Below, piece after piece: positions 1-64,000 of a DNA stretch of 64,000 bases. Below the pieces are notes generated by a model that did not search any database, was not told the origin of the DNA, and was given only the letters and a program-made list of their open reading frames with translations. The stretch covers positions 12,488,669 to 12,552,668 of the forward strand of contig JAJEKV010000013.1 of NCBI GenBank assembly GCA_021234155.1, read 5' to 3'. Source of the stretch: Isoetes taiwanensis. Its lineage: Eukaryota > Streptophyta > Lycopodiopsida > Isoetales > Isoetaceae. How positions within the stretch are numbered: the stretch's first letter is position 1; each line of letters starts with the position of its first letter. The position numbers and the translations under genes are program-made.

Positions 1-2264
1 ATGGATGGAATTAAATGAGGCCGAAGCCATTTACTAAGGATTTCCAAATCTTTTTCAGTCTATTTTATGTCATGGGATAAGACTGTCTAAACGGTATATC
101 AAACTTGTTAAGTATAACCAATACATGAAGTTGTAAAGACGTGACAATTTTGTTATTTGCAATAATATGAATGTGATAAAATTTGTGTTCGACAAGGACG
201 TCGGATCTAAACATCATAAAATTTGTGCTTAATCTTATAAATAAAAGAGAGGTATGACATGGCAAAAGTGGATGACAACAAAAGGATGGATAAGAAAAAC
301 TAGGGAGCTGAAGAAGCATTTTGAGAGGTAAGACAATATTTTATGTTTTATAAGCAGCAATCCTTCTAATCTGTAAAACACAATTCATAAACTATTATAA
401 TCAAGGCAGTTCCGACAGCCCAAGATCTGCACACCCAGTCTTCTTTTAATAAGAAATCTATTCTTTCTTGCAAATTGATCCTGGCTTGAATTTAATAAGC
501 AATAATCAAGAATGAATAAAAATATATGCAAAAGGTAGCCACAAGCAACCTGGTTTGGACTTAAGCTCCCAATTCGACTCTTCCAAATTGGAGCCGTTGT
601 ATTTGCATGATCAATCCAACATCTCCTCTGTTGCAATACCGTGGTCGGACCATCTATTTTTGGCCAAACCCCAATTGACTGGTTGGCAGATTTTAGGACT
701 TAAAACAGACGTAGTTAGGTCATTCTATCATACCAGATATAAAGTGAAATATAAGTTTTTTCAACATTAAGGCTGTAGTCTATTGGTTAGGGCCTTGGCC
801 GTTTAGACAAGCGACTAGGGTTTAATTCTCGTTCTAGATAAAGTAGAAATACTTAGTTGTTTTTAGAGTTTACTTTTGGTTTAGTTTAGACTCCAATAAC
901 TATCTATGCAGAATCATTCTAGTTTTTGATACATATTTTTGTAAGATCAATTTAAATTATCTTAATTATTGACTTAGGGTTTTATCTTTTGCAAGACTGA
1001 TTTCAATCTTAATTATTGATTAAGTAGGCTATAAGATATTTTGGCAAGAAGGCCAAATTTTTATTTTTATTTTGAAGGACGACAAACTCTTATTCAATAT
1101 TCCGGAAGAAGTACATACATAGATGCAGAGACAGGAATAAAATCTCAGCAGACAAAGATAATCCACTGAGTGCAGCCACCTGTCTGGCCACCTGTCAGGC
1201 CAAATTATTTGATTGGTCTTTCAGCTTGTTGCTAGCCTAGCTGGTCTGCCCACAGCTCTTGGGAGAGACTAAGCAGAAACCGAGGCCACAAATGTTTATC
1301 ATCGATACTAGCGAGTGGGCTGTGATGAAGCTCCCTAGTGAGGACTTGACGTTGCTCATGTCAAGTTGTATCTAGTTGAAGGTTGTCTCTTGGGCTAGAG
1401 AAGACCAGTAGTTCAGAGATGCCATAACATACTATTTTGGGTTTTGGGACGATATATTGGTTCTGCACCTAAGGCTCCTGAGGTATTTGTATAACGTATT
1501 TTAGTATAAATTAGTGTCGGGCAAAGGGCCATCACATCCTTTAAGCCAAAAGTGAGGCAACGTATTTGGCTTCGGTGTCTTCAAATTGGTTTATATCATT
1601 TTCTATTGAGGAGTAATTACATTGTGCTTCACTCTTGTGTTCCTATGACATCTTCCTGTGCTTACATAGTTAGATGAGACATGTACATTCTATACTTTTT
1701 ATATCTAATTAATAAACTTTTTGCTTTCGTCTTCAAAAAAAAAAAAAAAAAAAGAGAGAATAAAGGATGCTTCATTATGTTAGATCAGCTGAGGAAACTT
1801 TCTCTTTTTTTTTTTTTTTTCAAGAACTTGAGTGTTTTATTCATTACACATCTACATGTATCTCTGCACCTAATCACTTGCCTTTGAGTTAAAACAGACT
1901 GTACATAAAGTAGTAGACCTAGACCATCAATCACATTTTGTACATTACGTGGATCGCATCGTTAATTTACGTGCTCCAACTTTGGTCAGCCAACTAAGCC
2001 CTCGATTACGCACTCACATGGAGACTTATGCCTGCATGCTCGTATGCCCAGATGCTCACAAACACCTTAAAGGAAATTTTGTTCTACCACATGTGCTGAT
2101 GTATCAACCGGCTTGGTCAATGTGCTTCCGATCACAACAGATGTTTCAGAGTAGCTTTCATCCACAAGCAATTTTAGGATATGACCTTCCTCATAACTAG
2201 TAGTTTACGATGATAACATAGGGACCCTCAAACACTAGCTTCACCAGTAACTAATCCATTTTTG
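1..2264. other. Intergenic DNA, no gene recognised
   Basis: AT-rich DNA with no open frame that resembles a protein family. A stretch at about 1050-1180 (T-rich run, then GGACG, 'GATGCAGAGACAGGAATAAA', 'CCACTGAG') resembles 53845-53985, so it is a dispersed repeat that may be the tail of an old element. Poly-A (about 1737-1753) and poly-T (about 1807-1820) runs are present. A box A/box B-like pair at 780-840 is too degenerate to call a SINE. Confidence 0.6.
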
Positions 2265-3475
2265 TGTCTTCTTGCGATCAGACGGTACCATACTTTTCCA
2301 AAGGGAGAAAAAGCCAAATACATTGCCGAGTGCACCAGAGGGAGATATTATATCTCCTGGACCGTTATCCCAAGAGATTTTGGAGAAAAGTGTTAAAAAA
2401 ACCTCTGCAGCCTATGATAAACATCACTGACCAATGGATACAATATTCGCAGCAACTCTATGATCCTCTTGGGGTCTAATCAACAATACCCCCACAGATG
2501 GACCTAGCACTGGTAATTATAGAGGCAGAGGTCTCTCAGGGCTTGCAATGTCTCACCAATGGCAAGGCAACAGACTTTGATGGCATGCAGGCAAAGCTAC
2601 TCAAATGGGCAGGGCCACTAATAGTGCCCTTCCTAACTGCATTGTTCAACAGGGCATTATAAAAAGGATTTCTCCAAGAGTGGATTACTAGTAGGGTAGT
2701 TCCCATCTAAAAGGTAGGCAACCCACACAACCCAGCCAATAACCAAAGATTCATTGTCAGTTCACTATTTGCAAAATTGTTTGGGGGCATTCTTTAACAA
2801 CAGTTGACGATGTGGGCAGAGGAGGCAGAGGAACGACCTCTCATACATGCAGGGTTCAAGCTCCAACACTCCACCATTGATCATATTTTCACACTACGGG
2901 GCTTGATTGAGAATAGTAGGAATCGTCTATAAGACCTCTAATACTGCTTTGTTGACTTTGCAAAGGCTTTTGACGTTGTGCCTCGGGAAAAGTTGAGGGA
3001 AAGATTGAGGCAGTTGGGGACCCCTACAGACTTACAAAATCCAGTATACAAGTTGTATGAGACATGCTCAGGTTGACTGGCATTAGCTGGACAACTTTTC
3101 AACAGTAGTATTGGAGTCTGCCAGGGATGCCCGCTCTCTTTAACATGGTTTAGCCTCCATATTGATCAAGTGAAAGGGCGGTTTGTTGAACATGGGGCAG
3201 ATGTAGTTCAGCTTGTGCACCAGATTACTAGCCAGTTCATATATGCCGATGACGTGGACCTCTTATCCTATGCCCGAGTAACATGCAGCATCATCCAGAT
3301 GCCATGTATACTTTCTGCAGGGTCATTGGAATGCAGGTCAATTTGGCCAAGACTAAGGTACTTCTTATATCATCTTTTCACCAGCCAAGGCCTCCTTCCT
3401 TCAGTTATTAGGACAAAATATGGAGGTTGTGCTCACCTACAAGTACTTGGACATAGAGTTTCATTCTATAATATA
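2265..3475 (+). mobile_element. LINE (non-LTR retrotransposon) relic, reverse transcriptase part
   Basis: A decayed plus-strand reverse transcriptase of a non-LTR element. Conceptual translation across stops and frameshifts gives the pre-RT region ('ITDQWIQYSQQLYDPLG', 2410-2475), 'NGKATDFDGMQAKLLKWAGP', 'FVDFAKAFDVVPREKL' near 2950-2995, a degraded 'GVCQGCPLS' near 3115-3140 and the catalytic 'YADDVDLLSYA' near 3241-3275. It ends soon after 'YLDIEFHS' near 3470. It is the same family as the split LINE at 22696-46500, which has 'FVDFAKAFDMVPREKLW' and 'YADDVDL'. The endonuclease half and the 3' end are missing, so this is a dead fragment. Confidence 0.8.
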
Positions 3476-3908
3476 TTGGGATACTTTTATAAAGTTATAT
3501 TCAATTTAAATCAATTCTCACTTCTAAACTCTCCATTTAAAAAGCCACCACTTGTAAATTAAGCCTTAAAAATGTTTAACATTTATCAAAGGAAAAGAAA
3601 GTACCAGATTTGAATTTCTGTGCAACCTTGGAGGCATGCTTGAATTTCAAAGCAATCTTGAAGTCATGTTGGATAGAAGAGCAGAATTTGCTATATACAA
3701 TTCATCTATTTTGGGCCAGTCTTTTGAAGCTAGAAATCCAACTCAAGCAACCTGCTAAACCTGAAATCACAATCTTGTAATCCAGCAACCAGTAAGTCCA
3801 TGTAATCACATCTAGTGCAAGAACATCATGTCAAACTGAACAAGGTACTAGAAACAAGCAGACATATTTAACTTGTTTGAACCGAAGCTATATGCTAAGA
3901 ATCAGCCT
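3476..3908. other. Flank of the tyrosine-recombinase element, no gene
   Basis: AT-rich DNA with short near-repeats ('CTTGGAGGCATGCTTGAATTT' style duplications near 3610-3670). No coding frame or RNA gene is recognised. It forms the left flank of the retroelement that starts at 3909. Confidence 0.6.
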
Positions 3909-3943
3909 ATTCTGGGAAGGGACTCGGGAGAGACACAAAACCG
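3909..3943 (-). repeat. Terminal repeat B2 of the YR retroelement
   Basis: A 35-bp sequence starting ATTCTGGGAAGGGACTCG, repeated at 4840-4874 with one mismatch (position 19, G versus C). The left flank ends CAGCCT. The first triplet ATT is shared with the other terminus (17121-17123). Confidence 0.85.
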
Positions 3944-3993
3944 ATAGATAGGCTTGTCATTCATCACATCAGCAGTATACAATGTGAAAGACT

Positions 3994-3994
<1 letters not shown>

Positions 3995-4024
<30 letters not shown>

Positions 4025-4150
4025 GCCGACCATAGGAACAATATCGGACTATAAAAAGAAATGTGCCGAGGCAATATAGAAGGGTAATGGCGACAACTTC
4101 TCATCGGGATTAAAAAACCCTGCTCTTTCGGGTTTTCGAGAAAAACCCTA
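3995..4150 (-). repeat. GA microsatellite and possible LINE 3' tail
   Basis: (GA)n at about 3995-4019 is followed by DNA containing GGATTAAAAAACCC (about 4106-4119) and GGGTTTTCGAG (about 4128-4139). The same pair of motifs lies in the 3' untranslated part of the minus-strand LINE at 22790-22835, next to that LINE's (GAAG)n tail. I infer that 3995-4150 is a short 5'-truncated LINE tail inserted in the YR element, or a shared 3' motif. Confidence 0.4.
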
Positions 4151-4488
4151 ATGAGAAATGGTCGCCAACAACCTTGAATGTGTTGCCCGGAGAATGGAGA
4201 GAAACGGGTTGATGGCGAACGCAAAATAGGGCAAGACCCCAGAAGACGGCGAAAAAAACCCCTGAATGTGTCCATGGAGAACCGAAGGAGATGGGTGATG
4301 GCGAGCAATCTGGCGAGACCCCGAAGGCATCGGGAATCCCCGCAAAACAACACCAAAACTCCCCAAAAAACACCCGTAAATGGTTAGAGAAAACAAACAG
4401 GCATAACCATGAAAAACAAGCTGCACCAAGAAGGTCCGAAGATATGAGGAATGAAAACAGATGAAAAAAGAACATAACAGAAAAAGAT

Positions 4489-4640
4489 AGCATCACCCAT
4501 AGAGTGGAAAAGCATCACCCAGCGGGTGGAGAACCATTATGAAAAAATATGCATCACCCTTGAGGTGGAGAATAACGCAGCAAGATGCCGATGAAACAGA
4601 AAACATGAGAATAGCAACACCCACAGGTGGAGAACAACAA
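4489..4640. repeat. Short repeated CACCC..GGGTGGAG motifs
   Basis: Four near-copies of a 'GCATCACCC-n-GGTGGAGAA' unit (about 4490, 4512, 4550 and 4612). Each can fold into a small hairpin. They lie in the non-coding region between internal repeat A2 and the left end of the YR element. The function is unknown. Confidence 0.5.
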
Positions 4641-4712
4641 AGAGTGTATGAACAACAAAAAAATACAAATGAAAAAGACGCATGCGCCCACGCTTGTGAG
4701 GGGGGGAAGGGA

Positions 4713-4842
4713 GGGAAGCCACGAGGAGAAGAAGAAGAGCTGCTATGAGAAGGCAGCCGATAACCGGGCGAAAACAAAATGGCCTAATATAGGCGCCATC
4801 CCTTCCTGCATCGGCAATCCAATGGCTCGGATCGATGGGATT
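4713..4842 (-). repeat. Internal repeat A2 of the YR retroelement
   Basis: About 130 bp closely matching the right terminus 16997-17123, including 'AGAAGAAGAGCTGCT', 'ATGGCCTAATATAGGCG' and 'ATGGCTCGGATCGATGGGATT'. It abuts repeat B1, sharing ATT at 4840-4842. This is the arrangement expected for split direct repeats. Confidence 0.85.
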
Positions 4843-4874
4843 CTGGGAAGGGACTCGCGAGAGACACAAAACCG
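4840..4874 (-). repeat. Internal repeat B1 of the YR retroelement
   Basis: A copy of B2 (3909-3943). Together with A2 it forms the B1A2 junction, which reproduces how the two element ends would join in a circle. Confidence 0.85.
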
Positions 4875-4895
4875 GCTGACTACCAAAGGACTTCC

Positions 4896-5899
4896 TCAAC
4901 TATAAGCCCGGTCGCCAAAACCTCCAAGTGTTGAGTTGGGTCGCGCTACATAGCGGAGTGAGAAGAAGAGGGCCAAATACCGCGAGCGCCAAGTAAAGAT
5001 CATGTGGAACCCCCGAAGGCAGCCGCCGAGGCCCCGGCCGACGAAAGCAGAATGTACCATTATCGGGATGGATTTAAGCCGATAAGCGAGAAGACACTCC
5101 TCCACCACCCCGGCACGGATAGGATAAAGGACGCAGAGAGGAAGGAGAGGAGCGAAAAAGGGGTCGCCGGACCTGAGTATCGAGGAGATGATAAGAACCG
5201 TAGAAATTAGGGCTGAAGGATAGTGACGGGCATGCGAACGGCTGGCAAGCGAAGCTAAGAAATCGTATGACCACAGGCAAGTTGGTCTCGCTTGGAGGGC
5301 GGATAAGAACATCAACGTCGCGACAAGGAAAAAAGAAAGATCCGTAATTGAGGGCAAGGGCCTGCAAAATAGCGGCAAAGGAAAGTACGACGAAAGCAAA
5401 GCGAAGCCGGAGAGGGAAAAGGACGTTGGGGATCGCATGCGCGGGGAGAACAATAGGCGTACATGCTAAGGCAGGAGAGGAAGAAAGCGACGAGAGGTAG
5501 ACTGAAGAGCCAAAGAGGGTAAAGGTAAAATGGCGGGAGAGGGAAGGTTGAAAATTTGATGAAAAAAGGATATGGCTGCCGAGGCCGAAGAAATGGAGGA
5601 GGGTGACATCTGAGGATGATGAAGGGAGGCGAAAAAGGCCGCGACAACAAAGGGGGAAGCCGGGAGATAAGGAACAGCATGTAGACGGCACCAAACAGCA
5701 AAGTGGCGGAACATAACGATGTAAGCCGTGAGAGTAGATGGGGCGCGGGAGGAAAAGACCAAAGACAAAGTCGAAAGGAATAAGGGAACCTCCTGGGGGG
5801 TGAGCAAGTGAGAGGTAGCTGCCACAACAACATAAAAAACCATGTTAACTTTATTCGAATTGACAACGAAAAACATAAAGAGCTACATGACGCCGACAC
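4896..5899 (-). pseudogene. Tyrosine recombinase of the YR retroelement, frameshifted
   Basis: The last gene of the element on the minus strand. The N-terminal part (5876-5466) has the SAM-like DNA-binding pattern seen in DIRS recombinases: 'RAPSTLTAYIVMFRHFAVWC' followed by 'PASPFVVAAFFASL' and 'SASAAISFFHQIF'. The catalytic part continues to about 4900 in shifting frames; an 'HSAF(V/R)' then 'RYVARP' near the end resembles the HxxR...Y region, but indels prevent assigning the R-H-R-Y residues with certainty. Its role would be to recombine the circular cDNA into the genome, replacing the integrase of LTR elements. At least two frame changes make this copy inactive. Confidence 0.6.
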
Positions 5900-6667
5900 C
5901 CTGCAAAGGTTGCCGATATATGGGGCAATAAAGCCAATGAAAATGCATCAAAAAATAGAAATTCTTTAATAAAAGACGCCCACGTCGATCCCGTCCAGAG
6001 TAAGGGCCACCACGGTGCAGAAGGCCAATGAAGAACCACCAGTGTGATACGAGCATGACATGCGGCCGCATGATGTAAAACGCAGGGAACTAAAGAGGGC
6101 AGGGAAAAACAAAAATTGTTAAAGAGGCGCCAATCATAAGTAAAAGCATCGAAGCGGAATCACGGTGTGGATATAGGAACCGAGTATTATAAGCGGGAGC
6201 TTGTGGTTAAGGGAAGAGGCAAAACGATCAACATGATGCGGGCCCCACAAAGAATCAATATAGTAAAAATACCACGGGCCAAGGGCAAATTCAGCAGATT
6301 GAGGAAGGCGAGAAAGATAATCGGCCCACTCGTTTTGGGAACGCGGAATCCACACAGGCTCCAAGGAAACAGAAAAGTGAAAACGAAATAGGAAGATCTC
6401 TAAGGTGAGAAAATGAATATCGGGTGAAGAAGAACCCCCTTTTTGGAGAATGGTGGCAACGTTCAAATTATCCCCCCGAACAATGACCAGGCGAGCATGG
6501 AGAGAAGGCAAGGCGGAGCGCAAGACTTGATAGAAAGCGAAGAGTTCACGCCAAGTGGAAGAATGAGACAGTTCCGACTCGAAAAAAAGGCCAACAAAAT
6601 CCACGTGGTTCTGTCCCGGGAGAAGGAGCCCTCCTTCAAAAACCGAATGAACTGGCATCGAAACCAA
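5851..6667 (-). pseudogene. RNase H domain and RH-YR linker of the YR retroelement
   Basis: The minus-strand frame 6667-6134 reads like a DIRS-type RNase H: 'STWRELFAFYQVL' (the E of the core), 'VRGDNLNVATILQKG' (a conserved D with N), then 'VWIPRSQNEWADYLSR' (the C-terminal D). After a frameshift, 6039-5851 gives the linker 'LHWPSAPWWPLL', typical of the region between RNase H and recombinase in this class. The domain would degrade RNA in the RNA/DNA hybrid during reverse transcription. It lies directly downstream of the RT and is broken by frame changes. Confidence 0.75.
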
Positions 6668-6754
6668 GGACGGCAGAAGGACGACGGGATGGGGAAATAG
6701 GGCAAAAACTCAAAGACGAGGCGATGGATTCCCATAAAACAATTTCCATGCAGG

Positions 6755-7831
6755 CTAAGGAGGATAAAGAAATAGGAGCATCCAATGTTGAATAAGGCGA
6801 TAACAAAAAAAGGTTAAAGCGGAGACAAGGGAGCCGAAAACAATGCGATGGGACTGGAGAAAGCCCAAGAATTTGGCGAGATAACGCGAGGTAAGATGAG
6901 AAGAGGAAAGAAGCGAAGAGGAGAGGTGAAAAAACTTGCTAATTTCTTGGACGATAGGCAAATAACCATGGCAGAAGCATCAAGGAGAAAACCGAGGAAA
7001 ATAATCAGTGTGACAAATCACGAGGCGACACTTAGGCCAAGCAATGAGAAACCCAAAGAGATTGCAAATCGAAATGATCTGATGTTGAAGAGAACTAGGG
7101 TCCTACTGAAAGTGTTAAAAAAGGAAATCATCCATATAAGGGGTGCAACGAATACCGGCCGCTCGCCAATGGCGGACTAAAGGGCGCATCAATTTGGTAA
7201 AGACAAAGGAGCAGAGGCCGCCCAAAAGGAAGCATAGTGAAGACAAAAAGTGGGAGTCAAATTGAAAACCCAAAAGGTGTGATAAGGAGGCCAGATGGGA
7301 ACATGGTGGTAACAGTTTCAGATCCAAGGTAAAAAGAAAATCCCGGGGTTGAAGGACAGCCAAAGCATCGGAAAAGCGACTACGTGAACGAAAGAAGGAA
7401 CAGCACAAAAAGGAGTTAAGATAAGCGTGAGGTCGAGAATCAAAAGCTTTAACTTGTGGTCGCCTTTGGTTACAACGCCAAGGGGTGAGCAGAAAAAGGG
7501 ACAAGATGGGACTTGCATAACAAAGCACTGAATCGCAAAAGATCTTGAATATGGGAGGGGCAAAAGGAATATGGGAGGAAAGGGAAAGGTTGAGGCGAAA
7601 AAATGGTTGAGATGGGGTTCCACCTGGCCCAAGAGCATAACCATACCGGATCCAAGACAATACAAGAGGGCGAAAGCGAAATAGAGCCAAAAAGGTAAAG
7701 ATGCAAGGAGACGCGTCACGCATGCACAAGGTCACATAGTAGGAATCGAGAGCCACCGGATCAAAGGGAAGGTGGGGTAAAGGAGAGGTAAAAAGTTGGC
7801 AATCTGCAAAAAGAGACTCGTTAGAAAACAA
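6755..7831 (-). pseudogene. Reverse transcriptase of DIRS/Ngaro type, frameshifted
   Basis: The minus-strand frame 7831-7115 contains the fingers/palm region in order: 'DFLFTLDLK' (motif A, catalytic D in the DLK core), 'LGFQFDSHF', 'FVFTKLMRPLVRHWRAAGI' and 'YMDDFLF' (motif C, YMDD). The 'FTKLMRPLVRHWRAAGIR' segment before the YxDD box is characteristic of DIRS-like RTs rather than LINE, Copia or Gypsy. The thumb continues in another frame to about 6755 ('SHLTSRYLAKFLGFLQSH'). Part of the motif A-B segment is scrambled by small indels. The enzyme would copy the element RNA. Confidence 0.8.
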
Positions 7832-7959
7832 GATCCTTTATTAATGATCAAAAGTAAATACAACACATAGTGCAGAACAACTAAAACGGCTCAAGAAGAC
7901 CAAGGCCGAGGCAAGACAGGAGGAGGAAGGGTCGGATGATGTGGTGGCGGCAGAACAAC

Positions 7960-8911
7960 CATCAAAGGGGTGGGGTTGAATGGTACAGATTGAGAAAAAG
8001 GGAAAGAAAAAGAAGGAACGACGTTATGGAGGAACTGGCGACGAAAACAATTGTCAAGGGTGTCGAAAACGACCACAAAAAGTACAACGAAGGGCGGAGG
8101 GATTGGCAGGGGAAGAAGCAGAAGGAGAAAAAGAAGCAGAGGAAGGGTACGGCGAAGGGCGAGTATGAGATAGGCGCTTCTCCTGGGCGAATTTCTTAGC
8201 CTGATGCAGGCGTTTGGACTCATCCGAAGAAAAGTTCAAACTAGGGGACTCGCTAAAGTGCAAAGCGGCCATATCCATGTTGATCGCCAATAAGGACAAA
8301 TTTCATCTCTTGATCCGCCAAACGCTTACCTTCTTCCCGGGCACGCAAAACTCATAGTAATGCCGCATGGAGTCGCCGCCAAAAGAAGGAGTAGGGGCAG
8401 CGCCCCACTCTCGAATGTCCCGCTGGAGATGCTCGTTAGTCCGAACAGATAACCGCCGGGTCATCGACGCCCGAGTGCCTCGAGGTGGCCCAATCGCCGT
8501 GAAGCCTGCGCAAAGAATCGGGTGTACTCGTGAGAAACTAGCGCTGAAGAAACGCGGGCCGAGGCGAAAGATGCGCGGCGGCAGAAAGAGAAAAGAGGAT
8601 CCATCCGAAAGGGGAGAAACAGAGGAGCAAGACATCACGAGAGAAGAGAAAGGAGCAAAGAAAAGGCCGAGGGGACCAAAAGAGAAAGTAGACGAGATAG
8701 AAACCGGGCGAGGCGGTGGGGAGAAAGGGAACCAGGGTCCAAGAGTCCGTTCAAGCGAGAGGAAGCTTCGATTGACGACGAACCAAACCAGCAGCCACAG
8801 CGAGCCGCCGTGGGGAGAAAGCGAAAACCAAGGAGAGAAGAGCCTGGCGCCCGCTATGGACGGCATGAGCTCAATGACCTGAAAAGGAAGGACATTAGAG
8901 AACAAAAACAA
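7960..8911 (-). pseudogene. Gag-like protein of the YR retroelement, broken
   Basis: Upstream of the RT on the same strand. Frame 8911-8303 ends with 'LQRDIREWG' and 'GDSMRHYYEFCVPGKK'. A second frame (8299-8054) runs 'ADQEM'-like, then a serine/proline-rich tail, then 'CTFCGRF(R)H'. With one frameshift the next cysteine ('NCF') completes a zinc knuckle of CX2CX4HX4C type, common at the C-terminus of Gag. Nucleocapsid function is inferred from position and the knuckle. The first third of the frame is not recognised. Confidence 0.45.
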
Positions 8912-9836
8912 TGAAAAGAAAAGCCCGCCGCCACGATGACGAATCTAAGGAGGCGCCCCGGCATGCCAACGAGAACGGCAACAAGGCGATGAAAAACAAA
9001 CCACGTCAATGCGTACAATGCACACATGATATGAATGCAGATCATGGACTTATGTCCGTGGATAGTTTTCTTATTTGAATACAGATTACGGACCGAAGTC
9101 CGTGAATGTGGCTACGGACTGAAGTCCGCGTGAATGTAACTATTATTCCTTCGAACACGTGGCCAATATCTAGATGGGATAGGTCAACAAAGGAAAATGG
9201 AATCCTTCATCATGGATCCGCAAAAGGAAACAACAATAACGATAAATAATAAGGAAGAATGACAAATAACTGAGGTAATAAGGCAAAGAGGAAAAAACTT
9301 ACCCATGGGAATGTAAAAATGCATATAGACATAAAGAAGACAAAGTGCAACCCGACATATGTTGTCAAAAAAAAGTGCAATCGCGCATATGGCGGACAAA
9401 AAAACACATCATAAACAATAACAAAAGGAAAAATGAGACCCTGGGAATGACTCGTATGCCAAAAAACAAGGAAACCCAACGCTGGAAGGTGCGGAAAAAC
9501 AACCGAGTTAATGCAGGTAGTGAATAAAAGGATGCCCACGTGCATGCAAGCCCCCAAGTGATCAACAAGAATGATGAATAATGAGGAAAAATGACAAAAA
9601 ACCGCGGGAATAAGAGAAAGAGGAAAAACGCACCCATGGTAATGTGCAAAATGCATAGACGTAAAAAAGACAAAGTGTGACCCAACATATGATGCCAATA
9701 AATCACAAAGCGAGATAGGTAGCAGAATCACAAACATGATATATGCAATAAAAGGAAAGAAAACCATGATGAGGTAGCATATAAAATATGAAACAATGGC
9801 AACATCCCAAGGAAATTACAACCGAGACCATAAGAG
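8912..9836. repeat. Non-coding 5' part of the YR element with direct repeats
   Basis: No coding frame is recognised. 9228-9370 and 9562-9705 are imperfect direct repeats (for example AAGAGGAAAAAACTTACCCATGG versus a close relative), spaced about 330 bp. Tandem degeneration of the long leader is likely. Confidence 0.5.
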
Positions 9837-9851
9837 TAAAATGAAAAAAGC
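9837..9851. repeat. 15-bp target site duplication, left copy (L1-type LINE)
   Basis: TAAAATGAAAAAAGC is repeated exactly at 14302-14316. The two copies flank the LINE insertion and show that it landed inside the YR element. The A-rich target fits L1 endonuclease preference. Confidence 0.9.
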
Positions 9852-9884
9852 CTATGCATTATTTGGAGACATCTTATACATAGC

Positions 9885-12800
9885 TATGTTCATACTAGCC
9901 CTTGCAGGTCCTGGCAATCTGTCATCTACAAGCACAATGATTTTAGCTTTGGAATTATAAACATTTATGCTTCCACTGATTCAAGAATTAGAGCTAACAC
10001 TTGGCCCATGGTTAGCAATTTTATTACATCTCAGGCCTGTGACACTTGGATCATGGCAGGGGATTTTAATAACACACCTACTTGGGATATGAAGATAGGA
10101 AAAAATCTTAACATGTCATCTGAAGAGATTTTACAGTGGGATCAAATGCTTGACAGGCATTTCTTTCAGCATATTCCCTCCTCTACCTCTGCCTACACTT
10201 GGTCCAATAAGCAAGAAGGAAACAGCAGGGTTTATTGTGCTCTGGATAGGTTCTACATAAACAACACTCATAATGATATTTGGAATAACTGTCTGGTTAG
10301 CAGTGATGAGTGCACATCTATATCTGATCACCAGCCTCAATTCTTCACTATCAATTACACTCTATCTGTTAAGAGGCATGGCAATACCCCTTTTAAGCCG
10401 AATTGCTCCCTTCTTGACTCTGATACTTTCTGCAAAGACTTCATTGCCTTCTATGGAACTCTCCCCAAAGTTAGATCCACAAATTCCATGAAATCCTTTT
10501 ATACCAACATAAAAGACTCCAAAACCTGGATCAAACAGTGGTCGAAGAATTTACATGAAAGCAAGCAGAGAAAAGTGTCTATCTTAAAGAAATGAAAGAG
10601 GTAAGAATGCAGTTGCAAGAGGACCCCCTTAATGTTGAGCTTCATTGGCAAGAAGGTAATCTAGAAAGGGTTATCAAAACAATTGAAGAGATGGAAGCAA
10701 AAAGGTGCATCCATCGGGATGCAAAATCAAGTATCTTTCCAACATGGATCATGGAAATTCCAAGTTCTTTTTCTGAGAGTTGCCAAATCCAGGACTTTTA
10801 AAGAGTCAATGACCAGCATCAAAGATGAAAATGGTCATATCTACTCAGATCAAAAAGAAATTTCCAATTTCTTTTGCTCCAACTATGAGAAAATTTTCTC
10901 CCAACCAGTAGACAGCTCTGTGCAAACTATTGAAGCCAAATCTTTTACTGATCTCATTGAAAATAATGGTCTACATAGTAATCTGATCATGACCCCCTCC
11001 ACAGATGCTATCCCCACTGCAGAATAGACTTTCTCTATCCTCAAGAGTCTTGCCAAAGGTAAAAGCCCTGGCCCTGATGGTCTTCCACCCGAATTCTACA
11101 TTAGATTCTGGGATACTATTAAAAATGACTTTATGCACATGATTAAGGGTTTTTGGAATTCCAACCATCTGCATCCTGCTCTTTCTTCTGGCCTTATCAC
11201 TCTAATCCCTAAAGTTGACAATCCTCAATCTTTCTCAGACTGGAGACCTATCTCTTTAACAAACTCCACCTATAAGGTCTGTGCTAAGATTATAGCCAAC
11301 AGGGTAAAAGCTCATCTTCAAGAGATCATCAGCCAGAATCAATCTGCTTTTCTCCCAAACAGATACATCCTAGATAACTACATTGCAGCCATGGAAGGAA
11401 TGCATTGGAACAATCTAACTAAACAGAATTGTATTTTATTGAAGTTAGATTTTTCAAAAGCCTTTGACACTGTAAGGTGGAATTTCTTAGAATTCTCACT
11501 GCAAAAACTGGGCTTTAGTGAAAAAATTATCAAGCTTATCTTGGGATTAAATTCTAGATCCCAATCAATTGTTCTTGTGAATGGCCCCCCTGGATACTTC
11601 TTCCCTCTGGCTCGAGGTGTCAGACAAGGTTGCCCCCTAGCCCCTTATCTCTTTACAGTAGCATGTAGATGCTCACTAGAGTGATTATACATCAACAATC
11701 TGTGGGAAACATAGTTGGTCTGAATCTTCCTGACAATACTTCCAACCTTTCCATTCTGCAATATGCAGATGACTCCTTTAGCTTCCTCAAGAATGAGTCA
11801 GGCATTATTGCCAACTTTCTGAACACAATTCACATCTTTGGAGCTGCCTCTGGAATACATCTCAACAGAAACAAATGCACTATTATTGGAGATTTAGATG
11901 TTGATAGTATTGCTGGCATCAAGTGCATCAAATCAACTAAGACAACCAACCTTTTGGGTATGCCATTGTCCCACAATCCCAGTCTCAAAGGATTATGGAC
12001 ACCTATTGTCTCCAAAATCAGAAAAAAGCTAGGCAATTATGGCAATTGTCTTTCTCTTGCAGGCAGAATCATAATTGCTAATTCTGTTCTTGCTGCCTCT
12101 TACATTTATTACTCTTCTGCCCTTTTAGCTCCAAAATGTATCTATCAACAAATTGAGAGAATTGTTAGAAACTTCATCTGGAAGAAACATCATATGGTTA
12201 ACTGGAATACTATTACCAGAAGCAAGAAGCAGGGTGGCATAGGATGTAAGAACTTGGCTCTTCAGGGCTATGCTTTGGCTGGAAAATATATTTGGAAATC
12301 CTTGTTTCTGCATAATAATCCAGCCACAATTTTTATCAAATACTGGCTTTCATGCAGTCATCCTAAAGGACATCCTTCTATCAGTCATGATCTGCCTTCT
12401 TCAGCTTTCACAACTCTGAAACCTGCACCAAACATATCTCCTCTTATGAGAGGCATTATCCTGGCCTGGAACAAAGTTCACATTAACTTTGAACATTCAA
12501 GCACTCAAAATAGCCACTCGAGCACAAGCATTTTTTGGAATCCTAATCTTTCCAGAGACAATAGTACTCCTTTGGCTATTAAGCATCCTAAGTTATACAA
12601 AAAGTGGACAGACTATGGTATTTCTAAACTTGGTGATTTATGGGTTCAAACAAGATGGATTTCCTGGACAAATCTGAAAAATAAGCTTAGAGGCAGCTCA
12701 TCTGATAAGCTTTTGTTTAGATTCATCAGGCAAAAACTTAGCAACATCAATCTCCTTGACAATCCTGTCATTAATGACTGGTTCATTATGGGTAAGCCTA

Positions 12801-13440
12801 GTTATAGTGTTTCCAAAGTCTACACCTGTTTAAATACGCCCCACCAGCCCTCCAAATCAAAACTTTATTGGGGTCTCTCTGATGATTATGAAAAAAGGCT
12901 TTTTAAGAATATCTGGAACTCATACTTGCCACCAAAGATTTCCTATTTCATCTGGTTAATTGCCAACAAGAGCTTGCCAATATGGAAACTTTAGCGAGGC
13001 ACTCGAATTCTTTAACAAATCCTGTGCATCCCAGCTGCCCTCTTGGTTGCAATAATGTTGAATCTCTAGAACATATCTTTGGCTGTGCTATTCTAAATTC
13101 TTTCTGGAGATGGTTTGAATTTACTTTCAATATCACTTGTCCTGCTACTTTGCTTGAGTTCCTAATGAATGATGATGCATTTAAGAATTCCTTGTGTTAC
13201 ATTGCTTTGTGGAATGTATGGAAGCATAGAAATAGGTGTCAGTATGGTGGAAAGACAATTTCTATATTCTGGATTAAATCTCAAGTTATCTATGACATAG
13301 AAATGGTTGCAACAAGTCAGATACACCAACATAAAGATTCCTTAGATTCTTTGGATAATAAATGGTTAAGTATAGGCAATTTCTCTGGTGCCTATAAAAT
13401 ATTTAAACTACATTGTCATGAATCTCTTACTGACACTTAA
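9885..13440 (+). pseudogene. LINE ORF2: endonuclease (partial), reverse transcriptase, zf-RVT
   Basis: Endonuclease C-terminal half: 'AGDFNNTP' near 10050 and 'SISDHQPQF' near 10320 (the catalytic H of SDH). RT: 'KGKSPGPDGLPPEFY' near 11060, 'WRPISLTNSTYK', 'LKLDFSKAFDTV' (motif A), 'GVRQGCPLAPYLF' (motif B) and 'LQYADDSF' (motif C, YADD) near 11755. The segment 11669-12994 stays open for 441 codons. The C-terminus has 'CPLGCNNVESLEHIFGC' near 13040, the CCHC-like zf-RVT signature. Stops or frame changes at about 10595, 11026, 11685 and 12994 inactivate it. ORF2 would nick target DNA and prime reverse transcription there. Confidence 0.9.
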
Positions 13441-13753
13441 TTTGTTACTGGTAGATTACATGAGGAGCCTAAGTAGGGACATTGGCACTTCGGTTGAGCC
13501 TGCAGAGTACAGACTGTTCCCAGGACAGAGGCTAGTTCATGATATACAGTATACATATGACATGTGGACAGGTCCAGTCAGGGGCATCACTGACATTGAC
13601 ATACCATACATCCCGGATGATGAACTAGATTGGGCTATGGAATTTTGCAGAAGCACATATCTTATGGTGCAGCTATGGTGGTTTATGGAATGTAACAGCA
13701 AAAGAATGACTGATCAACAGTTTGAGAATTACAGAGAATGTTATTACCACTAA
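13388..13753 (+). CDS. Unrecognised 121-aa open frame in the LINE 3' region
   Basis: Overlaps the end of LINE ORF2 by about 50 bp in another frame and is open for 121 codons. The translation is tryptophan- and tyrosine-rich ('DWAMEFCRSTYLMVQLWW'), with no family I recognise. It could be 3' sequence carried by the LINE, or a chance frame. Confidence 0.2.
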   Translation: MPIKYLNYIVMNLLLTLNLLLVDYMRSLSRDIGTSVEPAEYRLFPGQRLVHDIQYTYDMWTGPVRGITDIDIPYIPDDELDWAMEFCRSTYLMVQLWWFMECNSKRMTDQQFENYRECYYH

Positions 13754-14301
13754 AGGGGTTTGGCAGATGCATATGGAACATTAATCATTCTAATGTCCAC
13801 CACAAATGCAGATAGGTTGATTATTGAGTTGAATTGGGGAAATGGTCGCACTCTTATACTCCAACCTCAGTTCCAAGCTCACTTTGATTACCTTAGCTCC
13901 TACCACTTCCATTGACATCCCTATTCTCTTCCTATCCGTTGATCTGCACCTCACCTTTGGGACCACATACTGATCTTCATATAATTGCAGTATTTCATTA
14001 GCACTTAATCTATTTTGCAGGAATTCATTTTGGACTGGTCTTTGACTGGTTAAGGCAGATGTTGCTGAACTTTTTCAACAATGTTCTTCTCAGTTGCAGC
14101 ACAACAAACTTACCAGCTACTAATAAGGCTGAGTAATATTTTGGACACTACTATGTGCTTCTCACAGCACTTATCCTATTTGTATTTATCTATTTGCTTT
14201 TCTATGAGTGGCCTACTTATAAAGGCTCACTCAGTATGTTGTACCTTTTTCTATAATTAATGAAAAAAACCCCATTCACTCAAAAAAATAAAAATAAAAA
14301 A

Positions 14302-14316
14302 TAAAATGAAAAAAGC
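14302..14316. repeat. 15-bp target site duplication, right copy
   Basis: An exact copy of 9837-9851 immediately after the A-rich LINE tail. Confidence 0.9.
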
Positions 14317-16555
14317 GAGCGAGAACATAGACAAGAAAAAAACAACTTCGATTGAATATTGTGGTGTATCGTCAGAATGCAAGATAAAACATAAGCGCAA
14401 AGGATAAAAATCCGAACAACCACATATAATGCCACATCTCGAAAACGCACATGGGAACCAAAATGTAAAAGTAACATATGAAAGATATACCTAGCGGAAG
14501 GAAGAACCACCCCCTATTATAAATCCCCTAGTGGCTTCAGACAGGAGAAGAACAAGAGATAAATAGACGACCCCTCATAGAAAAAAGCCTAAAATTTATA
14601 AGAGAATGACACATATAGAAAACCCGCATGTCAACGCAACTGTAAAAAATACCATATGAAAAATATACAACTCGGAGGGAAGAACCGCCCCCTATTACAA
14701 ATGCCCTAGATAAAAGAGACATAACACAGTAATCCGAATAGCGCGAAGAACCATTGAATAGTCTTGAAGCATCGAAATCCAATAGAAAGACAATTGCAAA
14801 GGAGAAAAGAATTCGAACCCACCATGGGAAAACATAAAAATTCTAAGATCGTGCTATATATCAAGAAACCACATGGGCAACTCAAACGAAAAATGTAAAA
14901 GGAACATAGGAAAAGAGACTCATAACCAAATGAAGCACCGTATTACAAATCCCCTAGTTGCCTTGTACATGAGAACAACAACAAATAAAGAGGCAACCCC
15001 CTCAAGGAAAAAGAAAAAACACGTAGGAACCACAATAAAACCGCATTTTTAGAACATGAAGGGTCCAAAAAACATGAAAAGAGGCATAAGACAAATGTTT
15101 TATTTCATATTATTCAGCAGAGGAGGACGACAGCAGGATGGTGCCAAAGGACAGAGCAGAACCGTCGCCCCGAGGCAAGGACAATCACGCTGAAAGCGAC
15201 CCCAAAGAGATCGCCGATAAGTGGGAAGAAATTGTATGGATATACTCCGTCATGATGAGAAAAAATTCATGCAACTGAATGGGGCGTAAGGATGAAAACC
15301 CCCATAGCAAAATGACGTTCCCCAAGAAACGAGCACGAGCTGGGGCGAGAAGTTTATAGGAACGGAATACTCGACGGACAGAAGGAGAAAAGGAGGCAAG
15401 GCGCTTAAGCCTGAAGTACTTCGCAGCCATCAATGTCCGCCCGGTAAACTGGTGAAGGCATTGCCACCGGATGCAATGCATTCAGATGTGATGTATAAAG
15501 ATGGTGAGTAGTCATCGCCATCTCCGGAGGTGCAAAAGGGGAAAAAAAACCAAGAGGGAAGATCTGGGTGGAACAAAGGGGGCAAGGGAACGGCATCGGA
15601 GTCAGTAAAGAACCAACAGAGGAACGGAAATGAAGTGAGAGGGGAAACAAAAGCCCGTGGAAAGGGAACCGTGGGCGTAACAAATTAAAAGAGCAAACGA
15701 AAAAGAACCAGGAGGAGCGCATTTAATGGCCGAAAACACATGCAAGCAAAATGAGTGAATGGAAAAGCATGCAGCAGAAAGAGGGGCAGCCCAAATCCGA
15801 TAACAATAGATGGCCCTAAGAAGGAAGAGCCCAAATTACAGCAGAGGAGTGGTGAGAATCGAGGAAAAAAGAAGCATAAATAGAGCAAGAGCCCTTGGAT
15901 CGTGGTCCGCCAAAGAATGAAGGAAAGAAACCTCGTGTTCACCAGCATGCCAAGAGTTGATGAAGCCGAGACAGCGCCCACTTGCCCAGGACGATGCCGA
16001 AACACCCATTCGGCCAACAAGGGATCAAATCGGCAAAAAAAGAGAGAAGAAGCGACAGAGACAGGCAGGGGTTAAGCTGAACCAGGATCACGAAAAAACA
16101 GAGATTGGTCAGGGCAAAAAGACAATAGAAGAAATGAAAAGGAAAACGTGAAGAGCACATGGTATGGGTCAGCAGGACAAGCGAAGCTTGGAGAAGAGAG
16201 CGGAAACCAAACGAACCAGAGAGCAAGCAGCCTGGCAAGTTTGGAGCAGCAGATGGAATAAACGCAAGAATGCAAACTCAGAACCATAAGGACGGATGGT
16301 GAAATCCACTGATAGGCCCAAACCGGAAAAATGGGTTAGATAGAGGGAAAATGGAACCAAAAAAGGTGAACAAGGGCGAAAATAGAAGATTAAACCAAAA
16401 CCGAGCAGCAAGACCCAACACAACGAAATCATCATATCTTAAAAATCCAAATATCCAAATCAAACTAAATCGTGAGGACAACGAAACTGCCAATTGTTGT
16501 GCAAAGATTAAGCAACCTGCAAATACATCCACAAGCCGTGCGAACAAAGAAAACA
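14317..16555. repeat. YR element leader, degenerate repeats, no gene
   Basis: Continuation of the YR element's 5' (right-hand) region. About 14449-14590, 14625-14720 and 14869-15010 are degenerate copies of one unit (ACATGGGAAC..AAATGTAAAAG..ACATATGAAA..CCCCTATTA..AAATCCCCTAG). 15030-16555 has only short, T/C-biased minus-strand frames without recognisable motifs. Confidence 0.45.
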
Positions 16556-16559
16556 ATAG

Positions 16560-16845
16560 AACAAAGAAATGTACAAGATGAATGGTGATTCAACATGCGA
16601 ATACATCAAACAATAGAACAAAGAAATCCTACAAGATTCATGGTGATTCAACATGCGAATACTGCAACAAGCGAAAAACAACAGAACAAAGAGAAATCTA
16701 CAAGATTAATGGTGATTCAACATGCGAATACATCAAACAAGAGAATCAAGAAATCTACAAGAGTCATGGTAATTCATCATGCAAATACCTCACCATCGTG
16801 CGAACAAGGAAAACAATAGAATAATGAAATCCACAAGAGTACTGG
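16560..16845. repeat. Tandem repeat of about 57-63 bp, 4-5 copies
   Basis: Repeated units of the type 'TACAAGATtaATGGTGATTC' followed by 'AACATGCGAATAC' and 'AACAATAGAACAAAGAAAT', at about 16570, 16630, 16700 and 16760, with a weaker copy after that. It sits just inside the right terminus of the YR element. Confidence 0.7.
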
Positions 16846-16996
16846 TGAGGAATTCCAGGCATAACGAGCAAGAGAAGAAATAGCGTACCTTCCAAAGAAG
16901 GGTAAGAAAACTCGCGAGGAAGATGCCGGTGGCGAGGACGTAGAGACATGAGCCGAAAGAGAAGCTCAAGAGGAAATCCATTGGTCGAAGAGCCAT

Positions 16997-17123
16997 GGGA
17001 AGCTACGAGAGGAGAAGAAGAGCTGCTGTGAGAAGACGCCGATAACGGGCAAAACGGAATGGCCTAATATAGGCGCTCGTCCCTTCCCTGAATGGCGATC
17101 TGATGGCTCGGATCGATGGGATT
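16997..17123 (-). repeat. Terminal repeat A1 of the YR retroelement
   Basis: About 127 bp matching internal A2 (4713-4842) up to and including ATT (17121-17123), after which similarity stops (ATAGTCACG is flank). It defines the 5' end of the minus-strand element. Confidence 0.85.
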
Positions 17124-17546
17124 ATAGTCACGCGACTAGGCATAAAGAGTGAGATTCTGTCTAGAGCAACTACATGAACAAATATTATCAGGTTGATATT
17201 CACATCACAGATGCTTGATGGAATCTAAGTCTTCCTAACTTGGCAAAGCAAAGTAGTTAATCCACTGCCTAGGCCTTAGATTTATCTATAGACAATACAT
17301 ATATCCTGATTTTTTCTTTTATTTTACAATTTGAAACACTTCAGTCTACGTGTACATCTTACTTAACATGTAGCATATATACATCCATATTACACAAGAG
17401 TCACCCAGGCAGGATTTAGTTAAAGCTTTTTCCAAATGTTAATATCAATATTCATGTAATTTCCTTAGCCAGTTATCCTAGCTAGTCAACTTTTACTGCT
17501 ATATGCTGCAAGAATCAAATGCAGCCATGAAATGTGTCAGATCCTG
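17124..17546. other. Spacer between two elements, no gene
   Basis: AT-rich DNA without a recognisable coding frame. It separates the YR element from the TIR element that begins at 17551. Confidence 0.6.
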
Positions 17547-18095
17547 TAAGAAGTCGTATTTAATTAAAGTGGGACTCATTCCATTCCCATTTTTTTTTGG
17601 AACCCTGTTAATTTACATGAAAAAGAGCACCCCGACCCGAAAACTATCCTTAATTCGATTTTTTGTCTAGAACTCTGCATCGAAGCTTTCCTCCAGTTTT
17701 CCCTGATTAGCGAGTCGAGAACAAGAACAATGCAACTGAAACAATGGAAATTCATTACAGATTGAAATCAAAGTTCTAGATTGAAACCAAAGTTTACAAT
17801 GGTTGAAGATATCATGATGGTCGGGCTGACACAAATATTACATCATCTTCGCGACACGCACACCACCCTCCCATCGGGAACAACATGCGAGCAAGGTCCG
17901 AGTTCCAAGCCACAAGAGCAACTTGAAGAGAATAGAAATCTGAACACGCTAGCCCCATTATGGCTCCCGATCATGTCCTTTCTGTTCGCGATTTGTACTG
18001 GGAAAGGCAAAATCAAGTTAGTGCAAGTGATGCTACAGACAATACAAATAAGAAAACAACCAGTTCTAAGGGCCATTTCTGAAGAATGTAGGTGT

Positions 18096-18530
18096 GAGGC
18101 CTTTCTCAACTTCCTTGAGTCGAAAGGCCCCTCTGATGTAGCTTAGAGCCCAAAAAAACAAAAAAACAAGAAAAAAAAAATTCCTTCTTTTTCTAAGTAG
18201 GCAAAAAAAAAAATTTTTTGAGGGCCTTTCTCGACTTCAGCCGGTCGAAAAAAGACCCTCAAGGCCCTTCTATCGGCCTTTCTCGACTTCATGAGTCGAG
18301 AAACGTAGCTCGAGTAAAAATTTTTTTTTTTTTTTTAACTAGGAAAAAAAAGGTTTTTTTTTCAAGAAATTTTTAAGGGCCTTTCTCGACTCGTGGGTCG
18401 AGAAAAGCATCTGAGAGTAAAAAAACGCAGTTTTGGGGGGTTGAGAAAGGAAGCTCAAAGTGAAAAACAGAGTTCGAGGTCGAGAACCGCTAGATCGAGG
18501 ACCTTTCTCGACTTCATGAAGTCGAAAGGC
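18096..18530. repeat. Cluster of five TCTCGACTT palindromes
   Basis: Imperfect palindromes of the form CCTTTCTCGACTTC...GAGTCGAGAAAGG start near 18097, 18223, 18272, 18380 and 18501. Short A/T runs and copies of AAACGCAGTTTT/AAAACAGAGTT lie between them. The same motif, in a more regular array, is at 61140-61640 in the sister copy. Confidence 0.8.
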
Positions 18531-19659
18531 AACTTCGTGGTGGAAAACACAGTTCTGAGGTTCAAGAAATGCAGTTGCCTACAGATATAATTTCTAGCTC
18601 CAATCTCATAGAGCACCAATCATGACTAACTGGACCAGCAATGGTATTTTCTATGTATTTTCTAATGCACACCATATCTTATGCATTTATTATGTATACA
18701 TATCTAAAAAAATAGACCCCTCCCCTTTTATAATATATCAATGTTTACCCATAGCTTATTTCAAATATAGATTTTTCCAAATGGGACACTATGCCTAGCA
18801 CCACTAAAGGTCAACATAAGGGTAAAATATGATTATACAACCATACATATATAAACACACAACCATGCTATTAATTTATGCAAAAAAATTCAAATATTTA
18901 TACGGGTGACACTAATAAAATGATAGCCCACGCTATAAGGATTTTAATAATAAGGATTTTAATAATTCAAATTTTCCCATAACCTTAGAAAAAAAACCCA
19001 TTAACCTTAGAAAAATAACTCATTTGCCACGCTATATCCGTATTTTTTTTTTCTCTAGTATTTGGCTTTTTTTTCCTCCCACCTCTTAAGTTCGAAATTT
19101 AAAATTGAAAAGGGGGGAGATTTTCGAAATTTGAAATTGAAAAGGGGGGGAGATTTGGTACGTACCTTTTGAGAAGAAGAAATTTGGTACACTTACGAAA
19201 TCGTGGCTGGCTATGGCGACCTCTCAAGAACCTGGCTATGGCATGGAAGCGGAGCTATTCAAGAACCCTCTACGCTACATCCTCCATATTCATTGCAGCA
19301 ATTCTCCATATCCATCGCTGTAAACAAGCTGGATTCAAATCAAGCATCCTCATACTGTTTTTTCCAACTATAACCTCAAGAACTCATATCCGAAAGCCTC
19401 CTCCAGGGTTTGCATCCGAAAGCCGATTTCTTGTAATAAATCTGTATTACAGAATCGAAGCATTCCTTGAAGATCAGACCGGAAGGAAAGAATCGATCGG
19501 ATTGAGCGAGGGACTACCGTCATAGTCGAGCTCGAGGTAAGATCTTGCATTTATAAGTGTAAGAAAGAAGCCGCCATAGCCAGGGTAAAATCTGATAGTG
19601 GAATCCGAATCTCCATAGTGGAATCCGATCTGATAGAGGGAAAACCAGCGGCTAAGAGA

Positions 19660-21081
19660 CCGCGGAATTGATGGCGCCGGAACTGGAAATGTATTGGAGC
19701 CCTCCCAGCCCAGACCGGGATGATTCCACGCCTGATTTGCTCGGTTTTAGCAGTTCCGGATATTGCTCGGTTTTAGCAGTTCCGGATATTGCCAGCAACA
19801 CATCGGATGGGAAATAGAAAAGGGGCGGGGGCCAGCTACAACAAGAAACAGCAGTCAAGGGAGCAAAGCAGGGAGGGAGGCTATGGAGGCAGGGAGCAAA
19901 TGGAAGGAATTGGATCTGCGAAATTAGAATTGGAAGGTATGCGAAATTGGATTTGGCAACGGGGGGTTCTGCAGGGCGAATTTTTTTGGCGGAAGGGGGG
20001 TTCGGAGAATCGCCTGCACAGGGGCGTTCTGTCGGATGGGCAAGCCATAGCCGTGAAGCAGCACAAGCCTGCCAGTGCCCAAGGGGATAAAGAGTTCTGA
20101 GCAGAAGTTGAGGTCCTCAGCTGCGCCCAGCACCGAAACGTGGTCATGCTCATCGGGTACTGCATCGAAGATAGCAGGCGGAGTTCATCTGCAACGGATC
20201 TCTAGATGCCCATTTGTATGGTGAGATTCATGGAATAAATTACTATTCCTATATTTTAGTGTAGCCAAAATAGGTTTAGCTAAACTACCTTCAAATTGGA
20301 GCTAGAAGTTTCTAACACTTGGCTAAACTAAATGGTTTTTCTCCATCACAGTTTCTTGCTTTTGGCTAAACTTTCACAAAATGGAAAGGCAAATATTAGC
20401 CATCACGCTATAGTAATTAAAAAAAATCCAAGCATTTTGGCAAAGACATTGAATTTATTGTAGATACATAAATTAAGACACTAACATACATGAACATGTT
20501 CAAAAACCTATAAAAGGACTACATTGTTCATTTTCCTCTAATGCTTCAACTTTGTAATTGGTTCAAGAAAGAAAATAGAAAAAAAAAAGATATAAACCCT
20601 ATGTGAAATTTCTTAAAGATAGTACATACATTGGTGTTGAATTTTAGGCTAATCTATCCATTTTTCCAAGCCCACTCTATCTTAGGTTTAGCTAATCGAT
20701 GTCCTGATGGATATGTCTGGAGGTAAAGGTTTGGCTATTCAACCTAAAAATTCACTTGGGCAGAAAAAAAATTGGGCTAAAATTTTCTTTTTTTGGGGCC
20801 ATTTTTCCATTTACTTTAGCCGTTTTTCTTGGCAAAACTGCTACAAAATAGCCATTTGGCTAAACTTAGCCGTTATTTTATTCCATGGTGAGATTTGCCA
20901 ACCGAAGATTTATTTGCCCAGTGCTAATTGGGTTGGTTTCATTTTTGCAGGACGGAACCGGCCCACTTTGGAGTGGTGTTCTTGTGAGAAAATCGCTATT
21001 GGAGCTGCTAGAGGACTAAGCTATTTGCATAAAGAATGCTGCGTTGGTTGCATTGTGCGTCCCAACATATCACCATGCTGA
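19660..21081 (+). pseudogene. Captured fragment of a receptor-like (inactive) protein kinase gene
   Basis: Exon part 1 (about 19660-20220) translates, across small indels, to 'YA(E)LDLATGG', 'LAEGGFG', 'HRGVLSDGQAIAVKQHKPAS' (glycine loop and VAVK lysine region), 'GDKEF', then 'AEVEVLSCAQHRNVVMLIGY'. It ends at a GT donor, ATG|GTGAG at 20220/20221. Exon part 2 starts after TTTTTGCAG at 20951: 'GRNRPTLEWC', 'KIAIGAARGLSYLHKEC', 'GCIV'. This matches the plant 'inactive protein kinase SELMODRAFT_444075-like' group. A deletion near 20186 removes the 'LLVY' part, and everything after the catalytic-loop region is absent. The retained intron (20221-20950) shows DNA-level capture rather than retroposition. 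Confidence 0.75.
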
Positions 21082-21244
21082 GCCCATTCTCGCCACGCGG
21101 GGCGAGAAAAAAAAACAAAGGAAAAAAAAATTATCTAGTTAATTATGTTTGATTTGTATTTAATAAATCATTTATTGTATTTTAATTGTATTAGTTATTA
21201 TATTGTATTTATTATATTTATTTATTTTATTATTTACAATCCCT

Positions 21245-21560
21245 ACTTTTGGATTCATCCCTTCTCCCCTTTTTTCCCTCCCCTTGCCATCTCCTCTTTG
21301 CCATCTCCTCTTTGCCATCCCCTCTTCGACTTTGCTTCTCCCCTTGTCATCCCCTTTGCCATCTCCCTCCTCCTTTGCCCCTCCTTGTGCCCCCCGTTTG
21401 CCCTTTGCCATCCCCTCATCCTTAGCCCCTCCATGTGCCCCTTTGTCCCTCCTTGCCATCAGATTGCCCATTGCCACCCCTCCCCCTTTGCCCCTCCCTG
21501 TGCACCTTTGCCCCTTGCCCAGCCACCCTCCATGGGCATTTCCTTTCCACTCTTCTCCCG
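21245..21560. repeat. Polypyrimidine tract with TTTGCCATCCCC-like repeats
   Basis: About 315 bp, almost only C and T on the plus strand, with repeated 'TTTGCCATC(T/C)CCTC'. An AT-rich block precedes it (21120-21240). The sister element has the complementary purine tract at the equivalent place (58644-58965), so this is a family feature. Confidence 0.8.
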
Positions 21561-21676
21561 GTGAACTAGTTGTAAATTCTATGAGAAAATCATGTGAACT
21601 AGTTGTATGAGTCCCATTTTCAGTCCGAGTCCCAAAATTCAAGATTTGTCCCACTTTAATTAAATGCGACTTTAAG

Positions 21677-22695
21677 ATTAATAATGTAAAAAGTGCTAAG
21701 TGTCAAATCACCAACCCAATGGCAGAGTCTCATGCAAACACAGTAAAACATCACCTGTCTACTCAAAAGATGCAAGATGCATGGTTCAAGCACGCCAAGT
21801 AGAGTAACCTTAGATCTAATACATGCCTGACCAATTTAACATTACAAAAATTTAAGCAATATTTTGTTGGCCCAAATACATGGGGCCATATGCTCGTTTT
21901 TTAAAGCTTGTTTCCAAAGGAGCTCGTGTTTAGTCACCTTTATATGCTCAAAATTTATCTTAAGTTCATCTTGTTACTAATCTATTCCTTCTATTTACAT
22001 TTGGATCCTGTCCTTTATATTTTTTGGTTTAAGATTAGTGTTCAGAGCTATCAAGAAAAAACTATACATTCGAATTATTTTGCCATAGGTCATTCTTTAT
22101 AGGCCATCATTTTCTTAATATTTTATTTCCTTCATTTCTCTGTTGCTACCCATCTGAGGATTGCAAATAGACCAGACACGCTAATGCCACTAGCTTTACA
22201 TATATTCAAACATTTTAACTAGATTGATGCTTAATGCTTAAGTTACTGCATTCATAAACAATTTAAATCATTATGAACCAATATGTATTGTTCAACAAGC
22301 TAGATCAATAGATGAAATGCAATTAAATATGCTTCCAACCTGATTTGCTTCCATAACTTGAGCAGTTTCTGGATTGCATTCTCTCGATTATGTTTATCGA
22401 TTCTTGTGCGCCTCTCACCATTCATTCTGATAGGAGGGTAATATTTGATGCTTTTTTTCTTGACCTTCAATATCTCCTCGTGCCTTGCTAGCCGGCTCTT
22501 GCAGATTGCTCAACGAGTCCAATGAGTCCATAAGGAATTCCTAGCAGACAAATACAATATGCAAGGTTGTCATGCACATGCTAGTTTTGTGGTATGCTAA
22601 GCCAACAAGCAAAAACACAACAAAAATTGAACTGGCTGAATTAAACTACCAACATACGTAACTTTGTTCTTACTAATTTCATTTCTTTACTTAAA
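21677..22695. other. Spacer between TIR element and LINE tail, no gene
   Basis: AT-rich DNA without recognisable coding content. A B-box-like sequence near 21780 (GATGCATGGTTCAAGCACG) is isolated. Confidence 0.55.
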
Positions 22696-25388
22696 GAGGA
22701 AGGAAGGAAGGAAGGTATTTTTATCGCCCACGAGAGACCAATCGGGGCTATGGAGCCAATACAAAAGCGCAGCAAGCAGATTACTATCCGGATTAAAAAA
22801 CCCCCACCCCGAAGGGTTTTCGAGGGAAAAACCGTGGCAGCAATCAGCCTGCTGACAAACTGTTCTAATACAAAATGCAAAAATACACAAATATATACAC
22901 TCATGCACCGCCCGTAGTGTGCCCGATGTGGCACCAGTGAGGGGACAAAGGTGAGCTCGCGATCTAGTACCTCCCGGAATATACGACCCGGAGAACGTCT
23001 TGGCGGTGTGTTCATCAGCAAATGTAGGGGCAAGTCCGTAGGTACTAAGGGAGTGTATCTGGCCCGGATCTGGCCCGAATCTTTGGGCAACTCAAAAGTG
23101 TGAGACTCATCCTCAATGGCACCCGTTTGACAAGACCGGCAGAGCATGTCTGGCGGGGAGCTCCCAATCCACTCCGCCTCTACATTTGCGAAGATGGTGG
23201 GCACCTGTCGCGAATGGAGGCAATGAGTGCGCGCTTTTCGAGGGGCAGGTAGGAACGCAGTAGAGCTCTGGGCCCCGGCTAACACCGGGGTTGATGTGCT
23301 CCTTGTAATGGGCGTTTTGACCTGCTCTAGAGCGCCGGGGTCCCAGAGCTTGCCAAGGAAGCAAGCGTCCAGGTACTCCTGCAGGCTGTCATGATCGGCC
23401 TCTGTGTCCACCTGCATGCATCTGTGCTCCTGCACGTTCCATCTGGCGAACCAGCGATCTCTCTTACCCCTCCAGCAGGCCCCGAGCGTTCGCGGGCCCA
23501 TTGCCCGCAGTGTAAGCCCGGTCGCGGGGCCGAGCATCACCCATATTTAACCACTTTCAAAAATAGACGATGTGTCTATCAAAGGGCTGCCGCTGGCGGC
23601 AAGAATCGATTTCACATGGCGAGAATCTGATAGGGGCCCGGAAGGTTTCACCCAAGTGCGTGCCAAAAATGCCTTACGCACCTTGCTCCAAGTCATTCCA
23701 GTTAAGCCAAAGAGGCGGCCAGGGCCCCAAACCTCGACCGATCTGGAAGAACGGCTCGACCCGGTGCGAAAGCGGATGTGGTGATGGACCCAATCATAGA
23801 GCTATGCACGGTGACTATTGTTACGCATGGCATAAAGCGCTTTCCGGCCTCTTTGTCACCATAGCGGATGGACACCTCCCAACAGGCGAGGATGGGAACT
23901 CCACCCCTAGGTACTTGTAGGTGGGCGTGACCTCTGAGTATCCCCCCGATATGTGAGTGCGGGGGCGTGGGGTGGCGTGAAGAGGATATGAGAACCACCA
24001 CGGTCTTGGCGATTCACGCGCGCATGTCGAGCGACGACGAATGTGTCTAGGGCATCCGGATGAGACCGCATAGCTTCGGGGTGTGGGGAAGGTCAACATC
24101 GTCCGCATAGATGAGCTGGCGGATGACCTGGTGCAAAAGCTGTATGCCATCCCCCCATGCTCGGTAAGCCGGGTTCTAACCCCGATCAATGTAGAGGCCA
24201 AAAAGTGTTGGTGAGGGGGCAGCCTGCCGGGACCCGATACTCTTGGTGAATGCTTGGCGGTGGTTGCATCCCCGCCAAAACAACTCTCATACAGCGTGTA
24301 TATGGCATTACGCACGGCGCGCAGCGGCAGCCCCAGTTGACGCCGTCTAGCCCATAGCTTTTCCCGGGGGACCATATCAAAAGCCTTCGCGAAGTCCACA
24401 AAGCAGCAATACAAGTCCTACCGATGGTTCCGGTTGTCTTCAATCAGTGCCGATGTAAAGATATGGTCAATCGTTGAGTGGCGGGGTCTAAAGCCCGCTT
24501 GTGTGAGGGCTTCGCACATCTGCCGCCTCTGCCCGGTCAATTCTTCGAGAATGCCGATCAACGGTTTGGCAAATCTTGAATCGATCATGATCGTCCGGTA
24601 ATTGGCCGGACAGTGTGGGTCGCCCGCCTTGTGAATGGGGACAACCCTGCTTGTGGTCCATTGTCGGGGGAAACCTTCTTGCAATGCTCTGTTGAGCAAT
24701 GGTAGTGAGGATCGGCACCGGGTTGCCCCGCCCATTTGAGTAACTTCGGCACGCATACCATCGAGTCGGGGCTTTCCCATTATCCGGCCGTTCACGGGCC
24801 CTCCACAACATCCTCCTCCGCGAGAACCAATGGGGGCCCTCCCGTGGGGGTATGGGCGTCGCCGTCCGGTGGGTCATAGAGGCTGCTGCAAATCGCTTCC
24901 CCTTGCCTGGATGTGATGTCCCTACATGCAGGAGCCTTGAAAAAGGTCTGTGCCAAAAGGTTCGAGGATGAGTGTCAAAGGGCGAACATCTCCCCGATGC
25001 ACGGCAAGGTACGGCGCTGTCTCGCCGGATGGGCGTGATGCGTGTGGTGGCCCGCATAGGGTACACGGATCCGAATCGTGTGGCCAAGCTGGCGTTCTTT
25101 ACACTCGCATCAAACCGCCGATTTGCGGAAATGTTGATGACCACGGCGGCGTGGGGTTACGGTGGCGCCAAAAGCACATCCCTTGCCGCATCCCGTAATA
25201 GCCAAGTCAAGGTGCAATATGGTACGTCTATTGCTCTAGTGTGGGGTTTCCCGTTCCTTTCGGAATTCATGGGATGGCTATCGGGCATCCATGAGCATCT
25301 TGAGTAGTCCTCTGCCTGCTCATAATCTAGTCGCAACTGAGGATGGCGAGGGGCTAGCATAGTGGGGGTTCTGGTGGCTTGCCAAACC
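22696..25388 (-). pseudogene. LINE ORF2 downstream half: RT and C-terminal zinc region
   Basis: Read on the minus strand: the inter-domain region (25360-24800), then 'VVPIHKAGDPHCPANYRTIM' (24660-24600), 'QAGFRPRHSTIDHIF' (near 24470), 'FVDFAKAFDMVPREKLW' (24400-24350, motif A), 'YADDVDL' near 24100 (motif C), and 'TPTYKYLGVEF' near 23900. The C-terminal 'CRSCQTGAIEDESHTF' (about 23140-23090) is a zf-RVT-like CCHC signature. The 3' untranslated part holds GGGTTTTTTAATCC/GGTTTTTCCC motifs and ends in the GAAG tail. Several frame changes inactivate it. Confidence 0.85.
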
Positions 25389-26088
25389 TGTTAAGATTTA
25401 GGTCATATAATACTTTCTTCAGTTGAAGCCAGATCTATAGCCTCAGATCATATTGGAGCTTGATATGAATTTGAAGGTGCAATGGTATAGAAAAGGGTAC
25501 ATCTCTTGAAAAAAAAAACAAGCATTAAAAGTTCGATTTGTGAATCAATGGTTTCCAAGTTCATTTCTAAAAGAATGCATGTGGGATAATTCTATACGAA
25601 AGCTTGTTTTCGTTGTAACGAATGTGGGATATATCGAAAGCTCCAGATTCTCAAGTTAGCAGGTTTATCCAGCCGAAACCGACTGCGGGTCATAGATAAA
25701 TACCAAGAATACAATGTGCTTGATCGACAACGGAGCATAGACCATTAATTCAGTGCCGGAATTATGGTTATAAGTTGAAGCAGACTATTGCTACAGTGTT
25801 CGAAGTGATCCCATTGCTACAGTACCATTTCGGTATTAATGGCTAAGGTTTAGCTTAATGGTTGAATGGATTTGTGTTTGCACTTGATGTTTGCAAGGGA
25901 TTAGAGACCAAATTGTGGCTCCCTTGTGATGTATTTGCTAGCCAAATACATGTTGCTATCAAGATGCATTTGAAAAATTAAGTCTATAACTTTTTCCTTT
26001 TGAATCATTGCATTTGTATCATTTGAACAAGTTATAAGCTTGTGATTCTTGTGAGAAGAAAAGCATTAAGTAGATTTCATTTCTAACA
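25389..26088 (+). repeat. Copia 5' LTR (700 bp)
   Basis: Starts TGTTAAGATTTAGG and ends TTTCTAACA. It matches 30024-30137 followed by 42839-43431. It is flanked on the left by AAACC and on the right by the primer binding site. Confidence 0.95.
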
Positions 26089-26089
26089 T

Positions 26090-26102
26090 TGGTATCAGAG
26101 CC
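26090..26102 (+). promoter_or_regulatory. Primer binding site (initiator tRNA-Met type)
   Basis: TGGTATCAGAGCC starts one base after the LTR end plus T. This is the standard Copia complement to the 3' end of initiator tRNA-Met, where minus-strand synthesis starts. Confidence 0.9.
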
Positions 26103-26120
26103 AAGTTGGCTAAAGTCATA

Positions 26121-28276
26121 ATGTCTACTAGATTTGCAGCAAATTTGTTAAATCAAATTGAAGTATTTAAGGGGGATACTGGATTTCAAGTCTGGAAGGA
26201 ATCTATTAAGTCTGTCTTGGAGTTTGAGCATTTGTGGCATCTTATAGATGGAAGTCAAGCTAGAGTTACTAGCTCAGCCAGCTCTGGGAGTACAAGTCCA
26301 GGTACTAGTTCAAGCAATCCAGGTGGAGGGAGTGGAAATCCAGAAGGTTCAGGAGCATCTTCTGCTCCAAGAGCATCTTCTGCCTCCATTGTTGCTGAAG
26401 TAGATGACACCAAGGTTATGGAAGCACAGCAGATTATTCTGAGCAAAGTTGGCACTGCTCTTAAGCTGAGGTTAAGGGGTTTGAAGCCACATGAAATGTG
26501 GCAGTACCTTTATAAGCCAAAGATGAGGTAAAAAGCTCATCTCAAATTGATTTGTTAGAAAAACAACTAAGGAAGCTAAAGTTGTTTGAAAAAGATAATC
26601 TAACAGAATTTTTGAAGAAGTTTGATTCAATTGTGGCAGATCTTGAAGGAGCTGGAAATGTTCTAAGTGAACAATACCAAATTTTGGCTCTATCTAGGGC
26701 TGTCTCACATAATTCTCAGCTTGCAACTCTAGTAAGAAATATAGCTACCTCAAAAGAACATGCTCTAAGGATAATCCGAACTGAGTTTGAACAGACAAAG
26801 GGCATGCAAGAGGATGACCAATCTCCAGAGGTATTGTTTGCAAGAAAACAGAAAAAAAGAGGCAGCTCTAACTTTGTAAAAGAGAGATTGGGGCCTTGTT
26901 ACTCTTGTAATCAGTATGGGCATTTGAAAAATGAGTGTCCAAGTGGAGGTAAGCAATTTAAGTGTTTTAATTGTGATGGGAAAGGGCATATGTCTGCAGA
27001 CTGCCCAAGTCCAAAGGGAATTGGAGGAAGAGGCAGAGGTCGAGGTAGAACTCAAATGGATTCAAGGAGAGGAAGGGGACGTTTTAAAGAAAGTTCAAGT
27101 CTGAACATTATGGAAGAAGCAACTGAAGAAAATTCTGATGATATTGAGGTAAAGGATGTATTGAATATTTCTGAATATCTTGCCAAAAATAATAACAAGT
27201 TTCTCATTATAGATTCAGGAGCAGAAAAATCAGTAGTGCATGATATCAAGATTTTAAAGGAATGTAAAAGGGAGAATGGTCATGTTCAGCTAGGAGATGG
27301 TGGGGTGCAGAAAATCCGAGATTCTGGAATCTTAGAGTTATTTGATTTGAATGGCAAAAGTGTGTTGCTTAAAGAAGTTTTGTGTGTGCCAACTCTTGTG
27401 AGAAACTTAATTTCTGTGTGCCAACTTGTGGACCTTGGATTTAAGGTTGTTTTTGAAAAGCTTGAATGCAAAATATTTCTTAATAATATTTTGAAATTCA
27501 TTGGAAGAAGAGTAGGAAATTTGTTTGGCTTTGACAAGGATCACTCATTGTCTGTCAATATTGTTGAATGTACATCAAAGACAATGTGGCATAATAGATT
27601 GTGTCATACTCATTCATCAAATATTGATCTGCTCATTAAAAACAAATTTATAACAGCAAATGTGGATGGAGAAAAGAAGCTATGTGCTGGCTGTCAGCTT
27701 GGCAGGCAATCAAGGCTAGCTTTTAAAACAAAAGCCAAGAGAGCTCAAAGGGTGTTGGATTTAATCCACACAGATTTGTGTGGACCTATTAACATCACTG
27801 GAATAGAAGGGCATAGATATTTTATGACATTCATAGATGATTTCAGCAGAAGAACAAGATGTTTTTTGTTAAAAACAAAAGATCAAGCTTTTGAAGCTCT
27901 AAAATTATTTGTGGCTGAAGTTGAGTTAGAGACAGAAAGGAAAGTGAAATGCATAAGATCAGACAGAGGGGGGGAATACTTGTCAAAGGAATTTAAATGG
28001 TTTTGTGTTAACCGTGGTATTAATGATGATAATTCCTTAGAGGTAGATAAGTCTAACTCTGAGGTAAAAGAAATGGTTGAGCATACTGCTCAGACTGAAT
28101 TCAAAGTGCAGGATACAAGTGACCTTGATGTTGACAGTGACAATGAAAATGGAGATGAAGAAAAGGTTGAGGCACAAGATACTGCAGTAGAAGTTGAACC
28201 TTTGCAGAGAAACTTCCACAAAGAGAGCCCGCAGCAGAACCGCAAGATCGAACATATGGCGCGTAACCCATTATAG
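26121..28276 (+). pseudogene. Copia Gag, protease and integrase region
   Basis: An ATG at 26121 gives 'MSTRFAANLLNQIEVFKGD'. A frame change near 26520-26550 splits Gag. The rest stays open for 574 codons: zinc knuckles 'CYSCNQYGHLKNEC' and 'CFNCDGKGHMSADC' (26900-27005), protease 'IIDSGAEKSVVHD' near 27210, GAG-pre-integrase 'MWHNRLCHTHSSNIDLL' with 'CAGCQLGRQSRLAF', then the integrase core 'DLIHTDLCGP' (first D) and 'IRSDRGGEY' (second D). Immediately afterwards the frame jumps to acidic linker sequence ('NDDNSLEVDKSN'), so the third catalytic residue (E, in the usual HTPxQNGxxER block) and the integrase C-terminus are deleted. A stop at 28274 separates it from the RT. Confidence 0.92.
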
Positions 28277-30011
28277 TTGAACCTGTTGCAAAGCCAAAGA
28301 GGAAAACTAGAAGAACTGAGGCTCAGATCTTGGCTGATGAAAGCAAGCACAAGTTAGAATTGCATGGTAGAACTGAAGCTGGTAGAAGCAAAAGACACCA
28401 TGGAGACACAGGTGAAATACATTCTGTGTTTGATATTCTGTTTTTGGAAACTGACAAGCTGCCAAGTAATGTTGGAGAAGTGTTAAAAAGTAAGGATTCA
28501 GCCAGTTGGAACAAAGCTATGGAGGATGAGATGCTATCCTTTGAAAGAACAGGAACTTATACTGTGGTTGATAAACCACCAGGAAAAAATATTATTGGGA
28601 GCAAATGGATCTTTAGGATCAAGCCAGGCATTAATGGGCAAACAAAGAAATTTAAAGCAAGGCTTGTTGCACAAGGATTCACTCAGAAAAAGGGATTAGA
28701 TTTTGATGAGACGTTCTCTCCCTTAGTCAAAATAAATAGCTTGAGAATGTTACTAGCAATTGCCAACTCATGGAACATGGAGATTCACCATATGGACGTC
28801 AGTACAGCTTTTCTTAATGCAAAACTAGAATAGGAGATCTATTTGAAACCTGCTCCAGGGTTTGAGGAAGAAGAAGGGAAAGTTTGGAAGTTAAATAGGG
28901 CAGTTTATGGTTTGAGACAGGCTCCAAGAGAATGGTACAAATGTATGGATAATTATCTTTTAGAGCAAGGGTTTGAAAAATTGAGGCATGATGGAAATTT
29001 GTACAGGTACAATGATGGGAAGAAATGGTGTATTATAGCTCAGTATGTTGATGATAACATCATGGTCGCAAATGAAAAAAACATTCTAGCTCATTGTAAA
29101 CAATTGCTCAACAGGAGATTTCAAATGACAGATTTAGGTGAGCTTAAGAGATTTCTTGGGATTGATGTATATAGAGACAGGAAGAATAAAATTCTGAAGT
29201 TGAGCCAGTCAACTCATATTACAAACATGTTAAAAAAATTTAATATGAATGAGTGCAACATAGCACATACACCTTTAGTTCCGGACACGGGATCTCACCG
29301 TATGTGTCCAACTACAGAGAAGGAGTTGAAGCAAATAAATATACCCTACAGATCACTAATTGGATGTCTATCTTATCTAGCAAATTGTACAAGGCCAGAT
29401 ATAGCCTTTGGCGTAAATATATTAAGCAGGTACAACAATAATCCCGGTCCGGAACATTGGACAAATTGCAAAAAGAATTCTGAGATATCTCAAGGGACTC
29501 TAAATGTTGGGATTATGTACAACTTCGGATGAACTGCAACTCAAAGCTTCTTGTGACTCGATTGGGCGGAGATCTAGATCAAAGAAAGTCAACTTCGGTT
29601 ATGTTGTTTTACTTGGAGGTGCTCCTATAGCTTGGAAATGCAAAAAGCAAGGAAGCATAGCTCTCTCTAGTGCGTAAGAGAATACAATCAAAGACAGCTC
29701 TATTAACTAAAGAAGTGGTTTGGGAAAGAAGGTTGTTATCTGAACTTGGTGTAGAACAATCTGAACCTACAATCATTTTTTGTGATAGCACGAGCTGCAT
29801 TGCCATGTCAAAAAACCCTGTGTTGCATGAAAGAAGTAAACATATAGAGATGGAAATACATTTTGTACGAGACATGGTTGAAAAGAATCTAGTACAGCTT
29901 GCCTATGTGAATACAGTTGATCAAAAAGCAGATCTGCTAACTAAAGCATTGTCACTGGGGAGGTTTCAGAACTTAAGAGATTCAGTGCAATACAATGGTA
30001 AGAAAGATTAT
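28277..30011 (+). pseudogene. Copia reverse transcriptase and RNase H
   Basis: RT: 'WNKAMEDEMLSF', 'KWIFRIKPG', 'KARLVAQGFTQKKGLDFDET', 'HHMDVSTAFLNAKLE' (motif A), a TAG stop at 28831-28833, 'VYGLRQAPREWY' (motif B) and 'QYVDDNIMVA' (YVDD, motif C) near 29040. Then 'LIGCLSYLANCTRPDIAF'. Frame changes follow near 29475. The RNase H end is recognisable as 'IIFCDSTSCIAMSKNPVLHE' and 'RSKHIEMEIHFVRD', with 'DQKADLLTKAL' near 29925. This is the normal Copia order, with RT after integrase. The stop and frame changes make it inactive. Confidence 0.93.
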
Positions 30012-30013
30012 AT

Positions 30014-30023
30014 GAAGGGGGAA
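30014..30023 (+). promoter_or_regulatory. Polypurine tract of the Copia element
   Basis: GAAGGGGGAA directly precedes the 3' LTR start TGTTAAG. It is the expected plus-strand primer. Confidence 0.9.
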
Positions 30024-30137
30024 TGTTAAGATTTAGGTCATATAATACTTTCTTCAGTTGAAGCCAGATCTATAGCCTCAGATCATATTGGAGCTTGATA
30101 TGAATTTGAAGGTGCAATGGTATAGAAAAGGGTACAT
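30024..30137 (+). repeat. Copia 3' LTR, first fragment
   Basis: Matches the first 114 bases of the 5' LTR up to GGGTACAT, then breaks into the inserted transposon. The remainder is at 42839-43431. Confidence 0.95.
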
Positions 30138-30169
30138 AACCATCATTCAATTAAATTGGAATTATGTCT
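30137..30169 (+). repeat. Left terminal inverted repeat of the 12.7-kb element
   Basis: 33 bp, reverse complement of 42808-42840 with a single mismatch (position 24, A versus G). Similarity ends after GTCT. Confidence 0.93.
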
Positions 30170-31127
30170 ATTCCAAAATCGCGCCGTATAAGCATTTTAT
30201 TGACCATTATATTGAATTAACCACACTTTTGCACTGTGTTCATTTTCGGGCTAGGAAGATGCATTTTATGTTGAAATGCAAAGGCATTCAAATATTGGAT
30301 GCAAATGACCCATATTATAACAGAATGTTGGCAATAGAAAAAGCAGGAAATTGCTTATTAATTCGCACATTCACGAACAACAACGAAATCTAAACATTGA
30401 AATTGTAATGCTTTACGAATAAATAACAGCAAGCAAGTTGCTACAAAACAGAGATTTTCGTGGTTCAAATCGCGCGTGGCGCGATTTGCTTGGCATAAAT
30501 AACGCATTATAATAGAACATAAACTTAAAAAACTAATCCGATTCATCGCCGTCAATTATTTTGGTCCCGAGATCCCGTCGATCATGAACAAACCATGCTC
30601 GGATTCCATATAAGATGGATTACAACATCAAAGGGATCAGGATAGAAGCGGGCCGGGATTCATAGCAACGCGACATCAAGCCAGTCCCAAGTTCTATTTC
30701 TAGCTCGCGGCACCGCAGAGGTCCGCATGGTTCATCGTCGCGGTAATAGAATGTGCCATAATAACAAGCGTATATGAGACCGGCCGATGGTTTGCCAATT
30801 TCATGCATGCCTATTTATACACACCTAAATTATTGACCGGTATATACATACAAATTATTGCAAGTATAGCAACTCATACACATAATATAAAAAAAAATAT
30901 TACCACGTAACCAATAATGCTGATATAAGAACACAATATATATTCAAAACCTTTACGTGTAAAGTATATTTCATATTCAAAACTTTTGGAAAGTGTATTT
31001 TCTCAGATACATATATATCAAAAAGTTCCCTTTCTAGAACGATTTTCTCAAGGTCCCCGTCAATTTCCCCGTCCGATCAAGTTATGGGTGTAGTGTTTGT
31101 ATCTCTTCGATTTGTTTTTTCCTGAAG

Positions 31128-31660
31128 CTATTTCCTGCAAGACACTAACAAAGCGGCGGTGAAGTCATCTTTGTCAAAATCTTGAGGATGATAGGGTGGC
31201 GGATTCAATGACTGTGACTGATTGAAGCAACACTTTAGAGCGTCATCATCCACAATGATCATGCCTTCCTTATCCTCAACACCTAGGGCATCCATCATGT
31301 TGCGCAAGCATTTCACAAATATCTTTTTACCTGTCGGTTCTTTAGGGTTTGTGAATGAAGCACATTTGCTTTGATCCCAGATGGACGCCCAATCTCTATT
31401 TAGCTCAGGCACTACTTTCAAAACATCCTGTATATTTCTATGCTCCATAGATGACCAAATTGCACAACGAAACATACTGAAGGCCTGGTCCAACATCTCC
31501 TTCGGATAAGGGCGGGTAAACATATTTGGTAATGTGTCTCTCAAATGGTTGTTAAGCATACCATGACTTTTCGAACGTTGCTTTAGGTAACATTCTACAT
31601 AGCACACCATTCAAATCAAAGACCAAAGACTTTTGGGGAAGCCAAATCATTTTACGTAAG
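31128..31660 (-). pseudogene. NLI/FCP1-type HAD phosphatase domain, frameshifted
   Basis: Minus strand. 'KSLVFDLNGVLC' near 31640-31600 is the N-terminal HAD motif of plant FCP1-like proteins (DLNG in place of DxDx). After a frameshift, 31560-31128 gives 'FTRPYPKEMLDQAFSMF', 'AIWSSMEHRNIQDVL', 'SIWDQSKCASF', 'KKIFVKCLRNM' and 'IIVDDDALKC', the order seen in NLI-interacting factor phosphatases (Thr/Ser loop, WSS, WDQSxC, K, IDDxxxK). It lies downstream of the methyltransferase-like exons, across an intron-like gap holding palindromes. It may be the C-terminal domain of the same protein or a captured host gene fragment. RNA polymerase II CTD phosphatases belong to this family, but no target can be inferred here. 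Confidence 0.75.
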
Positions 31661-31840
31661 GAGAACAATAACGTATGAGATAAAAGAAATGGTAAACGAA
31701 AACGCGCCAGGCGCGATTTCATGAATGATGCATGTCAACATAATTTAAAAATATGATCTCTAGGAAACTATAAATCGCGCCTGGCGCGATTTCTATATGC
31801 TTGCAGTTTGTAAAATGCATGGATATCAAAAAAAGGAATA

Positions 31841-33430
31841 TTGTTACGATACCTTTCTTCTTCTTCATTCCCCGTTGTGACTTCTTCCGTTGCATCCTTA
31901 TTCTGAGTTGTCTCCGGTCTGATAGAAGCACCAACCACATCAGTTGAGATCTGTACAGTGTGAACTATGCTTGATAGTTCATTACTCTTTAAGCTAACCT
32001 GGCTAGTGTTTTCAGATTTGGAGTCTGCTTCATCCTCATTATTGTTATTATCATCATCCTTGTTATCTTCAACCTGTTCTATATTTTTAGGGTCAAGGAT
32101 GTTCACAGGGATGTCGATAGGTATTTGGTAATTTGGCTGATCTTCGGTTTCATCCATGATGTTGTGGCCAACGAATAGCTTTCTCAATCCTTCCCGTTCC
32201 TTAAGCAAATCTGCAGGTATTTCGGCCTTAGAGGTAGAAGCTTTGCTTTTTGCACTGTCGATTGGTCCCCTAGTTGCTTCCTCTAGTACTTTCTCAAAGA
32301 AGAGGTCCAAGAAATTTTTGGCTCGATCATCCGAGAGACGGCGCCCGACATTTCCTTGCTAACTTCAAAGCTTCTCTACCGATGTAACCTCCAACGTGAA
32401 GTTCCCAGCAAGTTGTTCCCAATGGACAAAATGCTTCAATGAGATACTGGGAAAGGTCCATAGAGAACCCGTTCTTGTTTAGCTTACCCTTATGTGAAGT
32501 TAGGAGCTCATACTTAATGTGGCCCACAAGAATTGGGTCGTCCTCGTTTTCATCCTCTTCTTCCTCTAACTCTTCCACGACCTTGACACCCTTCCCCTTG
32601 TCTTCTTGCTCCGGATAGAAGGCGTTTTAGCGATATCGTTCATCTAACTGATAGCACTGTCATGCTAGTTTGTCTCCATCTGGTTTTCCCTTGAGCCTTT
32701 CATATTCCTTATCATCCATCATGACTATCATAATTATAAGCACATGAAAAATTTTACTTTAAATCTTTGAAGTCACCGGCCCCCTCGCTTTTTCATCTAT
32801 GAGGATCGCCGTCATTATGACTTTCACGCATTCTAAGTCATTTGCAGCAGTTAGAGCATATGCATAGGACATGTCGGAGGGACATATAGTGATAATTGTG
32901 TAGTTCATCTCCGTGGTGAAACCATTGCATATGTTGAAGAACGTATTATAGTCATCAAGCGACCATCTGGTGCCTCGGCTATCAAGGACGAAGAGTGTGA
33001 TATCATGGGGACCAGCACCCACTTCTGGCAAGGCACACTTGAAACCAGTGGACACTTGATAAAAGAAAGTGGATTCTGTCTCCGGAGTCTGCTTCACCAT
33101 CGCGACTTTTCGTTTCAAGTCGGATGCAACTTTAGTGTGAAGCCCACTGATCTTTGCAACGTTCTTCAACTTCTGCTGCTTGACAAAGTCCTTGGACCAA
33201 AATACATACTTCTTCAGGTCGTCGTTGGAGACGTTATACTTTTGCATGACTCCTAACTCCGACAACGATCACTCTCCTGTAAGCCTTTGTAATTCCTCAC
33301 CAACTGCCTTCTTGAGCACTCTAATATTCTTCAGCTCGTCGCATGCATCTTCAAATGATTCTAGAGCCTTTGCTGCCGAGGTTTTCTTGTAAAGAATTTC
33401 CTTTACGATTAACTTTGTCGGGCGAGATCA
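31841..33430 (-). pseudogene. Beta-class amino-methyltransferase-like region (N6-A/N4-C type)
   Basis: Minus strand, downstream of the ParB-like exon. Order seen: a helical stretch ('KALESFEDACDELKNI', about 33360), then 'GPHDITLFVLDSRGTRW' (32985-32970; the place of motif IV, DPPY in active enzymes) followed by 'YTIITICPSDMSYAYAL'. After a gap, 'DPILVGHIKYELL', 'KNGFSMDLSQYLIEAFCPLG' and 'TTCWELHVGGYIGREALKLA' with 'RKC' (about 32450-32335) correspond to motifs X and I (usually DxFxGxG and gRkxxgiE). Motif IV before I is the beta-class order. An acidic Ser/Asp/Asn-rich tail runs to the GT donor near 31841. Catalytic motifs IV and I are both degenerate and there are in-frame stops, so this copy is unlikely to methylate DNA. 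Confidence 0.6.
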
Positions 33431-33489
33431 GCTCTTGATCGTCCAATCCAATCTGAGCCTTCCTCATCTCTCATTATATGTATATCAAA

Positions 33490-36142
33490 ATTGATGTGTC
33501 AACGGGAGGAAATCTTCCTTGTGAATCGGCAACTTCTTCTCGACGTAGGCATCCCAGAATTCATTCCATTTCTCCCATACTGGATCTGAAGCAAATACTA
33601 TCTTGCAGGCATCCTTGGGCACAATTGGTTCCTCAGAAGCGTCACCCTTTTCATCCCCTTTTTTTTTCTTTGATCTGGTGCTCTTGGTTTTGTCTTGTAT
33701 TATCGTCTGACTAAGTGTCCTCTCCAGCAACTTGAATTCAGCCGCTTTTATCGGCCCGGCAATGGTTGGCATTGGCTTCCCATATTCAATCCATTGGTTC
33801 CGGAGCATGCGAAGTTGCTCTATATAGGGACCAAAGGAGTGACCTTGTTAGCTTCATAATCGGAATGAAATAAATCCTTCTAGTTTAAAATCGCGCTGCA
33901 GGCGCGATTTCATATTAAAGCAAATCGCGCCCGGTAGCGATTTGCCTACTCTAAAGAGAAAACGCTTATTGATCCGTTTCGTCAAACAAATCATCATCGG
34001 CGCCGGGCGCGATTTCATATTAGAATGCAAATCGCGTCAGCGAGGCCTAGCCCGGAGGAGGCTTGGCTATTAGGCGGATAGCCTTTTCTCCGAGGGTAGG
34101 CAAATCCCGCGTGGGGCGTTTAACATTCTAATATGAAATCGCTGGCGAGGCGCCATTTGTTGTTTGACGAAACGACTATCAATCCGTGAGCGTTTTTTCT
34201 CTTCCGAGGGGCAAATCGCGCTGGCTCATTTGATTCTAATATGAAATCGCTACCGGCGCTGATTTGCAAATAAGCGAAAACCTAAGGGAGGAAAATTACC
34301 TTTTTGTATAAGAATGTTTTTCCCATGTCATTCGTGAGGCGCTTATTTCGCTAGCTTCGGCGGTGTGGTTGAGCCGCCAGAACCCGGCGGTTTAAATGTA
34401 ATACGACTTATAGAACAACCGATGCCCGGTTATCTTGTGCCTTCTTGATCGAGAACCTTCGGGCCTCTATTGAATGCTGGCCATCTATTATCATGAAATG
34501 TATGTCAGGATTCTCGATGAAGTCCTCCAGCTTGCTCCACATGATTACCTTCCTCGTTCTGGTATCGTACGGCACTACATCTGCAGGCATTGGCACTTGC
34601 CCTGGATTTTCGATCATGATGTTCACTATCTCCAAGGAGTGCTGCTTGTCATACCTTCTGCTGATATAAATGGCTTTAGTGGACCTGAAAAGCCTATCCA
34701 CGTGGACTGGATGGGTGAAGCTCAGGCCCAGTGGATATTTGTCAGCATATTTTTTGAGCTTGCTCATCGCCTCCAACTGCCTGGCCTTGTCATCGTCACT
34801 TGTAAGGCCTGCTGTCGCTTCTGTAATTTCCCTGCCTTTAGAGCTTTCTTCTTCCTTATCCTTCACTGCCTGTAAGTAGACACTGCCCGAGGGCCTCGTG
34901 CTAATGGCTCGCTGTAAGCCCCTCGCATATTCTTTTAGGAGTCAATGGCTCGCCAACTGTCCAGCCAAATTTGAAGAGGTTATCGGCCATGTCGTCTGAT
35001 CTTAATGCAGTCTCTTTAAAAGAGCTAGCACTGCATCGATTGATCTTCTTTAGGCTCTTCTTATGTTTTTGGCCCACTTCAACTAGCACAGAACAGAAAG
35101 AATCGTCTTGTACTTCGCATGTAATAAGAATTCCCTGCTTCTTCATTTGATCAGTCTCTCTTACCCTTGACATGAATATGAGGTCTGTCTTCCCACCAGT
35201 TTTGAATATCTCCACATACCATTCTGACCCCTCTACAAGATCCTCTTCTGGACATGTAGGTTCTACCTGAGCCTTTATTATTCCAGATGTATCTTCTAAC
35301 GTCAATACATCTTTGCAGTGCATAATAAGATAACATCTTCATCATCCCTTTGCTTTTTTCGGGTCAGTAGAGGTCTCACCTTGCTTGGTCCTCCCTCTTT
35401 TGCTTGTCTTTTGTGATCCTGTGAAATTACAGCACATGGGTTAATCTTTTAATGCTCAAATATATGCTGTCGACACATATGCAACAAAAAAAAGCGGCAA
35501 GCGATTTGAAAATGAATACACAGCAAGTTCATTTAGTTTATTGGGGTCAGGGGCCAGGCGCGTTTTGTCCCAGTCAAAATGCAACAAATACGCGCTTGGC
35601 GCACTTTAGAAGTGACCTGAAAGACAAAGAAACTAATGTAATGCCTAATTAAACTGCACCAGGGGCGTTTTGTCCGAATCAAAATGCTCAGGACACAACT
35701 AACTATAAAAAATGCAACTTAAAGAGTTGAATCTTCATTAGAGGACACAACTAACTATAAAAAACACAACTAGCTACTGAATACTGTTCAGCTAAGTATA
35801 CAAGCTTCAAACAGCATATACAGCATTAAAAGAGAAACCAACATGCACACATTAAGCATTTATTTCCATACATTTTTGGGACATATGAACTTAAATATTA
35901 GAGGACACGTGCTTCTTATCAGATAATAACTATATTATTACAGAAAAACATCCTAAAAATCTAACAAAAAAAGGGACACAGAAATCAATTACAGAACAAA
36001 AACAGATCAATTACCTGAGGCGCTTGTTGGATTTGTGCTTTCTGCTTGTTCAGCAAAATTCTCCGGGCTTGGGATTTGTGCTTTGGGTCATTTGCCCACC
36101 TCTACCAAATACTTCGGCGGCGGCGGATTCTCTAGACGCCAT
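33490..36142 (-). pseudogene. ParB-like 'DGQHS' domain protein, N-terminal exons
   Basis: The ATG at 36142 gives 'MASRESAAAEVFGRGG'. The donor is CTCAG|GTAATT at 36015/36014. Exon 2 starts after TTTCACAG (35418) and runs to AAAAAG|GTAATT (34300). With one frameshift near 34935 it contains 'ALRSDDMADNLFKFGW', 'THPVHVDRLFRSTKAIYISR', 'MIENPGQVPMPADVVPY' and 'HFMIIDGQHSIEARR' (34480-34440). The R-then-P/V...DGQHxxxAA pattern is that of ParB/sulfiredoxin-fold domains (GERR or DGQHR box). The intron 34299-33844 holds a palindrome-rich inverted repeat. Exon 3 (33843 to about 33490) has 'YIEQLRMLRNQWIEYGKPMP' and a Lys-rich linker. ParB domains fused to methyltransferases are common in bacterial and phage proteins; here the fusion is inferred from exon order. 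Confidence 0.6.
33888..34265. repeat. Intronic long inverted repeat carrying CG palindromes
   Basis: About 33935-34020 and 34136-34224 are inverted copies (shared: GATTTGCC, AGAGAAAA..CGCT, ATTGAT..CG, TTTCGTCAAAC, CATATTAGAAT), with a spacer containing GGAGGAGGCTTGGCTATTAGG. Each arm carries several of the AAATCGCGC..GCGATTT sites. The block lies inside the intron between exons 2 and 3 of the ParB-like gene. Confidence 0.75.
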
Positions 36143-36577
36143 AGAACTGCAAGTGCGGATAATATGAGACTGGGGTTTTGGTTTAAACTTATATGTATGC
36201 GTTCATAATCTAGGCCATCAGATTTACAACCGTAAATTCAAATTCGCGTCCTTTTAAATTTATACCGCCTTAATTAACCGCCCGTCCCGCTCATTTACAA
36301 ATTTAAATTGTGTTTTTCTTTTTAGTGCAATTTCAAGATAACAATTAATTATTAATTTCAAAAAACGATATGTGGCAATCTACTACCACCTAATCGGCCA
36401 CCTACTATCGAGGCCCAAGATCATTCCTACTATCGAGGCGCCCAAGAACAATCGACTATCGAGCGCCCATTCGATCGAGCGCCTTCAATCCCATTCGATA
36501 TCTCTGAACTATGGTGAGTGTGATTCCATTCGAATGCATTCTCTTGTTCTCTATTTTTTGTCCTCTATTTTTTTCCA
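36143..36577. promoter_or_regulatory. Divergent start region of the two transposon genes
   Basis: Lies between the minus-strand ATG (36142) and the first plus-strand exon. AT-rich (TTTACAAATTTAAATTG, AATTAATTATTAATTTC), with short direct repeats near 36395-36450 (CTACTATCGAGGC(G)CCCAAGA). A bidirectional promoter is inferred only from the divergent layout; no TATA box is certain. Confidence 0.4.
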
Positions 36578-36847
36578 ATGCATTACGGTTCTTTATCGAT
36601 TAATGGGAGAAGAATGCTATCTTTTAACAACAAACTTGAAGCTTGGAAGGTAGGCTTACGTAAAATCGAAGATCTGAATCCAAGTTCTATGTGTCATGGT
36701 GTTCCTCTTGGAAACAGTTTCTGTAAGATTTTTATTATAAACTGCAATTATGAAGATGAGGCTCTTTCAAGAAGACATCCCGGTGGCGATACAGTTGGTG
36801 AAAGTGTGGGCACATTTGTAGCATGGCCAAAAGAACGTCTGAAAAAG
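36578..36847 (+). pseudogene. First exon of the plus-strand transposon gene (DUF8039-like)
   Basis: Open from the ATG at 36578 to a splice donor AAAAAG|GTATGT at 36847/36848. It encodes 'CHGVPLGNSFCKIFIINC' and 'GGDTVGESVGTFVAWPKERL', matching the domain found in plant transposase-related proteins ('..PLG....V.V....GD.VG...AWP...'). The phase (90 codons, phase 0) fits the acceptor at 39633/39634 and the frame of the next exon, so the exons could be joined across an intron of about 2.8 kb. A second copy of the same domain, with 'VAWPRESIQLEG', lies in the next exon. Confidence 0.55.
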
Positions 36848-36996
36848 GTATGTATATTTGGATATTCAAAAAAAAATGAATATATCATAACATCTGCGTG
36901 ATGTTGTGAATTTTGAATTCTTTGATGTTCTTTAGCCAGTCATATCAACCCCATGAAACTACACATTAATGAAAATATGTAGTTTCTTGGGGTTGG

Positions 36997-37579
36997 TCAT
37001 ACTGGCTGGAGGGCATCAAAGGATTCAATGTTTTCGACATTGCATATAAAAAAACATAATAAACTAATGACATAAAAATTCATATTCCAAAAAAGTGTAT
37101 GTACATTTCTTCTTCTGCAAAAATGCGCCAGGCGCGAATTCTTTCTATCTCTACAATATGTCACATAGGCCCACCTCATCGGCCCAATACCGCAAAAAGT
37201 CCCACCTGAACCACTCTGATATGACAGGATCCTCATCTTCCCTGCGAATGTCGAGTCTCCAAACCAGAGTGTTGTATCGATCCTTGATACTATAAATCAA
37301 ATCCTCGTACTTATTTGTTGGCATGAGCCTTACTAAGAGCATGAGGAGCCGCATATGTCCAGAGATGCGATGGAAGTGTTCCCATGGCCCCTGATACAGA
37401 CTGTCTAATGGATTCTCCAACTCTCTTTGAACGTTTTGAACAGCACAAGCAAGTAATATCTTGTACAGGGTCCAGAGTTGATGGTCGTCCAGGGGAAGTG
37501 TATTTGAACTAGAACCAGCCCGGTTAATATTTGAACTAGGATCAGCCAAAGGTCCATTCATAAGGAAAATCCATGGCAC
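36997..37579 (-). CDS. Unrecognised minus-strand open frame in the 12.7-kb element
   Basis: A 142-codon frame (37579-37151) with 'LLACAVQNVQRELENPLDSL', 'LMLLVRLMPTNKYEDLIYSI' and 'FRWDFLRYWADEVGLC'. Its composition looks coding, but I do not recognise a family. It lies on the opposite strand within the putative long intron of the plus gene and upstream of the ParB-like gene, so it could be a small third gene of the element. The CG palindrome at 37121-37138 lies just downstream. Confidence 0.3.
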
Positions 37580-37904
37580 TAGAACGAGAAAATTAAGTAA
37601 TTAGCAAATGATATATTACTCTCCCCATAAAACGATTCTCAACATACATAATTCAAAAACGCCAGCGTTTGTTTTATTTTTTCACAGATCTATTTCACGC
37701 TACCTGGCGCGATTTGTATAGAACCGTATGAAATAGAAAAGCCAAACTAAAACGCCGCTGGCGGCGCTTTGATTAACCTAGTGGAAAATCGAAACCAAAA
37801 TAGAAATGCGTCCAAGCGATTTCTCCCATTCTAACGTATTATTCTAACGTAATGCATAATGCGAAATCACGAGAATTCAAAATATGAAGCCAAAATAATA
37901 TGAA

Positions 37905-39480
37905 GGCGAGAATATAATAAAATAGAATGAAGACGATAGAGCGGATATATAATAATAATACTCCTTGTTTAGTTCAATATTTAGTTCATTGTTTTAGTTC
38001 ATTATTTAGAGCAGATAGAGGAAGAGCTAGTGAAATAGAATAAGAGCAGATACAGCAAAATCATATAAGCAAGATCATAGAGCAGATAGATCATAGAGCA
38101 GATAGATCATAGATCATAGAGCAGATAGATCATAGAGCAGATAGATCATAGATCATAGATCATAGATCATAGATCATAGAGCAAGATCATAGAGCAGATA
38201 GATCATAAATCATTATTTACTTCATTATTTTAGATCATTAATTAGAACAGATAGAGGAAGAGCTAGTGAAATAGAATAAGAGCAGATCATATAGGCAAGA
38301 TCACAGAACAAGATCATAGAGCAGGATCTATATATGAAGGTGCTAGGGCAGTTTAGGGCTGATGCATGTAAAAGTCTAAGCCAGAAACCTGAAGCTCATA
38401 TAGTACTTTAAGTAAAGAACAGAAAATACTAATCTATTTGTGTTCTGTACCCGAGAATTGAGCCTTTGCCTTTGAGCCGAAACCAAAAAATCGAAAACCA
38501 AAGTTGATTTGATTCGAGAAGCCAATAGCAGATGATTTGAGCCTTAAGAAGCCAAGAAGAAGCAAACCGAGAAGCCGAGAAGCTTCAACACAAAAACAAA
38601 AAACCAGAAAACTTTGTTATTCAAAAGCCAAAAAATCCAGAGACATTGTACAGAGCCTACAAACCTTTGAGCCGAAAACACCTTTGAGCCGAAAACACCT
38701 TTGAGCCGAAAACCCTAAAGTAGATGATTGTAGAAGCCGAAAAGCTCGAAAACGCAGATAAAAGCAGATAAAAAGCAGATAGAAGCCGAGTTTAAAGCAT
38801 ATAGAAGCCGAGTTTAAAGCAGATAGAAGCCGAGAAGCCGAGATTGAGCAGATAGAAGCCGAAGTTTAAAAAAGCGGATAGAAGCCGAGAAGTCGAGATT
38901 GAAGCAGATAGAAGCCGAGAAGCAGATAAAAGCCGAATTTGGAAGCCAAGATTGGAAGCAGAAGCGGAAGCGGAAGCGCCTGTAATTAGCTTGGAATGCG
39001 AAAAGTTCGAAGTGAGAAAAAAGGTTCAAAAAAGGGTAATGCTAACTTCAAATAATAACCGCCTTCAAAATTTATCACACAGCGCAATTATCACTTTTGG
39101 GCCTTGAAATTTATTACAAAGATTTTTTGTTTTAAGGACCGTGACTTTAAAAGTTTAAAAGTTATGAGTTAATAGTTAAGTTAGTTGTTAATAGTTATAA
39201 GTTAATAGTTAATAGTTAAGTTATAAGTTATAAGTTAATAGTTTAAAAGTTATAAGTTAATAGTTAAGTTAGTGACCTTAAAACTAACCTTAAAACTTAG
39301 TTCTAACCTTAAAACTTTTAACCTACAATAACTTTCCAACCTTAAAATTTCTAACCTATAATAACCTATAATAAACTTCTTAACCTTAAAACTGCTAACC
39401 TATAATTAATAACCTTAAAAGTTGTTGCTAAGGTTATTATAGGATAAAAATTAGAAGGTTATAAGTAGAGGGTTTTATTT
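37905..39480. repeat. Three minisatellite blocks in the transposase intron
   Basis: (1) About 38080-38215: units of GATCATAGAGCAGATA/GATCATA. (2) About 38650-38990: GAAGCCGAG(A/T)..AGCAGATA units. (3) About 39160-39460: TTAATAGTTAAGTTATAAG and AACCTTAAAAC units. An internal copy of 'AGCTAGTGAAATAGAATAAGAGCAGAT' style sequence near 38027 recurs near 38262. All lie inside the 12.7-kb element. Confidence 0.8.
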
Positions 39481-39633
39481 ATATATAATGTTGAGGAAAA
39501 TAATTTGGGGAATCCCATTATATAAATAGAATGATCAAATAGAATAAGACATATATGAGGCTTTCATTTATGAACATGTTAGTGAGAGGTTATTTGGATA
39601 TGCTAACTTACTATATGTTTTTATGCATTCTAG

Positions 39634-42587
39634 GTCAATGGCATGCAAAATGCTAAAAAAAAAGCCCCCAATGATGCTGATCAAGGCAAGGAAAAATCCC
39701 CAACTAATGAACATGATGGCCAAGGAAAGGAAAATACCTCAAATGATGTTGATGATGGCAAAGGAAAGGAAAAGACTCCAAATGATGTTGATGATGGCAA
39801 AGGAAAGGAAAAGACCTCAAATGAAAAGAAAGGAAATTGTACTTTATACTCGGGTCGATTGGAAAAACAAAAAGGTCAAGATCCGGCATGCATGCAATAG
39901 AGAGGCAGTAGGAGAAGGGATTATTGTTCTAGCAGATCCTATCAATGCAGTGAATGATGAAAGACTAGGGGAGGACAGGTTAGGTGTGGCAATCTCAAAA
40001 TTATATGACAATTGGAAGGAAAAGGGTTCAGGCAAACAAGAATGCCTAGCTTGTGTGAAGCAACTAGAGGTTCCAACTATTGTTGCATGGCCTAGGGAAA
40101 GTATTCAACTGGAGGGGAACTACACGTTTCCTATAGATGTAGAACCATTGTCAACAATGTTCACACAGTGTAGCAAGAGGCCACTTCCAACTTTCAAACA
40201 TTATCCCACCAAAAGATGCAAGTCAGATTATGATTGTTCTCCTGAAGCTATGATGAAGGTTAGAGGAGGTGAATGTTGTTGGGCTTCTTGTGTTAGAATG
40301 TTCACAATAGAGGAGTTGGTGGGAACAAGAGCTACATATCGGGAACATAAGTGTGATAGCGGGAGGAATTTCATGTACACCATATTTGGCTATGCAATTA
40401 GGGATGAAAGATCAAAGAAGAAAAGATTCCCATTGAATGGAAAGTGGATATGTTCAAAAGCATGGATGGCTATACATGGAATTCCAACCTCTTCTTGGCA
40501 CAACCGGCAAAAGAGACATGAAAATGGTAGTAAAATTGCATTGCATGGGAACACCGGCCGGTAAGGCCTACCTCAAGAACTATAGCCGCAAAGGAAATAT
40601 TTGAAAGATATGTGGATTTCAATGCGTAAAAACATGCCACATAAGAGTAAGAAGGATGAACAGGGATAGAGTTATTGTTGAAAAGAGATTGTCATCCCAT
40701 TGTACCCGGGAGAGCATATTAGAGGAAATAAATGCATTGCTTCGGGAACTTGGAGTGGCCTCTATATCCCAGCCCAGTTTTAGTAGGCTATGGAATAAGC
40801 ATTTCAAGCATGTGACCATAGCAACTTCAAACAACTTTGCCAAGTGCAATTTATATGCTAAGTTGAAGGAGACACTAGATAAGATTGTGCAACCAAGTCT
40901 AAGGGCAAAGATAAGGGAACATATGAAGGACCATATGACGGATCAACTATCATGTAGATCAACTTATTGGATGTGGAGGACCTTATCGCAATGGAACCTA
41001 ATAACTATCTATGTATTATACATGATAAAATGGACCAACAGAAGACTTGTCTTCCACAATTCAAGTACATTCCTAAGTCATGTGAAAGATCATACCCTTT
41101 TGCGATTTCAATGATCAAAGCAATATTGCATGGGCGCCCCTCGGACCTATTATGGTCATTTCAGTTTAGAGTTGTGGAGTGATGGTCCAGATTTTCACAT
41201 TGGGAGTATCATGAGGTGTTTAAGAAACTATGAGAAGGGTTACAATGGTCACCTCTGGGATCCCACGGCTAGCCGTGCACTACATAGTGCATTGTTGGAT
41301 GGAACCCTAATAGTATTGAAAAGTTTAGCAAGGCAAGATTTAGGAGGAATGGACCTAATGAACATGTTGGAGCTTCAACATCTCGTGCTAAACCTCGAGA
41401 TCCGCCCTTGAAAGCTCCTCTTGCAACTAGATAATTGTGCTTTGGTCAAAATAAGAACAGTGGATGTTTTCTTTCCTATCCTACTTACTAATTTGTGGGT
41501 ATTTTTGAAAGAGTCAATTTGGGGTTCCTAATGCCCTATTATACTCATGAGGATGTGGATGCATTGTTTGGAAAATATAGTCATGTATTGAGACAACAGA
41601 CAGTTACCAACTTTCCCAGGCTATTGGAAATATTTCATGGATGTACAAATCCATCTCCTATAGGATCTATCATAGAAGAAGTGCCTGATTGGAAGAGTTT
41701 TGTGGATGGTTATGCTCTCGACATGGAAGGTCATTCTAGACCTCTTCAATTCACTTTTGGGTGAGAGAAGGGATTCCAATCATGCAATGGAAAATGAGAC
41801 CTTCAGGAGGAGAAGTGGAGAGGTGGGGCAGAAATTTGGCACGGGGATGCAAATGGCAAGCCTATGATACCTCTGGTCAACCAAAAGCTCTAAAACCAAC
41901 CGAAGAAGTCAAGCAATTGGGATTGACTAAGGATGGCATCAATGACTACATCAAGCAATCGCAAACTAATTTAATCGTGCATTGATAGATTATTGGAAGA
42001 AGGTGATCAACTTGTTGGATGAGGTAGACACATCCTCGGAAAAGCCGAAAGAAGGGTGGTTCCCTAAAAATAAGTGGAAAACATTAGCTGGTGCTTTAAG
42101 ATGATGGTACCATTAGTAGCATTGTGAAGGCATATGCTCCTCCTCAATCGATAAACACTATGTTGGTCCTAAGAAGGATATGCCAAAATATTTAGGCATG
42201 GATTGTTATGAACCTTCTCTTGACGTGGAGTGCCACCAATTTGTAGTAGTAAAACCAAGATCTAGAGACCTATCCAAAGGTGGTTGGGATACACTATCTC
42301 GGATATTTGCAAAGAAGAAGGTGATGTTAACTTCAATAAGGTGCGCGTGGAATGGTGGTGTCCAGTACATCAGTTGAGTAATGTCACCGAAAAAAGAAAG
42401 ATATTCAGATTGTTGGGCAAAGAGGTGGAGGAGAAATCCAAGTGATCCTGATCTTTGGCTAGACATTGAAACCGTATTGTACTCGTGGACTCCAAAAACT
42501 ATTCCTAGTAAAACAGCGAGAGTTACAATACCTCAGGATGTAAGGAATAAGGTTCTCATATCCTTGGGGATGCTAGTGAAAAAATGA
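39634..42587 (+). pseudogene. DUF7869-type transposase-like protein, multiply frameshifted
   Basis: The acceptor CATTCTAG at 39633 starts an exon: a Lys/Asp-rich linker with near-repeats (GKGKEKTPNDVDD), a DUF8039-like domain ('GEGIIVLADPINAVNDERLG', 'VAWPRESIQLEG'), then 'RFPLNGKWICSKAWMAIHGI' and 'HGNTGR'. Next come 'SFSRLWNKHFKHV', 'FAKCNLYAKLKETLDK', 'CIIHDKMDQQKTCLPQFK' (D at about 41024), 'LQLDNC' (about 41424-41440), 'VGIFERVNLGFLMP' with 'THEDVDALFGKYSHVL' (about 41546), and finally 'KVRVEWWCPVH' near 42340. That order is the DUF7869 protein family. The D...DN...E spacing (about 135 and 40 residues) would suit a DDE-type nuclease (inference). At least six frame changes or stops inactivate this copy. 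Confidence 0.75.
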
Positions 42588-42807
42588 AAAACAGTTACTA
42601 TGTATCTTTTCTACAGTTAATAAAAGTTGTGTACTACTTGAGTTCCATGATATATGATTTTGTAATTTGAAGTTAAGGTGTGAGTTTATATTCCCGTGTG
42701 TGATTATATGTTAACGTCTATTCTAGTCTAAGGGCAACAAAGTTACTAAAAAAGTGAATTTAACAAAGTTACTAAAAAAGTGCAATATAAAATTTATCCC
42801 AAAATTA

Positions 42808-42840
42808 AGACATAATCCCAATTTAATTGAATGATGGTTA
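42808..42840 (-). repeat. Right terminal inverted repeat of the 12.7-kb element
   Basis: 33 bp ending GAATGATGGTTA, the inverse of 30137-30169. Its last two bases overlap the TACAT direct repeat at 42839-42843. Confidence 0.93.
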
Positions 42841-43431
42841 CATCTCTTGAAAAGAAAAAAACAAGCATTAAAAGTTCGATTTGTGAATCAATGGTTTCCA
42901 AGTTCGTTTCTAAAAGAATGCATGTGGGATAATTCTATACGAAAGCTTGTTTTCGTTGTAATGAATGTGGGATATATCGAAAGCTCCAGATTCTCAAGTT
43001 AGCAGGTTTATCCGGCCGAAACCGACTGCGGGTCACAGATAAATACCAAGAATACAATGTGCTTGATCGACAACGGAGCATAGACCATTAATTCAGTGCC
43101 GGAATTATGGTTATAAGTTGAAGCAGACTATTGCTACAGTGTTCGAAGTGATCCCATTGCTACAGTACCATTTCGGTATTAATGGCTAAGGTTTAGCTTA
43201 ATGGTTGAATGGATTTGTGTTTGCACTTGATGTTTGCAAGGGATTAGAGACCAAATTGTGGCTCCCTTGTGATGTATTTGCTAGCCAAATACATGTTGCT
43301 ATCAAGATGCATTTGAAAAATTAAGTCTATAACTTTTCCCTTTTGAATCATTGCATTTGTATCATTTGAACAAGTTATAAGCTTGTGATTCTTGTGAGAA
43401 GAAAAGCATCTAGTAGATTTCATTTCTAACA
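42839..43431 (+). repeat. Copia 3' LTR, second fragment
   Basis: Resumes the LTR at TACATCTCTTG and ends TTTCTAACA. It is followed by AAACC, the exact duplicate of the five bases before the 5' LTR. Confidence 0.95.
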
Positions 43432-43436
43432 AAACC

Positions 43437-44785
43437 ATGTCCAAATAAAGTGGGAGGTGATCTGAGTCGACCTCCTCATCCTGACTGTCGGTGCCCACCC
43501 GGAAACGACTGATGAGATGCATATCTTGCGCAACTACGAGCACATAGTCCACCACACTAGACCCTCCCCACGATTGTCCCATGCTCGCATGTGCACTTGC
43601 GGCGAAGCCCTTTGTGGATGTGCCATTTGTTTGGGGTCTGGGTTCGGGAACTCCTGCAAGACAGCCCTCTGTGAGGACCCTTGGATCTAACAGGAGAATC
43701 CGGAGACTATGTCACGCGGGATTTGCAAGAAAACAAAGGAAAGGGGGAAGAAAACAAAGAACAATGAGACAACAATGATAAGCTTCCTTGATATCAATGA
43801 TGATGAAACATGAACTCTCATAGAACCGAGAGAAACCCAAGAGAGACAAGACTCAAAACTCATCTAAAACTCATGTGCTAGCTCTACTCATATATATAGT
43901 ACAATGGCCTTTGGCCCAATATAGACACCGGATCGATCTCGCGCCGACTCACGGAAGGAGGCCCGATTTGCAGGAATCTTTGGCGGTGCCTCTTGAAGTG
44001 CACGAATCACGCCGACGCCGACGCCTTGGGCGGCCGGGTCATCACTTGTCTGACGGGCCGTCACTTGCCTGACTGTGGATCCTTGGACTTGACCTGGTCC
44101 GTTGTATGCATGAATAGTCATGTACCAGGAGGCACAGGACTAACACCATTGCAAATTATCAAGTCAAAAATACCACATAGCAGGAGCAACTGTCTGCCAA
44201 AGCGAGTGACCTGGCTGTCATCGGATCCTCGTGGCCAGGTTGCTTCTGCGGTACGTAGCTGCAGGACATCGTCAGCGAGGGGGTCAAGTCTCATGGGCTG
44301 CTCTACTCCTGTCCGTGCATTGAAATCCCCAAGAAGGACGATCCTACCCAACTGCTTGTGCTGCTGTATGTCATCATATAGATCGACATAGAGGTCCATC
44401 CTATCCCGCATCGAGGTGGCTGCGATAGAAGGTGCTCTCTGCGTGAGGGAAATAACAGGCGGCCAGAAAAAGAGGGTTGCCACTGGTATTATGCACACGA
44501 ACCCACAAGTACCGGTTGTGTTCGGCTCGTCTCGGAGGGTAACCGAATGTGCCAAGGTTGTCCTAGGTAGCAAGCAACCCCACCATGACCCCTCTATCCC
44601 GTGCACGTGTATTGAAGACCGAGAAATGTTGGTAATCCGGCGGTCGTAGCTTGTGCTCCGGCATGCTCCCATGTCTCCATGAGAAAGATGAGATCCATAT
44701 CGGCTGCCACGGAGTTGAGACTGTCTCCCTTCTGCCAAGAGAAGCCTCGACAATTCCATGAGACCACCCGGGGCACAATTCCCAT
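43437..44785 (-). pseudogene. LINE apurinic-type endonuclease domain
   Basis: Minus strand. 'VVSWNCRGFSW' and 'MDLIFLMETW' (44785-44690) are the N-terminal N and E motifs of APE-type endonucleases. Then 'GRIVLLGDFNARTG' (about 44330), 'IFDLIICNG' (about 44160), an LTR-like insertion at 44136-43670, and 'PRPQTNGTS', 'SVVDYVL' and 'DSDHLPLYLDM' (to 43437; SDH carries the catalytic H). The domain would nick the target DNA. The frame then runs across the Copia insertion into the region ending at 25388. Frame changes lie in the 44.7-44.5 kb part. Confidence 0.85.
43670..44136 (-). mobile_element. Probable solo LTR inside the LINE endonuclease
   Basis: A 467-bp block interrupts the endonuclease frame. 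On the minus strand it begins TGTGCCTCC and ends CCTCACA (TG...CA), and includes a TATA-like CTATATATATGAG and T-rich 3' sequence, like a Copia-type LTR. No target duplication was found at the ends (GTCC versus GAGGG), so the boundaries are uncertain. It is unrelated to the 700-bp LTR nearby. Confidence 0.45.
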
Positions 44786-46500
44786 TTGTCGCCACCGTGG
44801 TATGCGCAGCCTGAAAGTGGCGGGAAGGACGGGAAGCAGAGGGCCGAAAGTGAGAAGTAGATGGAGCTGGAGGCAAAGATGTGGTCAGAGGGCGTGGGTC
44901 GTGAGGGAGCGAGTAGGAGGCGGGGAGAAGGGGGGCCGTGGTAGGAGAAGCGCAAGGTGGCCAATGCTCACCGCGGTTGGGGCTGCAGTTCGGTAGCAGC
45001 GATGTGTGTTGGCGGAAAATGTGCATCCTGCCCCGAACCAATCCTGCGGCACCCCCCTTGGTGGCGGATGCCTCGACCACGACAAGCCCCGTCTGCGTGC
45101 CTCCCCGGCGCGGGTGTGAGGTCCCGCCCACGTCACGTGCCCTTCAAGATCTTGCCCTCGGGCGCAATATGGCATCATGCACTTGGCGCATCCGCAACCG
45201 CTAATATGACAATGCGGGTCACGCGACCGGTGAGCCCCATGGCGGCTGCTTTCGAGAAATGTGAACTAGCCCGGAATGTCATCCGGGACGAGAATGTGTG
45301 TTCGATGTTGTGGGGCAGGGGCCTTTGGGGTGGCTTTGGGGGCGTCTTGGTGGCGGCCGGATGGCGTGGGGTGGCTTGAGTCGCGGGGGGCGGTCGTGGT
45401 CACCGCTGCCGGAGTGGAGGGCGTGCGGGAGTGGTGCGAGGCAGCGATCCTCGGCCTGTGAAGTCGAGAACCACGGCTCTTGCGGGGCCTGTTCTTTGGG
45501 CCATCTCACGCACCTCGCTTTGCGGTGACTATGAACCTCGGTAGGGAGACCACAGCCCCGTCTATAAATGGCTTCCCGAACCCACAGAGCTCAGTGCTCC
45601 CGAGTAGCGAGGCGTGCTCGAGCCCCAAAGATCTGACGTCTAAATGCGGGCTTGCTACTCCGTCATTACTCTGAAGAACCCGGCCGTAATGCGATTTGCG
45701 CAAGCTGCCTGCGCTCCCCGTCGCGGTGGTGGTGGCTTCCTCAACCTCGGCCGGCCCAGAACCGCAGGTGACCATCGTCTCATGCATTGCCCGCTCCCTC
45801 TTTGTCATGGTGTCGAGTGGTGAACCACGAGTCTTCAGCGGGCCCGCATGTCAGCGAGCTCTTGCACGGCTTTATTGCCGCCGAAGTGTGCCGGCCAAGG
45901 CCATCTTCACGTCTTTGTGTGCGGGTCTCCGACCTATGATGCGGTTCTTCGACCACCACCCGGTTGCCTTCTCGAGCACATGGGGTGCCGAGGACTCCAT
46001 CTCCACGCCATGCCCGGCCCGGTGCACCGCTGTTAGCCTCAATCACGGACCTTTGTTAGCCTCCACGCTGCTTTGGCGTGGCTCCAATTCTCTGTCGGGC
46101 AGGAGTTCCCGTGGTGGTCTCGAGCAATCAATCCCTTAGGGCCGCTACCAGGGGGCCTTAGCCTTAGCCCGAGCCTCCTTCTTCATGGAGGATGACTCTA
46201 TCGGGACCGTTTGCGTGGCGGCCCCTCGCCTTGGGTTTCCCAGGCTAGCCCATCTTCTTTGGCCATGACTTCCAAAGTTTGAGGGGTCTCTGGTTGCGAA
46301 AAGGGTGCTTAGAATCCAATTTGGGGACTCAAAAACGCGGGCAGAGCACGTTTTGGGGATGCCCTTGCTACCGACTATACAAGCCAAACCAGTTGTAGAT
46401 TCATACCTAAGGGTTGGGATACATCCATCGAGGTGGATTCTTGCATTCCAGTTTTTCCCAAATTTACATATGTCATCCTCTGTACACAGTCCTCTCGAAC
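44786..46500 (-). pseudogene. LINE 5' region, probable ORF1 remnant
   Basis: GC-rich minus-strand sequence upstream of the endonuclease with long overlapping frames but no clear domain. Short segments such as 'RGQDLEGHVTW' and 'GLTGRV(T)RIVI' suggest a basic nucleic-acid-binding ORF1. The 5' limit is set where GC-rich sequence gives way to AT-rich DNA near 46500. Confidence 0.4.
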
Positions 46501-46929
46501 AATGGTGCATGGCAAATAAAATTTACCTTAACCCTCTTTTTTTTCCTTTTATATATGAATTTTTTGTTGCTGAGCACAATAAGCTTATTGGGCGCATTAA
46601 ATTACAGCTTGGCCAGCAAACCATCAAGTTCTTCAAGATACATCTGTATCAAGTCTGCAAATAAACCAATGTATCAAGCATAAATGCATTCCACATTATT
46701 TATAATAATAATAAAAAAAAAAAAGGCAAAGAAGGTAAAAGATATTTTACATCACACCTAAGCTCTTAATCATCCAAAATAGATCACCCCATCAAATGAA
46801 TCTAGACCGCTCGTCATCCCACCCCAAACTAATGTGGACGTTTAAACCTTCTACAACAAATCTCCCCACTTAAGACGATCACCCATCACCTATCCCAAAC
46901 CAATTTTAAGACACAAGACACAAATCTCA
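46500..46929. other. AT-rich spacer, no gene
   Basis: No coding frame is recognised. Poly-T (46540) and (AAT)n/poly-A (46700) runs are present. Confidence 0.5.
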
Positions 46930-47695
46930 AAAGCCCAAAAAACTACTCACACCAAGATACAAGACCAATTCTAAGACACTTTAAACGAAATATTGAAATA
47001 CATTAACTAGTCTCAAAAGTACTAAAGTGTCCAAGATTCCCTATCAAATGAATGATACGATGTATTTGTTTGGACTCTAAACCTAAAGTCTTATGTGTAT
47101 ACTAGCCATTGATGCCGATGGGCCCATTACCATAAAAGTAAAAGAAGCAGCAATTTTTAAGGAGAGAGAGAAATAAATATCTTAGATACAACGGTTGGAC
47201 AAAATAGTGTTCCACTTGTTAGGTAAATGTACACATGTTATGGATAAGCTCAACTAGGCAAACGATTAAGACGAGTTAATCAATCTGTTTCAACTATGTA
47301 AATGTACATATATATGTTACATATGTTATGTTATGGATAAGCTCAACTATGTTATGCAACCCAAAAAACTTTACTCCAAGACAAAAAAGACCAATTATAA
47401 GACAACACTAGTGACTTAGTTTGGAACCAAATATTCAAATACATCCACTAGCCTCAACACAAGTAGCATGCACACAGACTGTAGGTTTAGGATCATGACA
47501 TTCAGTTAATATAATCTGGTATTTGAAAACAATACTCTTTAGCCACCGAAGGGCCCATAAGAGAAAAGGAGATAAATATCTTCGATACAACGGTTGGACA
47601 AAAACAGTGTTTCAGTGTTAGCTAATGTAATTTACATATGGCATGGATAACTCAACTATGTACATGTATTGAGAGGAGTTAATCAATCTGTCTCA
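46930..47695. repeat. Tandem duplication of the 3' flank of the host gene
   Basis: About 46930-47300 and 47357-47695 are diverged direct repeats about 400 bp apart. Shared stretches are 'CAACCCAAAAAACT...AAGACCAATT..AAGAC', 'ATATT.AAATACAT..ACTAG.CTCAA', 'GATACAACGGTTGGACAAAA' and 'GAGTTAATCAATCTGT'. The last stretch of the proximal copy contains the stop codon of the CBP1-like gene, so the distal copy carries a duplicate of its last codons. Confidence 0.7.
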
Positions 47696-48608
47696 TGCTC
47701 TGGAGGTGGAGTGAACCATGAAGAACCATGTAGACCTCTTCTTTTCAATAACCTAGTGAAGCTAGATTCAGGCATCTTGGCACTTTCTTCCATCTCAAGT
47801 TCCTCTTTGGTTTTGGGGAGGCCTCCTGATTCTGGAAAAAAATGAAGCTCCTTTTTTTCTTCCTCTATCTTACTACTTTCTGGCCTTGCCTCCTCCTCTT
47901 CTTTTTGTTGATCAGTTTTTTTGTTCTTGGCAGTCTGAGCTAGCATTCTCACATTTTGAATAAGAGTAGACACTCCTCCTGACTGTCTTACCATGTTTTC
48001 AAATCTTTCCAATGGCTGACATGCAGATCTGCGATCTTCTGGCGTTGCTAATGAGCACTGCTGCTCATAACTCTCCTGTGTTGAAAAAGAGCCCCAAATT
48101 GGTCTCAAAATTAGGTTACTAATAAGTAATCTTAGAAACAAGTTACTAATCTGGTTGATAATCAGATTACTAAGTACTCTTAGAAATAGGTTACCAGGAA
48201 ACAGAACATATAAAACAGAGCAGGAAACTAACCTTAATATTTTCAAAATCGGCCAAAGCCTCCCAACAATCATATGCCTCTTCGCCCTTGAGAAGCATAC
48301 ATCGATCTGCATAACAAAAGAAGTGAAAATGTGTGACAAACTCTAGAAAAACAGGAGAAAAACAAGATTTTGTGAAGAAGAATACCGGAAAGGGCTTGCT
48401 CGGCCTTCTTAAGGAAAGGAGGTTCCTTGATGAGGCGGCTAAGTCTAGACTGGTTGAAGGGCTCCATTTTAGGGATAGAGTTGGATTGCTCGGCCAAAGA
48501 CATTCTGATACGCAGAGGGTGTTTGGATTGGGAAGCTTGAGGGGCAGAGATGGGGGCGAAGGCAAGGGCGGATAGCTCCGACACGGGCTGAAGCGTAAGA
48601 GGCGCCAT
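47683..48608 (-). CDS. CCG-binding protein 1 / MEE14-like, probable plastid protein
   Basis: The only clean host gene. Exon 1 is 48608-48386 (ATG 48608; donor CCG|GTATTC), exon 2 is 48306-48233 (acceptor TATGCAG; donor AAG|GTTAGT), and exon 3 is 48075-47683 (acceptor CAACACAG; TGA stop). Lengths of 223, 74 and 393 nt keep the frame and give 229 aa. The N-terminus is Ser/Ala/Pro-rich with few acidic residues, like a chloroplast transit peptide. Mid-protein is 'CMLLKGEEAYDCWEALADFE', then 'RFENMVRQSGGVSTLI', an acidic Lys/Glu-rich stretch, and the C-terminal 'MPESSFTRLLKRRGLHGSSW' and 'FTPPPEHETD'. The MP(D/E)S.(Y/F)TRLL...W(Y/F)(T/S)P.P(D/E)HETD ending is what I associate with CBP1/MEE14-like plant proteins. 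In Arabidopsis CBP1 acts in the central cell, and plastid copies exist. Assignment by motif memory is moderate; the gene structure itself is strong. Confidence 0.7.
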
Positions 48609-48810
48609 TTTTGGTGCAGATTAGAACAGAGAATAGAATGGAATACCTGAAGAGATATTTGAAGGGGGTTTAAAATGAGTGCACTTATTATGCGATAAGG
48701 TGGACGGCCGCTGCCGCAGCCGCCAGTGATTTTAGCAAGTTGCAGTATGGACGCACTTCTGGTTGCCCCCTTTCTGTGTGAGAGCATATTCCATGGAATA
48801 TGCTTTGTTT
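48609..48810 (-). promoter_or_regulatory. Upstream region of the CBP1-like gene with a 22-bp palindrome
   Basis: 48783-48804 is a perfect palindrome (AGCATATTCC/ATGGAATATGCT) about 175 bp upstream of the ATG. A related AT-rich half (CATATTCCATAAATAT) lies at 48837-48852. A regulatory role is only a possibility. A GC-rich hairpin-like segment (GGCCGCTGCCGCAGCC) lies at 48708-48723. Confidence 0.4.
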
Positions 48811-49732
48811 ACCAATCGTGCATCGCATTGTAGCCACATATTCCATAAATATCCTTGCCTCTTGGTTACTCCGCACTTTCTCTGGTTCGTGTCTGCTCTT
48901 TGCTTGTCCACATAATGAAACCGGCATGATCAAACAAATTACGTATACAGGAAAGGCATGTAGATCGCCTTTCTTGTAACGTGGAAAAGAGTTAGGAGAC
49001 ATTCTGATGCGGGTAAAAAGCTTAAGAATGGCCCTCGCAGGTAAACAGTTTTGCTTGGTAAACTCTCCTAATGAAGGTAAACGAGCGATAGAAGCAGAGC
49101 AGCCGCCGTAGAAGCTCCGCCGTGATCGAAATTTTTTACTAACATTTCTTTGTTTGAAACAAATGCCACGTGGCCTCTTGGCGACGCCTTGTGAATGTCT
49201 CCTAACTGTTTTTACGTATAGGGAAAGGCCCCCTCGCTTTGCTTTACTTTTTACTTCGATGATCAAATTACGATAAGAGAAAGGCCCCTCGCCAATTTTA
49301 CGCTTTCGGGAAAGGGGCGGCCCGGGAGGAGGCTTTGCTTGACTTGGCGTAAAACAAGCACGAGGGCCTTTGCCCTAACGTAAAGGTCGGCTGCGCCCAA
49401 TCCAGTCGTGCCACGCGGACAACAACAAAACAGCAGGTAAAAACAACGGAACATCGAGTAAAAAAACAACGAAACATCGAGTAAAAAACAGCGGGAAGTC
49501 GAGTTAAATTGTTGCGCTTTCGGACTTAGAAAGTGTTACACGTGTCGTGTTATGTCCGGGCGCGATGGGCTGGATTGGGCGATCGTCGTCCTTTATGAAT
49601 CTCGTAAGCCGATAGTTTTATGTGAGCCAGATTTGGGCTGGTTTCCTAAAGAAACTCAACAACAAAACTAAAGGAGGGCCACTTCATAAGCTTGGTTTTG
49701 GTGCCACACACACCATTTCTTGTATACAAAAA
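48811..49732. other. Spacer with short repeats, no gene
   Basis: No convincing gene. Near-tandem copies of 'AACATCGAGTAAAAAACA' lie at 49448-49505. 49205-49400 contains GAAAGGCCCC(C)TCGC twice and a GGCGTAA/TTACGC inverted pair. Confidence 0.45.
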
Positions 49733-49797
49733 TGGTTCTTCACCATTTTGGTGTGGAAACGTTGCCAAGTCACACCAAAATCTCTGGTGAAGAACCA
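49733..49797. repeat. Hairpin with stem of about 23 bp
   Basis: TGGTTCTTCACCATTTTGGT.. (49733-49755) is inverted at 49771-49797 (CACACCAAAATctctGGTGAAGAACCA), with a 15-nt spacer. It may be half of a MITE or the stem of a small RNA precursor. Confidence 0.6.
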
Positions 49798-49809
49798 TTC
49801 TTGAAACGT

Positions 49810-50080
49810 AAAAATAGTTTAGATAAAATTTTGCCACAGTAAAACTCTTCAGAATCGCGGGTAAACTCCTTAGAATGTAGGGTAGATCTTTAGAATCGCT
49901 GGTAAACTCCTTCAGAATGCAAGGTAAATCTCTGATCTCTGGGTAAAACTGCCAGAGCAGCCAAGAAACGCCACCACAAGAAGAAACTCAGAAAAAAGGG
50001 CTTACATTCAGGGTTTGAATGTGTGCCACGTGGCGTGGCGCTATTGGACGCGCAAGCAGAATTTTATCTAAACTGTTTTT
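49810..50080. mobile_element. MITE-like element of about 270 bp
   Basis: The ends are inverted: AATAGTTTAGATAAAATTTT at 49813-49832 against AATTTTATCTAAACTG at about 50060-50074. No coding capacity and no clear target duplication. Internal sequence has direct repeats of 'CTTTAGAATCGCGGGTAAA' type (49846, 49888, 49905). Confidence 0.5.
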
Positions 50081-50750
50081 AACAGTATTCTAAGAAAAGT
50101 TCTAGCCTAATAAATGTATTACTACAAGCATTAAGAGAAAACAACAAATTATTACTATTGCGGGGACATTATCCTTCCTATGTAATTGAGTGTCTAATTT
50201 CTGTTCTCCTTCATTTTGTTCCTTCAAAATTCTTAAAACATGGCACGTGTACTGTGTGCATTTATTACTTATATAAATGCATTTATTGCGGCCACTTAAT
50301 AACCTGTGCATTCATTGATTATAAAGCATTTATTGCGGTAACCTCGAATATTTCGTGACGTTGACGTGATTACAGTGTATCTTGGAGAAGAGCCATGGCC
50401 GGCCGAAGCTCAGTTCTGTTGGAGCTTCGCTAGAGCAAACATTCGTTTTGCGAGGCGAGTTTTTTTCCCTAGCTAAACTTTGTTAAATCTGCGAACATAA
50501 TGCAAAAGCACGAACGAGTGAAAACTTAGTGGCAAAGGGGCAGTATTCAAATCAAAATCTGCCGATTTATGACTACAGGATGCTATTCTGGGAGGCTAGG
50601 GCTTGGATTTGATACGAGAGGTGCAAAAGCATGAAACTACTCACACAATCAAACCCAAATGTTTTAATACTCATGCCTTACATGATGATTAGTATCAATT
50701 TACTGCCCGAGTTTCATTTTGAATCTTAAAAAAAGAAGAGTTGGACCCAA
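50081..50750. other. Spacer, no gene
   Basis: AT-rich, with repeated 'GCATTTATTGCGG(C/T)' (50278, 50327). No gene is recognised. Confidence 0.5.
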
Positions 50751-51627
50751 TTAGGGTGTAGAAGCTACGGATTCTTTACGAGAATGCATCCCAAACCCGA
50801 AGTATTTACCTAGAACGCCAAGAAAGGCGGAAGAAATGTTAGCTCCGGGCAATTTTCCTTTCACAAAAACAACCATATCTGAAAGCATGGTCTTCATCAT
50901 AGCATAAGAAAATGCACGGGCAACAAAGGAGAGGATAAGAAAGACGACTACCATGGCATGGCTTAAAAGGAGCCTTCTTGAAGATCCGATGAAAACTCAT
51001 TTGCGAAAAAAGGCAGCGAGCAAGGTAAGGCCCACCTGATTTGGCTTAAGTATTAGGTCGGATTTGGAAATTTCCATTCGAATTTGGACACCCATCAAGA
51101 AGAGCAGAGTACAGAGGGCGATTTTAAGGCCCATCAAGCTCGATTTGTAGCTACCAGAGCCGATTCAAAGTCTGCATTTAAACAAATGAAGAAAGAACCT
51201 AAAACACAAAGGAAAACAGACCTGCATGCAAGTGTGACATTCTGCACAGTGTTCTTGGAGCAGTCTGAAGAAGTGAAAACTTGGAGCCGAAGACCCACAA
51301 AGCTATTTCCGGCAGATGAGGAAGATCCAAGCTTGGACGAAGGCACAGAGCATAAGTTAGGGGCGACTATGGCGGCCATTTTTGCAACAATCGCTTCACC
51401 ATGAAAACCATGTAAATGATTCGTTCCAACAGACTCCGGACTCGGATCAATAGCTTAATTTCTAGATAAGCAAGCATCGGAAGAGCCAAGATGCCCTGAA
51501 GCAATCTGTCAAATGACCAAGCCGCCATCACATTCTCATGGTTCAGCATGGTATGGCGGATGCTGACATTCTCAATGGCGCTGTCCACAGCCAAACCCAT
51601 CTGCAAGAAAAAACCATAATTAATCAC
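50751..51627 (-). CDS. Possible small spliced gene, unrecognised
   Basis: Three minus-strand frames lie close together. 51627-51367 has 'MLNHENVMAAWSFDRLLQGI', Leu-rich. 51379-51134 has 'MAAIVAPNLCSVPSSKLGSS' then 'VTLACRS', resembling a plastid transit peptide. 50954-50751 has a hydrophobic segment 'VVVFLILSFVARAFSYAMM', then 'GKYFGFGMHSR', then a stop. A two-exon plastid membrane protein would explain them, but I cannot place splice sites or name a family. Confidence 0.25.
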
Positions 51628-52839
51628 AAAGAAAGGCCGGACTCTTCAAACGACTGCCTCGAAAACTCTTACCACAACCTCTACACCATACGAAAGACTC
51701 TTACCGGGGATATGAGCCAATATAATAGTAGTTTTGAGGTCAGTGCAAGATGCAAGAGCGGTACTTGCACTCACCCAAGAAGGAACCTTGCTACATAACA
51801 TTCCAGACAAGGGACAAATCGTATATAAACCAACATAATAATAGTTTTGAGAAACTAAAATTGTGTAAGTTCCACTATTCGACCTTCCGCTGCAAGTACA
51901 ATGAAAGTGACAAAAGCGATAACCTTATGATCTATTATTATATGGGCAAATTAACACAAGGCAATAGCACAAGTTCAAATCCCGTATCTTCTCAAACTAA
52001 TACATAGTCCGAGTAAAATTTTAGCATGTAAGCGAGTAAAGATAAGAAGATTGGGAAAGAGAAATGTTCGCGGCGGCCTTGGCTGCCGCGATAAATTTCT
52101 TGTATAGATAAAATAACACCACAACTACCACTAGACCCCTCACATGATCTAGTGGTAAGACGTTAAACTACCACATGTAAAATGTCAAATTTTAAGTCCT
52201 TTTGTTGATAACATAATTAAGTTTACCCAATTCGTTTGGTATTGCGGGAGGGTATTCGCGCAATGGTGGGAACTATGATTCTGGTATTGTATTGTATCGA
52301 AAACAGTATATATTGCCATATTTGAGGAGCTTAATGTCATCTAGCGGTCATGTTGCTTTTTTGGGTTTTTAGATAAGTTATTTTTGGAAAGGTGAAGAAG
52401 AATAAAATAAAAATTGGAGGCCTTTTTAAGGGTGTGGATAAGAAGGGACGCTCCCTTCTTTTTTTGGCAACGACAACGGAGCAGAGACAGAGGGCATTTA
52501 GGCGGAGAGGGCGGCTTCATACAGCAAATGCATTAGTAATGGGTGGCTTGATCGTTGTAAATCGTGAATGGAGGGTTGTCTTGTGAGGCGGGAGAAGCGA
52601 GAGCTTGAAGCGGTGAGGTGGAAGCGAGAGAGGTGGAGGAGCGGAGAGGCGAGAAGCGAGAGGCGGCTTTGAAGCCCACAGATGCTATGGTGGATGAAGC
52701 CCACAGATGCTATGGCGGATGATGGCATATCCCCTAGTGGCAGGGCTAATTTGTGGCATGTCGGCTTTGCTGCTGTTTGCTTGTAGGATTTAGGCATCTG
52801 AATGCCTTGCTTTGCTGCTGCTTGCTTGTAGCATTTATG
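51628..52839. other. Spacer, no certain gene
   Basis: Contains a GC hairpin (CGCGGCGGCC TT GGCTGCCGCG) at about 52069-52090 and a tRNA box A-like 'TGATCTAGTGGTAAGACG' near 52143 without a good box B. Purine-rich repeats (GAGAAGCGAGAG) occur at 52580-52670. Confidence 0.45.
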
Positions 52840-53035
52840 CATTTATGCAGGGTAGGTAAGATGGCATTAGAAGGGTTCTGGTGAGGCCGAGATGGCCTGG
52901 AGGTTCGAATCCTCCAGCCCTGGTTAGGATTAATAGGGGGATTAATTAGAAGTAGTTTTCTGTGCCCTCTTTGCTTCTCTGCTTTGTTTTTTCTATTTGA
53001 AAGTTTTGGTACCGTGGGTTCAAATCCCACATGCC
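52840..53035 (+). repeat. tRNA-derived fragments (two T-arm structures), SINE-like
   Basis: 52897-52917 is a perfect T-arm: stem CTGGAGG/CCTCCAG with loop TTCGAAT, preceded by 'GGCCGAGATGGCC', which resembles a Leu/Ser D-arm. 53014-53030 is a second T-arm: GTGGG-TTCAAAT-CCCAC. Both contain an RNA polymerase III box B (GGTTCRAATCC). No complete cloverleaf could be folded around either, so tRNA relics or a SINE head are the likeliest reading. Confidence 0.5.
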
Positions 53036-53528
53036 ATCTTCACAGCAACAACGCAGAGATGAATAGCAGTAGATGGATAGACGAGAGTCGCTTATTGAAT
53101 GGGTTTTTTTTGCTCCTCTTTGCTTCAACCATATGATCGGCATGCGGATTACAGTGCACGGTTGCAGACAATGGAGCCGGGTAGTACAGGCCGCCGCTAG
53201 TGTTTGTTGTGTGCAATATTTGGTATTTTAAATTTTAAGGCCATGTCAGGCCAATGGTTGTTTCTGTTCGATGTGCACCATTGTAATTTTCGTGGGGGTC
53301 ATGTGACTAAAAATCACGGGCTTTTGATCCGGCACAATGGGGGGAATATTCTTCCCATCTAAGGCTAGCAACAAAAGTGTGGAACATCCCATTAATATTG
53401 AAAAAAACACGTCTTTTTCAAAAAAAATAAGAAAAGTGGTAAGTGCTTACTTAAGTGGTAAGTGCTTACTGATGACCTTTATGTGATGTAGTTCATGGAT
53501 GCTGCCAATGTGGCATGACGTAAAAATA

Positions 53529-53529
<1 letters not shown>

Positions 53530-53572
<43 letters not shown>
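53530..53572. repeat. (CTAT)n microsatellite
   Basis: About ten perfect CTAT units. Confidence 0.95.
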
Positions 53573-55439
53573 AAGCTTTACATTTGTAGATGTTCTTTAA
53601 AATGGTTATGACATGCATTTGCATTTCACAATGCATTCTTTGTCAACAAAAGATAGATAGTTAAATATTACTTTTTACATCATACCATGTGGCAACATCC
53701 CATAGCGATATATGAAGGTCCTCTAAGTGTCCCAAGAGAGAGAACACAAATTTTTTGAATTGCTACCCCAAAGGAACTATCCACCAAACAAAAGAGAGGA
53801 GATCATATATAGATTGTAAAGCACATTTTCCATGCAAGAAAGCTCCACTTTTATTTTTACTTTTTTTTCCCGGACGTTAGACTCTATTTGGCAAGAAGCA
53901 CAAGTACAAATAAAGATGCAAAGACACAAATAAAATCCCAGCCAAAACCCACTGAGTAAAGTAGCATGCCTATGCATATGAGCACACACCCAAATACACC
54001 TCAAAGACAAGCACCTATTACGAGAGGCAAGTGAAGGACACTAATAAGCCTTAGCAATGCTACCTTCGGCATGTTGAAGAACAAGGTCACCACCCACATC
54101 TAGACATTTGAAGACAACTAGTCTTCTTCATTTTCAAATAGTCTAAAACAACAAGCCTGATGCTAGATGGATATCTTGGCTTTGTAATTTAGCCTAGGTA
54201 CTAGAGTAAATTGCCAAAAGCACTTGTTGACTTGTTAGTAAGACATAAAAAGAGAGAACAACCAATCACAACATGTCTAACATGGCTACACGGAAATAAG
54301 CGACGCTCAATATTTTCAGCCCTCAACTTGCATGATCTAACACTCTAGGGTCAATTTTGTAGACAAGCATATTAACCTGGAGACACCTTTAAAGAATCTG
54401 CGACCAAAAGTACTGCCACTTTATGATGAAGTATTATCCCATGCCCAAGTCCACATCTTCTTCCATTGAGGAGGAAGGAGTTGATGGTGCCACTTAATAG
54501 AAGAGAAAAAAAATATCAACGTCAACGAGTAGCTTATGCATAGAGTTCACAAGCCTGCATTCCTTAATCTCCTGGACGACAAACCCACCACACTAAGATA
54601 TCTTCTCATTGTGGCAGAATAGGTAGAGAATCGACAACTTTGCCAAGAACTCATCCCATCGCTCCCCAATGAAAAATTCAGCCGAAAATGCTCTTATGTT
54701 AACAAATTGTTCAAGTCATACCGAGCTGCAATTGTGAAATGGTTCCACGTGGATTTATTCAAGTTGAGTTCTTGAAGTGCATCTAAGAATGTTAACCCCT
54801 CAAGATGGAGCAAAAATCTACTCTTTACGAAAGCGGGGAATAGTGGTTTGATACCGATCTTAAACACTTTCCTTCTCACCAGATTGGTTGCTAGTTTTGT
54901 TATTGCAAGGATTGTTTTGTTATGAAGATTATTATAGTTACTATGATCGAAATTGGGGCTGACTTGATAGAAGTACATTATCAATCCTACCCCTCATTGG
55001 AATATTTTTGCTCGTAGAAGTAGGTTATTGGGAGGAAAATCTATTCATGAACCATGCATGCTAAGAGTTTTAGACATTGTCTTGCACCAAATGCACTTCA
55101 ATAAGTGTTTTAAGAAAAAATAAAAAAATTGAAGGATCAATTTAATTAATAATAAGGAGTAAAGTACAAGAAGAGCGATATAGGGGAACACCGGCCCGAG
55201 TGACCGCGTTTTAAGAAATTTTCAAATGCATCCATAATAATAATAATTGGTCCTTATTTATTAGTCTTCGACAAATGCAATATAGATGAAGTGAATAAGA
55301 GGGTTGTTGAACATAACCTATCTTCTAATTGTTGCATCTCCATCTTTGAAAATAACGTGTCTCAAAAATCCGTATCACTTATTGCTCTCTTAGTACTATT
55401 GCTTGGAATTAAACTTCGCAGTCCTCTAGTGCCTTGTTT
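53573..55439. other. Old dispersed repeat, no intact gene
   Basis: 53845-53985 resembles 1050-1180, suggesting copies of one old family. On the minus strand 54510-54350 reads 'KWHHQLLPPQWKKMWTW' and 'GRRFFKGVSR', weakly like a LINE C-terminal region. The 96-codon frame at 54984-54694 is not recognised. Confidence 0.35.
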
Positions 55440-55815
55440 TCTGATGATTTTGAAACATGAAATACGAGTTCGCCTATGGTTTTGGAATATGGAATATAAG
55501 GACTAGAGGTGCACCTGGGCTACCTCACTCATCGTATTTGTCAATCCTACGGCTCAGACCGTATGTTGGGGCCTCTGGGCGTCTCTCACTATGATTATGG
55601 TCATTTATGATTGGGGTGCCTATGATTTTGAAACATTAAATACGAGTTCACCTATAGTTCTGGAATATGGAATACATGGACTCGAACCTCTATATGCTTC
55701 ATCTAAGGTTTTAGAATATGAAATACGAGTTCACCTTTTTGGAATACAGGGACTCGAATCTCTATATGCTTCGCTTAAGGTTTTCGAATATGAAATATGG
55801 GTGCTCGTACCTCTA
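55440..55815. repeat. Degenerate tandem repeat of about 80 bp
   Basis: Units containing 'GGAATAC..GGACTCGAA(C/T)CT', 'CTATATGCTTC' and 'AAATACGAGTTCACCT' recur near 55445, 55625, 55670, 55710 and 55760. Confidence 0.7.
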
Positions 55816-56612
55816 CCAAAATAACTCAATGTTCTAATAAGAATGCTTTGACCAATATAACCAGTGGGCTAACGCGATTATTTTATATCTTAAATCTATA
55901 TTTTCTTTTATAATAACCTATTCAATTATTTTAGGGATATGGCTTCATTTCTATACCCATATCAAATCCTCATGGAACCCCATGTTATTGTGCTACATAT
56001 TCTAGCATCTTGACAGTGCCCTTATCTAGGGTTTTTCTCCCTCTAGATTTTTAGCGCTTCAAAGACAATTCTCACATATCTCAATAGCTTGCAGCTAGAT
56101 CTTTCCATAGCAACAAGAATCTTGCAAGTAGAGCATCCGGCAAAAAGATCTTTTAATTTCTTCAAGGTGGCTATAGGTCCATTTTTTGTATCAGATTTCA
56201 ATTTTAAATTTGATTATACCCTTACGAGCTACCCTATTAAACTTACCTTAGTTCAATTAATGCAATTTGTTTATGAATTCTAGAAGCAGTATTGGGGTGG
56301 TATTGCTTCTTTACTTGAATCAAATCCTCATTTGTATCTAGCTTGAGTGTATTCCATTATAGCAAGGAGAAATAGCAATAAAGAATAATCAACTAAGGAG
56401 GTCGTCTACAAAGTTTGCAATGCAAGTGGATGGTCCACCCTTCGTGGTGCTATATCAATATGTAGCATAATAACAGGGGGTTTTCTTTGTGTTTTTGTAC
56501 GCTTTTCACTAAGGTTTTCCTATGATTTCGTGATGTATTCAAATGGATGTACTAATGCGTACATCTAGAGTGCACCATTTCTGAGCCATTGATTTTAGCC
56601 CTTTTTTTTTCC
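55816..56612. other. Spacer, no gene
   Basis: AT-rich. No coding, RNA or repeat feature could be supported. Confidence 0.5.
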
Positions 56613-56792
56613 AATGGTCAACAACCAATGGCTCACAACAAAAGCCCTTTTTTTTGTGCGTGTGGTGCATAATGGTCAACAACCAATGGCTCAAAACAAA
56701 AGTCCTCTTTTTTGTGTGTGTGGTGCATAATGGTCAACAACCAATGGCTCACAACAAAAGTCCTCTTTTTGTGTGTGTGGTGCATAATGGGC
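56613..56792. repeat. 58-bp tandem repeat, three copies
   Basis: AATGGTCAACAACCAATGGC starts at 56613, 56671 and 56729, and the first bases of a fourth copy at 56786. Periods are 58, 58 and 57. Each unit ends in a T-rich run and GTGTGTGGTGCAT. Confidence 0.9.
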
Positions 56793-57403
56793 ACATGAAG
56801 GGCGCATGTAGTGCAGTTTCCCCGCCGGCAACACATTTCTTATCATAACTTTTGATCCAGAGCTCTGTTTGAGATGATTTTTATTGCGTTGGAAAGCTCT
56901 CTCCGAGATCTTTTTAATAGTGTATGATATGGATATGTTTGGTTAAGTTATCTATGCTAAAACAGCAATTTTCCGGCCGGGTTTGGTAGGCTTTTACATC
57001 CTACCAAATGATTATCTGAGTTGCGCTTATTGGATATTGTTTTATGGCTCATTCGAATGAAGCCTGCAAAAATTACCATGCATTTTTAGATTTTGAGGCT
57101 TCTAGATCCTTGTGCTAACAAGCGAAAAAGTTCCACTTTGGTTTCTCACCACAAGAATCCATGGAGGCCAAAGGTTCTTGTTAACTTCCGGTTGCAAAAT
57201 GTTTGTGTATGGGTGTTGCAAACTTTATGACTTTCAGAATAATGGGATCAATCTGCTCTATCTTTATGGTAACTTTTACTTATGTTCTATTTGTTTTATT
57301 GTGATGAAATTCAAAAGCTACAGGTGATGAAAGCCTCAAATGAATTCTAGTTTTTTTCTGGTTTGAATTCTAAAATGTTTGTCTCACCGGGGGGGAGGGG
57401 GGC

Positions 57404-58041
57404 TGTGACGTCCTTAAGGCCCCGAAGGGGCCAAAAAAAATTTTTTGCAACACAAACCATTAACATCCAACATATAAAAATTAAACCCCCCACATAACAA
57501 CCAACACATAACAACCATTGACATTAACAACCAACACATAACTACCATTGACATTAATTAACACAACCATTGGGTCCAACACATTTAAATTAAAATCCCC
57601 CTTAAACCCCCTTTGGTTTGGGTGCATATTCACACGGGGGGTGACGTAGGGCAGCGAGAGCCCTCATAATTGTATTTTGCACGTATGAAATCAACACCAT
57701 ATAGTATTCTGCTTGAAATCTTATAGTATTTTGCGAATCTTGTTATACAGTATAGCAAATTTTGTACTTGCATACCCCACAAACGAGGAACTTTACGTAC
57801 GGTGTAGATTAAGGAATAAGGGGTGAATATGCCTATCCAACAGCTAACATTTAGACATGCTTCTGCAGTATATGATGTTCCAGAGGAGGACTGGGCCAAT
57901 GACATCTCCGTGTCCTTTGCTCGGGCGCATGGCCATCCCAAGTGGTCCGTGCTAGACGGAGGGCCTTTCTTAGTGATAGAGTCAGTGATAGAGTCATCGA
58001 GAAGGGGGAATGAGAGAATTGTATTGGTTCAGGGAGCATCA
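57404..58041 (+). repeat. Possible LTR with a degenerate primer binding site
   Basis: Starts TGTGACGTCC and ends GGGAGCATCA. TGGTATTAGAGCC at 58045-58057 is one base off the initiator-Met type site. No second LTR and no Gag-Pol are seen in the window, so this is a weak call. Internal 'CAACCAACACATAAC(A/T)ACCATTGACATTAA' repeats occur at 57499-57560. Confidence 0.3.
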
Positions 58042-58643
58042 TAATGGTATTAGAGCCACGATGGATTATGTGGCAGATTAATTGCTTTTGTTTTTCAACT
58101 AGCAGAAGTGCTTTATAATATTAATGTATGTGTTGATCTATGAGGGTTACTATTTTGGGAGAAATTTGCACCAAAATCTTATGTTATGTGCATGCCTATC
58201 TTCAGGGTAGTACACACCTTTTTTGGTTTTTGGGTAAATTTGAGCTGGAGTAATTTTTGGTGTAGACCTATTTTGGATGGTAGATGTCATAGATACAAGC
58301 CAAATTTGTGGGCATTCTTGCAGGGATGCTTTTGTATGTCTTGTGGATTTGTATTCTGGGGCAATAGCTGACTACATCCGTCAGATTCAGTTATGGTAAG
58401 GACAAGGTTGCTTGTGCTTCAATTTTTCTGCTTTCGAGCTGGTCGAAATTGCTTTGGCTTCATTATGTTGCTTGGGAACTGACAGAAATTGCCTTTGGCT
58501 GGAGTGTGTTCCATCTCCATATCCCGCGGCTGAACAAGGTTGTACGAGTATGACAGATAAGTCGTATTTAATTGAAGTGGGACAAATCTCGAATTTTGGG
58601 ACTCGGACTGAAAATGGGACTCATACTAAAGAGAATTCAGACT

Positions 58644-58965
58644 GAATTGGAGGGAGAGGGGGCACATCTTGATAAGGAGAAGGGTAGGAGGAGAAGGAGG
58701 GAGGAGCCACAAGTTGAAGAGGGGAAGGGGCTAGGTTGGAAGAAGGGGGGGGTAGGGGCGGGGGGGGGGAGAGGAGAAAAAAAAGCAAAGGAGGACGGGG
58801 AGGGGATACGTTGGAAGAAGGGGGTGGGGGGAGGGAAGGGGCAGGGAGAGGGAGAGCAAAGAGGGAAGGGATAAGTTGGAAGAAGGGATGGGGGAGGGAG
58901 AGTAGAGAAGAGCAAAAGGGCGGAGAGGCAGGGGCAAAGGGGGGCAAGGGTCTCCCCCCTCCCTC
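58644..58965. repeat. Polypurine (G/A) tract of about 320 bp
   Basis: Almost only G and A on the plus strand, with several G runs of 7-9 (near 58747, 58760, 58828). It is the counterpart of the polypyrimidine tract 21245-21560 in copy 1. Potential for triplex or quadruplex DNA. Confidence 0.85.
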
Positions 58966-59372
58966 CAAAATAATAATAAATATATAAGTATTAATAAATA
59001 AATAGCTATATAATGCATTAATAAATATAAGTATAAACAATTTAAATTATTATTGTTATATTGAATATAATTATATTAAATATAATAATAACATGGATGG
59101 GTTTTTACTCGCCTCACGAGGCGAGAATGGGCTTAGTTCAGAAAGCCCATTAAGAGAGGGGCCCCATTCGTGGGTCCATACCAAAACAGAATAAGAAAAT
59201 AACTCACCAGACAGAGATACCAAAGCAATTAACTCACAGAAATTTTCTCAGCTGTGGCGAATCAAAGCGGCGGATCAAAGTGGCGAATCAAAGTGGCGGA
59301 TCACCTCATACATAATCAAAGCATGTTTTCTCAGCTGTGGTGGATCCATAATCACAGTACAGTATCCTGCAT

Positions 59373-60537
59373 CTATGCCAAAGTCCTTAGTCTCAAATCC
59401 GGTGAACAATATTCTCCGATAGCGAACTGCCTGTGCCTTCTCTTAACAAATGTATGAGGATATTGCCAGGATTCAACATGGGATTCGAAAACCTTTGAAA
59501 AAGATAAGGCAGCCTCTCTTACCCGAGGAATCGTGGTGTTAAAAAGCGTAGGAGTGGCAGATGAATCGAAATAAGAGTTTCCAGGATTGTGCGTGGCGTT
59601 TGCAGCTTCAATCTCCTTCATTCTGTTCCTTCAATCTTCATTTTGTTGCACGTCACTTATGGCGGTATGGCGGACGATGGCGGCGGAAGTCTCTGCTTCA
59701 GGATCTTGTTCAAGAAGCTATGGCTAATTCCCTATTCACGCAAGAAGCTATCCATCCCATCTCGTGGCGTCATTTGTGGCCCCGAATATGTTGTCTCACG
59801 GCTCGAAATCTTTTATTAGAACCAACTACACGGCGGATCAGATCAATCTCTTATTAAAACCAAATTGCGGCTCTGCTTTCTTCAATAATCTTCTATTATT
59901 GCTTTCTTGTGCATCTTGATCCTTGCCACTGATCCAGGCATTAGGCGACAGCACTCCATATCCGGTGCAAGCTGGGATTTGGCCCTTTCTTAAGGATTTT
60001 CTTTATCTTTTTAGGATTCGGCCTGCTTTTTTTTTTTTTTCTGTCTTTGTCCTGCCCTATAAATCGGCCTGTCGTCCGAATCCTCAAGTTCCAGAAACAG
60101 GATGATAATCGGCCTTGGCAATTTCGCTGGGCAGCAACACATTCTGCCCTTTCTTTTCTTTAGGGCTAATTTATTTCTTTTCTTTAGGACCTTCTCAAGC
60201 AACTCGCAGGCTTCAGCCTCCAAGAAGCTTCGAATCGATAGTATTTGCTCATGGTGTCTCCAGTCTTGAAAAGAACGGAAATGAGGCGCCCATATATTTT
60301 GTTATTGGCTGATGGGTTTGGCGAATCCGGGCTTTGCACAGCATCAAAATAGCATGTGTTACTGCCGAAAATAGCTTCGAGAAGGAGTAAAGAGAGGATG
60401 TCATCGCCATAGCCATCGCCATAGCCGGAGCAGGGGATTAGAGCCATCGTGGGAAAGAGCAGGACCAAAAGGTATGTACCAAATTCAAATTTCGAAAATG
60501 AGGGGGAAAAAAAAGCGGGGTAGAGTAAAAAGAACAA
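59373..60537 (-). pseudogene. Probable captured gene fragments in TIR copy 2, unrecognised
   Basis: The minus-strand frame 60537-60184 gives 'MALIPCSGYGDGYGDDILSL', then 'LLLEAIFGSNTCYFDAVQSP' and 'NNKIYGRLISVLFKTGDTMS'. It begins at a position comparable to the start of the captured region in copy 1 (19190-, also 'GYGD'-like). 59621-59373 gives 'PGNSYFDSSATPTLFNTTIP' and 'REAALSFSKVFESHVESW'. Composition and T-rich gaps suggest exons and introns of host DNA. No family is recognised and no splice sites are assigned. Confidence 0.3.
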
Positions 60538-61139
60538 TAAATATGTACCAAATTCAAATTTCGAAAATGAGGGGGAAAAAAAGCGGGGTAGAGTAAAAAT
60601 AACAATAAAGATTTAAAAAAGAAATAGAGGATTTATTTGTTTGAAGCTTTACATTTTCCGCAAGTTCTAGTCATATTTGGCAAGTTTAATTTGGCAAGTT
60701 TTATGCATTCTTTCAAGCATTCTTTGTATGCTCGTTTAGAGTTTGTGATAGTCTATTTTTCATAGAAAATATATAGGGAGTGTATTTTTCATAGAAAATA
60801 CATAGGATATTGTGTTTATTGAAAAATACATAGTATATAGGATATTGTGCTTTGTATGGACCGTGTGCTAGTATGCTAATGCGTGTATTATGAAATTGTG
60901 GTAGTATAAAGTACTAATGTGTCTGCTTTTTAGGTGTGCTAGTATAAAAATGCTAATGTGTGCTAATACTAATGTGTGCTAGTATAAAAACCATTGTTAA
61001 ATACTAATGTGTGCTAAATACTAATGTGCTGTGAGAAAAACAATAAACTATGGTGTGATAGAATAATAAACTATGGTGGAAAATTAGATGGATAGATAGA
61101 TAAAATGATGCTCCGCAAAAATAATCTCTGGCCCTTGAA

Positions 61140-61640
61140 ATTGCCTTTTTTTACTCTGAGCTGCCTTTCTCAACTCGCGAGTCGAGAAAGGCCCTCAAAC
61201 CTGCGTGCTTTGAGCTGCCTTTCTCGACTCGCGAGTCGAGAAAGGCCTTCTGACCCCTAAAACCTGCGTTTTTCACTTTGAGCTGCCTTTCTCGACTTCG
61301 CGAATTCGAAAGGCCTTTCCCGACCTAAAACTGCGTTTTCACTTTGGTGCCTTTCTCAACTTCGCGAAGTCGAGAAAGGCCTTCGACCTAAAACCTGCGT
61401 TTTCTGCAGCCGGGAAGGCCTTTCTCGACTTCATGAAGTCAAAAGGCCTTTGACCCTAAAACTGCGTTTTTTAAACTTTGGTACGCCTTTCTCGACTTCG
61501 CGAGTCGAAAAGGCCTTCAACCCCTAAAACCTGCGCTTTTAGCTTTGAGTCGCCTTTCGACTCGCGAGTCGAAAAGGCCTACTCGACACCTAAAACTTGC
61601 GCTTTTAAGCTTTGGTACGCCTTTCTCGACTCGGGCTCTC
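61140..61640. repeat. Regular array of about eight TCTCGACTCGCGAGTCGAGA palindromes
   Basis: Palindromes start near 61162, 61213, 61283, 61343, 61415, 61484, 61550 and 61617, with a period of about 50-72 bp. Each is a GCCTTTCTCGACT..AGTCGAGAAAGGCC hairpin, separated by 'CCTAAAACCTGCGTTTT' and 'ACTTTGAGCTG'. The first two are nearly perfect; later ones have changes in one arm. The same motif is in copy 1 at 18096-18530. Confidence 0.9.
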
Positions 61641-63008
61641 GGACCTATATTTTTCAAAAATGGCCCTAAGAACGTGTTTTATTTTTATTTTTTTTGCCTG
61701 TAGCATCACTTGACTAACTTGATTTTGTCGTTTGCAGTCCTTATCTCGACCAGATAGTACATGCTTGGGAGCAATGAAAAGACCAGTTCATTGAAGAAAG
61801 ATGCCGAGAAGAGGGTGGTGACATCAGTTGGACACAGGGTAGCCCTTAAGGACGAAAGTTCGCCAAAAGGCTATTTTTTAAGGGTATCGAGAAATTTTGA
61901 CGCTATGGTTTAGTAGGACCCGTTATAGATGACAAAAATATAATTAGCCAACTTTTCTACGAACAAATCTCAGTCCACTTGAAAATTCGCCACATCCACT
62001 AAGCATCATAACTATGGATTCGCCTTATCCTCTACCCTCCTTCTCGAAGATTTCTTAAGGAATCGCTCAATATTCTAGGCTTTCTTCATAACCTAATCTA
62101 TTCTCCATATCCATCCAGGTATATATGATAATATTAAGAGTTATTTTTGTAGCTATTGTGTTTCAAATACTTTTAAGGATGCAGTGGAAAGCATTTTTTT
62201 ACTGACCTCCCTTTAAATAGATTTGTTTTAATTACAAGGATAAGCCACGTTCGCATCTGCAAAGGTTAAGTTGTGGTATTGCATCATGCAACTATAGTTA
62301 TAATGTGTTTGTGTCCTTGATTAAATATGGATGCCGGTGAATAAAATTTCACCACAAAAATTCCACTTGAAAAATAAAGACACTTAAATCTTTGCAAAGT
62401 ATTATTGGCCATGATTCGCCTAGATTTCTATAAAAAACAATCATGTCTAGAAAACATTCGCCAACATAACTAATCTTGCAACTCTATTATTCGCCCGACC
62501 TTCTAAATTATGCTTAGACAAATTTGGCCTTAAGGGCAACCCTGGTTGGACATACAAGCACGTGGCCTATGAAGGAACTCCTCATATAAATTTCTATCGT
62601 CTGTAAGTTGCTCCGTGACTTGGACAGAGCTCCACGCGCCGTTTGCACTAGGTGGTTCATGTGTGAAGAGGGTGTAATCATTGTGATAATATGACCACTA
62701 TGGTCGCTTCACCCACTGTAATATATATTGTAATGAGCCCATTTATAAATATAAGGTATCTCAAAACTAGTATTTTTTGGTGATTAAGTAAACAATTTGC
62801 TTAATTTTTGTTGGAATTTGTGATCTCTTGTCTACCCACCTAAGAAAATAGAGCCAAAATGTCTTGGTAAAGGAATTCACAGTAACAGACAAAAATTCGA
62901 ATTAAGGACAGTTTTCGGGTCGGGGTGCTCCTTTTTCTGTAAAATAACAGAGTTCCGAAAAAAAGTGGGAATGGAATGAGTCCCACTTTAATTAAATACG
63001 ACTTAGAT

Positions 63009-63511
63009 GCATCTGCTTTTGTTCCCCCCCTCCCTAGACATTTGCACTTAGAGGTAGATTTAACCCATTGACACAAGTATTTTCTAGCCAAAATTTGCTT
63101 TGGGTTGGTCCCTGGGCTTTGGAGCTGGCCAAAATCCTCTCTTGGTTCATCCTAGAGTTTGAAAGCTAGCTGATTGCTCTTGTTGTGGATTTTTAGAGCT
63201 ATGCCAAAGCCTTTGTCGGGTATTCAAAGCATTTTGGTTTCTTGCTTGATTCTTTTGTATTTTTGTTTAGAAATGTCTGCAATGCAGATGGCATATGCAT
63301 CTAGTGAGTCAGAGAGTATTATTACTCCTGATTATCCTGATGGAGAAATGCCAGAGGCTTCGAAGATATCTAGGCCTCTGGTCCCTTCTCCTGGTTCTCT
63401 TGTCTATGATTCTTTATTGGCAGGAACACATCCTTTGAACTAGAAACAAATGCCAATGCATCCATCCCATGATATAAATATTAGGACAATTGAAGACGAT
63501 GAATTTTTTAA
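63009..63511. other. Right part of the interrupted repeat unit, no certain gene
   Basis: A (C)n run near 63027. A plus-strand frame 63174-63443 ('SSESESIITPDYPDGEMPEA') is open but unrecognised, and falls inside the repeat unit. Confidence 0.4.
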
Positions 63512-64000
63512 AATTGATGGATTGTGTAACAGATTAAGTGCTTTTGTTTCCCAACCAGTGCTTGGTAATCAATGTGTTGATCTATGAGGGTTATTATTTT
63601 GGGCCAAACCTGCACTAAAACCTTATGGTACTTACATGTACGTCACAGTAGTACCCTCTAATATTTTATTTTTAGGGCAAATTTGAGCTGGAACAATTTT
63701 TGGCATGCACCTATTTTGCAGGCATGACATGTGTATTTTGTTGATTATATCATGGAGCAAGAGGTGACTACATCAGCCAAATTTTGTTTAAGTAAGGCCA
63801 GAATTGTTTGTGCTTCAATGTTTCTGTACTGGAGCTGGGATAAATTATATTTGGCTTCATCATGTTGCTTAAGAACTTGCCGAAATTACCTTTGGCTTCA
63901 TCTTACTTTTTTTGAGCTGATCAAAATTTGCTCTGGATTGATCCCTAGGCTTTGGAGCTCGCCAAAATCCTCTTTTGGTTTATCCTTGGGTTTGGCAGCT

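Follow-up and report, generated by a model that had tools for sequence, protein, structure and literature searches.

An inactive copy of a probable two-gene TIR transposon family in Isoetes taiwanensis, with a minus-strand gene ending in an FCP1/NIF-like domain

Does a plant transposon carry an enzyme that marks its own DNA? The question was raised by a stretch of 64,000 nucleotides from Isoetes taiwanensis (contig JAJEKV010000013.1; hereafter, the window), for which a sequence-only reading had proposed a 12.7-kb TIR transposon bearing a ParB-like and methyltransferase-like gene. The claim of a self-methylating transposon is tempting but unsupported, and the analysis presented here corrects it. 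The element itself has the following boundaries:

30138..42839, no strand: entire copy of the TIR DNA transposon (12,702 bp), from its TIRs, TSD and the empty site in the 5' LTR
30134..30137, no strand: left TSD copy ACAT, by comparison with the 5' LTR
42840..42843, no strand: right TSD copy ACAT, by the same comparison
30138..30169, plus strand: left TIR, 32 bp, 31/32 identical to the right TIR and found in other copies
42808..42839, minus strand: right TIR, 32 bp, 31/32 identical to the left TIR

The insertion interrupts the 3' LTR of a copia-type element, whose halves lie at 30024-30137 and from 42840 onward, and the corresponding 5' LTR represents the empty site, with the flanks joined by one ACAT. 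A TIR transposon within a split LTR, as first proposed, is thus confirmed by the LTR halves, TIRs, TSD and empty site; the start at 30138 was correct, whereas the end given as 42838 fell one base short, and the matching inverted termini measure 32 rather than 33 bp. The two LTRs are identical at 508 of 512 aligned bases, with one additional 2-nt indel (an extra 3-nt gap in the alignment is an artefact, some of the second TSD copy having been included). TIRs together with a TSD of fixed length, the hallmarks of cut-and-paste TIR elements, are present in the window copy as well as in each of the three other copies for which both ends were located, which share the same TIRs and have 4-bp TSDs. 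The coding content of the element exceeds chance level: it has six stop-to-stop ORFs of at least 150 aa, whereas 200 dinucleotide shuffles averaged 0.2 and never exceeded 2. Scanning the window for Rfam families and tRNAs yielded nothing.

The plus strand holds one gene:

39827..42566, plus strand: decayed DUF7869 (PF25273) gene, probably for a transposase, from a Pfam match (2.3e-17) and frameshift alignments to P0001 and P0003

The Pfam match bears out the DUF7869-type protein that had been recognized by eye. As in other DUF7869 proteins, such as three Physcomitrium patens UniRef entries (P0060, P0068 and P0069), the domain comes with acidic motifs, here IHDKMD at 41018, LQLDNC at 41421 and YTHEDVD at 41540. 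The predicted fold and these conserved motifs suggest that the protein is probably a transposase with an RNase-H-like core, and two DUF7869 proteins (P0003 and P0004) have a weak N-terminal match to Transposase_23. Alignment A1, compared with PDB sequences, gave no match, and a literature search limited to the term DUF7869 found no paper naming it.

The minus-strand exons, which we infer to encode one protein, are arranged as follows:

37151..37600, minus strand: ORF with the probable upstream exon, present in 9/10 other copies
34300..35338, minus strand: region B (~350 aa), its frame broken here and open in other copies; DGQHS begins at 34485
33831..34299, minus strand: putative intron between regions B and M, by comparison with other copies
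32336..33830, minus strand: region M, about 500 aa, with no assignable domain (the proposed methyltransferase)
31768..32358, minus strand: acidic linker; copies such as C1058 and C1030 have it in the same frame as region M
31128..31660, minus strand: FCP1/NIF-like phosphatase domain (PF03031), frame-broken here; DLNGV begins at 31617

The upstream ORF contains no domain and no Pfam family of note. In the window, the putative B-M intron retains its GT donor, and the AG acceptor of other copies is now GG. We found no relatives of the minus-strand protein in a protein database of restricted length range (E<=10), nor, with the NIF part included, among long database proteins (E<=1); tblastn against phages and plasmids yielded no matches and scans of viral contigs no confirmed relative. 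Weak matches outside the NIF part (Csx26, Lrp-type, RFC1, MutY, fucosyltransferase and similar; E 0.006 or worse) were set aside as chance.

Region B contains the DGQHS box on which the ParB call was based, close to its proposed place at 34480-34440. The pentapeptide is present in all ten aligned region-B copies, always with Ser where the P motif and DGQHR have Arg, and the likely downstream place of FxxxN reads SALLN in eight copies and RALLN in one (one copy ends short), such that FxxxN is not kept. Neither the window ORFs nor eight open region-B copies matched the ParB profile PF02195 at E<=10, in a search where HMMER filters mask most weak matches. PF14072 (DndB) matched five of these eight copies at the DGQH(S) site, all below threshold (E 0.0014-0.18; best score 18.2 bits against a curated cut-off of 29.1), with no match in the window's own region-B ORF; a profile-based comparison of region B with the PDB returned two hits, at E 0.37 and 0.68. 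DGQHR and FxxxN are the motifs of the DndB/DGQHR domain, and the GmrS domain, related to DndB, is predicted to have a ParB/Srx fold (PMC4619093); DndB is itself described as ParB-like (PMC12704722). Compared with DndB/DGQHR (PF14072) and GmrS/DUF262 proteins (PMC4619093), region B shares the sub-threshold profile match, which spans about 80 residues around DGQH, and differs in the Ser, the loss of FxxxN, the score below the Pfam cut-off and its place in a eukaryotic transposon. We therefore dropped the PF02195-type reading, which lacks a profile match, for a weaker DndB/DGQHR one: the ParB call survives at superfamily level only, and region B appears to be, at best, of DndB type and ParB/Srx-like at that level.

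Region M was compared with Pfam, PHROGs, NCBIfam, PADLOC and PDB sequences (not every library was applied to every piece), with a 13-sequence beta-class methyltransferase HMM (1000 shuffles) and with hhalign (60 column shuffles). PF01555 matched all seven phage and E. coli control enzymes (2.9e-24 to 2.4e-64) and had no match in window ORFs, P0074 or C1047, the only copy scanned that has a complete open region M; a ParB domain was seen in none of the seven controls, so that this set tests only the methyltransferase half of the proposal. At the place suggested for motif IV (32985), most of the 13 rows read LDSRG and single rows LDSRD, LDSHG or LDSPG, not DPPY. With the beta-class HMM, the window's region M scored -2.0 bits, with 175 of 1000 shuffles as high (87 for C1047 and 311 for C1030), and the best copy, C907, reached 0.8 bits, when unrelated window ORFs reached up to 3.4. 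Alignment of the region-M family to 13 beta-class methyltransferases by hhalign gave a probability of 0.74% and a score of 20.2; the reversed alignment scored 18.7, and 2/60 column shuffles reached at least the original score, a comparison of limited power given 13 rows (seven after the hhalign filter; Neff 1.36). Since this weak alignment coincides with the stretch claimed as motif X/I (32450-32335), region M may be remotely descended from a methyltransferase. Single-sequence AlphaFold of region M was uninformative (pLDDT 35). With no profile match, DPPY absent, and HMM and hhalign scores at chance level, we rejected a methyltransferase identity as unsupported; judged from its sequence, the minus-strand protein is not an active DNA methyltransferase.

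The FCP1-like domain stands: PF03031 matches the window copy at 4.2e-11 (2.6e-13 with the upstream frame joined) and two other copies at 2e-17 and 1.1e-17, over profile positions 1-158. The catalytic motif of FCP1/NIF phosphatases is DxDx(T/V). The window and five of six copies compared have FDLNGVLC (the stretch is frame-broken in the sixth, C1076), in which the first Asp is retained and the second is Asn, departing from that motif. The NIF family is linked to RNA polymerase II regulation.

The minus-strand gene has 150 scored matches in the 1.66-Gb host assembly, window copy included, at 60-100% identity. Relatives were picked via matches to this gene, and in all ten retrieved at length its exon order is identical. 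Because exon order, TIRs and TSDs are shared across copies, the gene is a regular component of a high-copy family and the arrangement more than a one-off; the co-occurrence of TIRs and gene that had been predicted holds for relatives bounded by TIRs at other sites of this genome. Regions B and M were compared across 19 copies (the window plus 18 of 22 other loci, leaving out L015-L018), of which ten have a region B free of frameshift and stop, including some only ~80% identical to the reference. The family comprises two subfamilies of about 80% identity. Copy number, shared exon order and open region B together suggest that the gene is maintained inside the element.

As a whole, the locus is best explained as one inactive member of a two-gene TIR transposon family that has many copies and of which the minus-strand gene is a regular component (probability about 0.8). 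The minus-strand exons might instead be host genes captured once, as a Pack-type passenger, as could be argued from the ordinary plant genes that also carry NIF-type domains and from the empty protein database search at restricted lengths; the 150 copies in constant exon order, with region B open even in diverged members, make such a passenger unlikely. A ParB-methyltransferase-type DNA-marking enzyme, the original proposal, is improbable. The invariant DGQH(S), the sub-threshold DndB matches, the place of the hhalign alignment and the existence of phage ParB-N6_N4 methyltransferase fusions (PMC12704722) speak for it, but PF01555 and PF02195 are unmatched in the window and in the open copies scanned, LDSRG occupies the DPPY place in most rows, the methyltransferase scores lie near shuffle level, and the Arg replaced by Ser is the P-motif residue whose change to Ala abolishes nucleotide binding (PMC12704722).

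In the window copy, both genes are broken: the transposase gene shows 14 frameshifts and no in-frame stop against P0001 (41211-42569) and 17 frameshifts plus five apparent stops against P0003 (39827-42566), and regions B and M contain five stops. Frameshifts without an in-frame stop, as against P0001, would fit assembly errors in an intact copy; this is very unlikely, however, in view of the stops just listed, of neighbouring copia ORFs with ~4 frame changes in 4 kb (by eye) and an LTR pair with one indel in about 512 bp, both far below the transposase gene, and of the 10/19 copies in the same assembly with no frameshift in region B. Since this broken copy lies in a young LTR, it was probably mobilised in trans by a transposase made elsewhere.

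A mobile element with a DNA-modifying enzyme would not have been a new type, as had been supposed, since the kind is already published: fungal DNA transposons encode TET/JBP dioxygenases (PMC12730594), and retrotransposons of dinoflagellates and charophytes have acquired cytosine methyltransferases (PMC5890265). The present family resembles the former as a cut-and-paste element with a second gene, thought in the fungi to counter host silencing, but TET/JBP is a known DNA-modifying enzyme and no such domain is established here; it resembles the latter as a mobile element with an extra chromatin-related gene, but those are retroelements with a DNMT gene. As in the phage fusions (PMC12704722), a ParB-like region precedes the proposed methyltransferase region, although here the methyltransferase profile is unmatched, DPPY is lacking and a NIF domain is added. 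A ParB-type domain has also been reported in a plant protein, ahead of a DCD domain (PMC1182354); the passages describing it mention no transposon, methyltransferase or NIF part.

In the two-gene transposon reading, the DUF7869 protein, from its predicted fold and acidic motifs, would cut and paste the element. The minus-strand protein (in order, a weakly DndB-like DGQH(S) region, the large unassigned region M, the acidic linker and, at the C-terminus, an FCP1/NIF-like HAD domain) could be an accessory factor that targets the DNA or the transcription of the element itself, and its NIF domain might bring it into contact with RNA polymerase II regulation. Candidate binding sites for it may be present:

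30176..37715, no strand: 12 AAATCGCGC / GCGCGATTT sites, from a shuffle test and also in other copies
30467-30487, 31772-31792 and 33888-33910, no strand: three exact palindromic AAATCGCGC / GCGCGATTT pairs, from sequence positions

When the element was shuffled 200 times, such sites numbered 0.05 on average and 1 at most, against the 12 present here; the 9-mers are absent from the rest of the window, and ten other copies have 5-19 each. The GCGCGATTT palindromes cluster near the left end of the element and inside the putative intron, which holds clustered AAATCGC/GCGATTT arms. A fuller version, in which a ParB/DndB-descended module, a degenerate methyltransferase-like body and an RNA-polymerase-CTD-type phosphatase domain form an element-encoded chromatin or DNA-recognition factor that recognises these palindromes and either keeps the element transcribed or marks it as self, is unlikely. 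A conserved second gene ending in an FCP1-like domain is nonetheless an unusual candidate for element-encoded action on host transcription, and the family is amenable to testing because region B is open in several of its copies.

The ends of the transposon are fixed by its insertion into a copia-type element that spans about 25.4-43.2 kb and whose 3' LTR it splits: the flanks read GGGTACAT, then AACCATC...GATGGTT, then ACATCTC, versus GGGTACATCTC at the matching site of the uninterrupted 5' LTR. This comparison places the insertion at 30138-42839 with a 4-bp duplication, ACAT, and 32-bp inverted repeats (31/32 identical) lie at both of its ends, bearing out the sequence-only reading of a TIR transposon bounded by a split LTR and inverted termini. 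Because the two LTRs are identical at 508 of 512 aligned bases, the copia insertion is young, and that of the transposon is younger again. Matches to the Pfam families RVT_2, integrase, GAG-pre-integrase and zinc-knuckle confirm the copia type; inspection by eye shows interrupted pol frames and an integrase that lacks a part.

Features of the window
6134-7837, minus strand: ORFs weakly matching RNase-H (RVT_3, 0.0029, under the cut-off) and carrying the motif YMDDFLF; perhaps a DIRS-like retroelement
11028-13440, plus strand: LINE-type reverse transcriptase (RVT_1 1.8e-26; weak zf-RVT 1e-4)
17551-18530 and 61118-63004: a pair of repeat clusters separated by about 43 kb
25389-30137 and 42840-43300: copia-type LTR retrotransposon, young
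30138-42839: TIR transposon; minus-strand gene with a probable upstream exon (the 37600 exon, in an ORF at 37151-37600), region B (34300-35338), region M (32336-33830), an acidic linker and a C-terminal NIF part; plus-strand, decayed DUF7869 transposase gene (39827-42566)
30176-37715 (and loci L022-L041 for other copies): element-specific palindromes AAATCGCGC...GCGCGATTT, clustered in the inferred B-M intron and near the left end

The minus-strand gene is a gene of the transposon family. Queried with the 177-aa ORF at 34408-34941, the assembly that holds the window (1,658,258,908 bases) gave at least 150 matches at 60-100% identity, the window copy among them; scoring covered 150 of the 3,908 candidates from the first look. 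Ten other copies, chosen non-randomly for long open frames and a spread of identity, were studied at length: all carry region B, region M, the linker and the NIF part in the window's order and strand, nine the 37600 exon, seven the transposase N-terminal region, and five DUF7869 (some stretches may stop short of that gene), which in C919 is about 39% identical to the database protein P0001. The left TIR was located in eight and the right in four; C1107, C1042 and C1076 have both, with 4-bp duplications ACAT, ACAC and CACT. Termini and gene parts thus co-occur as predicted, among copies retrieved through the minus-strand gene.

In frameshift-aware readings, region B was free of frameshifts and stops in 10 of 19 sources (C1047 being short of full length and C1074 lacking some residues), and region M in 2 of 17 (C1047 and the partly covered C1007). 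The window copy has five frameshifts and one stop in region B, and five frameshifts and four stops in region M. Across six compared copies, the B-M gap starts with GT in all and ends with AG in five (C1028 reads AA), and we infer an intron; the window copy's acceptor reads GG. Because these broken genes sit inside a young LTR, the window copy may well have been moved by transposase supplied in trans; that its broken frames are an assembly error is less likely.

The FCP1-like phosphatase domain noted by eye was confirmed: the NIF/FCP1 profile matched over its entire length in two copies (2e-17 and 1.1e-17), a solid assignment, and the window ORF has a HAD-IIID match (6e-4). Compared with the HAD catalytic motif, the NIF part keeps the first Asp but has DLNGV, with Asn in the place of the second Asp, so that it is at most a putative phosphatase.

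The ParB-type box fared less clearly. PF02195 had no match in the pieces scanned, and DndB (PF14072) matched five of eight open region-B copies (E 0.0014-0.18), always across the DGQH site and under the family's 29.1-bit cut-off, with no match at all in the other three. DGQHS occurs in 10/10 family copies. According to PMC4619093, the DndB-type domain has the motifs DGQHR and FxxxN together with a QR pair, and the related GmrS is predicted to take a ParB/Srx fold; PMC12704722 terms DndB ParB-like and reports that nucleotide binding is abolished when Ala replaces the Arg of the P motif. Set against these motifs, DGQHS and the weak DndB matches make it plausible that region B is a distant, altered relative, falling short of membership. 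NCBIfam, PADLOC and PDB profile searches of regions B and M added nothing convincing.

The proposed beta-class methyltransferase was not borne out. An HMM of 13 beta-class enzymes (12 from phage genes, plus YhdJ of E. coli; seven were scanned against PF01555 and all seven matched, 2.9e-24 to 2.4e-64) gave the window's region M -2.0 bits, equalled or exceeded by 175/1000 shuffles; unrelated ORFs of the window scored as high as 3.4 bits. C1047 (-1.5 bits) and C1030 (-2.7 bits) were matched by 87 and 311 of 1000 shuffles; the best of 17 readings, C907, reached 0.8 bits, outside the proposed motifs. With hhalign, the 13-row family alignment scored 20.2 against the test set (Prob 0.74%, E 0.076), versus 18.7 when reversed, and 2/60 column shuffles scored as high; half of the test set against the other half gave Prob 100. 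This weak alignment coincides with the proposed motif X/I stretch. At the proposed motif IV, most rows read LDSRG and DPPY is absent. With chance-level scores and LDSRG in place of DPPY, an active methyltransferase is not supported; region M could conceivably be a very degenerate relative.

Fungal TET/JBP elements (PMC12730594) and DNMT-bearing retrotransposons (PMC5890265) are published cases of mobile elements that carry DNA-modifying enzymes, and a plant protein with a ParB domain beside a DCD domain is reported in PMC1182354. Among the matches listed for ParB, methyltransferase and transposon with fern or eukaryote literature, there was no plant transposon of the ParB/methyltransferase kind. 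A literature search on the name DUF7869 found no paper; moss homologues of the protein were found, and the database proteins P0003 and P0004 match Transposase_23 weakly. Together with the weak zf-RVT match of the LINE, these point to a plant host.

The palindrome AAATCGCGC/GCGCGATTT is a candidate binding site: the window copy has 12 of these sites (shuffle mean 0.05), the rest of the window has none, and the ten other copies have 5-19 each. Of the eight other copies with a left TIR, seven have a site at 35-38 bp from that end. Shorter AAATCGC/GCGATTT arms number 2-13 per copy in the B-M intron of six copies examined. Short repeats of AGATCATAGAGCAG type lie at 37974-38351, between the element's two divergent genes, and the two repeat clusters at 17551-18530 and 61118-63004 contain inverted arms of up to 130 nt (89%) and TCGACTTC-type palindromic units.
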